DNA from: Polytrichum commune
Lineage: Eukaryota > Streptophyta > Polytrichopsida > Polytrichales > Polytrichaceae
Assembly (NCBI GenBank): GCA_950295325.1
Contig: OX485809.1
Location: 29,588,144-29,652,143, forward strand
Length of the DNA: 64,000 nucleotides
Reading direction: 5' to 3'
The translations under genes were made by a program, and so were the position numbers. The notes under the pieces are model-generated. The model made no database searches, was not told the DNA's origin, and saw nothing but the letters and a program-made list of their open reading frames with translations. Of the stretch, positions 1-64,000 are shown piece after piece; position 1 is the first letter of the stretch; every line of letters begins with the position of its first letter.

Positions 1-485
1 TTTAATTAATTTAATGAATTCAGTTAGAAGAATGTCATACCTTAAGCAATTCGTCCTCCTCTACAAGTTAGCACTCCTCTCGACCGTGATTCAATGTGAT
101 AATAACAACAAAATTTCTAAACTAACAATTCTATTCTAGAGCATCAAATGTCAAATCCCCAAGACTTGGAGACTCACCCCGAGGTGAGTGTCAAAGTTTA
201 ATCTTCTTAAATTTAGTTATCCCTCTAAGGTTTTAGTGAACTAACGATCATAGGTTTTTTTATGTTTTTAGAAAATCCCAAAAAGATTCAGGACGTACCT
301 TAGCCACGCTCCCTCCTTAAAACGAAATGCATAAATGAAATATGCAATTCATTCCAAGGAAATAAAGACAATGAACTAAGTAATTAATGACAAAAATCAA
401 AAATTCTAAATAAGACACTTACCATGAGCTAAGCGCTCCTTCCTTCCTCCCACGATGTCGCCTCCACGTCTTGACCCCTAATCCC

Positions 486-509
486 GCTTCATTCCCGGCG
501 GACGCACCA
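486..509 (-). other. Primer-binding site of an LTR retroelement (element 0)
   Basis: On the minus strand, four bases after the LTR end (CCTCACA, then TAAA), the sequence TGGTGCGTCCGCCGGGAAT begins. On the plus strand this reads ATTCCCGGCGGACGCACCA, which has the look of a tRNA 3' end: T-arm ATTCCCGG followed by an acceptor ending in CCA. This marks the start of the internal region of a minus-strand retroelement that continues leftward out of the window. The tRNA species is not identified. Confidence 0.5.
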
Positions 510-513
510 TTTA

Positions 514-1802
514 TGTGAGGCCAAATCACCCACCCTTATGCGTCGTAGTCCGAGTGAGGGCATGGGGATCACATTCATGTTCACATAACTCCCTCTTCCC
601 AACGTCATTAAAATCCATTACATTTCCCATCAACTCTTGTACACCAGTTTATTCCATAATACGAGTACAAGCATTGAAAAATGCTCTTCTTTATTTATCC
701 CCTTTTCCCTACACTAATTTACAAACCAACCCTCAAATCCCTACCAAAAGCTCATTCCTTTATGCCACCCTCCTGCACTTTAGGGCCCCCCCCCCTAATT
801 CACTAATGAGTTAAATTCCTAGTTTAATCTTTCCCCCCTTTCCTAATTAGCTAGCCCACCATATAAGGTGACCTTAGTACCCTTGGCCCCTTCCCATAAC
901 CGGTCCGGCCTTTCGAAGCTCAAGCCTCAAAACCAGCAGCTCATTCCGAGCTCAAACCTCAAAACAACAGCTCATTCCGAGCTCAAGCCTCAAAACAGCA
1001 GCTCATTCCGAGCTCAAGCCTCAAACCAAGAACTCCCTCCCCGCTCAACTAAAAGAGAGACCCATACAAAAAAACCCGAGAGAGCTTAACCCCTTACCCC
1101 TCTCCTAGATAGATAGAAACTCCGGTCCCTTTTTAGCAAGGGGCCGGCGTGAATAAAGTCTCCGTTCGTAATGCCAATGACCCGATGCCCACTGGACAAG
1201 GGGACATTGGGACAATACTACTCTCCCCTTTCGAGGGTGGACACTATAGTGACACACTATACTACTAGTTTCTAGCTAGCCACTAGTGCCTTGAAGATAC
1301 CGGACATGATATCCCCCCAAAGGGCTTTGAGGTACCCATACAACAAGGTCCAAGGACCCCCCACCATAGTTGGGTGGACTAAGGTGGTGAGCACCACGCC
1401 GGCATTGGGAATAGAACCCATAACCTCCTCATTGGGGGCCAAGAGCCCTAACCACCAAGCCAAGGCCCGTGGTGCCTACCCCTCTCCTACATAATAGGAC
1501 CTCATCCTATCTACTAAACCCTCATCCCCTAAACCAACACGATAGGTCCCAATTCAAACACTTAAACCCCGAGGCCCCTTCCCTTACTTTAACCCACAAA
1601 CACTATGTTCTAAATTTCAACCCCTAATTACACTAATCCTTTAATTAACCACACTAAATAAGCCTAAGGCCTAAAACATAAATCCACACCAAGCCTCACT
1701 CTTTGTAATCTTTTTTGAGGTTCTAATAATGACTTCAAATGCATGCAATTCTAACTAAATTCTAAACATAAAACAAATATGAGCAACCATTTTGGGCTCA
1801 TA
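514..1802 (-). mobile_element. LTR of element 0 (TGTGAGGCC family, family D)
   Basis: On the plus strand it begins TGTGAGGCCAAA and ends TTTTGGGCTCATA (expected CACA, one change). Both ends resemble those of the large element at 29421-34578. A primer-binding site lies just to its left, so this is the 5' LTR of a minus-strand element whose body lies left of the window. It is inserted in a family-A LTR: the sequence to its right resumes that LTR in mid-sequence. Its left target duplication is outside the window. Positions 1-485 are presumably its leader and gag region, but I see no convincing frame there. Bases 868-1089 hold three to four copies of a short AGCTCAAGCCTCAAA-type repeat. Confidence 0.6.
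1272..1490 (-). repeat. tRNA-derived SINE inside the family-D LTR
   Basis: On the minus strand an RNA polymerase III A box (GGCTTGGTGGTTAGGGC, plus positions about 1446-1462) is followed about 35 bases later by a B box (GGTTCTATTCC, plus 1408-1418), which is tRNA-like spacing. The following segment, to about 1272, has no coding sense. The 63- and 67-codon frames over it are chance. The ends are approximate because I could not find a clear target duplication. Confidence 0.5.
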
Positions 1803-2253
1803 CTGATGCTAACAAGCCACCACTCCATCTTCATCTACGCTTCACGTAGATGCCGATGGACTCCTCACTTGCCACATTCATGCACGTATTAAGGAAGTTA
1901 TGCCTGTTTGAACCTTGGGAGTCCCGGGAATCACACCCAAGCACTGCTATACCAGGGCGCTGTCCCGGGACAACGCCCCACTCAAAGTGCCATAACTCCT
2001 TGCTCACACCTCCGATTGAGGTGTTCTTGAGCATTCTAGAATGTACACGCCATAAGTTACGCATAGCTTATGGCCCTACCCTCGTGCCTCCTAGTCTCCG
2101 TAGGTGGGAGGCGTTCCCAACGCCCAGGGCCCTCGCCCACACTAGGATAACTCGGCCCCTCTCACCAATGGCGCCACAAGTCATGGGTGTCACTCCAGGG
2201 TCCCCCTTGTGCCCATGATGTTTCGGGCACTCCTCATAGAGAGGTGCGCGACA
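1803..2253 (-). mobile_element. Family-A LTR fragment, 3' LTR of chromovirus element 1
   Basis: It matches the right half of the complete family-A LTRs (for example 5504-6491), from CTGATNNTAACAA to the terminus GGTGCGCGACA. It is followed by the polypurine-type tract (CACCCCCACC on plus, GGTGGGGGTG on minus) also found inside elements 2 and 3. The left half of the LTR is missing because the family-D LTR is inserted here. It lacks the TGTCGCAACCC end. Confidence 0.8.
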
Positions 2254-2541
2254 TTCACCCCCACCAAACGGAGTCGATGCCCTCATCGACCATACTCGTA
2301 GTCGGCACACCAATTTTTAAGTTGGCATCCTCTGTGGTGCGGCATTGTATTACCTTAGGGCGCGACCCCCACAAGGCATCTTCAAATTTGGCATAGTCCC
2401 AAAGATGTCATTTCTAGGTGGTCCGTTAGCGACCTTGGATCTCTCCTCCAAGGACCTAACTTACACTAGACCCACCTACTTTGGGACTCACTTGGGTTGC
2501 CCCTCCTTTGGGGCCTCCCCCGTTAGGCTCCACTAGCCTAA

Positions 2542-4646
2542 TGTGAACCCTTAGAGTGGTCCACCACTCCGCGGGATCACTTTTAGTTAGAGAGATTTTT
2601 CCTCTTAGAGAGATTTCCTATAGCTATCCATAGCCATTTCCCATTTATGATTTGGTTAAGATAACAATTAGTTATGGATTTTCAAAGATGGAGTAGAAAA
2701 ACTGGGTGGTCTTGTGGGTAGCGGCTGCTGGATCTGACCTGCGAGCCCAATAGGAATTTTATTTTAAGAAGTTATATTTTTTCCAAGTAGAACTTTTGTC
2801 TAGCTTTCCAAAATTTCTTAGAGCATTTGATTTGAGCATGATTTGAATTAGATATGAATTGTGGAAGATGGGACACATAGTTTGAGAACTTTTGGTTGAC
2901 TGTTGCATTACAGAGGATCTTCTGGGTTCACTTCGGCTTATCTTTCTAATCACATATTTTTATCAAATACATATTTTTAATATATTTCCAAGGTCATACA
3001 GAACGTTTGATTTGAATACATAGTTTGATATATAGTTTAAGTCTTCTTGATTGACTGCTGTATTACAAGGAATCTGCTGAATTTTTATTAGCTTAACTTG
3101 CTGATGTCATAATTTTTCTACTTAGAACTTGTTCATAGCTTTCCAATGGTATAAGGAAACCCTAGATCCAAGTAGTAAGGAATGTGCTATGAATTTTAGA
3201 AGTTAGATAGGTGGGTTGGAAGGGTCGGTTGAATCGACCTCACACTTCCAACCCTCATAACTTTTGCATTTCTTATCCGATTAAAGTGATTTTTAGATCA
3301 TTGGAAAGATAATTAGGTGCACTAAGTATAAATATTATGCTTAGGATTAAATTACAGTGCAGAATAAATACTTTATATTTTAATTGTTAACTAAGATACA
3401 CTTACTACCAAACTAGTTACAAAGAAGGAGGCAAGGTTGACGCTCGGGAAGTGGAGCAAGGAAGGAGATAGTGGCTCGGCCTATATCAAGCCCAAATCAA
3501 CCGAAGAGAATTGAGGTAAATTAACTAACCTTAAGCCTTCCATTTAGGGTTGGAGGGAGCACGGCTAAGGTACGCATCTCTAAACCCACTCACCTATCTC
3601 GTAAGGTCAAGTGGCTTAACCACTTGACCGCCAAGGGAATACCCAACTCCATTGTTTTTGGGCCCCTTGGTATGTTTTATAGTAGTAGCTTCATATATTA
3701 ACAAGTTTCGTATGTGGTAAGTCGGATTAATTACCGACATAACCACTCTTAATGTTGTTGGTGGAAATGTAGAATTAATGACCCGCGAATCCACTATATG
3801 TTGTTGGCCCCATAGATTGGGAATAATGGCCCCAATTTATGAAGATTGCACAACATGGTGAACCTACAGGTCGCCCGTCACCCTGGTCCCATTGAGTTGC
3901 ATTTCGTGGTCTATCCAGTGTAAACACATTTAACAATAAAAACATACAAAATAAATCATAAACCTTTGTTGGCAAGAGACCCGAATCGGAAACTTAATTC
4001 GGTAGAGTGATACCACTCTTCGAACCATTGATGTTCGAATAGGTTTGAAATGTCATTCAACCTTCAAAGGACCTGCACGAGCCCTTAGAAGGTTCTGAGG
4101 TAAGGGGTGATGCCTAATATGTGAATGTAGTGAGGTAGGACGTGCAAACGAAAATAAGTAATAAGAAGGAATTTGTGTGAAGGGTGGGACTTAGGCCAAG
4201 TTCCTCCACTTAGAAAATATAATAGAACTAAGTAAAAAAATATGAAGAATTAAATGGTCCATCAAATTGTCATTATTCCGTTCATTGAGCTAGGGTGGTA
4301 TGAGTCACACCCGGTTGGTGTGTATCATAATCATCTTAATTCACAAATTAGGATTGCCTTGGTTTCAAGGCTCGTGCGTCTGCGCGTAGAATAGGTTGTA
4401 AGTTAAGGTTAGAACTAGATATGAAATTGGTTAGTGGAGTTTAGAGCCACACTAGTAAAAACCTAAGGCCCAACCTCCGGAGGTACTACGACGCACATTT
4501 AATCTCCCTTAAAAATCTAACTACTCACGTTATACACCTATCATCCGGGTTTGCCTTGGGCACCTGCAAGTGCAGGCCACCTTCACCGAAGGGCTTGTGT
4601 GATACTTTTAGGCTCCCTCGAAAGGGGGTGGCCCAAAAGTACCACA
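2542..4646 (+). mobile_element. Family-C solo LTR (2105 bp) in element 1
   Basis: It begins TGTGAACCCTT, ends AAGTACCACA and is flanked by perfect 5-bp duplications CCTAA (2537-2541 and 4647-4651). Removing it rejoins element 1 to the sequence seen uninterrupted in elements 2 and 3. A second copy of the family is at 37903-40874. This copy lacks about 0.8 kb present there (37950-38770). I see no coding frame in it. With TG...CA ends and a 5-bp duplication it is best read as a solo LTR; a short non-autonomous LTR element is possible. Confidence 0.85.
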
Positions 4647-5159
4647 CCTAACATAACACATCTAGGCGAGACCTCAACGCTTCTACTAAGTTGTCTCGGT
4701 TGCAACTCCGAGATGGCTTTCCATTGTTAAGCCACGCCTCGATCGCACGGGGGTGATGCCAAGTCCCGCCCGACTCGGTTCCCACTTTGCTCTTTCGAGA
4801 CATGGGTTCATGACTCCCATGCGCCAACTCTCGTTAAGTCGCGGGTAGCACTTTTATGAGCACACGCCATCACCTTGTCCCCGCCCGGACAAGCCCACAA
4901 CTAAGAAGTTTCTTGGTTTTATTCAAGGCCCGTCCAAGCCATGGCCCCCAATTACTCGGCTTACCAACCTAGTTTGGCATATCTATTCCCCTTCTTCCAT
5001 TAACCAAGCACAAGTACAAGACTAGGACGTCATCTCATACTTTTCTCTTTGCACCGCTAAAGTTTGGACTTTATTCCCTCAAGCCAAAGAACAAGTTCAT
5101 GTTGTGGAGTAATTAGCCTCGAAGCTAAGTGTACTAATATCATCTCTCCCCCACTAAAG

Positions 5160-5360
5160 GAGATTGATGTCCTCATCAATGCCTACGCTTCATTTTATTG
5201 GAATCCTTAGCCTTAGTTTCTTCAAAGTGCTTTACCAATTCCTTGGCGTTCATCATGTCTCTTGCCGCTACCCAAACGGCTTCTTTCTATCCTCACCATT
5301 TCACCGAGTATTCCTTTGTACATTTTCTTTCCTTTTTACTTGGGCTTCGTACACTTGAGG
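5160..5360 (-). pseudogene. Chromodomain remnant of element 1
   Basis: On the minus strand the sequence matches the chromodomain that ends the integrase of plant chromoviruses. The readable version in element 2 has YLVKW, then GYHEKE, then ELVKHFEE. Here the same stretch is shortened and has stops. It sits between integrase and the 3' untranslated region, the usual place in chromoviruses. Confidence 0.6.
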
Positions 5361-5503
5361 ATGCCCTCCTACCTCATGTTCCAAATAACACCACAAGGTC
5401 GGGAGGTGGCCTAATCACTTGCTTGTGATCGGGCCACGAAGTGTTGTCCTTAAATGGCTTTAGGATTGAGACATGAAATGTCGGATGCACTTTGATCTCG
5501 GGC

Positions 5504-6491
5504 TGTCGCAACCCTTGCTAGCCCCCCCTTGACAATCTTGCCAATTTTCAATTCTAGCAAAGGTTACGAGTCGCTAACCCTTCACATTCCGCCATGCTAA
5601 TGGTTAGCTCCTCTTACCCCGGACCATATAGTTCATAGGAGGGGAACCAACCCTCCTACTTTGCTTTCGGGACTCACCCCTTAATCGGTAACCCATTCCT
5701 AGATGTGGACTTCCATCCATGGAAGTCCCATCTTATGTTGATCATCGCGTTGCCGGAGCAACACTACAACAACCCGAGTCATACTAGGCAACTATGGCCT
5801 CACAATAGGCCAAAGCCCATGGAGGCCTTGCCGTTTGGCCTCGGGTGGGTGAGGCCACACCACCTCACCCATATAAGCCTCTAGGACTCTACGCGGGGCC
5901 CCTACCCCACCGTCAACCAACCTCTTGTCTCTCTACCAAGAGTTGGGGCCAAGTGGACATTTTCCTTTAGCTGCTGGGCCTAGAACCCCCCCCCCCCCCC
6001 CCCCGCAGCTTCAGACCATCATAACTTCCTTGTTTGATGTCCGATCATAACAACCAACCACTCCATCTTCATCTACGCTTCACGTACATGAAGATGGACT
6101 CCTCACTTGCCCCATTCGGGCAAGTCTTGAGGAAGTTATGCCTGTTTGAACCTTGGCAGTCCCGGGAATCACTCCCAGGCACTGCTGTACCAGGGCGCTG
6201 TCCCGGGACAGCGCCCCACTCAAATGGCCATAACTCCTAGCTCACACCTCCGATTGAGGTGTTCTTGAGCATTCTAAAATCACCACGCCATGAGCTACGC
6301 ATAGCTCATGGCCTTACCCTTGTGCCTCCTAGTCTCCGTGGGTGGGAGGCGTTCCCAACGCCCGGGGCCCTCACCCACACTAGGATCACTTGGGCGCTCT
6401 CACCAATGGCGCCACAAGTCCCGGGTGTCACTCCGGGGTCCCCCTTGTGCCCATGGTGTTTCGGGCACTCCTCATGGAGAGGTGCGCGACA
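5504..6491 (-). mobile_element. Family-A solo LTR inserted in element 1
   Basis: It runs from TGTCGCAACCC to GGTGCGCGACA, 988 bp, with perfect target duplications CGGGC (5499-5503 and 6492-6496). In elements 2 and 3 the target reads continuously (CTTTGATCTCCGGCAGTAATTCC), so this is an insertion into the integrase C-terminal region of element 1. It contains a run of about 22 C at 5983-6004 where other copies have six or fewer. The LTR also carries several palindromes, described in the findings. Confidence 0.92.
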
Positions 6492-6504
6492 CGGGCGGTA
6501 ATTC

Positions 6505-7590
6505 CAAATTATATATGTCCTTGAACACTTGTTCCACAATGGAAAACGAAGCTCCAATTTGGATATGAACTTTGGAGTGAGGCCTTCCGGCTAAGTGAAG
6601 TTGTTCACATTCAACAACACCTTTTGGCCCACCTCATTCTCCACTTCGCATCTTCTGGCATTGACTTGCACTCCGTAGCACCTTCGGGCTTTCTCCACCA
6701 ACAACTTGGTCATCTCCAAAACTTGTTTACCATCCTTGGCCAAGTCCTCACCATATTGGTTGAACTATAGTGTTGAATGTGCCCGCTCGAGAGCTAGGTT
6801 AATAGGTTGGAACGCATCCACTCCATAAGCCACCACGAAAGACCACCCCTTGGTAGCCAAGTGCGTGGCTACATTGCAATTACACTCCGCTCGACCCACA
6901 TAGTCCGCCCAATCTCCTTGGTCCGCCCCCACCAAGTTCCTCAAGTATTGCTTCAAAACTCCATTCACACGCTCCGTTTTCCCATCCATTTGGAAATGCA
7001 AGGTCGTGCTAAACCTTAGTTTCATTCCGACCTCCTTAGAGAAATGCATTGAAAATGCACTTGTGAACTTTGGATCTTGATCCCACACAATCACTCTTGG
7101 CAACCCGTGGTGCCTCAACCATCCTTTGAGAAAAGGCTATGCGGTCTCCAACGCGGTGGCAGTTCCCACAATGGGCACCATGTGTGCCAACTTGGCAAAC
7201 CGCTCTACCATCAACAAGATGGCATCATATCCATGTGACTCCGGCAAACTTGTGATCAAGTCCATGCACATACTATGCCATGGCCCCGACGGGATAGGCA
7301 ACGGTTGCAAGAAGCCGCCTTGCTTTTGGTAAGAGGCTCGGCTCTCTTGGCACTTTGATTGAAGCCTTCACAAAGTGGGTTATATCTTCCTTTATGCACC
7401 GCCAATGGTACCTCCATGACATCATTCTATGGCGGTTTTTTCTTTCTCCTCTATGGCCGACAATAGGACTATCACATTCTTCCTTCCAAACCAATAGCCT
7501 CAACTTGCCTTGTGGCACATACACCCAACTTTGCTTACACTTGAACAATCCGCCCACCAACTTAACATTTTTGAGCACCTTGCTCTTGTG
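6505..7590 (-). pseudogene. Integrase remnant of element 1
   Basis: The minus strand at 7578-7273 resembles the integrase zinc-binding region (DGLFKC-like, then HRGERKNRHRM). 7118-6765 encodes RHHGLPRVIVWDQDPKFTS and KTERVNGVLKQYLRN, which are the second catalytic Asp region and the catalytic Glu region of the DDE core. An in-frame TAG (7137-7139) separates the two halves of the core, at the same codon as in elements 2 and 3. Further stops and the solo LTR at 5504-6491 break the C-terminus. The gene is non-functional. Confidence 0.8.
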
Positions 7591-7599
7591 AAGCTCACC

Positions 7600-8900
7600 T
7601 AAAAGCTTTTGTGCTTTGGGGTAGTTAATTTACCCCTCCCGTATCTTGCATCACAAGTTTCCTTCGCCGGCACACATTAGCCATAAGGTTTGGATGGTTC
7701 TCATTGCTTGGAACTCTTCCGGTCTACTTAGCGCATCCGGCACCACATTTCCACGGTCCGGTTTGTGGATCAAATCCACCTTCATAAGCATCAAACTATC
7801 ATGCCACCGCAATGACTTGGAGCTCATTTGCGTTTGTATGTCAAAATACTTTTAGGACACATTGTCCGTGTAGACCTTTGTTTTGTGCGACCCCAACTAG
7901 TGTCACCACATCTTCAAGCAATGCACTACAACAAAGAAGTTTTTTGTCATGAGTTGGTTGTCTTCTTTGACAACCATGGAGCTTCATGCCCCCATATGCG
8001 ATGGCCATCCATCTTACATCAACAATCCGCCATTGGCAAAATCATTCACCCCCGTATGCCCTTCAAAAGGTTTGTCAAACTCCGCGAACTTGAGCACGGG
8101 CGGCGAAGAGAACTTGGTCTTAAGCTCCCCAAAGACTTGGTGACAAGCATCATCCCACTTTTGGGATAGCCATTTCTTTCACAAGTTGCACAAGGTTGGA
8201 CAACCATCGAGCTTTATGCTCCCATATGCAATGACCATCCATCTTGCATCAACATCCGCCAATGATAAAGTCACTCGCCCCCGTATGCACCTCAAAGGTT
8301 TGTCAAACTCCGCGAACTTGAGCACGGGCGGCGAAGACAACTTCGCGTTAAGCCCCTTAAAGACTTGGTGACAAGGCTCATCCCACTCTTGGGATAGCCA
8401 TTTCTTTCACAAGTCGGACAAGGTCGGACAACCATGGAGCTTAATACTCTTATATGCAATGGTCATGCATCTTGCATCAACAATTCGCCAATGGTAAAGT
8501 CATTTGCCCCTGTATGCACCTCAGAAGGTTTGTCAAAGTCCGCAAACTTGAGCACGGGCAGCGAAGAGAACTTGCTCTTAAGCTTCTCCAAGACTTGGTG
8601 GCAAGGCTCATCTCACTCTTGAGATAGCCATTTTTTCAACAAGGTGACTAAGATCCTAGCAACCTTAGAAAAATCTCGAATGAAGTGGTGGTAGTAGTTG
8701 GCTAGGCCATCCAATGACCTAAGCCTTTTTTTTGAATCAAGGGCCAATTCTCCTCTTGGATTGCCTTGACATTTTTCACGTTCGTCGACCAACTTCATTT
8801 GTCACCACATACCTCAAGAACTCAATCTTTCATTGAGCAAAGTTGATTTCCATCCTTTGGCGGTAATATTTTGAGCAACACATTGGTGAATACATCCTTG
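7600..8900 (-). pseudogene. RT thumb and repeated RNase H segment of element 1
   Basis: The minus strand at about 8740-8640 encodes LANYYHHFIRDFSKVA, the conserved RT connection motif. Downstream, the segment covering the RT-RNase H junction (WDEP..QVF.EL, PPVLKF, FEVHTG, IAYGS.KLDG) is present about three times with a period of 228-230 bp (boundaries near 8162, 8390 and 8620). The first catalytic Asp of RNase H (normally TDAS) is Gly in these units. Frames are broken. The rest of RNase H follows to about 7650. Confidence 0.7.
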
Positions 8901-9009
8901 TATCTCACCAACATCCCACAAATGTGGTTTGGGGGAGGCCCTTTCCTAGCCTCCCCATGAATTCCTTGGAGTTGCTCCAATTGAACCACGACCATTATTT
9001 TTTATTATT

Positions 9010-9560
9010 TTTTATTTTTCTCGTTTATTCATTTGGTCCTTTAAGACCAAATTCGACTTGGTTCCTCCTACCATAGGAGTCCTTGTCAATTTGTAGTTCA
9101 ATTCTTTGCCACGTGACGCATCACAAACGCACCGCAAGCTCACCAGCTTGCGCCTCACATCTATCATGTGAGTTTCAAAGAAGGTGACCTTTACAATGAT
9201 ATGCATTTCATCTATTTCACATGGCGTGAAATTTTGACAAAAATCCAATGTCCCACATTGAAAGCTTACATGCATCGCGGCCTCCTTTGCCTCATGCGGT
9301 CGCCCTTTGCAAACCGCACTTTGGTGGGCTTGCCCGCTTTACCGGTCCGCAAGCCCCAACTCCCTTATGAGTTTTGGGCTCATGAAGGAATGCCTTGCCT
9401 CTTTGTGAACACATGAGATCTTTTTCTCATTGATTCGGGCCATAATATACAAAAGACTTGGCCTTGGCTTAAGGCTACTAGCCTTGGCTACAAAGCCATC
9501 GTCTAATATTCGGTCCGTGGCAACAACAAGATCTAGCTTGGTCCGCGAAGCCAAACTTTT
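9010..9560 (-). pseudogene. Aspartic protease remnant of element 1
   Basis: The minus strand at 9554-9339 encodes a pattern like INEKKISCV..EARHSFMSPKLIRELGL, the flap and active-site context of a Ty3/gypsy protease. The catalytic D-T/S-G is replaced by H-K-E here. 9275-9012 encodes the following part (FTPCEIDEMHIIV), corresponding to the usual DFTVVPMDDYDVVLG region. There is no continuous frame. Confidence 0.6.
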
Positions 9561-10041
9561 TTTTCTTCTTCGGGACCATCGGCTTCAATGCTCTCGCAAT
9601 GATCCCCGCCACGACCTCAATAAATTTTGGAAATTTGAACATAGTATTCACCACGTGCTTTTCAAACCCCACCTAAAATGATGCATTTCTTACAAACCTC
9701 GTCCATTTTAGATGTATCCTTCATTTGTGCGTTCGCACATAGGCCTTAAGAGGCCTCGGGTGCCTCATTAGCACAAAGTTCATTCCAACATCATCACATA
9801 CTAAGCATTTTGGATTGGAATTTCAATCCAACATTAATGCCCTCCAAGGTTTTGGGTGCATTCGGTATTCTAGGCCCCAAATATTTTTTGAGGTTTGCGG
9901 GAGCACTTTCAAAGCACTCCACCATTTTTCCTCACCGAATCCACCATCATGCCCACCATTGTCATTAGAATCAATGGTATGGTCAAAATTCCCTTATACA
10001 TGATCCTTGTTCCAATTTGAGCCTCACAACCTTTTGGATAT
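9560..10041 (-). pseudogene. gag remnant of element 1, truncated
   Basis: The sequence aligns with the gag stretch of elements 2 and 3 (LSKKCIVLGGFQKRVVKTMF in the best-preserved copy). It ends abruptly at ...CCTTTTGGATAT, 10041, where element 2's LTR begins. The leader and primer-binding site that should follow are missing. Confidence 0.6.
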
Positions 10042-10806
10042 TGTCGCAACCCTTGCTAGCCCCCCTTGACAATCTTGCCAATTTTCCATTCTAGCAAAGG
10101 TTACGAGCGCTAACCCTTCGCATACCGCCATGCTAATGGTTAGCTCCTCTTACCCCGGACCATATAATTCAAAGGAGGGGAACCAACCCTCCTACTTTGC
10201 TTTCGGGACTCACCCCTTAATCGGTAACCCATTTCTTCGATGTGGACTTCCATCCATGGAAGTCCCATCTTATGTTGATCATGGCATTGCCGGAGCAACA
10301 CTACAACAACCCGAACCATACTAGGCAACTATGGCCTCACAATGGCCAAAGCCCATGGAGGCCTTGCCATTCGGCCTCGGGTGGGTGAGGCCACACCACC
10401 TCACCCATATAAGCCTCTAGGACTTCACGCGGGGCCCCTACCCCACCGTCAACCAACCTCTTGTCTCTCTACCAAGAGTTGGGGCCAAGTGGACATTTTC
10501 CTTTAGCTGCTGGGCCTAGAACCCCCCAGCAGCTTCAGACCATCATAACTTCCTTGTATGATGTCTGATCATAACAACCAACCACTCCATCCTCATCTAC
10601 GCTTCACGTAGATGCCGATGGGCTCCTCGCTTGCCCCATTCGGGCAAGTCTTGAGGAAGTTATGCCTGTTTCAACCTTGGCAGTCCCGGGAATCACTCCC
10701 AGGCACTGCTGTCCCAGGACAGCACCCCACTCAAATGGCCATAACTCCTAGCTCACACCTCCGATTGAGGTGTTCTTGAGCTTTCTAGAATCACCACGCC
10801 ATGAGC

Positions 10807-12726
10807 TGTGGGGACACGCGAACACCAAAAGTTCCGGATTGGCGGGTTTTTGTGCCAAATCCGGATATTTCCGGGTGACCTTAGTATCGTCCAGGGATTC
10901 TGTGAAGTGTAGGAGGTAGAGACTTTCCGGAACTGTTTGTTTCCCCTCTTCTTTTATATTTTCCGGAAATCCTAGTTTCCGGCCTTTTTGAAGTCCTCCT
11001 GTATCCGGAACTTCCTCTTCCGGATTTGACTCCTAAGTCCCAGACGGATTGTTTCCTCCCTAAAATATCTTTGTACTACGTTCTATCCTCCCTTAATGAT
11101 GGGTATTTTCCGGTGAAGACGTCCTTCTCTAGAGGGGGGTCCGGATCTTCCCTCACAACCAAGCCGGATTGATCAGGTCCGGATTGGCAGGTCACACAGG
11201 GAGTCCGGATTACCTCCTAGGACTACAACGACAAGAGGGTGCCGGATTCCACGAAGGGGGGTAAGCTCAACAGAGTGAAAGAGTGATCCGTACCACGTTC
11301 CGGAATATCTTGTCTCTACGCTACTCGGATATCCGGATCGATGGTGTCTCCTTCCCCCTTCCTCCGGATCTGTATCCCCTCATCCGGAATCCTAACTTAC
11401 TCCTGTACTTCTCCGGATCTCATCCGGCTAGTACTACCTTTGGCTCTACTGAATCCGGGCTAACTAGGCGATCCGTACCATTTTCCGGATTGGTCCGTCT
11501 AAAGGCGGTGGGACCTCTTCAGAAGCTCGGATGGCATGAATCCGGATCCCTCCCGGACTTCACCCAATCCTCCCAGCGGCTATCCCACCTAGACGTTTCC
11601 CGACCAGCCGGGAAAATGAGGTTTCCCTCCCACTACACCCGGAAAGGTTCCGGAAGGTAATGACTAGTGATCTGATCCGGGTCTCCCCTTCCGGCGGACG
11701 GATCCGGTATACAACTGCCTGGGGCTCTACTAAATCTGAGATAACTGGGCGATCCGTACCACTTTCCGGATTGTTCCGTCCGAGGGCGGTGAGACCTCTC
11801 AAAAGATCGGATGGCGTAAATCCGGATCCCTTCCGGATTTTACCCAGTCCTACCAGCGGCTATCCCACCCGGACGTTACCCAAACATCCGGAATAGTGAG
11901 GTTTCCTTCCCACTACACTCAAAAAGGATCCCTAGGCTTGCAACCGGATCTAATCCGGGTTTCCTCTCCTTTGTTCTATTCGGACTTCCTACTCCTTCCT
12001 TACTTCTAGCGTACAACAACCTCCCAATCCGTCCGTGCACAAAACAAATGAGAATAGGTGAAGATCTAGAGTTTTATTGAGTAGGGAGCAACACAATACA
12101 ACAATGGAGAAGGAACACTTCTCCAGCTCCTTATTCAGCCTTAAGTAGAGGCTGTGATCCCTAACTAAGGGTGGCGGCCCAGGCGGCCGCCCTGGAAAAC
12201 CCTAACTGCGAGAAATCCGGAACTTCGGACTTTCCGGATTTATCGGAAGATCCGGAATTCCCGGATCTTGATCTGCTGACACAAAATTTGAATTGCATGC
12301 TCGCCTAAGTCTGATCTACCTATTCCTGCTGTCCTAATTCTGATCTACCTACAGCTGCATGCCTAAGTCTAATTCAAGTGGTGTGGTGCTTTTTCGCCGC
12401 CTTTCCATTTTTGGTTTGACTTGGTAATCCGTTGATGGCGGAAGCTCCTCCTCCGGGGGCAAAAGAGTCTCCTTGGTTGCTGAAGGCCCTAGCCGCTGAA
12501 GGCCCGGTTTGCTCCCGGGATCCGGAATTTGACTTAAATTCCGGTCCGGCCAAAGTATCAGTTTTAACCATTTTATCGTGTAAGGCGGAGTTCAAAAACC
12601 CATTATTCCTAATACGGCTAAAACACTCAAATAAACCTGATTACCCCTAGGTTAGCATGGTAAAATACGGAATTTGGATCCGTATTTCCGTATTTCCGTA
12701 TTCCGGCGAAAAAGTGGGCTCCCACA
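10807..12726 (+). mobile_element. Family-B solo LTR (1920 bp) inside element 2's LTR
   Basis: It begins TGTGGGGACACG and ends GGGCTCCCACA, with perfect target duplications TGAGC (10802-10806 and 12727-12731). Removing it restores a continuous family-A LTR. It is almost identical to 30450-32361: the differences I see are a few transitions at the left end, two near the right end, and one extra 8-bp unit (TCCGTATT) here. It is very rich in TCCGGA/TCCGGAT motifs. Frames of 72-125 codons occur identically in both copies but resemble no protein I know. Confidence 0.9.
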
Positions 12727-12927
12727 TGAGCTACGCATAACTCATGGCCTTACCCTTGTGCCTCCTAGTCTTTGTGGGTGGGAGGCGTTCCCAACGCCCG
12801 GGGCCCTCACCCACACTAGGATCACTTGGGCCCTCTCACCAACGGCGCCACAAGTCCCGGGTGTCACTCCGGTGTCCCCCTTGTGCCCATGGTGTTTCGG
12901 GCACTCCTCATGGAGAGGTGCGCGACA

Positions 12928-13720
12928 CTCACCCCCACCAAACGGAGTCGATGCCCTCATCGACTATACTCGTAGTCGGCACACCAATTCTCAAGTTGCC
13001 ATCCTCTATGGTGCGGCATTGTGTTTACCTTAGGGCGTGACCCCCACAATGCATCTTCAAATTTGGCATAGTCCCAAAGGTGTCGTTCCTAGGTGGTCCG
13101 TTAGCGACCTTGGATCTCTCATCCAAGGACCTAACCTATACTAGACCCACCTACTTTGGGACTCACTTGGGTTGCCCCTCCTTTGGGGCCTCCCCCGTTA
13201 GGCTCCACTAGCCTAACGTGACACATCTAGGCGAGACCTCAACGCTTCCACTAAGTTGTCTCGGTTGCAACTCCGAGATGGCTTTCCATTGTTAAGCCAC
13301 GCCTCGATCGCACGGGGGTGATGCCAAGTCCCGCCCGACTCGGTTCCCACTTTGCTCTTTCGAGACATGGGTTCATGACTCCCATGCGCCAACTCTCGTT
13401 AGCTCGCGGGTAGCACTTTTATGAGCACGCGCCATCACCTTGTCCCCGCCCGGACAAGCCCACAACTAAGAAGTTTCTTGGTTTTATCCAAGGCCCCTCC
13501 AAGCCATGGCCCCAATTATTCGGCTTACCCAACCTAGTTTGGCATGTCTATTCCCCCTCTTCCATTAACCAAGCACAAGTACAAGACTAGGACCTCATCT
13601 CATACTTTTCTCTTTGCACCACTAAAGTTTGGACTTTATTCCCTCAAGCCAAAGAACAAGTTCATGTTGTGGAGTAATTAACCTCGAAGCTAAGTGTGCT
13701 ACTAGCGTCTCTCCCCCACT
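12928..13720 (-). other. Element 2 3' untranslated region and polypurine tract
   Basis: Just inside the left LTR the minus strand reads GGTGGGGGTGAG directly before TGTCGCG, a polypurine tract for plus-strand priming. The following 0.8 kb up to the chromodomain has no retroelement domain and is shared with element 3 (18922-19720) and, split by the family-C LTR, element 1. Confidence 0.65.
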
Positions 13721-13769
13721 AAAGGAGATTGATGTCCTCATCAATGCCTTTGCTTCATTTTATTGGAAT

Positions 13770-15200
13770 CCTTAGCCTTAGTTTCTTCAAAGTGCTTCAC
13801 CAATTCATTGGTGTTCACCATGTCTCTTGCCGCCACCCAAGCGGTTTCTTTCTCATGGTATCCTTACCATTTCACCAAGTACTCCTTTGTACATTTTCTT
13901 TCATTTTCACTTGGGATTCCTACACTTGAGGATGCCTTCCTACCTCATGTTCCAAGTGACCTCCACAAGGTCGGGACGTGGCCTAATCACTTGCTTGGGA
14001 TCGGGCCACAAGGTGTCGTCCTAAAATGACTTTCGTAATGAGACATGAAATGTGGGATGCACTTTGATCTCCGGCAGTAATTCCAACGTATACATGTTCT
14101 TCAACACTTGTTCCACAATGGAAAACGAAGCTCCAATTTTGGACATGAACTTTTGGAGTAAGGTCTTTGGGCAAGGTGAAGTTGTCCACATTCAACAACA
14201 CCTTTTCGGCCCGCCTCATACTCCACTTCGCGTCTTCCGGCATTGATTTGCACTTCGTAGCACCTTCGGGCTTTCTCCACCAACAACTTGGTCATCTCCA
14301 AGACTTGTTTACCATCCTTGGCCAAGTCCTCACCATCTAGGTTGAACTCTAGTGTTAAATGTGCCCCCTCGAGAGCTAGGTTAATAGGTTGGAGCGCATC
14401 CACTCCATAAGCCACCACGAAAGACCACCCCTTGTTAGCCAAGTGCGTGGCTACATTGCAATTACACTCCGCTCGACCCACATAGTCCGCCCAATCTCCT
14501 TGGTCCGCCCCCACCAAGTTCCTCAAGTATTGCTTCAAGACTCCATTCACACGCTCCGCTTTCCCATCCATTTGGGAATGCAAGGCCGTGCTAAACCTTA
14601 GTTTCATTCCGACCTCCTTAGAGAAATGCATTGAAAATGCACTTGTCAACTTTAGATCTTGATCCCACACAATCACTCTTGGCAACCCGTGGTGCCTCAA
14701 CCATCCTTTGAGAAAAGGCTATGCGGTCTCCAACGCGGTGGCGGTTCCCACAATCGGCACCATGTGTGCCAACTTGGCAAACCGCTCTACCATCAACAAG
14801 ATGGCATCATACCCATGTGACTCCGGCAAACTTATGATCAAGTCCATGCACATACTATGTCATGGCCCCGGCGGGATAGGCAACGGTTGCAAGAAACCGC
14901 CTTGCTTTTGGTAAGAGGCTCGGTTCACTTGGCACTTTATTCACGCCTTCACAAAGTGGGCTATATCCTCCTTTATGCACCGCCAACGGTATCTCTTTGA
15001 CACCATTCTATGGCGGTTGTTTCTTTCTCCTTTATGGCCGGGAATAGGACTATCGTATTCCTCCTTCAAAACCGATAGCCTCAACTTGCCTTGTGGCACA
15101 TACACCCAACTTTGCTTGCACTTGAACAATCCGTCCACCAACTTAACCTCTTTGAGCACCTTGCTCTTGCAAAGCTCACCTAAAAGCATTTGTGCTTTGG
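13770..15200 (-). pseudogene. Integrase with chromodomain, element 2
   Basis: Reading on the minus strand: the zinc-binding region (15189-14941, DGLFKCKQSW and GHKGERNNRHRM), then the DDE core. The 199-codon frame 14700-14101 covers RHHGLPRVIVWDQD, KAERVNGVLKQYLRN and the linker toward the C-terminus. A chromodomain follows at about 13890-13780 (KEYLVKW, stop, GYHEKE, ELVKHFEETK). The in-frame TAG at 14719-14721 splits the core and is shared with elements 1 and 3. The chromodomain places the family among the chromoviruses. Confidence 0.8.
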
Positions 15201-15209
15201 GGTAGTTAA

Positions 15210-16720
15210 TTTACCCCTCCCGTATCTTGCATCACAAGTTTCCTTCGCCGGCACACATTAGCCACAAGGTTTGGATGGTTCTCATTGCTTGGAACTCTTC
15301 CGGCCTACTTAGCGCATCCGGCACCACATTTCCACGGTCCGGTTTGTGGAGCAAATCCACCTTCATAAGCGCCAAACTATCATGCCACCGCAATGACTTG
15401 GCGCTTACTTGCGCTTGAATGTCAAAATTCTTTTAGGACACATTGTCCATATAGACCTTTGCTTTGTGCGACCCCAAATAGTGTCGCCATATTTTCAAGT
15501 AATGCACTACGGCAAAGAAGTTCTTTGTCATGAGTTGGTTGTCTTCTTTGACAACCATCGAGCTTCATGCTCCCATATGCAATGGCCATCCAATTACACA
15601 TAATCCACCATTGGCAAAGTCCTTCACCCCCGTATGCACCTCAAAAGGTTTGTCAAGCTCCGCGAACTTGAGCACGGGCGTCTAAGAACACTTGCTCTCA
15701 AGCTCCCCAAAGACTTGGTGGTAAGGCTCATCCCACTCTTGGGATAGCCAATTCTTCCACAAGTCGGATAAGGTCGGATAACCATCAAGCTTAACGCTCT
15801 CATATGCAATGGCCATCCATCTTACGTTAACCATCCGCCAATGGCAAAGTCACTCGTCCCCCCCATATGCACCTCAAAAGGTTTGTCAAGCTCCGCGAGC
15901 TTGAACACGGGTGGCAAAGACAACTTTGTATTAAGCTCCCCAAAGACTTTGGGGCAAGGCTCATCCCACTTTTGAGATAGCCATTTCTTTCACAAGTCGC
16001 ACAAGATTTGACAACCTTTAAGCTTAATGCTCCCATATGCAATGGGCATCCATCTTGGATCAACATCCACCAATGGTAAAGTTACTCGCCCCCGTATGCA
16101 CCTCAAAAGGTTTGTCAAATTTCGCAAACTTAAGCACGGGCGGCGAAGAGAACTTGGTCTTAAGCTCCTTAAAGACTTGGTGGCAAGGCTCATCCCACTT
16201 TTGGGATAGCCATTTCTTGCATAAGTTGGACAAGGTTGGACAACCATCGAGCTTCATGCTCTTATATGCAATGCCATCCATTTTGCCTCAACATCCGCCA
16301 ATGCTAAAGTCACTCGCCCCCGTATGCACCTCAAAAGGTTTGTCAAAGTCCGCGAACTTAAGCACGGGCGGCGAAGAGAACTTGTTTTTGAGCCCCCAAA
16401 GGCTTGGTGACAAAGCTCATCCCACTCTTGGGATAGCCATTTTCCTCAATAAGTTGAATAAGGTCCTAGCAACCTTAGAAAACTCTCGAATGAAGTTGTG
16501 GTACTAATTGGCTAGGCCAACAAATGACCTAAGCCCTTTTGAATCAAGGGCCAATTCTCCTTTTGCATTGCCTTGACATTCTTCATGTTCGTCCACCAAC
16601 TTCCTTTGTCACCACATACCTCAGGAACTCAATCTCTCGTTGAGCAAAGTTATTTTTCACTCCTTGGCGGTAATTTTTTTGGGCAACACATTGGTGAATA
16701 CATCCTTGTATTTCACCAAC
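15210..16720 (-). pseudogene. RT-RNase H region with four tandem repeat units, element 2
   Basis: The repeat boundaries (GGGATAGCCA-type on plus) lie near 15740, 15973, 16202 and 16429. Each unit covers the end of RT and the first strands of RNase H: WLSQKWDEPCHQVFKELK, SPPVLKFA, FEVHTGASNFTIGG, IAYGS.KLDG. The catalytic TDAS is TGAS in the units. The remainder of RNase H (QRRQPTHDKELF, KIWRHYLGSH in translation) follows near 15545-15430. Stops and frameshifts are present. Confidence 0.75.
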
Positions 16721-16799
16721 ATCACACCAATGTTGTTTGGGGGAGGCCCATCTTTCCTAGCCTCCCCATACGTTCCTTGGAGTTGCTCCAATTGAACCA

Positions 16800-17940
16800 C
16801 GACCATTATGTTTTCTTTTTTTTCATTCGGTCCATTAAGACCAAATTCAACTTAGGTCCTCCTACTATAGGAGTCATTGTTAATTTGAACTTCAATTCTT
16901 TGCCATTATGACACATCATAATGCACCGCAAGCACACCGGCTTGCACCTCACATCTATCATGTGAGTTTCAAAGAAGGCGGCCTTCACAATGACATGCAT
17001 TTTATCTATTTCACTTGGTGTGAAATTTTGACAAAAATCCAATGTCCCACGTTGAAAGGTTACATGCATCGCGGCCTCCTTTGTCTCATGCGGATCGCCC
17101 TTTCCAAACCGCACCTTGGTGGGCTTGCCCGCTCTACCAATAGGTAAGCCCCAACTCCCTTATGAATTTTGGGCTCAAGAAGAAGTGGTAGCCTCTTTGT
17201 CAACCCATGAGACAAGTCTCCCATTCATTTGAGCCTCAAGGTACAAAAGACTTGGCCTTGGCTTAAGGCTACTAGCCTTGGCCACAATGCCATCGTCTTA
17301 CATTCGGTTCGCGGCACAAGTATTATTTGGCGGGGTACCTATCTCCCCTCAACGTCCATTGTTGTAACGCACCGCCAAATTGCTTAATGGGGTCATCGGC
17401 CTTGATGCTCATGGCAATTTTGATGATCCCCGCCACAACCTCAATAAACTTTGGAAATTTGAACTTGGTCTTCACCACCCGCTTTTGAAACCCACCTAAA
17501 ACGATGCATTTCTTAGAAAGCTCGTTCATCTAAGATGTACAATTCATTTGGGTGTGAAATGCGCGCATATACGCCTTAAGAGGCCCGGACGCCTCATTTC
17601 CACCAAATTCATTCCAACATCAATACCTTCCAAGCATTTCGAATTGGAATTTCAATCGAACATTAATGCCCTCCAAGGTTTTGGGTGCATTCGGTATTCT
17701 AGGCCCCAAATGTTTTTTTTTTTTGAGGTGTGCAGGAGCCCTTTCAAAGGACTCCACCATTTTCCTTATTGAATCCACCACCATGCCCACCATTGTCATT
17801 AGAACTAATGGTATAGTCAAATTCCATTTACACATGATCTTTGTTCCAATTTGAGCCTCACAACCTTTTGGAAACCCCGGGCTCACCATCATAACCTGCA
17901 TTTTTGATAGCCATGTTTCCCTCAAAGTGCGAGCTCAAAA
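16800..17940 (-). pseudogene. Protease and gag remnants, element 2
   Basis: 17114-16806 is the C-terminal half of protease (FTPSEIDEMH-like). Near 17160-17230 the active-site context reads WVDKEAT, so Asp is kept but Thr-Gly has become Lys-Glu. 17529-17323 encodes gag (ELSKKCIVLGGFQKRVVKT) and 17925-17620 the N-terminal gag region. The reading is interrupted. Element 3 is inserted at 17948 just before the leader. Confidence 0.65.
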
Positions 17941-17948
17941 CTTGGAAC

Positions 17949-18921
17949 TGTCGCAACCCTTGCTAAGCCCCTTTGACAATCTTGCCAATTTTCAATTTTA
18001 GCAAAGGTTACGAGCGCTAACCATTTGCATTCCGCCATGCTAATGGTTAGCTCCTCTTACCCCGGACCTTATAGTTCATAGGAGGGAACCAACCCTCCTA
18101 CTTTGCTTTTGGGACTCACCCTTTAATCGGTAACCATTCCTTAGATGTGGACTTCCATCCATGGAAGTCCAATCCTATGTTGATCATCGCATTGCCGGAG
18201 CAACACTACAACAACCCGAACCATACTAGGCAACTATGGCCTCACATTAGGCCAATGCCAATGGAGGCCGTGCCGTTCGGCCTCGGGTGGGTGAGGCCAC
18301 ACCACCTCACCCATATAAGCCTCTAGGACTCTACGCGGGGCCCCTACCCCACCGTCAACCAACCTCTTGTCTCTCTACCAAGAGTTGGGGCCAAGTGGAC
18401 ATTTTCCTTTAGCTGCTGGGCCTAGAACCGCCCAGCAGCTTCAGACCATCATAACTTCCTTGTATGATGTCTGATCATAACAACCAACCACTCCATCTTC
18501 ATCTACGTTTCACGTAGATGCCGATGGACTCCTCACTTGCCCCATTCGGGCAAGTATTGAGGAAGTTATGCCTGTTTGAACCTTGGCAGTCCCGGGAATC
18601 ACTCCCAGGCACTGCTGTAACAGGGCGCTGTCCCGGGACAGCGCCCCACTCAAATGGCCATAACTCCTAGCTCACACCTCCGATTGAGGTGTTCTTGAGC
18701 TTTCTAGAATCACCACGCCATGAGCTACGCATAACTCATGGCCTCACCCTCATGCCTCCTAGTCTTTGTGGGTGGGAGGCGTTCCCAACGCCCGGGGCCC
18801 TCACCCACACTAGGATCACTTGGGCCCTCTCACCAATGGCGCCACAAGTCCCGGGTGTCACTCCGGGGTCCCCCTTGTGCCCATGGTGTTTCGGGCACTC
18901 CTTATGGAGAGGTGCGCGACA
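17949..18921 (-). repeat. Left (3') LTR of element 3
   Basis: 973 bp from TGTCGC to GCGACA, with a 6-bp terminal inverted repeat TGTCGC/GCGACA. It is nearly identical to 24109-25081; the differences seen are T/A at 18031 versus 24191 and T/C shortly after. The frames in it are not genes. Confidence 0.92.
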
Positions 18922-19769
18922 GGAACCCCCACCAAACGGAGTCGATGCCCTCATCGACTATACTCTTAGTCGGCACACCAATTCTCAAGTTGCCATCCTC
19001 TATGGTGCGGCATTGTGTTTACCTTAGGGCGCGACCCCCACAATGCATCTTCAAATTTGGCATAGTCCCAAAGGTGTCGTTCCTAGGTGGTCCGTTAGCG
19101 ACCTTGGATCTCTCATCCAAGGACCTAACCTATACTAGACCCACCTACTTTGGGACTCACTTGGGTTGCCCCTCCTTTGGGGCCTCCCCCGTTAGGCTCC
19201 ATTAGCCTAACGTGACACATCTAGGCGAGACCTCAACGCTTCCACTAAGTTGTCTCGGTTGCAACTCCGAGATGGCTTTCCATTGTTAAGCCACGCCTCG
19301 ATCGCACGGGGGTGATGCCAAGTCCCGCCCGACTCGGTTCCCACTTTGCTCTTTCGAGACATGGGTTCATGACTCCCATGCGCCAACTCTCGTTAGCTCG
19401 CGGGTAGCACTTTTATGAGCACGCGCCATCACCTTGTCCCCGCCCGGACAAGCCCACAACTAAGAAGTTTCTTGGTTTTATCCAAGGCCCCTCCTAGCCA
19501 TGGCCCCCAATTACTCGGCTTACCCAACCTAGTTTGGCATGTCTATTCCCCCTCTTCCATTAACCAAGCACAAGTACAAGACTAGGACCTCATCTCATAC
19601 TTTTCTCTTTGCACCACTAAAGTTTGGACTTTATTCCCTCAAGCCAAAGAACAAGTTCATGTTGTGGAGTAATTAACCTCGAAGCTAAGTGTGCTACTAG
19701 CGTCTCTCCCCCACTAAAGGAGATTGATGTCCTCATCAATGCCTAGGCTTCATTTCATTGGAGTGTCTA

Positions 19770-21200
19770 GCCTTAGTTTCTTCAAAGTGCTTTACCAATT
19801 CCTTGCCGTTCATCATGTCTCTTGCCGCTACCCAAACGGCTTCTTTCTCATGGTATCCTCACCATTTCACCAACTACTCCTTTGTACATTTTCTTTCCTT
19901 TTCACTTGGGCTTCCTACACTTGAGGATGCCCTCCTACCTCATGTTCCAAATGACGTCCACAAGGTCGGGACGTGGCCTAATCACTTGCTTGTGTTCGGG
20001 ACACAAGGTGTCGTCCTAAAATGACTTTCGTAATGAGACATGAAATGTCGGATGCACTTTGATCTCCGGCAGTAATTCCAATCTATACATGTCCTTGAAC
20101 ACTTGTTCCATAATGGAAAACAAAGCTCCAATTTTGGACATGAACTTTGGAGTGAGGCCTTCCGGCTAAGTGAAGTTGTTCACATTCAACAACACCTTTT
20201 GGTCCACCTCATTCTCCACTTCGCGTCTTCCGGCATTGACTTGCACTCCGTAGCACCTTCGGGCTTTCTCCACCAACAACTTGGTCATCTCCAAGTCTTG
20301 TTCACCATCCTTGGCCAAATCCTCACCATCTTGGTTGAACTCTAGTGTTGAATGTGCTCCCTCGAGAGCTAGGTTAATAGGTTGGAGCGCATCCACTCCA
20401 TAAGCCACCACCAAAGACCACCCCTTGGTAGCCAAGTGCGTGGCTACATTGCAATTACACTCCGCTCGACCCACATAGTCCGCCAAATCTCCTTGGTCCG
20501 CCCCCACCAAGTTCCTCAAGTATTGCTTCAAGACTCCATTCACATCCTCCGCTTTCTCATCCACTTGGGAATGCAAGGTCGTGCTAAACCTTAGTTTCAT
20601 TCCGACCTCCTTAGAGAAATGCATTGAAAATGCACTTGTGAACTTTGGATCTTGATCCCACACAATCACTCTTGGCAACCCGTGGTGCCTCAACCATCCT
20701 TTGAGAAAAGGCTATGCGGTCTCCAACGCGGTGGCGGCTCCCACAATCGGCACCATGTGTGCCAACTTGGCAAACCGCTCTACCATCAACAAGATGGCAT
20801 CATACCCATGTGACTCCGGCAAACTTGTGATCAAGTCCATGCACATACTATGCCATGGCGCTGACGGGATAGGCAACGGTTGCAAGAAACCGCCTTGCTT
20901 TTGGTAAGAGGCTCGGTTCATTTGAACCTTGATTCAAGCCTTCACAAAGTGGGCTATATCTTCCTTTACGCACCGCCAATGGTACCTCCATGACACCATT
21001 CTATGGCGGTTTTTTTTTTTTTCTCCTCTATGGCCGGCAATAGGGCTATCACATTTTTCCTTCAAAACCGATAGCTTCAACTTGCCTTGTGGCACAAATA
21101 CCCGACTTTGTTTGCACTTGAACAATCCGTCCACCAACTTAACCTCTTTGAGCACCTTGCTCTTGCGAAGCTCACCTAAAAGCTTTTGTGCTTTGGGGTA
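19770..21200 (-). pseudogene. Integrase with chromodomain, element 3
   Basis: On the minus strand, 21155-20934 is the zinc-binding domain. 20921-20712 is the first part of the core, with PSAPWHSMCMDLITSLPES and YDAILLMVERFAKLAHMVP holding the first catalytic Asp. After one in-frame TAG (20712-20714) the same frame continues at 20711 and runs to 20166 (RHHGLPRVIVWDQDPKFTS, the second Asp, and the Glu region). The chromodomain lies near 19885-19780 and has two stops. Apart from the stop the core keeps its D, D and E contexts. Confidence 0.85.
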
Positions 21201-21209
21201 ATTAATTTA

Positions 21210-22720
21210 CCCCTCCCGTATCTTGCATCACAAGTTTCCTTCGCCAGCACACATTAGCCACAAGGTTTGGATGGTTCTCATTGCTTGGAACTCTTCTGGC
21301 CTACTTAGCGCATCCGGCACCACATTTCCACGGTCCGGTTTGTGGATTAAATCCACCTTCATAAGCGCCAAACTATCATGTCACCGCAATGACTTGGCGC
21401 TCACTTACGCTTGAATGTCAAAATACTTTTAGGACATATTGTCCATGTAGACCTTTGCTATGTGCAACCCCAAATAGTGTCGCCACATCTTCAAGCAATG
21501 CACTACGGCAAAGAAATTCTTTGTCATGAGTTGGTTGTCTTCTTTGACAACCATCGAGCTTCATGCTCCCATATGCAATGGCCATCCAATTACACATAAT
21601 CCACCATTGGCAAAGTCGCTCACCCCCGTATGCACCTCAAAAGGTTTGTCAAGCTCCGCGAACTTGAGCACGGGCGTCTAAAAACACTTGCTCTCAAGCT
21701 CCCCAAAGACTTGGTGGCAAGGCTCATCCCACTCTTGGGATAGTCATTTCTTCCACAAGTCGGATAAGGTCGGATAACCATCAAGCTTAACGCTCTCATA
21801 TGCAATGGCCATCCATCCTACGTTAACCATCCGCCAATGGCAAAGTCACTCGCCTCCCCCGTATGCACCTCAAAAGGTTTGTCAAGCTCCGCGAACTTGA
21901 ACACGGGTGGCAAAGACAATTTTGTATTAAGCTCCCCAAAGACTTTGGGGCAAGGCTCATCCCACTCTTGAGATAGCTATTTCTTTCATAGGTCGCACAA
22001 GGTTTGACAACCTTTAAGCTTAATACTCCCATATGCAATGGGCATCCATCTTGGATCAACATCCGCCAATGGTAAAGTCACTCGCCCCCGTATGCACCTC
22101 AAAAGGTTTGACAAATTTCGCAAACTTGAGTACGGGCGGCGAAGAGAACTTGGTCTTAAGCTCTCCAAAGACTTGGAGACACGGCTCAACCCACTCTTGG
22201 GATAGCCATTTCTTTCACAAGTCGCATAAGGTTCGGCAACCATGGAGCTTAATGCTCCCATAAGCAATGGTCATTCATCGTGGATCAACATCCGCCAATG
22301 GTAAAGTCACTCGCCCCCGTATGCACCTCAAAAGGTTTGTCAAAGTTCGCGAACTTAAGCACGGGTGGCGAAAAGAACTTGTTTTTGAGCTCCCCAAAGG
22401 CTTGGTGACAAGGCTCATCCCACTCTTGGGATAGCCATTTTCCTCAATAAGTTGAATAAGGTCCTAACAATCTTAGAAAACTCTCGAATGAAGTGGTGGT
22501 AGTAGTTGGCTAGGCCAACAAATGACCTAAGCCATTTTTGAATGAAGGGCCAATTATCCTTTTGGATTGCCTTGACATTCTTCATGTTCGTCCACCAACT
22601 TCCTTTGTCACCACATACCTTAAGAACTCAATCTCTCGTTGAGCAAAGTTATTTTCCACTCCTTGGCGGTAACTTTTTAGGCAACACATTGGTGAATACA
22701 TCCTTGTATCTCACCAACAT
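21210..22720 (-). pseudogene. RT-RNase H region with four tandem repeat units, element 3
   Basis: The organisation is the same as in element 2. Unit boundaries are near 21736, 21969, 22198 and 22427 (periods 233, 229 and 229, close to 76 codons). The units encode the RT connection and the first part of RNase H with FEVHTG. The LTRs say this copy is young, so the repeats were present in the source element. Confidence 0.75.
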
Positions 22721-22754
22721 CACACCAATGTTGTTTGGAGGAGGCCCATCTTTC

Positions 22755-24086
22755 CTAGCCTCCCCATACGTTCCTTGGAGTTGCTCCAATTGAACCACGA
22801 CCATTATGCTTTCTATTTTTCATTTGGTCCATTAAGACCAAATTCAACTTAGATCCTCCTACCATAGGAGTCCTTGTCAATTTGAACTTCAATTCTTTGC
22901 CATTATGACACATCATAATGCACCGCAAGCACACCGGCTTGCACCTCACATCTATCATGTGAGTTTCAAAGAAGGCGGCCTTCACAATGACATGCATTTC
23001 ATCTATTTCACTTGGTGTGAAATTTTGACAAAAATCCAATGTCCCACATTGAAAGGTTACATGCATCGCGGCCTCCTTTGTCTCATGCGGTTTGCCCTTT
23101 CCAAACCGCACCTTGGTGGGCTTGCCCGCTCTACCAATCGGCAAGCCCCAACTCCCTTATGAGTTTTGGGCTCAAGAAGGCATGGCTTGCCTCTTTGTCA
23201 ACCCATTAGACGTTTGTCCCATTCATTTGAGCCTCAAGATATAAAATAGTTGGCCTTGGCTTAAGGCTACTAGCCTTGGCCACAAAGCCATCGTCTAACA
23301 TTTGGTCCTCGGCAACACCATGAGTTTGGCTTGGTCCGCAAGGCCAACTTTTAACACTCCGTCCGTGGCACAAATATGATCTAGCTTGGTACCACCAAAC
23401 CACCTTCTCACATTTCGTCCACGGCACGAGCTAGCATGATTTGCCTTGGTATAATGGGCCAAACTACTTGCGCTCATTTCCTTGGGGCCTCTTTCGGCTA
23501 AACCCACTTTGTGGTGATGTGCCGTCCAACTTCTTCTTAGGAACATCGGCTTCAATGCTCTTCAAATCTTTATGATTCGCACTACGTCCTCAAGATGCTT
23601 TGGGGTCTTGAACATGGTTTTCACCACCCGCTTTTGAAACCCACCTAGAACGATGCATTTCTTAGAAAGCTCGTCCATCCTAGATGTACCATTCATTTGG
23701 GTGTGAAATTCGCACATATACGCCTTAAGAGACCCCGCGTGCCTCATGTGCCCCAAGTTCATTTCAACATCACCACCTTCTAAGCATTTCGAATTGGAAT
23801 TTCAATCCAACATTAATGCCCTCCAAGGTTTTGGGTGCTTCGGTATTCTAGCCCCTGAATACTTTTCGAGGTTTGCGAGAGCCTTTTCAAAGCACTCCTC
23901 CATTTTCCTCACCGAATCCACCCTCATGCCCACCATTGTCATTAGAACCAATGGTATGGTCAAATTCCATTTACACATGATCTTTGTTCCAATTTGAGCC
24001 TCACAACCTTTTGGAAACCCCGGGCTCACCATCATAACCCGCATTTTTGATAGCCATGTCTACCTCAAAGTGCTAGCTCAAATATT
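22755..24086 (-). pseudogene. Protease and gag remnants, element 3
   Basis: 23144-22755 encodes the C-terminal half of protease. At about 23215-23165 the active-site context reads WVDKEASHAFLSPKLI, with a stop just upstream. 23762-23562 encodes gag (SLKAYMCEFHTQM, DELSKKCIVLGGFQKRVVKT), similar to retrotransposon gag GTVREYVREF...LKGL contexts. 24044-23802 is the gag N-terminus. The frames do not join. Confidence 0.7.
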
Positions 24087-24106
24087 GGAACCCTGCTCTG
24101 ATACCA
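24087..24106 (-). other. Primer-binding site of element 3 (initiator tRNA-Met)
   Basis: On the minus strand, two bases after the LTR terminus (GCGACA, CT), the sequence reads TGGTATCAGAGCAGGGTTCC. The first 12 bases are the usual plant primer-binding site complementary to the 3' end of initiator tRNA-Met. Confidence 0.88.
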
Positions 24107-24108
24107 AG

Positions 24109-25081
24109 TGTCGCAACCCTTGCTAAGCCCCTTTGACAATCTTGCCAATTTTCAATTTTAGCAAAGGTTACGAGCGCTAACCATTTGCATACCGCCATGC
24201 TAATGGTTAGCTCCTCCTACCCCGGACCTTATAGTTCATAGGAGGGAACCAACCCTCCTACTTTGCTTTTGGGACTCACCCTTTAATCGGTAACCATTCC
24301 TTAGATGTGGACTTCCATCCATGGAAGTCCAATCCTATGTTGATCATCGCATTGCCGGAGCAACACTACAACAACCCGAACCATACTAGGCAACTATGGC
24401 CTCACATTAGGCCAATGCCAATGGAGGCCGTGCCGTTCGGCCTCGGGTGGGTGAGGCCACACCACCTCACCCATATAAGCCTCTAGGACTCTACGCGGGG
24501 CCCCTACCCCACCGTCAACCAACCTCTTGTCTCTCTACCAAGAGTTGGGGCCAAGTGGACATTTTCCTTTAGCTGCTGGGCCTAGAACCGCCCAGCAGCT
24601 TCAGACCATCATAACTTCCTTGTATGATGTCTGATCATAACAACCAACCACTCCATCTTCATCTACGTTTCACGTAGATGCCGATGGACTCCTCACTTGC
24701 CCCATTCGGGCAAGTATTGAGGAAGTTATGCCTGTTTGAACCTTGGCAGTCCCGGGAATCACTCCCAGGCACTGCTGTAACAGGGCGCTGTCCCGGGACA
24801 GCGCCCCACTCAAATGGCCATAACTCCTAGCTCACACCTCCGATTGAGGTGTTCTTGAGCTTTCTAGAATCACCACGCCATGAGCTACGCATAACTCATG
24901 GCCTCACCCTCATGCCTCCTAGTCTTTGTGGGTGGGAGGCGTTCCCAACGCCCGGGGCCCTCACCCACACTAGGATCACTTGGGCCCTCTCACCAATGGC
25001 GCCACAAGTCCCGGGTGTCACTCCGGGGTCCCCCTTGTGCCCATGGTGTTTCGGGCACTCCTTATGGAGAGGTGCGCGACA
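24109..25081 (-). repeat. Right (5') LTR of element 3
   Basis: 973 bp, paired with 17949-18921. It is immediately followed by the interrupted primer-binding site of element 2 (25082-25103) and then by element 2's LTR, giving an LTR, primer-binding site, LTR arrangement. Confidence 0.92.
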
Positions 25082-25103
25082 GGAACCCTGCTCTGATACC
25101 AAG
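25082..25103 (-). other. Primer-binding site of element 2, split by element 3
   Basis: Plus GGAACCCTGCTCTGATACCA, the same initiator tRNA-Met site as at 24087-24106. Its first five bases are the target duplication made when element 3 inserted. Confidence 0.85.
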
Positions 25104-26078
25104 TGTCGCAACCCTTGCTAGCCCCCCCTTGACCATCTTGCCAATTTTCAATTATAGCAAAGGTTACGAGTGGCTAACCCTTCGCATACCGCCATGCTAA
25201 TGGTTAGCTCCTCTAACCCCGGACCAATAGTTCATAGGAGGGAACCAACCCTCCTACTTTGCTTTCGGGACTTACCCCTTAATCGGTAACCCATTTCCCC
25301 AATGTGGACTTCCATCCATGGAAGTCCAATCCTATGTTGATCATCGTGTTGCCGGAGCAACACTACAACAACCCGAACCATACTAGGCAACTATGGCCTC
25401 ACAATAGGCCAAAGCCCATGGAGGCCTTGCCGTTCGGCCTCGGGTGGGTGAGGCCACACCACCTCACCCATATAAGCCTCTAGGACTCTACGCGGGGCCC
25501 CTACCCCACCGCCAACCAACCTCTTGTCTCTCTACCAAGAGTTGGGGCCAAGTGGACATTTTCCCTTAGCTGCTGGGCCTAGAACCCCCCAGCAGCTTCA
25601 GACCATCATAACTTCCTTGTATGATGTCTCATCATAACAACCAACCACTCCATCTTCATCTACGCTTCACGTAGATGCCGATGGACTCCTCACTTGCCCC
25701 ATTCGGGCAAGTATTGAGGAAGTTATGCCTGTTTGAACCTTTGCAGTCCCGGGAATCACTCCCAGGCACTGCTGTAACAGGGCGCTGTCCCGGGACAGCG
25801 CCCCACTCAAATGGCCATAACTCCTAGCTCACACCTCCGATTGAGGTGTTCTTGAGCTTTCTAGAATCACCACGCCATGAGCTACGCATAACTCATGGCC
25901 TTACCCTTGTGCCTCCTAGTCTTTGTGGGTGGGAGGCGTTCCCAACGCCCGGGGTCCTCACCCACACTAGGATCACTTGGGCCCTCTCACCAACGGCGCC
26001 ACAAGTCCCGGGTGTCACTCCGGTGTCCCCCTTGTGCCCATGGTGTTTCGGGCACTCCTCATGGAGAGGTGCGCGACA
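25104..26078 (-). repeat. Right (5') LTR of element 2
   Basis: Complete family-A LTR, TGTCGC to GCGACA. It shares variants with 10042-12927 that element 3's LTRs lack. To its right is unrelated sequence (TCCGAGGCC...). Confidence 0.88.
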
Positions 26079-26690
26079 TCCGAGGCCATTGGCACGGAGC
26101 TCAACCATTTCTGATACACATGGCACGGTGGACGAGGAAGCCATGGATAAAGAGAGGGAGGAATATGAAAATAGTCCAAAAAGGGTAAACAAGTCACAAT
26201 TACCAGAAAATTGTAAACACTAAACCTTGAACACTGGTACTATATAGATCAGAGAGGGTTGGGGAAGGGTCCTTTTGGGAGTGAAGGATAGGGATGCTGA
26301 GAGAATAGAGAGCACAAAAAGGGAATCAGAAGGGAACTGGGATGCACACATGAAGGAACCAGAGCACAATACAAATTCCACAATAGATCCAGGAAAGAAG
26401 CGAAAGAAGCGAAAGGGAGGCACGAGTTTCAGCAATTCGAAACAGAGAAGAAGGAGGAATCGTACATAGAAGGAAAAGACACCCCATAAGACTTGCAAAA
26501 TACATGTGGAGAGAGCAAGAGAGGATCTTTGAATCGGCATTTGAATCTGCAGCTGATAGAGGAAGAGCGGGAGACAGTGATTCATCGGCACCATCTATGG
26601 CAGAGAGCGAGCATCACAACAGTTCTAATCAAAGCGGGTCTCGTGAGGAGACAAGAGATAATTCGATTCTTAGAGTAAGTTTGCTGTTGA
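26079..26690 (+). other. Non-repeat island, possible host or captured exon
   Basis: Between two LTRs lies 0.6 kb that I do not recognise as repeat. On the plus strand 26504-26675 reads as a Glu/Ser-rich peptide (MWREQERIFESAFESAADRG at the start, SAPSMAESEHHNSSNQSGSR inside), and the frame meets a good splice donor (TTAGA/GTAAGT near 26672-26680). 26275-26467 in the same strand but another frame is Lys/Arg-rich (GKKRKKRKGG). This could be an exon of a disrupted gene or a captured fragment. The family is unknown. Confidence 0.3.
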
Positions 26691-26695
26691 GGTTA

Positions 26696-27669
26696 TGTCG
26701 CGCACCTCTCCATGAGGAGTGCCCGAAACACCATGGGCACAGGGGGGACCCCGGAGTGACACCCGGGACTTGTGGCGCCATTGGTGAGAGGGCCCAAGTG
26801 ATCCTAGTGTGGGTGAGGGCCCCGGGCGTTGGGAACACCTCCCACCCACAAAGACTAGGAGGCACAAGGGTAAGGCCATGAGTTATGCGTAGCTCATGGC
26901 CTGGTGATTCTAGGAAGCTCAAGAACACCTCAATCGGAGGTGTGAGCTAGGAGTTATGGCCATTTGAGTGGGGCGCTGTCCCGGGACAGCGCCCTGGTAC
27001 AGCAGTGCCTGGGAGTGATTCCCGGGACTGCCAAGGTTGAAACAGGCATAACTCCCTCAAGACTTGCTCAAATGGGGCAGGTGAGGAGTCCATCAGCATC
27101 TACGTGAAGCGTAGATGAGGATGGAGTGGTTGTTTGTTATGATCAGACATCATAAAAGGAAGTTATGATGGTCTGAAGCTACTGGGGGGGTTCTAGGCCC
27201 AGCAACTAAAGGAAAATGTCCACTTGGCCCCAACTCTTGGTAGAGAGACAAGAGGTCGGTTGACGGTGGGGTAGGGGCCCCGCGTAGAGTCCTAGAGGCT
27301 TACATGGGTGAGGTGGTGTGGCCTCACCCACCCGAGGCCGAACGGCACGGCCTCCATGGGCATTGGCCCAATGAAAGGCCATAGTTGCCTAGTATGGTTC
27401 GGGTTGTTGTAGTGTTGCTCCGGCAACGCGATGATCAACATGGGATTGGACTTCCATGGATGGAAGTCCACATCTAGGAATGGGTTACCAATTAAGGGGT
27501 GAGTCCCGAAAGTAAAGTAGGAGGGTTGGTTCCCTCCTATGAACTAAAAGGTCCGGGGTAGGAGGAGCTAACCATTAGCATGGCGGAATGCGAATGGTTA
27601 GCGCTCGTAACCTTTGCTAGAAATGAAAATTGGCAAGATTGTCAAGGGGGGCTAGCAAGGGTTGCGACG
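26696..27669 (+). mobile_element. Family-A solo LTR, opposite orientation
   Basis: On the plus strand it starts TGTCGCGCACC and ends GGGTTGCGACG, with the last base A changed to G. Perfect duplications GGTTA flank it (26691-26695 and 27670-27674). No internal element sequence adjoins it, so it is a solo LTR. Confidence 0.92.
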
Positions 27670-27739
27670 GGTTATATGAACAACGGGTATTTGTAAGATA
27701 TAGTTTAATGGAAACACGACAACATAATGCTTGAATGTT

Positions 27740-28253
27740 TGTGTTAATATTTAGCTCTCGGCCACATTTCAGAAAGGTTGAATATTTGAGTTAAGGTGTA
27801 GCTCTCGGTTCTGAGAGGGTAGTTCTCGGCCACATTTCAGAAAGGTTGAATGTTTGTGTTAAGGTTTAGGTTCCGAGAGGCTAGAGGATTTGGCCCATCA
27901 CGCCAAATTTTGAAGTTGTTTTTTGGTTGAAAAGGTGTAAAGGGTTAGGGTCTCGGTTCCGAGAGGCTAGAGGATTCAGCCCTTTACACCAGATTTTAAA
28001 GGTTGTTTTTTGGTTGATCATGTGTGTAGGCTAAGGGTCTTGGTTCTGAGAGGCTAGAGGATTCGGCCCTTTACACCAGATTTTAAAGGTTGTTTTTTGG
28101 TTGATCATGTGTGTAGGCTAAGGGTCTCAGTTCTGAAAGGCTAAAGGATTCGGCCTCTTTGACCAGATTTTGAAGTTGTTTTTTGGTTGAGAATGTGTAT
28201 AGGCTAAGCCTTTTGGTTCCGAGAGGCTAGAGGATTCGGCCCCTTACACCAGA
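27740..28253. repeat. 86-bp tandem array, left part
   Basis: About six diverged units of roughly 86 bp. The consensus features are ATTTTGAAGTTGTTTTTTGG, TGTGTGTAGGCTAAGGG, CTCGGTTCCGAGAGGCTAGAGG and TTCGGCCCCTTACACCAG. Each unit contains an imperfect palindrome around CTCGG(TT)CCGAG. The array continues after the solo LTR at 29227 and again at 34583. Confidence 0.85.
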
Positions 28254-29226
28254 TGTCACAACCCTTGCTAACCCCCCTTGACAATCTTGCCAATTTTCAA
28301 TTCTAGCAAAGGTTACGAGCGCTAACCATTCGCATTCCGCCATGCTAATGGTTAGCTCCTCCTACCCTGGACCATATAGCTCATAGGAGGGAACCAACCC
28401 TCCTACTTTGCTTTCGGGACTCACCCCTTAATCGGTAACCCATTCCTAGATGTGGACTTCCATTCATGGAAGTCCAATCCCATGTTGATCATCGCGTTGC
28501 CGAAGCAACACTACAACAACCCGAACCATACTAGGCAACTATGGCCTCACATTGGGCCAATGCCCATGAAGGCCGTGCCGTTCGGCCTCGGGTGGGTGAG
28601 GCCACACCACCTCACCTATATAAGCCTCTAGGACTTCACGCGGGGCCCCTACCCCACCGTCAACCAACCTCTTGTCTCTCTACCAAGAGTTGGGGCCAAG
28701 TGGACATTTTCCTTTAGCTGCTGGGCCTAGAACCCCCCAGCAGCTTCAGACCATCATAACTTCCTTGTATGATGTCTGATCATAACAACCAACCACTCCA
28801 TCCTCATCTACGCTTCACGTAGATGCCGATGGACTCCTCACTTGCCCCATTCGGGCAAGTCTTGAGGAAGTTATGCCTGTTTGAACCTTGGCAGTCCCGG
28901 GAATCACTCCCAGGCACTGCTGTACCAGGGCGCTGTCCCGGGACAGCGCCCCACTCAAATGGCCATAACTCCTAGCTCACACCTCCGATTGAGGTGTTCT
29001 TGAGCTTTCTAGAATCACCACGCCATGAGCTACGCATAACTCATGGCCTTACCCTTGTGCTTCCTAGTCTTCGTGGGTGGGAGGCGTTCCCAATGCCCGG
29101 GGCCCTCACCCACACTAGGATCACTTGGGCCCTCTCACCAACGGCGCCACAAGTCCCGGGTGTCACTCCGGGGTCCCCCTTGTGCCCATGGTGTTTCGGG
29201 CACTCCTCATGGAGAGGTGCGCGACA
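28254..29226 (-). mobile_element. Family-A solo LTR inside the 86-bp array
   Basis: 973 bp from TGTCACAACCC (one change from TGTCGC) to GGTGCGCGACA, with perfect duplications CCAGA (28249-28253 and 29227-29231). The duplicated bases are part of the array unit, so the insertion split one repeat. Confidence 0.93.
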
Positions 29227-29420
29227 CCAGATTTTGAAGTTGTTTTGTGGTTGATAATGTGTGTAGGCTAAGCCTTTTGGTTCCGAGAGGCTAGAGGATT
29301 TGGCCCCTTACACCAGATTTTGAAGTTGTTTTGTGGTTGATAATGTGTGTAGGCTAAAGGTCTCGGTTCCAAGAGGCTAGAGGATTCGGCCCCTTACACC
29401 AGATTTTGAAGTTGTTTTGT
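29227..29420. repeat. 86-bp tandem array, middle part
   Basis: About two units continue the array after the solo LTR and end in ...GAAGTTGTTTTGT, where the family-D element begins. Confidence 0.85.
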
Positions 29421-30449
29421 TGTGAGGCCAAACCCACCACCCTTAAGCGTCCTAGTCCGGATGATGGGGTTGTGAATCACATCTGTAGCATCAAATTTCA
29501 ATGATATAAGAAGTATCCTTCATCTCAGTGAACTTTTTAGTTCTAAAGTTCATGATGTTTTATTAATACTTGTTTCTTGAACAAATGAGGCCTTAGCCTT
29601 CTCCAAGGTCCATCCCGCGGCTTTGGCCACGCATCCCCGTAAAGACATCCCCCTAGCACCCTTAATCTTTACTTCCTTTGCCTTGCCATTGCTAGGATGT
29701 CACCAAAAGTACTCCACCCTTCGATTTCGTCCTAGCCCGAGTGAAATAGTATTGATGACACTTAGCAAACTCCTTCCTTAGTAACTCAATGTATCATTCC
29801 AATATGCCTTTGGAATATACACAACGTTAATGACTTATGATTTAACCCCCAAGGCTACATCCAGAACAAATTTCAGAATAGTGTAACTTTCCTATTACTT
29901 CTCGGAATGTCTTGAAATTTTATCTGTAACTAGGGAGACAAAGCAAAAAACATCTCACCAATTTGTGAGCCTATCCCATTTTCTGTCCGACAGTTATGAC
30001 CATTTTAGTGTGTCAGTCTACCCAGATTTTAGAATGTCATAACTTCCTTCCACGGGCTTTAAAGAACTTCAAATTTTGGGAGCAATTACAAAAACTAATT
30101 GTTTATGACCCCCTGAAATTTCAAACTATTTTCATTTTATGCCAAAACGTTATGGCCTTTTTAGTCTGCAATTCTTGAAAAAACCCTTCAGAATGATATA
30201 TCTCCTTCTCATCTACTCAGAATGACTTCAAATTTGTACCACAACTAGAAAATCTAAGAATAAAGCATCCCTCAAAATTTTACACGTTTCCAAGCCTTCG
30301 TCCAGGAGTTATGCCCATTTCAGCTTGAAAATGTAGGCAAAGTTCAGAATATCATAACTGCTGCTCCAGTACTCCAAACATCCTCAGATTTTGACCATGT
30401 TTATATAAACAAGTTGTTTACTAACCTTCTAAATTTCAACGAAGTGTCT

Positions 30450-32361
30450 TGTGGGAACCCACAAACACCAAAAGTTCCGGATTGGCGGGTTTTTGTGCCA
30501 AATCCGGATATTTCCGGGTGACCTTAGTATCGTCCAGGGATTCTGTGAAGTGTAGGAGGTAGAGACTTTCCGGAACTGTTTGTTTCCCCTCTTCTTTTAT
30601 ATTTTCCGGAAATCCTAGTTTCCGGCCTTTTTGAAGTCCTCCTGTATCCGGAACTTCCTCTTCCGGATTTGACTCCTAAGTCCCAGACGGATTGTTTCCT
30701 CCCTAAAATATCTTTGTACTACGTTCTATCCTCCCTTAATGATGGGTATTTTCCGGTGAAGACGTCCTTCTCTAGAGGGGGGTCCGGATCTTCCCTCACA
30801 ACCAAGCCGGATTGATCAGGTCCGGATTGGCAGGTCACACAGGGAGTCCGGATTACCTCCTAGGACTACAACGACAAGAGGGTGCCGGATTCCACGAAGG
30901 GGGGTAAGCTCAACAGAGTGAAAGAGTGATCCGTACCACGTTCCGGAATATCTTGTCTCTACGCTACTCGGATATCCGGATCGATGGTGTCTCCTTCCCC
31001 CTTCCTCCGGATCTGTATCCCCTCATCCGGAATCCTAACTTACTCCTGTACTTCTCCGGATCTCATCCGGCTAGTACTACCTTTGGCTCTACTGAATCCG
31101 GGCTAACTAGGCGATCCGTACCATTTTCCGGATTGGTCCGTCTAAAGGCGGTGGGACCTCTTCAGAAGCTCGGATGGCATGAATCCGGATCCCTCCCGGA
31201 CTTCACCCAATCCTCCCAGCGGCTATCCCACCTAGACGTTTCCCGACCAGCCGGGAAAATGAGGTTTCCCTCCCACTACACCCGGAAAGGTTCCGGAAGG
31301 TAATGACTAGTGATCTGATCCGGGTCTCCCCTTCCGGCGGACGGATCCGGTATACAACTGCCTGGGGCTCTACTAAATCTGAGATAACTGGGCGATCCGT
31401 ACCACTTTCCGGATTGTTCCGTCCGAGGGCGGTGAGACCTCTCAAAAGATCGGATGGCGTAAATCCGGATCCCTTCCGGATTTTACCCAGTCCTACCAGC
31501 GGCTATCCCACCCGGACGTTACCCAAACATCCGGAATAGTGAGGTTTCCTTCCCACTACACTCAAAAAGGATCCCTAGGCTTGCAACCGGATCTAATCCG
31601 GGTTTCCTCTCCTTTGTTCTATTCGGACTTCCTACTCCTTCCTTACTTCTAGCGTACAACAACCTCCCAATCCGTCCGTGCACAAAACAAATGAGAATAG
31701 GTGAAGATCTAGAGTTTTATTGAGTAGGGAGCAACACAATACAACAATGGAGAAGGAACACTTCTCCAGCTCCTTATTCAGCCTTAAGTAGAGGCTGTGA
31801 TCCCTAACTAAGGGTGGCGGCCCAGGCGGCCGCCCTGGAAAACCCTAACTGCGAGAAATCCGGAACTTCGGACTTTCCGGATTTATCGGAAGATCCGGAA
31901 TTCCCGGATCTTGATCTGCTGACACAAAATTTGAATTGCATGCTCGCCTAAGTCTGATCTACCTATTCCTGCTGTCCTAATTCTGATCTACCTACAGCTG
32001 CATGCCTAAGTCTAATTCAAGTGGTGTGGTGCTTTTTCGCCGCCTTTCCATTTTTGGTTTGACTTGGTAATCCGTTGATGGCGGAAGCTCCTCCTCCGGG
32101 GGCAAAAGAGTCTCCTTGGTTGCTGAAGGCCCTAGCCGCTGAAGGCCCGGTTTGCTCCCGGGATCCGGAATTTGACTTAAATTCCGGTCCGGCCAAAGTA
32201 TCAGTTTTAACCATTTTATCGTGTAAGGCGGAGTTCAAAAACCCATTATTCTTAATACGGCTAAAACACTCAAATAAACCTGATTACCCCTAGGTTAGCA
32301 TGGTAAAATATGGAATTTGGATCCGTATTTCCGTATTCCGGCGAAAAAGTGGGCTCCCACA
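30450..32361 (+). mobile_element. Family-B solo LTR, second copy (1912 bp)
   Basis: It begins TGTGGGAACCCACA and ends GGGCTCCCACA, with perfect duplications TGTCT (30445-30449 and 32362-32366). It matches 10807-12726 almost base for base, lacking one 8-bp unit near the right end. No internal retroelement sequence adjoins it. Confidence 0.93.
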
Positions 32362-33344
32362 TGTCTTCTTCTGCTCGGAAGTTATGCCCCTTACAACCTA
32401 GACTACTCAAAGGACCCTCTCATTTACCAACTCGTATTCCGGCAACGTGTCACCAAAAGTACTCCACCCTTCGATTTCCTCCTAGCCCGAGTGGAATAGT
32501 TATGATGATACTTAGCAAACACATATACCCAAGAAATATGAACTCAAGTACTACAACTTGAAGCCATAAATTATCTTAAAATCATTCACACCCAAACTAA
32601 TTTTAACAAGAGGTCAAACCCTCTTCAAGGCCAACTAGCCTTGGCTCCTAACTTCAAAACCATGCACACATGTGCTCTTATCTTGCTTCCACACACCCAC
32701 ACTTATAACACGTGAGGTGCCAAGGAGCACGAAGGAAAAAGATGATGACTGAGGGAAGAATGAGGGATTATATAGTGATTTTGAAGGGGTGAGCACCCTC
32801 AAGGCTCACGATAAGCCCTCGAAATCTCCTCCTACTTTGTAGGCTCTCATCTTATCTCCTAAGCCTTCCTCCCTCAAATGATCAACAAAGATCCTAATTC
32901 AAACATTTAACTAATCTTGGCTTTCTACCTACCACACTTACCAAGGTATGTCCTCATACTACTTAAATCCACTCCACACAAGCCTAATGCTTCAAACTTA
33001 GCTTTCTTCAAACTTCACTATTTTTATATTTTTGTGAATAATCATAAATCAACAAAACACCACTTGTAATGTTTTACAAGTGTTAACAACACATGTGGGC
33101 ATCAATTTGGGCTCACATAGGATCAACCACATTCCCCATTCTTGAACAAGTAACTTATTCTGACCAAGAAGATGCAAGTGTTTAAAAACATTGTTCTTGA
33201 TGATCCACCCCAATCACATTTACTAGCAAACCACGCCTCACGCTAACTAGCCTAATAAACCTAACACTTACATACGTGCTAGAATAATCTAAAATGCATA
33301 ACTTGACCTATGCTTAGTTTTAAGCCCTTAAGCTGCCCCAATAG

Positions 33345-33872
33345 CATTAAATCAGTTCGGCCCTCAGCTGCTCCAGTAGCCACTAAATCAGTTCGGTCTC
33401 AGCTGCTCCAGTAGCAACCAAATCAACTCCGTCTCAGCTGCTCCAGTAGCCACTAAATCAGTTCGGTCTCAGCTGCTCCCGTAGCAATTAAATCAGTTCG
33501 GTCTCAGTTGCTCCAGTAGCAACCAAATCAGCTCCGTCTCAGTTGCTCCAGTAGCCACTAAATCAGTTCGGTCTCAGCTGCTCCCGTAGCAATTAAATCA
33601 GTTCGGTCTCAACTGCTCCAGTAGCAACCAAATCAGCTCCGTCTCAGCTGCTCCAGTAGCAACCAAATCAGCTCCGTCTCAGCTGCTCCAGTAGCAACCA
33701 AATCAGCTCCGTCTCAGCTGCTCCAGTAGCCACTAAATCAATTCGGTCTCAGCTGCTCCGTCTCAGCTGCTCCAGTAGCCACTAAATCAGTTCGGTCTCA
33801 GCTGCTCCAGTAGCAACCAAATCAGTTCGGACCTCAGCTGCTCCAGTAGCCACTAAATCAGTTCGGCCCCCA
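33345..33872. repeat. 35-bp minisatellite
   Basis: About 15 tandem copies of a 35-bp unit with CTCAGCTGCTCCAGTAGC, then AACCAAATCAG or CACTAAATCAG, then CTCCGT or TTCGGT. Two unit types alternate irregularly, which suggests unequal exchange. It lies in the family-D element. The CAGCTG core is palindromic. Confidence 0.85.
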
Positions 33873-34582
33873 GCTATGTTTGAACAGAAATCTAATAAGT
33901 TCTACAAACCATTCTCAACTCCTAGTAGTTAATCTAACATTCCTCTAATCTCTTAACTAATAATTAACCTATCCTACTAATTTCCTCAAGTTAACCCCTA
34001 ATCACACGTGTTTATCTAGTAATTCTAAAGGCTCCCTCCACGTGAGAGAGATTGAGAGAGAAAGCTTAACTAACTACCTTCACTAAAAACTAATAACCCA
34101 CCCACGTGGCTCAAGCTCTTAAGAGCTTGCTCTCTTGAGAGCGCTTGATGGAGAGAGAGGTAAATGAGAGAGAAAACACCTTAAGTAGCAAAGAGGGAGA
34201 GAGGGAGAGAGAGGTGAGGATAGGGTGAGAGGATTAGCACCTCCAATCACAATCCCTTAACCTTCACCTCCAAAGTAGGGACTAATCCCCATCCACCAAG
34301 CTTCCTTCTTCCTAAACTAACAAGGTGGATCCAAAAGTGGGCATTTAACCCGCGGAGCTCACCTTGCCTCACCTTACCCCTTACTCACATAATCAATGCA
34401 TTCTCCTATTGAAATCAAACCTTGAAATAATCACACAACACCACCTAATGCCTAAAGTTAAATCCACACCACACTTCACTCTTTTTATGTTTTGTGAATA
34501 ATCATAACACCTCAAAGTCAAACTAAAATTGGTTTCGAAGAGTTAATCACCACATGTGGGCACCATTTTGGGCTCACATAAG

Positions 34583-35545
34583 TGGTTGATAATGTGTGTA
34601 AGCTAGGCCTCTCGGTTTCGAGAGGCTAGAGGATTCAGCCTCTTTGACCAGATTTTGATGGTTATTTTTTGGTTGAGGATGTGTGTAGGCTAAGGGTCTC
34701 GGTTCCGAGAGGCTAGAGGATTCGGCCCCTTACACCAGATTTTGAAGTTGTTTTTTGGTTGAGATTGTGTGTAGGCTAAGGGTCCCGGTTCCGAGAGGCT
34801 AGAGAATTCAGCCTCTTTGACCAGATTTTGAAGTTGTTTTTTGGTTGAGAATGTGTGTAGGCTAAGCCTTTTGGTTCCGAGAGGCTAAAAGATTCGGCCC
34901 CTTACACTAGATTTTGAAGTTGTTTTGTGGTTGATAATGTGTGTAGGCTAGGCCTCTCGGTTCCAAGAGGCTAGAGGATTCGGCCTCTTTGACCAGATTT
35001 TGATGGTTGTTTTTTGGTTGAGAATGCGTGTAGGCTAAGGGTCTCGGTTCCGAGAGGCTAGAGGATTCGGCCTCTTTGACTAGATTTTGAAGTTGTTTGT
35101 GGTTGATCATATGTGTAGGCTAAAGGTCTCGGTTCCGAGAGGCTAGTGAATTCGGCCCCTTACACTAGATTTTGAAGTGGTTTTGTGGTTGATAATGTGT
35201 GTAGGCTAGGCCTCTCGGTTCCGAGAGGCTAGAGGATTCGGCCTCTTTGACCAAATTTTGATGGTTGTTTTTTGGTTGAGAATGTGTGTAGGCTAAGGGT
35301 CTCGGTTCCGAGAGGCTAGAGGATTCGGCCCCTTACACCAGATTTTGAAATTTTTTGTGCTTGAGATTGTGTGTAGGCTAAGGGTCTCGGTTCCGAGAGG
35401 CTAGTGGATTCGGCCCCTTACACCAAATTTTGAAGTTGTTTTTTGGTTGATCATGTGTGTAGCCTAAGGGTCTCGGTTCCGAGAGGCTAGAGGATTCGGC
35501 CCCTTACACCAGATTTTGAAGTTTTTTTTTGGTTGATCATGTGTG
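34583..35545. repeat. 86-bp tandem array, right part
   Basis: About eleven units of the same array as 27740-28253. Units with GGCCCCTTACACCAG alternate with units with GGCCTCTTTGACCAG. The array ends about 110 bp before the left end of the Mutator-like element. Confidence 0.88.
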
Positions 35546-35646
35546 TACCACACCACAACAACCTATCAACCCACGCCCACGTAATGTCTCCCTAATTCTA
35601 CCCGCATGCACGAGACATGTAAAGCCCTTGTCTACAGCTGTTGGTG

Positions 35647-35656
35647 CAACACATGA
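35647..35656. other. Left target-site duplication of the Mutator-like element
   Basis: CAACACATGA, repeated at 50053-50062. The 10-bp length fits the 8-11 bp range of Mutator-like elements. Confidence 0.75.
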
Positions 35657-35745
35657 GAGGGAAGCTATCTTATGAGCGATGAGCAGTGAGCGGTGAGCGG
35701 TGAGCAGTATCACATGAGCAATGAGCAGTAACATATGAGCAATGA
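35657..35745 (+). repeat. Left terminal inverted repeat of the Mutator-like element
   Basis: GCTATCTTATGAGC followed by a run of GATGAGC, AGTGAGC, GGTGAGC, AATGAGC-type units. The first 13 bases align without gaps to the right end and the next 25 or so match with a few changes. Confidence 0.75.
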
Positions 35746-35869
35746 TTCCAAATTTAGTAAAGACACACAGGTTTAGGGTACACAACCAAAATTTTGACAA
35801 ATTAATTGCATATTTTCAATTGTAAATTGTCAATATTTTAAATGAAGCACAAGTGAAAGGGCCCTATTT

Positions 35870-36100
35870 CCATGGATCATTTAAAACACTTTCAATTCAT
35901 TGCTGATTTTTATTATAATAATCCAAACCAATACATGTCATTTATTGACATCCTTATACATGTAGTTACAACCAACACTTGCACAACTACTCACATTCCA
36001 CAACACCAGCAAGTTCAAGTAGGTGCATAATCTCATTATACGTACATGTAGGTGCCATAATTGTGAGCCACTCAAACTGTTCACGGGTTGAGTTAAGGCC
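35870..36100 (-). pseudogene. Duplicate of the transposase 3' end
   Basis: This segment resembles 36430-36600, including the last codons of the transposase (LLELAG.VECE on minus) and the downstream trailer (CCAAACCAA.ACATGTCAT). It is a partial direct duplication of the final exon inside the element, separated from the main copy by the SINE. Confidence 0.6.
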
Positions 36101-36164
36101 CAAAATCTACAAATGAAAGGAAATTAGATATTAGAAATAATCAATATGTAGGTAACTACTAGGT

Positions 36165-36365
36165 TTTGAGACATCCACCTGTGGATGCGAGTTGTGTAAG
36201 AGACTGGTATTAGGTCTGTATCAACCCGGGTTCGAATCCGGTTGGTTACATTGACTGGTGCTATCCCAAATTGAGCTAGTGATAAAGTAGGAATAATCTA
36301 TAGGCGGATACCAAGAAAACGTTACTACGCGGATGTGCGTAGAATCTTATCAATTATTTTTTATT
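36165..36365 (+). repeat. tRNA-derived SINE inside the Mutator-like element
   Basis: A clear polymerase III B box GGTTCGAATCC lies at 36229-36239. A weaker A box (GCGAGTTGTGTAAGAGACTG) lies near 36187-36206. The tail to about 36365 includes CGGATGTGCGTAGAATC and T-rich sequence. It sits between the two copies of the transposase 3' end. The limits are approximate. Confidence 0.55.
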
Positions 36366-37902
36366 TTTAGAAACTTGTTATTATTTATCCATGTCAATCA
36401 ATCAAACCGCTCACGGTTGGGTCGTACTGAATCATTTGAAATACTTCCAGCCCATTGCTAATTTTTATTATAAAAATCCAAACCAAAACATGTCATATTT
36501 TGACATTCAAATATATGGTACTTAATAGACCATTTGCAATACTACTCACACTCTACAATACCAGCAAGTTCAAGTAGTCGCATGACCTCGTTATAGGTAT
36601 ATATAGGTACATGAATGAACTTGTCACTCTCGTAATCCACCTTGCACAAAAATCTAAACACATAATAAAGATGTTTACAATACACCCATTTTCCTTTCTT
36701 TCCCAATGCATGAGAGGACATTTTCGTGAAATCCGGGCATGTGTAATGCGGGATGTCGCCAATTGTGACATGATATGTGATATCATGCTTGGAGACAATG
36801 TTGATTATCACTACAAAGCCCGGATATGGAATGGCAGTGACCCCAACCACATAGTAACCCTCCATGAGTCCGGCGCCATTTGTTTTTGTGATCCACTAGC
36901 GGTGCTGTTGGATTACGACGAACTGTCTTCCCAAACCTGAATGTAGGGTGGGCGTCCGGGTTTGGTGGCATAGAAAAATGTGAGCGAGGGATGGGGAGAG
37001 TTGCGATTGTTGAAAGCCTACAACGAGGGGACAATGCCTCCCTCTGCTGTAGTTGAAATCTAGCATCTTCAAGTGCCAAAACCTCCTCTCGCGATAGATT
37101 GGTACCTATCTTCACCGGCCACGTGTTGGGTACTATAGGCCAGTCCAACACATATTTCTTCTTACTGCCACTCACACAACGTTTGATATCGTCAGGGCAA
37201 AACCAAAATTCATACTCCACATTGTTGGGAGAGTGAAATTCCTTCCTGAGCCCTTTGTATGTTGGAGCAGGTGTGCCATGTTTCCCAGTTCCGACTTTGG
37301 CATTGCACATAGTCCCTGTGATGGCCTGCAGTGCCCAACATCGTTTGGCTGAGTTAGGTGGTAATCTTGCAATGTGCCACTTGGAAGCAAGACAATCTGT
37401 CTCTAACACGGATGTAGTATGAGCCACACCATGAATTGCAGAACTCAACGATTCCTCTATGCGTTGACGAGTTGCTCGGGTGTTGGGACGAGGAATGGAA
37501 TAATTCACTTTGTCGGGTCGATGAGAGTCACAATCAGCACCCGGTGGTAGGTTGAGTTTGCGTTTGGTGGAACCAAAGAGCTTTGACCCTTCCAATGCAC
37601 AATCTCTAGTGTTGACGTCTTCTGCCCCTGGATAAGACTTCATGGCATCGGCCAACATTTTTGGATCTCCACACCTGGCAGCCGCTTTGAGTTTCAAGGA
37701 TGCCGAATCAGGACCTTTACCATCAAACCCCCTTTCAACCATGTCCGGTAATTTGCAATTTGCATGAAGGCACGGATCATGTCGTCCATTGTAGCTTCAT
37801 ATAAACAAGTCATCTTGTTGCCGGACTGTTGGAGCCATTTGTTGTGTACAGTCTCTGCAAGGTTGCATGTTAGCATTTCCGCACGCTCTTCTATTGTCAT
37901 AT

Positions 37903-40874
37903 TGTGAACCCTTTGAGTGGTCCACCACTCTGCGGGATCACTTTTAGTTAGAATGTTAGCATTAAAAGTTAGAATTGATAGGGAATTTAGGGAAAATTAG
38001 TTCATTTAGCATTTAACCTAGAAAAAGGAAGGTCAAAATGAAACTAAGTAGTGCTAGAAGATAGCAAAGTAGAAAAAATATGCTAGCTAGTAAAAGCAAC
38101 TAGCTAAGCAAATATTAGTAGATGCTAGCTATTAAGCAAATGTTAGTAGATGCTAGCTAAGCAAGTGTTAGTTTATTAGTTAGTGTGAGGCACACAAGAC
38201 TATTGGAGGTGTTTTGCGTAAGAAGACAAAACCGGCTTGAAGACTTTTGAAAAAAATTAGAAAGAGAGCAAGGGGGCTACTTGCCCACTTGCCCCCTTGC
38301 CAACTCGATGGCGGAAAAATTAGAAAGATTTCTAAAGGTTCTTTGTCGGAGCCACCTCGGCGAGAGGGTGGCAACCTCAACTGGGAAAAACCCCCGAGCC
38401 AAAATTTCGGGAAAGGGTTTGAAAAATGGATCCGGTGGAGGAGGGGTCCAACCCTTTTGTGAGAGGGTTTAAAAACCCCTCCTTCCACCTTGTAGGAACT
38501 CTTTCTTTTTCTAGTTTTTGGGCGAAGCCCTGCTTCAATGTAGTTAGGAAAAAATCCTTTAGCATGTATTCTCAATGGCTTAAGACAAGGGCTTGAGAAA
38601 CTCCTCTACTCTCTCTCCTAGTTAGAATGTGTGTTTATTAACACACCAACAAAATTATTCCTTCTTTTGTAGAGGTAGGTTGGATGTTAGAGTTTTGAGT
38701 GGAGGCATTGTAGACCTCATCTGCCAATGCCCTGAAGGCTTAGTTCAGAAGCTGGAACAAGATACTTATCATTTTTCTCTTAGAGAGATTTCATATAGCT
38801 ATCCATAGCCATTTCCCATTTGTGATTTGGTTAAGATGACAATTAGTTATGGATTTCCAAAGATGGAGTAGAAAAACTGGGTGATCTTGTGGGTAGCGGC
38901 TGCTGGATCAGACCTGCAAGCCCAATAGAAATTTTAATTCTAAGAAGTTATATTTTTCCCAAGTAGAACTTTTGTGTAGCTTTCCAAAATGGCTTAGAAC
39001 ATTTTATTTGAGCATGATTTGAATTAGATATGAATTGTGGAAGCTGGGACACATAGTTTGAGAACTTTTGGTTGACTGCTGCATTACAGAGGATCTGCTG
39101 GGTTCACTTCGGCTTACCTTTCTAATCACATATTTTTATCAAATACATCTTTTTAATATCTCTCCAGGGTCATATAGAAAGTTTGATTTGAGTTTGATTT
39201 GAATTAGATATGAATTGTTGAAGGCGAGATACATAGTTTAAGCCTTCTTGATTGACTGTTGTGTTACAAGGAGTCTGCTGAATTTTTATTAGCTTAACCT
39301 GCTGATGTCATAATTTTCCTAGTTAGAACTTGTTCATAGCTTTCCAATGGCATAAGGAAAGCCTAGATCCAACTAGTAAGGAATGTGCTATGAATTTTTG
39401 AAGTTAGAAGGTAGATAGGTGGGTTGGAAGGGTCGGTTGAATCGACCTCACACTTCCAACCCTCATAACTTTTGCATTTCTTATCCGATTAAAGTGATTT
39501 TTAGATCATTGGAAAGATAATTAGGTGCACTAAGTATAAATATTATGCTTAGGATTAAATTACAGTGCAGAATAAATACTTTATATTTTAATTGTTAACT
39601 AAGATACACTTACTACCAAACTAGTTACAAAGAAGGAGGCAAGGTTGACGCTCGGGAAGTGGAGCAAGGAAGGAGATAGTGGCTCGGCCTATATCAAGCC
39701 CATATCAACCGAAGAGAATTGAGGTAAATTAACTAACGCTAGCCTTCCATTTAGGGTTGGAGGGAGCGCGGCTAAGGTACGCATCTCTAAACCCACTCAC
39801 CTATCTCGTAAGGTCAAGTGGCTTAACCACTTGACCGCCAAGGGAATACCCAACTCCATTGTTTTCGGGGCCCTTGGTATGTTTTGTGGTAGTAGCTTCA
39901 TTTATTAGCAAGTTTCGTGTGTGGTAAGTCAGATTAATCACCGACACGACCACTTTGAATATTGTTGGTGGAAAGGTAGGGTTAATGACCCGCGAATCCA
40001 CTATTATGTTGTTGGCCCCATAAATTGGGAGTAATGGCCCCAATTTATGAACATTGCGCAACATGTTGAACCTACAGGTCGCCCATCACCCTGGTCCCAT
40101 TGAGTTGCATTTCGTGGTCTATCCAATGTTAACACACCTAACAATCAAAACATACAAAATAAATCGTGAACCCTTGTTGGCAAGAGACCCGAATCGGAAA
40201 CTTAACTCGGTAGAGTGATACCACCCTTCGAACCATTGATGTTCGAATGGGTTTGAGATGTCATTCAACCTTCAAAGGACCTGCACGAGGCCTTAAAAGG
40301 TTCCGAGGTAAGAGGTGCACCAACCAGGTAAGGGGTGATGCCTAATATGTGAATATAGTGAAGTAGGAGGTGTAAACGAAAATAAATAATTAAGAAGGAA
40401 TTTATGTGAAGGATGGGACTTAGGCCAAGTTCCCCCGCTTAGAAAACTAAATAGAACTAAATAAAGAAATAGAAAGAATTGAATGGTCCATCAAATTGTC
40501 GTTATTCCGTTCGTTGAATTAGGGTGGTATGAGTCACACCCGGTTGGGTGTATCAGAACCATCTCAATTCACAAATTAGGATTGCATTGGTTTCAAGGCT
40601 GGTGCGTCTGCGCGTAGAATAGGTTGTACGTTAAGGTTAGAACTAGATATGAAATTGGTTAGTGGAGTTTAAAGCCACACTAGTAAAAAACTAAGGCCCA
40701 ACCTCCGGAGGTACTACGACGCATATTTAATCTCCCTTAAAAATCTAACTACTGACGTTATACACCTATCATCCGGGTTCGGCTTGGGCGCCTGCAAATG
40801 CAAACCACCTTCACCGAAGGGCTTGTGTGATACTTTTAGGCTCCCTCGAAAGGGGGTGGCCCAAAAATACCACA
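37903..40874 (+). mobile_element. Family-C LTR, long copy (2972 bp), inside the transposase gene
   Basis: It begins TGTGAACCCTT and ends AATACCACA, with perfect duplications CATAT (37898-37902 and 40875-40879). It aligns with 2542-4646 but has about 0.8 kb more (37950-38770). It inserted four bases from the 5' edge of a transposase exon copy. I see no coding region in it. Confidence 0.9.
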
Positions 40875-40937
40875 CATATCCTATGAACAACACACAAATA
40901 CAAGGATAAGACAAATATAAGATAGATTATATATCTA

Positions 40938-41130
40938 GGTTTGGGTCGTTTGACCCAAAATGGCTGCCATGTTTGGGTCGAACGACCCAAACTGTTTGCG
41001 TAGTTTAGGTCGTTCGACCCAAACTGCCTACAAGGTTTGGGTCGAACGACCCAAACTGCCTGCCACATTTGGGTCGTTCAACCTAAACTGCATACAAGGT
41101 TTGGGTCGAACGACCCAAACTATTTGTTGT
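40938..41130. repeat. Palindrome array 1 (GTTTGGGTCG...CGACCCAAAC)
   Basis: Six palindromes of about 22 bp, each GTTTGGGTCG + two bases + CGACCCAAAC with minor variants, spaced about 33 bp apart. It is the same motif as at 45385-45776. It lies between two copies of the transposase exon-2 start, within the gene. Confidence 0.9.
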
Positions 41131-41135
41131 TTGTT

Positions 41136-41250
41136 GTGTACAGTCTCTGCAAGGTTGCATGTTGGCATTCTCGCACGTTCTTCTATTGTCATATCCTATG
41201 AACAACACAGAAAGACAAAGATAAGAAAAACATAAGATATATTACATTGA
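41136..41250 (-). other. Duplicated intron-exon junction of the transposase
   Basis: The branch/polypyrimidine tract, the acceptor and the first codons of exon 2 (DMTIEERA, then CNLAETVHNK) occur here. They occur again at 40930-40880 joined to 37902-37847. In the copy here the frame runs into palindrome array 1 after about 22 codons. The array and a direct duplication of roughly 110 bp thus came in together. Confidence 0.75.
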
Positions 41251-43390
41251 GTAATAAAATTTGATATGTACTTACAAGTAGCATATGACCACCCCATTGT
41301 TTATAACGAAAGTGCCAAAATCCCAACCACTCTGAAAGGCCAAAAATGCCTTCTTCGGAGGCAGCTCCAGATGACAACCACCAAGAACGAATCACATGGT
41401 ACTTGGTCTCAGCGTCGTCCATTGTTTTCGCGTCTTTGTAATCCTTGCATATTTGTTTATGTTAAAATTGCAAGAATGGTTTGATATACTTTTGGGTCAC
41501 CTTATCCAAGCTTGCGGACCAATGGAAAAGACATGTACGCTCACGTGCAACCATGGGTACTCTTGGATCACCATCCCCGTAAATCGCCCTCACCGCATTC
41601 CAATTAGCTTGAGCACTATCAGCCATAAACCCTTTGAAGTTTATGTTTGGTACACCATTTTCTGCCATGACAGCATTCAAATTTTCCCAAAAGAGAATTT
41701 GTCCTGCACCATCTTCAGATTGCATGTCACAACACGCAATAGTTAACACTTTACAGTATCGACTGTCGTACACATGGCAAGCCATGGTCGTCCAGTCCTT
41801 CAAACGTTTAACATGGTCAAACATAATCCATGAATTTTCCATATCCCCACCGACTTGCATCTTCTTCATAAGCTCCACACCACTACCTGGAAGGTCTACA
41901 GATATCTTCAAAACAAAAACTTTGTCCTTTGACTGCCCTGGAAATCGACTACCATGGACGAATTTGAAAGCAGAGTGGTCTTTGAGCGCCATAATACTAT
42001 CCATAGTTCCCATTCCACTACGCAAAAAACGCTTTGATCCAAATACAAAGTTACGACAATTTGGAGACGCAAGAGTGCTGAATTTGTCCATGACGACCTC
42101 TAGGGATGAACCAACCAAGTGATGGCCTTCGACATTTGCGGGAGATTTGAAAAGGTAATCCGCCAAGAATTGTTTGCTCGCCGCCATAACTATGGCTGAA
42201 TTTTTTGTTGTGGGTGTTTTCAATACTTCATTTGCAACGCATTGGTATGCCATGTCCAATGATTCACGGCATGCGCCATTGGCTACAGGCTGATCATGTA
42301 CACCAAGATGAATGCAAGCCTTGGACATTCCAACGGATGTGGAGTGGATGTATATGATTCGAGCATTACACAAAGCAATGCACACAGGTGTGGAACGACA
42401 TACCTTACACACGACAGTGGACTTAGTAGGGGAAACAACACCCACAGCAAATGGGATAGGAGTTGAACCGGCCCATTCAGTGTTGTTCCGGAGGCCTCCA
42501 TTGCGATTCATGTAATCACAGTAGTTATTATGATATTGGAGATGACCAGTACAAGTAGAGCGCCGAAAGGACAGTCCAAAGTCATTTTGGATATTCGTGG
42601 TTTTGGTGGTGCACCAAGGGTGACCGTCGCATATTTTGTCCATGCCGTCCATTGAGCGACCATACGTATTTGGAGCTTTGAGTGGCACAGGAGGCAAGAG
42701 AAACAAAACATCACCATTAAAAGAAGATGGTAAGTACTTGACCTCATGAACATCTATACTGTCAAAATCAATGGATGCAAGATCGGACTTTGATATTTTT
42801 CTTGACTTTGTCAACTTCAAGGCATCAACCATAGTCAACCCTGTAGATGAAGGTGAAGGGTGTAGTGGAGGACGTTGAGAAGGTGAGATTTGGGGAATCA
42901 CCTTCTTGTACATAAGACCGCAAGGGGATTTGGCTACATGTATAGGAAGTTGGGAAGGAATAGAATGAACACTTCTAAATGGAAATGGCGATGTGTTTGA
43001 AAGATCAATATATGCACAAATGTTATCTTCTGAATCTGATAGCACAAACACACTATCATCAAGGGGTTCCACCTTAACAAGTGCGATAGAGGGAATTTGA
43101 ATTGTAGATGTACCGGATTCGTTTGTCAAAATGACAGTTGAAGCTTGCATCTGAGACTCACAAAGTCCTATCATCCTAAATGAACCAGGTCCTAAGATCC
43201 ACATAAAACCAACATCAGTTCTATTTTTTGGAACCAAAATCGTTTCATACACCTCTCCATCTGCAGAATACATCTCATGCTCTAAATACATGCTCAAACT
43301 AAATAAATCCTCTGAAACACTCACATGACCATCATCTTGGAATGGCAAGATGAAGGGAACAAAAGATCCATGAGCTCTAATGGTAGCCAT

Positions 43391-43914
43391 AGAAAATAAA
43401 AATAAAACATATGAACAACACATCATAAAAATATGGGGTGAATGTTGCTTTTGTATAGAGTTGTGTGAGGAAATGAATGGAAATGAAAACGTGTAATACA
43501 ATAATGGATGGAGATGAAAGCGTGTGATACATAGCATCTAATAATACATATATGGACATAACACAATAATAGTTAGAAAATATTTACGAGCAAGATATAC
43601 ACAAAATGGCGTCAAATACTAAAAGTATTGGTAAAAATTTAAAATATATATGTGTGGACTGACGTAGATGTAGAAAGAATTAAAATTGGTTGGAAAAATA
43701 AATTATTGATCATTATGAATAGAACAAAGTAGGTGTCAGAAAATTTTGGCGGATATAACAAAAATAAACACATAATGACAAACGCGTAAAAATATCTCGT
43801 TCATTGAACGCCAATTACAACATGTGATCGTAATATATGCCGGATTTTGTGAGATAGATACATTGGAAGAATAAATGATAATACCTGACAGAAAACATAT
43901 CATAGACACCAACG
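43391..43914. promoter_or_regulatory. Divergent promoter region between the two transposon genes
   Basis: 524 bp separate the two start codons. The region is AT-rich, with TATATA-type boxes at 43546-43552 and 43645-43652. I see no palindrome array in it. Both genes probably start here, though a second promoter for the plus gene is possible at 45225. Confidence 0.5.
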
Positions 43915-44244
43915 ATGGTGGACGATGTAGAGAGGACACCCGTGAGGCCGAAGAGAAGACGTAGGAAAGCTTTGTATTTTACTTCCGAGAAAAAGAGGTT
44001 CAGCCTGAGTATGGGAAAGAAGAATGCAAATAAGGAAGGGAAAAGAAACTTGTTGAATACGGTAGAAGAAACTGTGAAGACACTGGATTTTGATGCGATG
44101 GAGGATGATGAAGGTGCAAAGAGCAAAGAAGATGTAGACGATCGTATATCAAAGTCCGAATTGAAGACGGGTTCAAAGAAGACGGCAAACAAAAAGGTAA
44201 GTCAGTTCAACATTCACATAATTTGATAGTGCATAAGTTATAAG

Positions 44245-44640
44245 TTAGGACGGAGAACCTTGTACGTTCACTCACATGTCATGTAGTATCAATTTATAGA
44301 GGTTATAAATTGGAGAGAAGAAACCCTATACATTAATGCACATGGTATATAACAGGAATTTAGGAAGGCTAGAAGTCAGGAGGAGAACGCACAGGGTTTA
44401 TAAGAACAACTTAGGAGGTGAGAAGTTGGAAGGTAAAACCCTGTACGTTAACGCACAGGGTTTATAAGAGCAACTTAGGGAGGCCAAAAGTTGGGAGCTA
44501 AAACCATGTGCGTTAACGCACATGCTTTGTGATAGCAACTTAGGAAGGCCAAAAGGTGGGAGGAGAAACCCTGTGCGTTAACGCACAGGGTTTGTAAGAG
44601 CAACTTAGGAGGCAAAAAGTTGGGAGGTCAAACGACTAGA
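44245..44640. repeat. GTTAAC palindrome tandem repeat in intron 1
   Basis: About six units of 62-70 bp. The unit is GAGCAACTTAGGAGG, then AAAAGTTGGGAGG, then AAACCCTGTGCGTTAACGCA and CAGGG. The core CCCTGTGCGTT/AACGCACAGGG is a perfect palindrome in the best copies, and outer copies are degenerate. More single copies lie at 45063-45085, 45127-45150 and 45806-45830. Confidence 0.85.
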
Positions 44641-45224
44641 AGAGCCCAAAAGTAAAACAAATATCTATTGTATAAATTTAAATCAATGTTCAGAGCGTAG
44701 GAGCAAAAAAACTATTCAAAACGGGGTTAGAATGCAAGAAATGAGAAATATGTCTACTCAAGTATTCATGCAATATGTTATAGGAGCTAGAAAATAACAC
44801 AAAATAACATAATTTTTTTCTTGCCCCGAAACCCAAAATCTACGAGGTGGCCCAAAACAAGGAAATAGATAGAAGAATGAGAAAAGAAAATGATTTCAAA
44901 CCAAAACAACATATCAGAAGAATTTGTAGCTACGGAAATTTAAATAATATAGCATATTTTTGTGTTTTTTTTGGACCCCATTAGCATTTTTTCCAGATTT
45001 AAAAGTTTTGGCAAATCTACCAATTCCAGACTCGGCCCTGGAATTTTAAATTCATGTCTAGGCCCTGTGCGTTAACGCACAGGGTCTATGCGCTAATGCA
45101 CAGTGGCCTCAAAGTCGCCAGCGCAGACCCTATGCGTTAACGCACAGGGTCTACGCTAGCAACTTTCTAACGGCTATGCGGGGCCACGAAGAGCCACGCT
45201 AAATATGGCTGCAGGGACGAGTAG

Positions 45225-45325
45225 TATAAATTGCCACACCTCCAAAGCATTCAGTCTTTTTTCTTTCATCTGTCGGACCTGAGCTCGTCGCTGCAAGCTC
45301 TCTCATCTACAGGTGCAGTACAAGG
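45225..45325 (+). promoter_or_regulatory. Possible second promoter and leader exon of the methyltransferase-like gene
   Basis: TATAAA at 45225-45230 is followed about 30 bp later by a pyrimidine-rich start region (TCAGTCTTTTTTCTTTC). A good splice donor (ACAAG/GTTTGT) is near 45324. Splicing from it to 46045 would give a transcript starting translation at 46054 (MDLEITT). This would skip the basic first exon. It is inferred from sequence only. Confidence 0.4.
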
Positions 45326-45384
45326 TTTGTTTGCACTTTCGTGATGACTCGGTAATTGCGCATAATCAGGCGTAAATTGCGGTC

Positions 45385-45776
45385 AGTTTGGGTCGTTCGA
45401 CCCAAACTGTGAGTATGGTTTGGGTAGAACGACCCAAACTGTCTACCTAGTTTGGGTCGAACGACCCAAACTGTCTACCTAGTTTGGATCGAACGACCCA
45501 AACTGTGAGCATGGTTTGGGTCGCTTGACCCAAACTGTGAGCGTGGTTTGGGTCGTTCAATCCAAACTGTTTGCCTAGTTTGGGTCGAACGACCCAAACT
45601 GTCTGCCTAGTTTGGGTCGAATGACCCAAACCACGCTCATAGTTTGGATCGAGCGACCCAAACCACGCGCAGAAAGTTTGGGTCGTTCGACCCAAACTGG
45701 CTATAGGCGATTTGGGTCGCTCGACCCAAACTTTCTGCATGGGCAGTTTGGGTCGCTCGATCCAAACCTCGCGCCT
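45385..45776. repeat. Palindrome array 2 (GTTTGGGTCG...CGACCCAAAC)
   Basis: Twelve palindromes at about 33-bp spacing. The arms are conserved, while the central two bases vary (TT, AA, CT, AG and so on) and the linkers (CTGTCTACCTA, CTGTGAGCGTG) are shared by groups. It lies in intron 1, or in the leader intron if the 45225 promoter is used. Confidence 0.92.
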
Positions 45777-48700
45777 AACTTTGGTAGACCTGTAGTTGGA
45801 CACACAGACCCTGTGCGTTAACGCACAGGGTCTGTCCTTGCAGTTTTGGGGTGAGCGGCCACCATAATCGTACAATATTTGAAGGTGCAATTGGCAGTGT
45901 CTAGAATAATTTTTGTCATTCTTCCATGTGTTCGTGGTATTATGTTGTTATTGTTGTTGCTATTGCTGATGTTTTTGTAATGTTATTGCTAATGTATTGG
46001 TACTGGTTTTGAAATATTTATGAAATTTATTTCATTTGTTTTAGGACCAATCAATGGATTTGGAGATAACGACTCCTATTTCTACTGATGATGATTCCAC
46101 CTTGCATTCAACTCAAGATCGTCCATCTCAACAAGTTCATCATCATCAGGACATATCGTCAAATCTTCATAATAAGAAAAATAAGAAAATAAATGAATCC
46201 CTCGATGATTTTGATTCGGATGAAGATAATGATGGTGATAATAAAATTTATCAAGAGAAAGTGTAGGAGCTTACGAACAAACGAAAGCTCAATTCCACTT
46301 CCACAATTTCCTCAATCCGTGCTGGACCTAATGCTCGCTTGCGTGTACCTTTATGTCGCATGGTTCCTATGCCGATTGTGCGTCCTGCTTTGAAGGGTGA
46401 CATTACTAAATTGGAGGCTGATTTTTTCAATGGTTATCGTGATGGTGACCGTGTGTTTTATATATCTGCCACCGATTCTAAGGGAAACTTTCAATTCGTG
46501 GATGATGAGGTTCGCGCATCTTGGAGCCCAAATTGGGCTCAAGCCAATTCCCTGTTTGAATCTCAATTGGATACAGATTTGTCATTGACGTCATACAAGA
46601 ACAAGATGTTTTTTATATGGGATGGAAATCACAGATTTTTTGCTTGGAAAAATTATATTGACCGTATATATACCGAAGATTATGAACGTCATGTCTTTGT
46701 GGATTCTATCATTTTGGCGCCCGAGCCTGACAACATTCCAAGTTTGTTGACTCCTATACATGACATCAACAAGTATTGTTCTAACCTATTATTTTACACT
46801 TATTTCTAGTTTATATTTTTTTCCAAATTATTTCATCATGAATCTAATCAATTTAATGTTTTTTTCAAATCAACCGAAAATTCTCACGTATCCACCAATT
46901 TGGTGCATACTTTATATCAGATGCAAAGTATTGGCACCATGCCTTTGATTTCTTCAGAAAGCAACTGGATCCAAAGAGTTATAAACGATGTGAGGAGAAG
47001 TCCGTCGAAACTTGGTATTCTTTTACACGACCAATTTTTTTGGATTACATGTACAGTGTAAGTTCTTCTACCATTGCTAATATGTGCCTTATGTTTATTC
47101 ATCTTCATTTTACATTACATCTATATGTACTTATAAATATTGATTTTTATTTTATTTTTCAGCAAGAACTTGCTGAGGCTAGCGATATTGCTCTCAACCA
47201 GTACAATGAAACTCATCCTCTTAAACGGACATGAGACGGAATTTCAAAAGCAATGTCCGCAGCTGTCAACAAAAAACGTGCAATGTTATCTTCTAGTTTT
47301 ATGAAACAACTAGCAATTGCCGACATCAACCTTACCTCTGCTTTCCTTGAAGAAGTTAAGCACCATTGGGGTTCATTTTCGGTGCCTGAAATGCTACAAG
47401 AAAAACTTCATCGTGTTGCTGTCAGTAATGTGGATGCAGAAGTCAAAGTTGGATGGCTCAAGCTTTGGAATGGCAATAGATTTGACAAAGATGCATTGCA
47501 TTTTCCAAAATCGCCCCTCTCTGATTCTGCACTTGATGGTTGGTTATCAAAGTCTACATATTGGGCACAGTTGGAAAAAAAAGCTATCGAAGAGCTTCAA
47601 AGTATTCTTTCATCTCCTCTTCAGTTGCCTGCAGATGTGCCTACTCTCTCCGAGTATATCCAAACCTGGAAGTTTGCGGCTTTCAATTCAATATTCTATC
47701 GTGAATTCCAAAGCGGAAAAGTTAAAAAACACAACGGTTGGGATGAGCAACCTAATGTTGATCTTGCTATGAAACGTGTATTATACATGTACAACCTAAT
47801 CTTATTATTTCTTTTATTTCTTTTATTCCATTTGTCAAATTGTCATAGAATATTTGACTAACAATATTTTGTGTGTAGGTATTTTCGATATGTTTTGATT
47901 CCACATAAATGCGTTATAAAGGAACCTCATTTTTTCCCAAATTGGCGTAACACTGGTGCAAGAGATTCATGCATGTTCACTACTGAGATTTGTTTGGATT
48001 GGTCGCTCCCATACTATGAGGATTGTGGTTGGTATCTTGATTGTCCTAAGGATGCATGTCCGTCAAGTGAGAAGACAATCCGTCAGATAAATTATGCTAA
48101 AAATGTGGATCCTCGTGATACTGCAATTTTGTAAGCACAAATTGTGCAACTTAAACTTAAAGAGCCAGAACCAAAAGAGACAAAACGTCGTAAGAAGAAA
48201 CATGTTCCTGAAACCAAAATACAAGGTCAATCGGAAATTTCACAACATGAAGAATTGCTTGTTCTTTCCAATGATTTGGATAAGAATCCACTTGGAGGCG
48301 AAAGTTCAAAGTCTGGGTGCGATGTATTGGAATTTCATTACTCCAGCACCTATGACGCTATTCATCGTGCGCCAACGGATATTTTGAGAAAAGAGTTATT
48401 CATACTAAAGAACTTTCTCACGCTCTCGTTTGCTCGATCTACTGCTGTCAAGAACAAGTCTGAAGGGGTGGATGTAGGCCCTCCTGAGTAGATCCAATTA
48501 CGGGAATTTATTAAAAACGTAAGTATTATTGTTTTGGTATTTTCTCTAATGTTCTTACTTTCATTTGGGTTTTATTTTGTGTCTTATATTGTGATATGTT
48601 GTGGTATTTCAGTTCAATGACAATCGCGAATTTCATGTCATGGGAAGTCCGACTCCCTTTGCCGTTGACTTGGTTTTTCTCCAATTTCCCGACGGTCTTG

Positions 48701-49998
48701 ACTTCAACCTCTCCAATAGACCTGCTGAAATTCCTCTTTAGAATAAATATAACAAGAACTGGATGGTTGCAACAATGTCCTTGTGCAAGTCCATCTTGTC
48801 TGATGATGGCGTCCTCATAGTATTTTCTGCTATCGATATGCAAACCAAGAAGGTTTTGAATTCAACCTTACACAACGGCAACATGAAAGTTCTTAGGACT
48901 TTTATTTGCCTCAATTCGTACATGGTGTTCAAGGATCCGGAGTCTCCAACCTACACCGTAAGTATAACACATCACAATTGTTTCTATTTAATTATTTTGG
49001 TGTTATTTGCATTGTATATAGTTTTAACACAATTTACATTTTTTTGTAGACTCCGGCATTTATGGCTCATGTCTTGGTAAGGGATTTTACTACCACAAAA
49101 TCCACGAGACAACCAAATTCCACTTTTTTTGGCACTGGATTGAAAAGCAAAAACTTGCTTTTCAATTTTGTGGATGAAAAAAACATGCTTCTTCAAAAAT
49201 CGAGAAGACCTTGGAGGGGGCCATATCAAAAATCGCCGCGTTTTTTTTCAAGATCTTATTGAATTGTTTACACCATCGAATGGACGCGTTGTTGATTTGA
49301 CATGTTCCACTGGAGCTTCTATCCTAGCAACACGCGCATGTGGCAGGCATCTTCTTGCATTTGAGGGTGATAATGACATGTTTTAGCACATATTGAAACC
49401 GCTTTTGGAAAACATTTTGAAAGAGGGGTCATCTAAGAAGAATATACAAGATCTCACAAAAGAAGATGATGACCTCTCGGATGAGGAGATGCTTGAATTT
49501 GAGTGTGAGTAAGTCTTAATACAATAAATTTTTATTCAATTCATTCGTTTCATTCAATTCATTGGTTCATTTTTATTTCTTCACATTATTTACATGTTTC
49601 ATTGATTTGATTTCAGGAATACGATTGGAAAGAGGACATGTCTCCCGTTTTGGGCACATAGACAATTCCTACGAAGTCCAAGCCGTAGTCCGCGTCTCCC
49701 ATCATATGCCGAGAATGTTGCAATTGCAATGTTGAATCTCGAAGATTCGGATCCAAATGAAGAATCTTGCTATAGTTCCAAAATCAATTCGCAATGCAAA
49801 GGTGCTCGAATATATATAGATGATGAGGCAAAAGATAGTTTCATGTCTAGTGCTACTACTGATGAATAAATTTTTAGACTTCATGTTGTTTATCCTTCTC
49901 AACCCTCTTATTACTAAACCCTAAAATCATCATTTTTAAGGCCACAATTCCACGGTTATAGGATATTGGTGGCCCTATTACCAAAATTTTCATCTTCC

Positions 49999-50052
49999 TC
50001 ACTGCTCATAAGTTACCGCTCATCGCTCACCGCTCATAAGATAGCACTCCCC
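49999..50052 (-). repeat. Right terminal inverted repeat of the Mutator-like element
   Basis: Plus CTGCTCATAAGTTACCGCTC, then ATCGCTCACCGCTCATAAGA, then TAGCACTCCCC: the inverted counterpart of 35657-35745. It is followed by the duplicated target CAACACATGA (50053-50062). Confidence 0.75.
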
Positions 50053-50344
50053 CAACACATGACATGCAGCGAAGTGTTGTAACTCCTCAAGTTGCCCATG
50101 GAGCTCCCCTAAATCTACTCAACAAGCCAATCTCACCACCAAATGTTGAGCAATTTGAGCCTGGGACGCAGAGGTCAACTACCATGTTGTCTCCCTCTTA
50201 CCACATCCTTCATACTACTCAGCTCTCGTGTGCAACCACTAGATTTCTTTGTAACAGACCCCGTTTCTCAAAAACCTGCGGCATACAAACAACACAAGAC
50301 ACCCTCCACCCACGTTCAGGACCTAATCCAGCTGCAGTTGTTAG

Positions 50345-50800
50345 GCGAGGTCACGTCATCCATAGCCTCCTCGCACATGTGACACGTCAACTATATGATT
50401 ACGTTTCTTGAAACACAGTTTAACGCAATTTATGTCACTTTAAACGCGGGCGTCACTATTGACACCCCCTACGATGTTGACCAGGTCAAACCCTAGGGGC
50501 CACGTCAGCCATAGCCTCCACGCACATGTGACACATCAGCTATATGATTACATTTCTTGAAACATAGTTTAGCGCAATTTATGTCACTTTAAACGCGCGC
50601 GTCACTATTGACACCCCCCAGGATGTTGACCACATCAAACCCTAGTCACCACATCAACCATAGCCTCCACGCACATGTGACACGTCAACTATGTGATTAC
50701 GTTTCTTGAAACATCGGTTGACGCGTTTTTATGTCACTGTAAACGAGCGCGTCACTATTGACACCCCCTAGGATTCAAACCCTACCTTCCACGTCCGACC
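50345..50800. repeat. 149-bp tandem repeat
   Basis: About three units. Each has CACGTCANCCATAGCCTCCA, CGCACATGTGACACGTCA, ACGTTTCTTGAAACA and GCGTCACTATTGACACCCCC. The last motif occurs inverted at 51107-51123 (GTCAATAGTGACGCG), so the repeats are probably subterminal sequence of a DNA transposon. Confidence 0.75.
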
Positions 50801-51252
50801 TATCCTCCACGAACCCGTTCCAAGTCAGCAAGGCATTCCACGCAAGATTTGCTAATACGTTTTCAGTAACACATTTAAACGTGGCACATGTCACGATAAA
50901 CGCCCTCTATGTTAAAAGAAACGTGCTGACGTGGGATCTTACTGTATTTAGCCATTTAATAACTACTGTGAGGTAAAAAAACAAGGTGAAAAATTTACTT
51001 TCCACAAAGGACACTTATGTTTAAGTTGACGCGATTCTGTTATTTGTAACGCTACACCGTTCTTCCAAAAATCAGATGTGTCATCTCTGACACATGCTGT
51101 TAAAGAAACGTCAATAGTGACGCGTGCACGTTAAAACGTTTAACGTGCAGTATGTTTATTTGGATCACATTGCCACACTAATTCTGGATATTATGGGTTT
51201 TACGTTTCGGATGACGTAGAGAAACACTGGACAAAACATTGTTTTCCTCTAG
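50800..51252. mobile_element. Right end of a possible CACTA-type transposon
   Basis: The segment ends ...TTGTTTTCCTCTAGTG at 51252. Its complement, CACTAGAGGAAAACAATG, looks like a CACTA-superfamily terminus. Upstream are inverted and direct motifs around GACGCG and TTTAACG, as in subterminal regions. I could not find a matching left end; CACTAGATTTCTTTG at 50240 is a weak candidate. It is not autonomous. Confidence 0.4.
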
Positions 51253-53690
51253 TGTCTCATGAACAAAATGTAGAATCCCATCCCTCACCAAGATGTAGGG
51301 AGGTAGACATTCAACTGCCCAGCAACATCCATGCTAACTCGATTAATCCAAAATGACTCTAATTGAAGTGATTGATGCTTCAACTACAGTCTTTTTGCTC
51401 TAAAAATTACATCCCAGGGCATCAGCAAGGACCATAAGCTATTGTGCTTGGGATGCCCATTACAACATAATTGGACTCGGAACTGCAATATGTGGGTGGC
51501 ATCATAGAAATCCAATATCAGATGCCTCCATCTTTCGGCCTCTCTAAACTCATTTAACCAATAACAACCTCATAATAACTTAATGCCACTAACCCATATA
51601 AAGAATGTACTCCTTTTGAGACTTTTTAAAGATTCCAATTGACTTCAACTAGATTATAAAATCGAGCACACGGCACATATGAGCAGCTTCACCTAACAGT
51701 AGGACAACACCCTATTTCTTCTGGAGAGAGTCCAATGTAAGTCATAGAGGTAAGTAAAGAGCCCAACTTCAAGTAAAGGTCCACACGTTCTAGCTGACAC
51801 TGAGTCAAAATTGACTAGGATGACTCAGAATCGAGCTAACTAAGAAAAAGCATATTTCTCTTACCATTCCATATCAATAACAAATGTCTCATGTCCACAT
51901 AGCTTTATCATCGCACTGAATCATCACATGACGACATACATGGACGCTAACTAGCTAAGGTTCAATCTCCTTTCCTCGAGTGTGACCCTCCCACGAGCAC
52001 ACGATATGAAAGCTCGTGCACCTAGTCCTCAAACTCTCAAAAACTCATGTGTTCTTCAATTGCAAAAGTGGGGGAATTAAAATTCACCCTCGTTTGCACT
52101 CACATCAAAGAGCCCTCTCCAAACCACATCAGTGGACCGTTGCAAGATGACCGGCCTATCCACTTAGGCACAAAATTAGAGGTCCAATTGCAGTTTTGCA
52201 AACTTCCAGACTTTCTTTCTCCATGACATCAAAGGTGTGCTAGATGCCTTAAACCTCCACCTCCCATCTCAAGCCACGACACCAGGAAAGGAACCGCAAG
52301 AAATTGGGAGCTAAGCTCGGCTTCAATCCCACTCTGCTCCTCACAACCACTTCAATGTCCATATTAAAGTCGTCTTCAATCCAGTGGTAACATTCCGGCT
52401 AGCACCAACAAAGCTCACCACTTCCCTCAAGCTAGCCCAAGAGCTTGCCAAAGACTAAAAAAAATTAAAACCCCTTCCTTGCTTGAATCACCAAATAACC
52501 CAATGAGATAGAATCCCTCGATCAACACCACCCCATCTAACTCCTCGTACCATACCCGGACCAAAACAAACAACAATAGACAATGGATCACCCTAAACCA
52601 ACTTTATTTCCCTTTCCTCACTCTCCAGCTTTGTCCTCGACTCGGCTTGACCCTGCTCAATCTCAATAGCCACGCAACACTACATTGATTCCATCAACAA
52701 ACCAGGATCGAAATGATAAACCTCAATGTTTGGTTGCGTGTTGAAGCCAGCAACCACAATTTCGAAGTCGTATCTCAGCTATTGAAGAGAAGTTGCCAAT
52801 TCTACCAACCTCAATTCTCGAGGGAGGACATGGAACCCCTAATTAACACAAACCCGACCATGGGCTACTTCAATGCATCAAATTGTTCAAGGCAGTCTCT
52901 GCCTAAAATAGTGTGCAACGCCTAGACTAATTGACCGGCCGCTCCTCTTCTTTGCCAAGAGTCTACACACCCACTCACCGAAACAACTCCACTCGCTTGC
53001 TATGTAGCTCTCTCAACTCTCGGTCCTCTGGTTACCACGGTGCAATGTCAATCAAGGAGATAAATATAACCACTAAGAGTTTATCAAGTTATTTTTTTAC
53101 CGCAACAGTGCATATTCATTATGTAAATGTGTAGTTGCATAGGTTCGGCATTACGACAGAAGTCAATTTTATGTTCGGCTATTGAAGGCTAAATGTTTTT
53201 CAAGTCATCTAGCGTCCATGCAACCACATCATGTTATATGCGGAATGCTTTGATAGTTGCCCTTGTAAGGGTTGAGGATGTTTTGGAATTGATCCTGGTT
53301 ATTTAGGATTGCTAGGTGAGCTAAGATTTACTGGTTCAAAATTATCTTTTGGCCGATGGGTCCAACGTGTTATATTTTTGTTTTCCATTGCTATATGGGT
53401 TGGGTGTTCTTGTATTTCTTGAGGTTTGACAATAATGAACTACGAAGGAATTCACTTTTCAAAGTAGTGATGTGGGTTGAGATGATTTCATCGACTCTAA
53501 TTTTTGTGATTTGTAGAATTTTTGTGTAAATAGCCAGAATTATTTGTCATTCGTGACAACATCCATAAATATGTATTGGGTTAGGTTGCATGCTTATCTG
53601 GTTATTCCACAAGGTATGTTTCCTTCTATGGGAACAAAATTTGTACATTATCGTGTCTAACCGTGATTACATTTCTTGCCCAATTGTGGG
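51253..53690. other. No recognisable feature
   Basis: 2.4 kb of unremarkable sequence with short frames only. I see no domain, no tRNA box and no clear repeat. Probably decayed intergenic or retroelement DNA. Confidence 0.5.
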
Positions 53691-55249
53691 TGGTTTGGCT
53701 ATCTTGTAGCTAGAGGCATCCCAAGATTATTGGGAACAAACTTTCAATAGGTAAATTCATCACGGAAATTTTTTGTGATTGGAATTGTAAATCCTTTGAT
53801 TACGGTTGGTACGTTCCTCATTAATCCAAGGGGATGAACTCTGGCGTGGTTTGCCATGCAAAGAGTAAAAGCCAACATTTTGTGGTGGAGGAAGGCCTAG
53901 TTGTTTCCTTACTCTGTCCGCCATGGCATTCACTCCAAAACCTTTGTCAACCATTAGAATTTTATTGATTTGATTATGAATTCTTGATCAAATTAACATT
54001 GCCTTGTAAACTAGTTCCAAAGCTTGCATTGCAATGTCCTATTCATTTCCAAGATGTAGTAATGCATTATGAAGGAACCCCTTAAGCTCAAGGTTGACTT
54101 GTATGATAATTCCTAATGGGATTTACATAGTCAACTCTTTTATTGCATTTCTAATCGATTCAGTTAACCTTTGATCGTTGGAAGAAAAGATTCTTGCACT
54201 TCAATGTGCATACAATTCATCGTGGTCCAATGACACGGGTAGATCACTCCATTGTCAAGTTGAACACCACGTGCGACCAAAAAAAATCTTCTTTTGGTAA
54301 GTTGCACCACCAAAATGGGTCAAAATTTTATCAAATTTTTTTCATGAGTAGATATACACAGTACCTATGACATAGTCAAAAGTGGTAACTAAATTTGATG
54401 ATTTGTTTTTTTCATAAAACATACCATTTCTAACTAGAATGACACAAAATTGAACTAAAACAATTACTAAAAAAATAAAGATGACTAAAAATTTCAAAAA
54501 AGTATGCAAAAGATACTATCAATGGTTATGTATATGTAGAAAAAATATCATAAATTTTAAAATTATATATGGCATGAATATAGGGGTAGCAAACTTTGTC
54601 CACACGTGGTGTCAACTTGACAATGAAGTGACCTCCCCGTGTCCAATGATTAGTTTCATGTTTCTTTATGGATTTCCAATCTTTAACAAGTTCCAACGTA
54701 ATTCCTCATGTTTTTGAATGGGTAATGACTGCCAAACAATCATCATCGATGGCATTGGACAATGTGGAAGGCTAAACGCGGTCATGAACAATTACATTGT
54801 TTGTCACAATGGCAATTGGATTACATTTATATTTCTCCCAATGTTCATGAAGGATGGAACAATCTATGTTCATGTGATTAACCCCACATTGAAAACCTTG
54901 GATAGAATTGGTTAAGTACAGTTGAGAATTTTGTGGCATTGTTCAAGATGTTGATATTATGTCTATCTTAACTTCGTCACCTGCCATCATTGCGGTTGTA
55001 GTTATACGTTTCTTAGCATCCTGGAGTTTGTTAGAAGGTTCTTAGCTTCATACTAGCAGAGTTGCCCTATGTGGTGTTTATTGCATATAGCACATGAAGG
55101 TGCAAATATGGTGAAGTGAGAATTGGACATCTCCATCATTTAGAAATACCACGTTCTTTGATTTGTACTATTGATTTTGTAACAGTTGCATAGGGAGTAC
55201 ATGGGCATGGATGATGTATTTGATTTTAACCAAGTTTGTAGCCCACTTC

Positions 55250-55980
55250 GAAACAAGATGACAACAACGTTGTCTACAGGTCACAAATTCAATGCATCTT
55301 ACATCTTACAAAATTGTATATAATATTTTTCAATGGATTCGTTCATGGCTTATTTGATGTTGATTAGTTTGGTTCTAATTTCATAGTCAGTTTTTGTTGC
55401 TCGAAACCTCTTACAGAATATTTGTGGTACACATCCATTTGGGGTTGTTGACTCATACCTCATAAGTTTCATGTACCAATCTATCATTGTTCCTCGTAAG
55501 GTGGTTCCAAAATTATGTTTTTGATCGATATCATCTAGGGTATTGTTACCCTCCACAATGATGGTGAATGCTTTCATGTGGACATCAAGATCTACTCCAT
55601 TATCAAATATTGAGAATGGATTTGACTTTGGAAACATGATTCAAGGGTCTAATTGTGGCATGGCCAAACTGCATATGGTGGGTAAGGATGTGAGTTTCTT
55701 GGTGCCCATTTTGCAAGACTTGGGTGTTCGATCGCAGATGGCCTCATAGGTGTGGTAATGTTTTCCATGATTATCGTGTTAAGTATCCCCATTGGGGGTG
55801 GTATTACATCATTCTTTGGAAATTTTGAAGGAAACAACTTTCGTTTAGAACGTCCAGGTGACTAAGCTATCTCAAATTGAGCAAACATCTATTCTAGTTT
55901 CTGAAATTGCTCTATCATGAGCTTCATAGAGTTCCTAAACTGCTCTTTGGTTACGTTTTCCATTTCATTTTGTAACGCAT
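55250..55980 (-). pseudogene. Retrotransposon gag remnant
   Basis: It starts near 55978 with MENVTKEQFRNSMKLMIEQF (a coiled-coil-like segment), followed by a stop. A later frame (55637-55350) has PFSIFDNGVDLDVHMKAFTI, NNTLDDIDQKHNFGTTLRGT, MIDWYMKLMRYE and RATKTDYEIRTKL. These match the retrotransposon gag pattern: a Y/F-DG.DP-like start, F..TL.G.A..WY in the middle, and F...K..F.-type later. The pieces are in different frames. Confidence 0.65.
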
Positions 55981-56080
55981 ATTCCAAGGCTTCGGAATTG
56001 TGTGTCATGCCAAGAAGTTTTCTGTCATGATTGGTGCGTCCAAGAAACAACATTTTTTGAGGTGGATTGAGGTGATTTCT

Positions 56081-56106
56081 AGTTCAATTCCCCATGATGG
56101 TCACCA
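56081..56106 (-). other. Extended tRNA-like primer-binding site
   Basis: The plus strand reads AGTTCAATTCCCC then ATGATGGTCACCA. This is the T arm (GTTCAATTCC) and acceptor end (CCA) of a tRNA, so the minus strand starts TGGTGACCATCATGGGG. The similarity to a tRNA covers about 26 bases, more than the usual 12-18. Confidence 0.55.
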
Positions 56107-57985
56107 AAATCTTTACCCCTAGTGTGGGCTAGGTTGAGGTCAGATAAGAGTGGCATTGTGTCGCCTCTCGAGAGAACCACTAAGCATGAAGCTCCTACTT
56201 ATAAATTGTGGTCCTTCTTATCCTGGTAATCTCAAGAACCAAATAGATGCGTTCTATGGATTGTCTATCAAAGATTACCCATGGTGAGCGTGAGATTACT
56301 CTAAGTGAACTAACCAGTTATCGTTGGGCTAACAACTACTATGGGGCTCACCTATTGACAAATAGGCATGACTCCACACACCCCCCCCCCCTTTTTATTT
56401 CCTTATGGAAATAAAATGGGGATGGCTAACGAGCCATCTTCACATCCGCTCAAAATTTGACATTCTTTTCTTTCTTATTCTATGTTTTTCATTTGAAATT
56501 TTGCAAACTTTTGGGTTGAGAGAAAAGATCTCACCTTTAATAACAAGAGGTGGATTCTCAAAAAGTCAACAAATTATTTGACAAGGATTGCTTCAAAATG
56601 CTAGAATCGGGTGGGATAAAGCACTTAATCTCTAAGCACTTGAGACCACCATTTTTAGTCACTCTTTCAACCTTCCCAAGCCAGTTGGGGGTTCAAGGGT
56701 AGATCCGATTTGGTTGGACTTTTTTTGTAGGGTAGGGTGAAGGCTCAAGGCTTACTTGAACCCACCTCCACCATAATAAGGCTAATTGGTCAATTTTAGG
56801 GCTTGTCAGAGTTAGGTACACACACATTTTTGTAGTATAGCAAAATTATAGCCAATAACAAAGGATATTGATATAAATGATGGTTTTTGACACAAATGAT
56901 TGCTCTATCCTTGACTTTTGCATGATATGCTATTCTTATGTATTAAGAAATGATGACCAAAAAACCTATGAAAACATATCCAAATTATATTTTAAGATGA
57001 AAAATCTTTGATAATGCCTAGATAAATATTGTAAGATTTATTCTAAGCGCCAAACCTTACAAATTTGTGAACTTAGTTAGGTTTTTGTTGTAACTTAAAT
57101 AACCAAAACCATGGTAAAAAAATCTCAAGGAAGGCTTAACTAATGTCTATTCCAAGCATTTGTCACATTACAGTCCATTAACTAAACAAAAAGGATGCTA
57201 TTTCATTCTAAAAACACAACTGACATGTCTTTCACTTCTCTTTCTCTCAAAGGGTTCCTCAGAGGACCTCTCTTCCAATAACTCATTTTAGTTTTGTTTT
57301 TTGGTTGTGGTTTGTAAGTTTTTCTTCCCTCGCGGTAAATCGTAAAAATAGTCTTTGCTAACCTTTTTTTTAGTGTAACAATTGTCTTTGTAACCATTGG
57401 CCAATGCATTTTTAATCACAACAATACCCTTTCTTAATTGGTCAAAGTTAATTCCAATGCAAGACAAATTGTTCATTTGTTACTTCCAAGATTTAATTAT
57501 TACTGACAATTATGTAATTAATAGCTAAAACCAAGGTCAAGCTATAGTCTTGACTACCCTGCACAACCGTTCAAGTGAACTATTCACCTATTCACTCAAC
57601 TCTCTTTGAACAGTGGCATGTTATGGTTTAACCCAAATCTATGTGGTAACACCTTCCTCAGAGAATGGTTTTACATTTTATCTCCTTATTCATTTCCTAC
57701 CACAATATTCATGAACTTCACTTCCCATAGAGACAACACTAGACATATGACTTGAAACATTAGAGCTCCTAATGGAGGCTTAGTTGATCATACTTACGTT
57801 GTTCACTTTTTGTGGCGTGGTGTGGTTCCATTGGGTCCCCCCTGTAGAGGTTTCAAGCTCTCTTTTCGGGTCCATGGCAGGCGTGTATAGTTATTTTGGC
57901 AATGAAATAAAATGTGTTTCATTTCTCGGGAGAAGGGAGGTGGAAATGTTGTTTTTTTCCTCTTATGACCCTACCTCACAATTCA
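56107..57985. other. Probable LTR remnant and featureless sequence
   Basis: 56107 to about 56440 may be the LTR of the decayed element; there is a C-rich run at 56380-56392. After that I see only AT-rich sequence with chance frames. Confidence 0.35.
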
Positions 57986-57989
57986 CCAA

Positions 57990-58200
57990 GAGGAGGTTGT
58001 CGCATACAAGCGTACCTCTCATCCATTCAACATAAAAACTTGACCCCTTTATGTTTATGATCAATTCGTCTCAAAAGACTTTGACTTAACTAATACACGG
58101 GCTTTGAAATTAATTCCGGTGTTGAATGAACTTCAAAAAAACCTCCGGACTACATACTATTATTAAAGTATTTATGATGGATGAACGAGAGGTATGTTTC
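57990..58200. repeat. Small inverted-repeat element (MITE-like), copy 1
   Basis: The left arm has CATACAAGCGTACCTCTCAT, then CCATTCAACAT. The right arm (complement) has CATACCTCTCGTTCATCCATC. It shares its arms with 59283-59520. The arms are diverged and the ends approximate. Confidence 0.4.
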
Positions 58201-59282
58201 CTTACAATGTTCCCTTCTTCCCCACAACTCGCCCATCCCTCTTCAGCCTTAGCCTTCAGCCTTCAAGATGCTCCAAATATTGTATTGTATTTAGTGTCAC
58301 CAATTTCATTTGTCTTGCTCAATACCATTGGTAAGGTAGGTGGGTCTTAAGTGTCTCGTTTTTTTAAATGGGCCCCTATATTTGATTGGTATGTGGTTTA
58401 GTGAGGATCAAACGGTAAACACCAAAAGGACACATGTTTAAAAGAGATTGGACTATGTTCATGAATACTAATAACTAGTCTACACTCAATAGTGAAGACA
58501 ATTGGGAGGACCATGCATCCAATTAAGAATCAACAAACATGCGCTTCCGATAACCATGGCTAAATTAGGGGAGGTCCACAAATCAATCTAGTTTTTACAG
58601 GTTGTTTCACCATAGATTTGTCAATGCAAGACAAGTTTTGTTTTGTTAATCTAATTGGTAGAAGCTAGAGAACATGAAAAACGAACCAAATGACACCCAC
58701 ATAGCTTAAAACCACATGTGTAGTGTCACCAACACTCAATGTAAACCTAACAATATTTTGCATTTCTTGTAAAAATATTTTGAGCATTATAGATTTACAA
58801 TGTGATTGGCCAAATAGGTCAATCACATTATAGTTACGGACCACTTGGGTTTACTCTTGGGGTGCCATTGAGTTCGCCATTTTTTGTGCATTCATACACA
58901 AAGTACATATTTTGATGCTCAAATTAGGGAGACTCTTATGTACAAGTAGGGGGTTTGACTTACTTGCCTCTCTGGGAAAATGTAAGTAATTATTTACATG
59001 GAAAAAGTTACAAAAGAACATGCATTCCTCATCATTTCCTCTAGTCCATCTCTTCAAGAAATTGCACAATTTCAAGCCATTCTTTCTAGTTGAATCATAT
59101 TTTTTCACTATTTTCCGTATTTCTACCTTATGAGGGGAGTCATCCAAGCAGTATATCAAAGCCCACTTTAACAACCATTGCATGCGGAATAATGTTTACA
59201 TGGGTAATTGTGACCCAAATAATGCTATACCATGTATGGTATTTAGTGTCACATACATTGTTTGCAAAGGGCCTAAACTAGA
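58200..59282. other. No recognisable feature
   Basis: AT-rich sequence with no coding or RNA signal that I can support. Confidence 0.5.
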
Positions 59283-59520
59283 TGCAAGGAGAGGGAATTA
59301 TCACATACAAGCGTACCTCTCATTCACCCAACATAATAGCCCTAAATAGCAAATTGTCCAAAAGTTACTTTTCTTAGTTGATTTGACACCAAAATCAACT
59401 CTTAAGACTCCAAATTAGTCTACTTGAAGTCATTTGAGTTGAATCAGCACACACCTATAGAAGGGCAAGTTTTTTATGTTGGATGGATGAGGTACACTTG
59501 TATAAAATAATTCCATGTCT
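59283..59520. repeat. Small inverted-repeat element (MITE-like), copy 2
   Basis: The arms GGAATTATCACATACAAGCG and TACCTCTCATTCACCCAACA (left) match the complement of 59470-59520 (ATGTTGGATGGATGAGGTAC, ACTTGTAT...AATTCC) over about 45 bases with several changes. The loop is about 140 bp. There is no coding capacity, so it is non-autonomous. Confidence 0.5.
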
Positions 59521-61457
59521 TCACTAGATGCCTAGAGGTCGCAAAGTGACACGTCCTCCCAATTACTCCATGTGATACTAATTCCCAAAACACACATTGT
59601 TTTGCCAAGTCTCAAAATTAGTGAGGGCTGAAATTCTTACTGAGTGATATTAAATTCACGAATACATGTTCATTTACCATGCACTTCAAGAAAATTAGTG
59701 TGTGATCTGATGTGCTTGTAGAGTGATAGATTATATGCAAACGCAAGCTTGTCAATGAATAGTGCCGGTAGTTTTAGTGAATAGTATGAATAGTAATTTC
59801 ACCGAATATTGCCAAGATGAACAATGCTTCCTAGATCTTTTGATGGCACTAATTTCATAGCATAAATAAACTTAGTATCACCTTCACTAATTTCCCACAA
59901 CCATTATTAGCCCTCCCTCACTAATTGGGATAATCAATGTAATTGCCAATAACGATACTATTCATCAACATAAATATCTTTTAGGACATGACGTAGCACA
60001 TTGGGATACTTGAGAGGAAAATACTATATTTTAGTATGCAAGGGGACGTTAATGTTGAGCATACTAATGGCAAGTGGCGTTTGTGTATACTTCAATTAAC
60101 TTGTAGATCATGACACTTGTGGAACATAGACATGCCAACATATTAGTAAACACTTGAAGGCCAAGTGTCATGAAGTGACACTAATGGTGAAGTTGTTGGT
60201 CATTAGTATAATGGTGTAAGTGACACTATTATACATGTTACCATAAACGGTGTAGTAGGATTGCATTGGCCCAGATGACAGTCGGGTATCCAAAGATTAT
60301 CTCATCTTATGATACCCACCAGGTTTCAGTATACCATTTTAAAGTCCAGTCACTGCAGTAGACAACAAGCACATTTTCTTTCCACTTAACTATTCATTCC
60401 CATTCACAAGTTGACAAACACAACATACGTAGAACAGGCCAAGAAGATAGCTACACATACAAACTGTATACCCATCAACATCCCAAAACGTGCACAGGGA
60501 AGTGTGCAAAGAAGGCTAGATTATTCACAACCACTGACATCACCTCAGGAAGTACCAGCATGCAGTGACCACTATGCACAAGAAACAAGATCATCATAGT
60601 ATGATGAATCTTACAAGATGCAAATTATGATACAAAGTGGGAGCTGAGTTTTCCTAAATCAGGAATTGCGGGTTGAACATCTGAGTAGGTTGCTGCTACC
60701 CACGCACCCTCCTTCACTCCCTGTCACTCCTGTGTGGGAGATTATTCTCTCTGACCTGCTGTGCTCATGCAAGCACTTGCATTCTAAAAGAAAACGAGAA
60801 AATGAAACACTTTCTCAGCCTGCCTGGTTGGATGTTTTAACCTGCAGATATAGGCATATATGCAAGAGCAGAGGAAGGATCGACAAACACTTAAAAGGAA
60901 CCCATATCAGTTAAGCTAGAACTAACAAATAGCAAGCCTGATGCACGGTTCGTTCTTGGCAAGCCTTCCTCTTCCATCCAAGAGAGTGGATTCAAGTCTA
61001 CAGAAGCTTAAAGTTGTCTTTCTTCTTAGAAGCTATAACACTATGCTGGAGTAAATCTTGAAGAATTGCTTCATAGATGCGTACTGCACCCAGTTACAAT
61101 GACAGCATATTCCAGGTCAGTAAGACCCTGCCTAAGCAACCTGTGAATTTGCTAAATCATCTAGAAGTGGTGCTCCCACCACCCCCCTCAAATAGTGATG
61201 AGATTCAACCATGGAGTACCTTCATGATAACATTGTCGCAGAAATTGCTCTCGACTATGGCTTGGAGCTCCAGTGTAAATCCTACTCTGTCAGCGTATGG
61301 GCACTAGCAGAATGCAGGACCCAAAGCCACTTCAACAAACTTGTTCCAAAAAGAAAGACTCGCAATGATAGCTGCCCTCAATCTTGAGAGGTGGCAGGCA
61401 AGCATCGCGCAGATGTTTTGCAAGGATCCAAAAGGGTGAAAAGTAGCCAACTTCAAC
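59521..61457. other. Intergenic sequence downstream of the RING gene
   Basis: No domain or repeat seen. The part next to 61457 (about 60400-61457) is less AT-rich and probably includes the 3' untranslated region of the minus-strand RING gene. I see no definite polyadenylation site. Confidence 0.45.
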
Positions 61458-64000
61458 CTACGATTCAGGCAGGTGATTCATGGCTTTTGTTCTTTTCAAA
61501 GGACCACCAGGACTCAAATCGTCAGAGGAGCTGTCTGGCGACACTCGTGTCGAGGAGCCAGGCTTTCTCCACCCTCCATCATTGGTTGAATCCCTGTAGA
61601 ATCGATTTCTAAAGGAAAAGCGTCTACGCGATGTAGACCTGCTCAGGAAGGAAGGGTCACTTGGTGGCATCGTCAAAGGGAATCTTGGTCTGCCCTCCTC
61701 AATAAGAAAAGAAGATTCAGGCATGATCAAATCATCATCCAACACTCCTATCCTGGAAAGTTTGTTTCTTGAGCTTGTCCTGTTTATCAAGCCGCTCCCT
61801 AGAACATTACCAAATTTATGCGGTGTAGGCTCCACAACAGTAGTTTCCTTAGGGGCAATCTTCTCAGCAGATCCGCAGCGAGGACAAGCAGGGTCTTGGC
61901 GGGAGCTATCAGGGGTAATTTGTTCAAGACATTCAGCATGGTAAGTATGGCCACAAACCAGTACACTCACAACATTGCACTCGTGATAGCCCATCACACG
62001 AGAGGCACCCCAAGGAGATCGTTGAGTAAGCAGTCGGGAACAAAGACCACAGTTCTGCAAAAAAAAAACATACATTTAACAGGTATAAACAACTAGAAAC
62101 ATCAGTGACAGACTTCCCAACAAAGACTATAGGCAATATAAATGGAAAGTCATTTGACAGCAATCATAAACACACCTATAAATTGTACATCCTATATGAA
62201 GATTCCAATGAGGTCCTTGGCACCATCATAATAAGGTAGCTCAACCTACCACCAACACAGAACCTATGACCAACTCAATGAATGGGAGAGTTTCATTTTA
62301 GAACTCAAATCTAGGACCTCCAAGGAACTCTCACTCATAAAAACTACCTTTCAATTTGCCAGTCATAGCTTCAGTGTTGGTGTTGGTTGAGCTATATTAT
62401 CTATGTAATGTCAAGCGAAGAAATATTGATCATTTTCATACCTCAGAGTGTGGACTAGCTGTGGCAGAATGTGACGTATCAGCTGTGATTTTCTCTACAC
62501 ACAGGAGACCTGATGATCTGTTGAGCCCCTCCCTGCTTACACCCCAGCTGAAATCAGAGGGACTTGTGGCACTTGCCCACCGTAGCCGCTCCTGTCGCGC
62601 ATGAGGCCCTAGCTCTGAAAACCCAGGGAGTGATGACCAGTCCGAGCTGCCTCCAGCACTAGAGCTCCTACTAGAGCCAGATCGGTGGAATGAACGGCGG
62701 CCCTCTAAGGACGACATTCGTCCTGGACCTGCTGGGGGGAACCGCCCATCATAAAACTCCCTTCGCAAGGGATTGGCAGGAACTAGGAAAGTAGACTTAG
62801 ATAACAAAGCATCGTTACACTGCGCAGATGATGGCAAGGCTGGTTTAGTTTGCCGTGTTGCAGGAACATTCATCGCATTGATGAAAGGAGTACTTTCAGG
62901 AGTGTTTGAAATCGTGGGGGGACTCGATGAGAAACGATCCTGCATAGACCACCACAAAAGTAAGGACTTGAGGAGGCAACCTGAAGAAACATCAGCTGCT
63001 AAGAAATGTCCAACACTTTATGAATAATGTGTCCTGCTTTCAGTAAGTCTAGAGACAAGCTCTAGCATTGTCACTTCAAAGAAAAAGTTGACTTTTCCAT
63101 AGCAAAAGACCTACACACTCCTGAAAGAAGGTGGATTACATGGACTATGTTCCTGCTTATAAAGAATAGCTCTATCCAGAGTCAATATTTACTGGACCTT
63201 CCCAGACATCAACTCGACCCAGAAGTAAGCCCCACGATATAAAAATTCACATAGCATATTTCCAGAAAGGACAACAAAACCTGCTCCGAAAGTAATTATT
63301 GCTGACTCCAGCAAAGCCAAGTACTGACATCCATTTTTTGTGCTTCATAAGGGAATCCTTGCCTAAACGCCTTCAGATTCATAAGGAGGAACATAAAGGC
63401 TTCAGAAGTGTCTAAGACTATGATATCATTGATCATCAGGTATCGTGTCAATAATCTCATCTCAAGTACAGACTCAAACTCAGTGGGATGACTGACCTCC
63501 TTGGAGGAATTGATGGTGGTTGAGGGGCTTGCTGCCAAGTCTGCAGCAATAACATGAAGCAATGTCAGAGCACTAAGGATTTGTATCACGATGGCAAAGA
63601 AAAAGCTCAAAGATCCATAATCTTAACACCACATCCAGTTGATTCTACTCCAAGAACAAGTGCACTGAAATGGCTGCTATACTCTTCTTTGCAGTGCAAG
63701 ATTAGAAATGTTCCACCTAGATGCTGATATGTAAACTCCCTCATGCCCAACTTACCCTTGCCCCGGAAAACACCTGATCAGGTTGATGCAACCACCTAGT
63801 AACTAATGTCAACCCTTGCTCTGTTCACTTTAGGTCACAAGGGCAGCCAGAATCTTTTACAAGTTCATCGTAACCCCTTACCTGGTTCAGCAATCATAGA
63901 ATCTCCAATTCGACCACTGGTTGAGGCAAGCGGGTTCCAAGTAAAACTGTTGGGACTTCCACCATAAAGGCTTCCAGACTGAGTCCGCGTATGAGAATGA
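61458..64000 (-). CDS. RING-H2 finger protein, plant family of unknown function (partial at 5' end)
   Basis: Four exons on the minus strand: over 64000-63882, 63540-63497 (44 bp), 62939-62442 and 62054-61458. All junctions are GT-AG and all phases join. The 5' end is outside the window. The last exon opens with the RING: NCGLCSRLL, then VLVCGHTYHAECLE, then DPACPRCG, giving Cys2, Cys, His, His, Cys, Cys2 in the RING-H2 order. The upstream exons are Ser-rich with SSDWSSLPGFSELGP and RERL-like motifs, and the tail is Ser/Arg-rich. This layout (low-complexity N-terminus, C-terminal RING with LLTQRSPW) is one I recognise from plant RING/U-box proteins without an assigned role. By family it is probably an E3 ubiquitin ligase. 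No stops or frameshifts. Confidence 0.82.

Follow-up and report, generated by a model that had tools for sequence, protein, structure and literature searches.

We read the window, a stretch of 64,000 nucleotides of the Polytrichum commune genome, as carrying a decayed member of an abundant Mutator-like transposon family with two genes, in which the accessory protein would be a non-methylating, palindrome-binding, VANC-like anti-silencing factor, and we place the probability of this reading at roughly 45%. The accessory protein would no longer methylate DNA. It would bind the palindromic arrays of the element as a dimer, most likely those of the palindrome here called B, and would keep the element expressed or mobile, by analogy with the role of VANC proteins, which act on arrayed motifs in the VANDAL elements of Arabidopsis.

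The transposon occupies positions 35657-50052. It has 21-bp inverted ends and, outside both of them, a 10-bp duplication, CAACACATGA, identical at 35647-35656 on the left and 50053-50062 on the right. The left terminal inverted repeat (TIR; 35657-35677, + strand; GAGGGAAGCTATCTTATGAGC) is identical in all 21 elements; the search pattern itself accounts for 14 of its bases. Subterminal TGAGC tandem repeats with a 7/14/21-bp period run along the + strand at 35672-35745, and the right TIR lies at 50032-50052 (GGGGAGTGCTATCTTATGAGC as read on the − strand). Left and right TIRs agree at 17 of 21 positions, the same in all 21 elements. The inverted ends, the 10-bp duplication and the two divergent multi-exon genes described in a sequence-only reading of this DNA are thus all present. 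Neither Rfam families nor tRNA genes were found in the window.

That reading had proposed a search for further copies with the same ends, and these are abundant. The 14-mer core of the ends, GCTATCTTATGAGC, has 335 exact matches (161 + 174) in the 408-Mb genome, and the reversed 14-mer used as a control pattern has none. Of the 335 ends, the first 100 listed include 46 that face each other as 23 convergent pairs of neighbours, separated by 9.2-14.9 kb; within these 100, 9.2 kb is the smallest distance between any convergent neighbours. Twenty of the 23 pairs were retrieved as full elements and, with the window copy, make up the sample of 21. All 20 retrieved elements share the outermost 7 bp at both ends. 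Sixteen of them have a perfect 10-bp duplication and one (L033) a duplication with a single mismatch; three (L023, L031, and L041) have none. This duplication falls within the 9-11 bp used to recognise MULEs, and the TIRs agree with the same assignment. Parts of both genes are present in 21/21 elements, and all nine exon queries were matched in 18 of them. The family is mobile and its two genes move together, as had been claimed. The window copy measures 14.4 kb, as against 10.6-12.7 kb in 17 of the 20 other elements, because it has taken up a nested insert of 2972 bp (37903-40874), which is bounded by TG...CA, flanked by a duplicated CATAT (5 bp) and placed at the splice acceptor of transposase exon 2.

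The transposase gene is read from the − strand. Exon 1 (41276-43390) encodes a zinc-binding N-terminal part and a DDE core with C-x2-H, and contains one stop in the window copy. Exon 2 (36542-37902) is decayed here and in other copies encodes a SWIM-like part (CTCPDF...YCKHLYYV). The protein has 47 homologues at 33-86% identity, and alignment A1 shows invariant D515, D545, D581, C610, and H613, a D..D..C-x2-H order that we liken to the MULE catalytic core. Profile evidence is sparse: the Pfam MULE profile did not match the transposase, Transposase_mut matched one of 21 members (E 0.034), and the SWIM profile gave E 0.076, under the cut-off. A PDB sequence search returned nothing useful, no transposase relatives were found in viral contigs, and tblastn of plasmids with P0011 and P0002 for bacterial Mutator transposases gave four chance-level matches in all.

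The accessory gene is transcribed away from the transposase, on the + strand, and its eight exons encode a product of ~1170 aa. Exon 1 (43915-44196) gives a basic N-terminus that by eye resembles a nuclear localisation signal, and exon 2 (46045-46772) holds the ParB-like motif IWDGNHRFFAW. Exon 3 follows at 46869-47057. Exons 4 (47163-47788) and 5 (47879-48518) form a middle region in which profile searches recovered no known domain. The first half of a permuted methyltransferase fold is encoded by exon 6 (48613-48957), with QFPD at the expected position of DPPY; methyltransferase motif I (VVDLTCSTGAS) and the sequence FEGDND lie in exon 7 (49050-49508), and exon 8 with the stop (49617-49869) completes the gene.

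Exon boundaries in the window copy were derived from an open copy, L037, in which all exons are open, introns are GT-AG, and the two genes encode a SWIM-type transposase of 1167 aa and, from eight exons, a second protein of 1173 aa. Of the seven accessory exons that served as queries, five contain stops in the window copy and one more has a frame break. Among the lesions of this copy are an in-frame TAG in exon 2, a lost acceptor AG with a broken frame in exon 3 and a broken frame in exon 7. Searched as a 948-aa protein, the accessory product gave no relatives; relatives of exon size lie outside the length range of that search, and the exon 6-7 query found 29.

Both genes are under purifying selection. 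In the accessory gene, pN/pS is 0.25 for changes common to several copies and 0.80 for private ones; the corresponding values for the transposase are 0.30 and 0.81. Shared changes read in the wrong frames give 0.92-1.12. Between subfamilies, accessory exons 2-3 show a dS of 0.59 and a dN of 0.064. The methyltransferase exons 6-7 taken alone show no significant difference (shared 0.44 vs. private 0.59, p 0.51). A non-coding control stretch gave shared ratios of 0.57-1.53 depending on frame, so small sets of changes are noisy.

Two 22-bp palindromes, A (GTTTGGGTCGNNCGACCCAAAC) and B (CCCTGTGCGTTAACGCACAGGG), are arrayed in the introns of the element. Six copies of A with up to three mismatches stand at a 32-bp period in the transposase intron (40939-41121). 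Accessory intron 1 contains, between 44439 and 45830, six copies of B with up to three mismatches (starting at 44439, 44504, 44569, 45063, 45128, and 45809) and twelve of A (45386-45767). The B core occurs at 490 places in the genome. The first 50 listed all lie within TIR-bounded stretches of the element family (29 between ends at the usual distance, 21 within three unusually wide pairs of 18, 27, and 50 kb), and such stretches make up 0.83% of the 21.2 Mb that these 50 places span. The core is kept in L017 and L035 despite differing spacers, with 53-bp besides 64/65-bp units. Palindrome A is not family-specific: of its first 100 places, 41 are inside the element family and 59 outside. Family-specific motif arrays in non-coding parts, as in VANC-type systems, are thus found for B (first 50 of 490 places) and not for A. 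We also considered whether A is tied to the ParB haplotype, and rejected this, as L023 and L027 have exons 2-3 of the L017 type yet retain A arrays.

On these grounds we favour, by analogy with VANC, an accessory protein that binds DNA and possibly counters silencing. The likeness lies in the layout of gene and arrays, which we set beside VANC by description. In Arabidopsis, VANC21 is described as binding arrayed motifs that VANDAL21 carries in its introns and elsewhere in its non-coding sequence (PMC5735166, in the available excerpt). As in VANDAL21, a MULE with an accessory gene carries short tandem motif arrays in introns and non-coding parts, and the motifs differ in number between copies and are concentrated in the family and scarce outside it; the VANC21 motif, however, is a 9-mer in one orientation (YAGTATTAY), as opposed to 22-bp palindromes (same excerpt). 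Other perfect palindromes also occur in the window, 13 in another repeat as compared with 10 in the element, so that the presence of palindromes alone need not imply that the accessory protein binds there. If the favoured reading is true, selection keeps ParB-methyltransferase genes in a plant transposon family, beyond the algal ones, and a methyltransferase-derived protein can be retained after losing its catalytic motif. The 22-bp palindrome is a concrete candidate binding site, which makes self-recognition and silencing resistance of a plant transposon directly testable.

The strongest competitor, though in our estimate less likely than not, is that the accessory protein helps transposition, either by acting at the ends rich in TGAGC or by assisting target capture, the intron palindromes being unrelated to it. 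Mutator elements with helper second genes are known (mudrB, VANB), the accessory gene is selected together with the transposase, and the TGAGC repeats sit where such a helper might act. Letter-perfect arrays of B, confined to the family at the 50 places examined, are left unexplained by this alternative. We consider it rather unlikely that the arrays serve transcription or RNA processing instead, host factors reading them as a promoter, an enhancer or intron hairpins, and were kept for that purpose. Their location in the first accessory intron and in the transposase intron suits such a role, as does the finding of A on the flanks of reading frames in another family of repeats. Against it, the arms of A match while its central two bases vary freely, a pattern that fits dimer binding to DNA and names no protein.

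The C-terminus of the accessory protein has, by profile match, an N4/N6-methyltransferase fold, in line with the methyltransferase-related second gene proposed from sequence alone. The exon 6-7 pair matches phrog_67 at E 2.3e-8 (whole protein, E 3.9e-7) and PF01555 at E 2.5e-4 with 21.5 bits, under the 26.7-bit cut-off (whole protein, E 0.32). In hhalign, six phage proteins aligned with only 66 columns of the methyltransferase tail (E 0.054, probability 1%). Of the 20 elements holding the stretch, 19 have QFPD as the catalytic tetrad and one has QFLD; none has the canonical [DNS]PP[YFW]. Of 15 database relatives covering the tetrad, seven have QFPD, eight have variants of it, and none has DPPY. 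As judged from these sequences, the protein descends from a methyltransferase and has lost DPPY, and its replacement by QFPD makes methylation doubtful. This speaks against the earlier suggestion that the element marks its own DNA; self-protection from silencing may operate through binding rather than methylating.

That the protein is a working methyltransferase, marking the DNA of its own element with 6mA or 4mC by means of a non-canonical motif, strikes us as unlikely. The near-normal SAM-binding motif I, the acidic FEGDND and purifying selection on the gene would suit activity, and bdelloid rotifers are described as using 4mC as an epigenetic mark (PMC8885841, excerpt). DPPY is nevertheless missing from all 20 elements and all 15 relatives, and the phage enzyme M.PhiCh1-I has it at the same position when aligned by eye. 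The accessory protein resembles M.PhiCh1-I in that a permuted N6/N4 methyltransferase comes after a ParB-like motif (the ParB label of M.PhiCh1-I, LIADGEHRWRAAK, was assigned by eye). DLVLTDPPYGIDID aligns on DLVFLQFPDGLDFN ungapped, also by eye; the tblastn match reaches only E 0.5. In the halophage enzyme DPPY is intact and the gene has no introns.

The ParB label of the accessory protein is not confirmed. We take [ILV]-x-[DAG]-G-x-[HR]-R-x-x-A as the definition of the ParB motif, and it reads IWDGNHRFFAW in most copies, is altered in some, and is absent from L031. ParB profiles in Pfam, NCBIfam, and PHROGs did not match, and hhalign against the six phage proteins showed no ParB match. The motif thus supports the ParB-like domain of the sequence-only reading and the profiles do not; among the profile searches it had recommended, N6_N4 methyltransferase proved related, and MULE and ParB were not confirmed.

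Capture of a host or bacterial gene as a functionless passenger, as in Pack-MULEs, is strongly disfavoured: MULEs are described as capturing host gene fragments (PMC6446971, excerpt), but the shared-change ratio of the accessory gene is as low as that of the transposase, and every element carries parts of it.

ParB-methyltransferase genes in algal transposons have already been reported (PMC12477816), so the Polytrichum element is not, on the available part of that paper, a new kind of system. Sola1-1_Ec32 of Ectocarpus encodes a 1104-aa accessory protein with ParB-like and N4/N6 methyltransferase domains, likewise on the strand opposite the transposase; unlike the Polytrichum element, it has a Sola transposase and a brown-alga host, and the excerpt makes no mention of palindrome arrays. 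A broader proposal, that plant transposons of unrelated origin each acquired a ParB-methyltransferase protein that lost catalysis and now reads palindromic arrays, in an anti-silencing or cis-marking role parallel to VANC, is speculative and would hold at perhaps half the probability of our main reading.

The other repeat family with palindrome A flanking its reading frames is represented by L064 and L065. Profile searches with the L064 proteins gave no identity, phrog_1033 ("ParB-like partition protein") reaching only E 0.17. By eye, and in L064 only, these proteins contain FWLIDGQHSVEASKK, which resembles the ParB motif, and GDCIFNVFGGSKPIFAAM, which looks like a methyltransferase motif that has been broken.

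The transposon proposed in the sequence-only reading is real: it occupies positions 35657-50052 of the window and has CAACACATGA on either flank. Its left end (GAGGGAAGCTATCTTATGAGC, starting at 35657) and its right end (GGGGAGTGCTATCTTATGAGC when read inward, finishing at 50052) are identical at 17 of 21 positions, and TGAGC repeats adjoin each 21-bp end on the inner side. A 14-mer common to both ends occurs 161 times in forward and 174 times in reverse orientation in the 408-Mb genome, where the same pattern read backwards, used as a control, has no occurrence. Among the first 100 ends listed, there are 23 convergent neighbour pairs 9-15 kb apart and five wider ones (18-76 kb), with none closer than 9 kb. 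Twenty of the 23 pairs were fetched for comparison, a sample that is biased toward full-length elements and omits nested or truncated copies. The 21-bp ends are identical in all 20, and the 10-bp duplication is perfect in 16, carries one mismatch in another and is lacking in three (L023, L031 and L041). Parts of both genes, which had been suggested to travel together between these ends, are present in 21 of 21 elements (window copy included). All nine exon queries matched in 18; the exceptions, L013, L031 and L045, miss one or two accessory exons plus pieces of others. Long aligned pieces share 90-98% identity with the window copy in most elements, with parts of L017 as low as about 80-85%. 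At least 210 exon matches were found genome-wide by a protein search in which 150 of 1767 candidates were scored. The family is mobile and carries two genes.

The window copy itself is a relic, since its accessory gene contains stops and frame breaks, its transposase gene has one stop, and a nested insert of 2972 bp (37903-40874, with TG...CA ends and a 5-bp CATAT duplication) occupies the splice acceptor of transposase exon 2. This insert is without repeated ends of its own and resembles a solo LTR. Every exon of both genes is open in another copy, L037 with L038 (C1:63979950-63991790), which has GT-AG introns and encodes a transposase of 1167 aa in two exons and an accessory protein of 1173 aa in eight.

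Among 5.8 billion proteins, the transposase has 47 homologues with identities of 33-86%. The residues D515, D545, D581 and C610-x2-H613 are invariant in an alignment of 21 sequences (A1), in an order that we take to be that of Mutator-like transposases. Exon 2 encodes a SWIM-like motif (CTCPDF...YCKHLYYV), for which the SWIM profile gave E 0.076, under the cut-off. The Transposase_mut profile matched one of the 21 alignment members, also under the cut-off (E 0.034), and a search with the Pfam MULE profile found no match in the transposase. We call the transposase Mutator-like on its structure, which the profiles do not prove.

The second gene had been described as ParB-methyltransferase-like, and the methyltransferase half of this label holds. 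The last third of the accessory protein matches N6/N4 DNA methyltransferases (PHROG phrog_67; E 2.3e-8 for the exon pair, 3.9e-7 for the whole protein). The exon pair aligns with positions 30-218 of the 221-position Pfam profile PF01555 (E 2.5e-4, below the curated cut-off), and the whole protein matches that profile at E 0.32 only. When aligned by eye with M.PhiCh1-I of the Natrialba phage PhiCh1, a tblastn match at E 0.5, DLVLTDPPYGIDID of the accessory protein lies opposite DLVFLQFPDGLDFN of the phage enzyme, and the catalytic tetrad is DPPY in the phage enzyme but QFPD in the accessory protein. Nineteen of the 20 elements that have this stretch (absent from L045) encode QFPD and one QFLD. 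Of 29 database relatives, 15 cover the tetrad: seven have QFPD, eight have variants (QFSD, QIPN, QFPY, QFLD twice, QFPN twice, NFLD), and DPPY occurs in none of the 15. Motif I (VVDLTCSTGAS) keeps its D, C, T and G. Judged by its sequence, the accessory protein is of methyltransferase ancestry and has lost the catalytic tetrad; it may still bind SAM, and methyl transfer is unlikely.

The ParB half of the label was borne out neither by profile searches of the accessory protein, which gave no support, nor by hhalign against six phage proteins of ParB-methyltransferase type (ParB assigned by eye), where a weak match covers the methyltransferase tail only (E 0.054, probability 1%). What stands is a motif, IWDGNHRFFAW, shaped like the ParB core motif. 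The ParB assignment is plausible and unproven.

Single-base codon changes in the 21 copies were divided into private ones, mostly postdating insertion, and shared ones, mostly arising before the element had stopped spreading. The count excluded codons present in fewer than 12 copies, those whose most frequent form is a stop, and those changed more than once (29 in the transposase and 54 in the accessory gene). In the accessory gene, pN/pS is 0.80 for private changes (413 non-synonymous, 137 synonymous) and 0.25 for shared ones (154 and 164; Fisher p 4e-15), compared with 0.81 and 0.30 in the transposase. Shared ratios in the two wrong frames are 0.92-1.12. A non-coding stretch read as codons in three frames gave shared ratios of 1.53, 0.76 and 0.57, on small numbers and with no p below 0.2. 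We conclude that selection has maintained the accessory gene, taken as a whole, about as strictly as the transposase. For exons 6-7 alone, the difference is not significant (private 0.59, shared 0.44, p 0.51). Private changes are C>T/G>A in 638 of 1023 cases (19 copies; L017 and L035 excluded), only 1.3 times as frequently at CpG as at other C/G, a bias that fits host methylation in all contexts and is no proof of it. Between L037 and L017, dS is 0.59 and dN 0.064 in exons 2-3, whereas dS is 0.13 in the transposase and 0.04 in exons 6-7. L023 and L027 are recombinant, with exons 2-3 of L017 type and the start, transposase and end of L037 type. This divergence and these mosaics show the ParB-like part to be an old, conserved module swapped between elements.

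Arrays of two 22-bp palindromes lie in the introns. Palindrome A (GTTTGGGTCGNNCGACCCAAAC) repeats every 32 bp and is found both in the transposase intron and in accessory intron 1; palindrome B (CCCTGTGCGTTAACGCACAGGG) repeats about every 64 bp in accessory intron 1. With as many as 3 mismatches tolerated per unit, A is found 18 times and B 6 times in the window copy, and neither occurs in the rest of the window. Elements range from 0 to 20 A and from 6 to 58 B units; L017 and L035 have no A and numerous B with different spacers. The 58 B units lie at element coordinates 5770-9829 of the element joined from L045 and L046, from which accessory exons 5 and 6 are absent. The exact B core occurs at 490 places genome-wide. 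Every one of the first 50 listed is inside a TIR-bounded stretch, such stretches making up 0.83% of the 21.2 Mb concerned. Of these 50, 29 are in normally spaced pairs and the others in three wide pairs (6 at 50 kb, 14 at 18 kb and 1 at 27 kb) that may contain nested insertions. In the part of the genome examined, B is confined to the element family. The exact A core has 565+537 genome matches; 41 of the first 100 listed are inside TIR-bounded stretches and 59 outside.

The two of these outside places that were fetched are members of a single further repeat family. In the first, L064 (C1:620100-625000), 20 A palindromes surround open reading frames containing FWLIDGQHSVEASKK and GDCIFNVFGGSKPIFAAM, which by eye resemble a ParB motif and a degenerate methyltransferase motif. 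Profile searches on the L064 products confirmed neither motif, and these products have no similarity to the accessory protein. The second, L065 (C1:32555600-32557600), has 16 A palindromes and encodes a relative of the first motif-bearing L064 frame (74% over 289 aa).

We propose that the accessory protein would bind the palindrome arrays and would favour expression or movement of the element. The model for this putative role is VANC21 of VANDAL21, which binds arrays of YAGTATTAY located in the introns and further non-coding parts of that element and reduces methylation at them (PMC5735166). The main rival to array binding is that the accessory protein acts as a helper in transposition. In the open-licence literature searched, we found no description of a MULE in plants that carries an accessory gene of this type.

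Elsewhere in the window, a repeated stretch (5707-28950) contains recurring perfect 22-bp palindromes of other sequence (GGACTTCCATNNATGGAAGTCC, GGCGCTGTCCCGGGACAGCGCC), often about 475 bp apart; perfect palindromes number 13 in this 5.7-29 kb repeat versus 10 in the element. Two similar minus-strand ORFs (14101-14718 and 20166-20711) have, by eye, the look of a Ty3-type integrase, and minus-strand ORFs at 61458-63017 resemble, again by eye, a plant RING-finger host gene.
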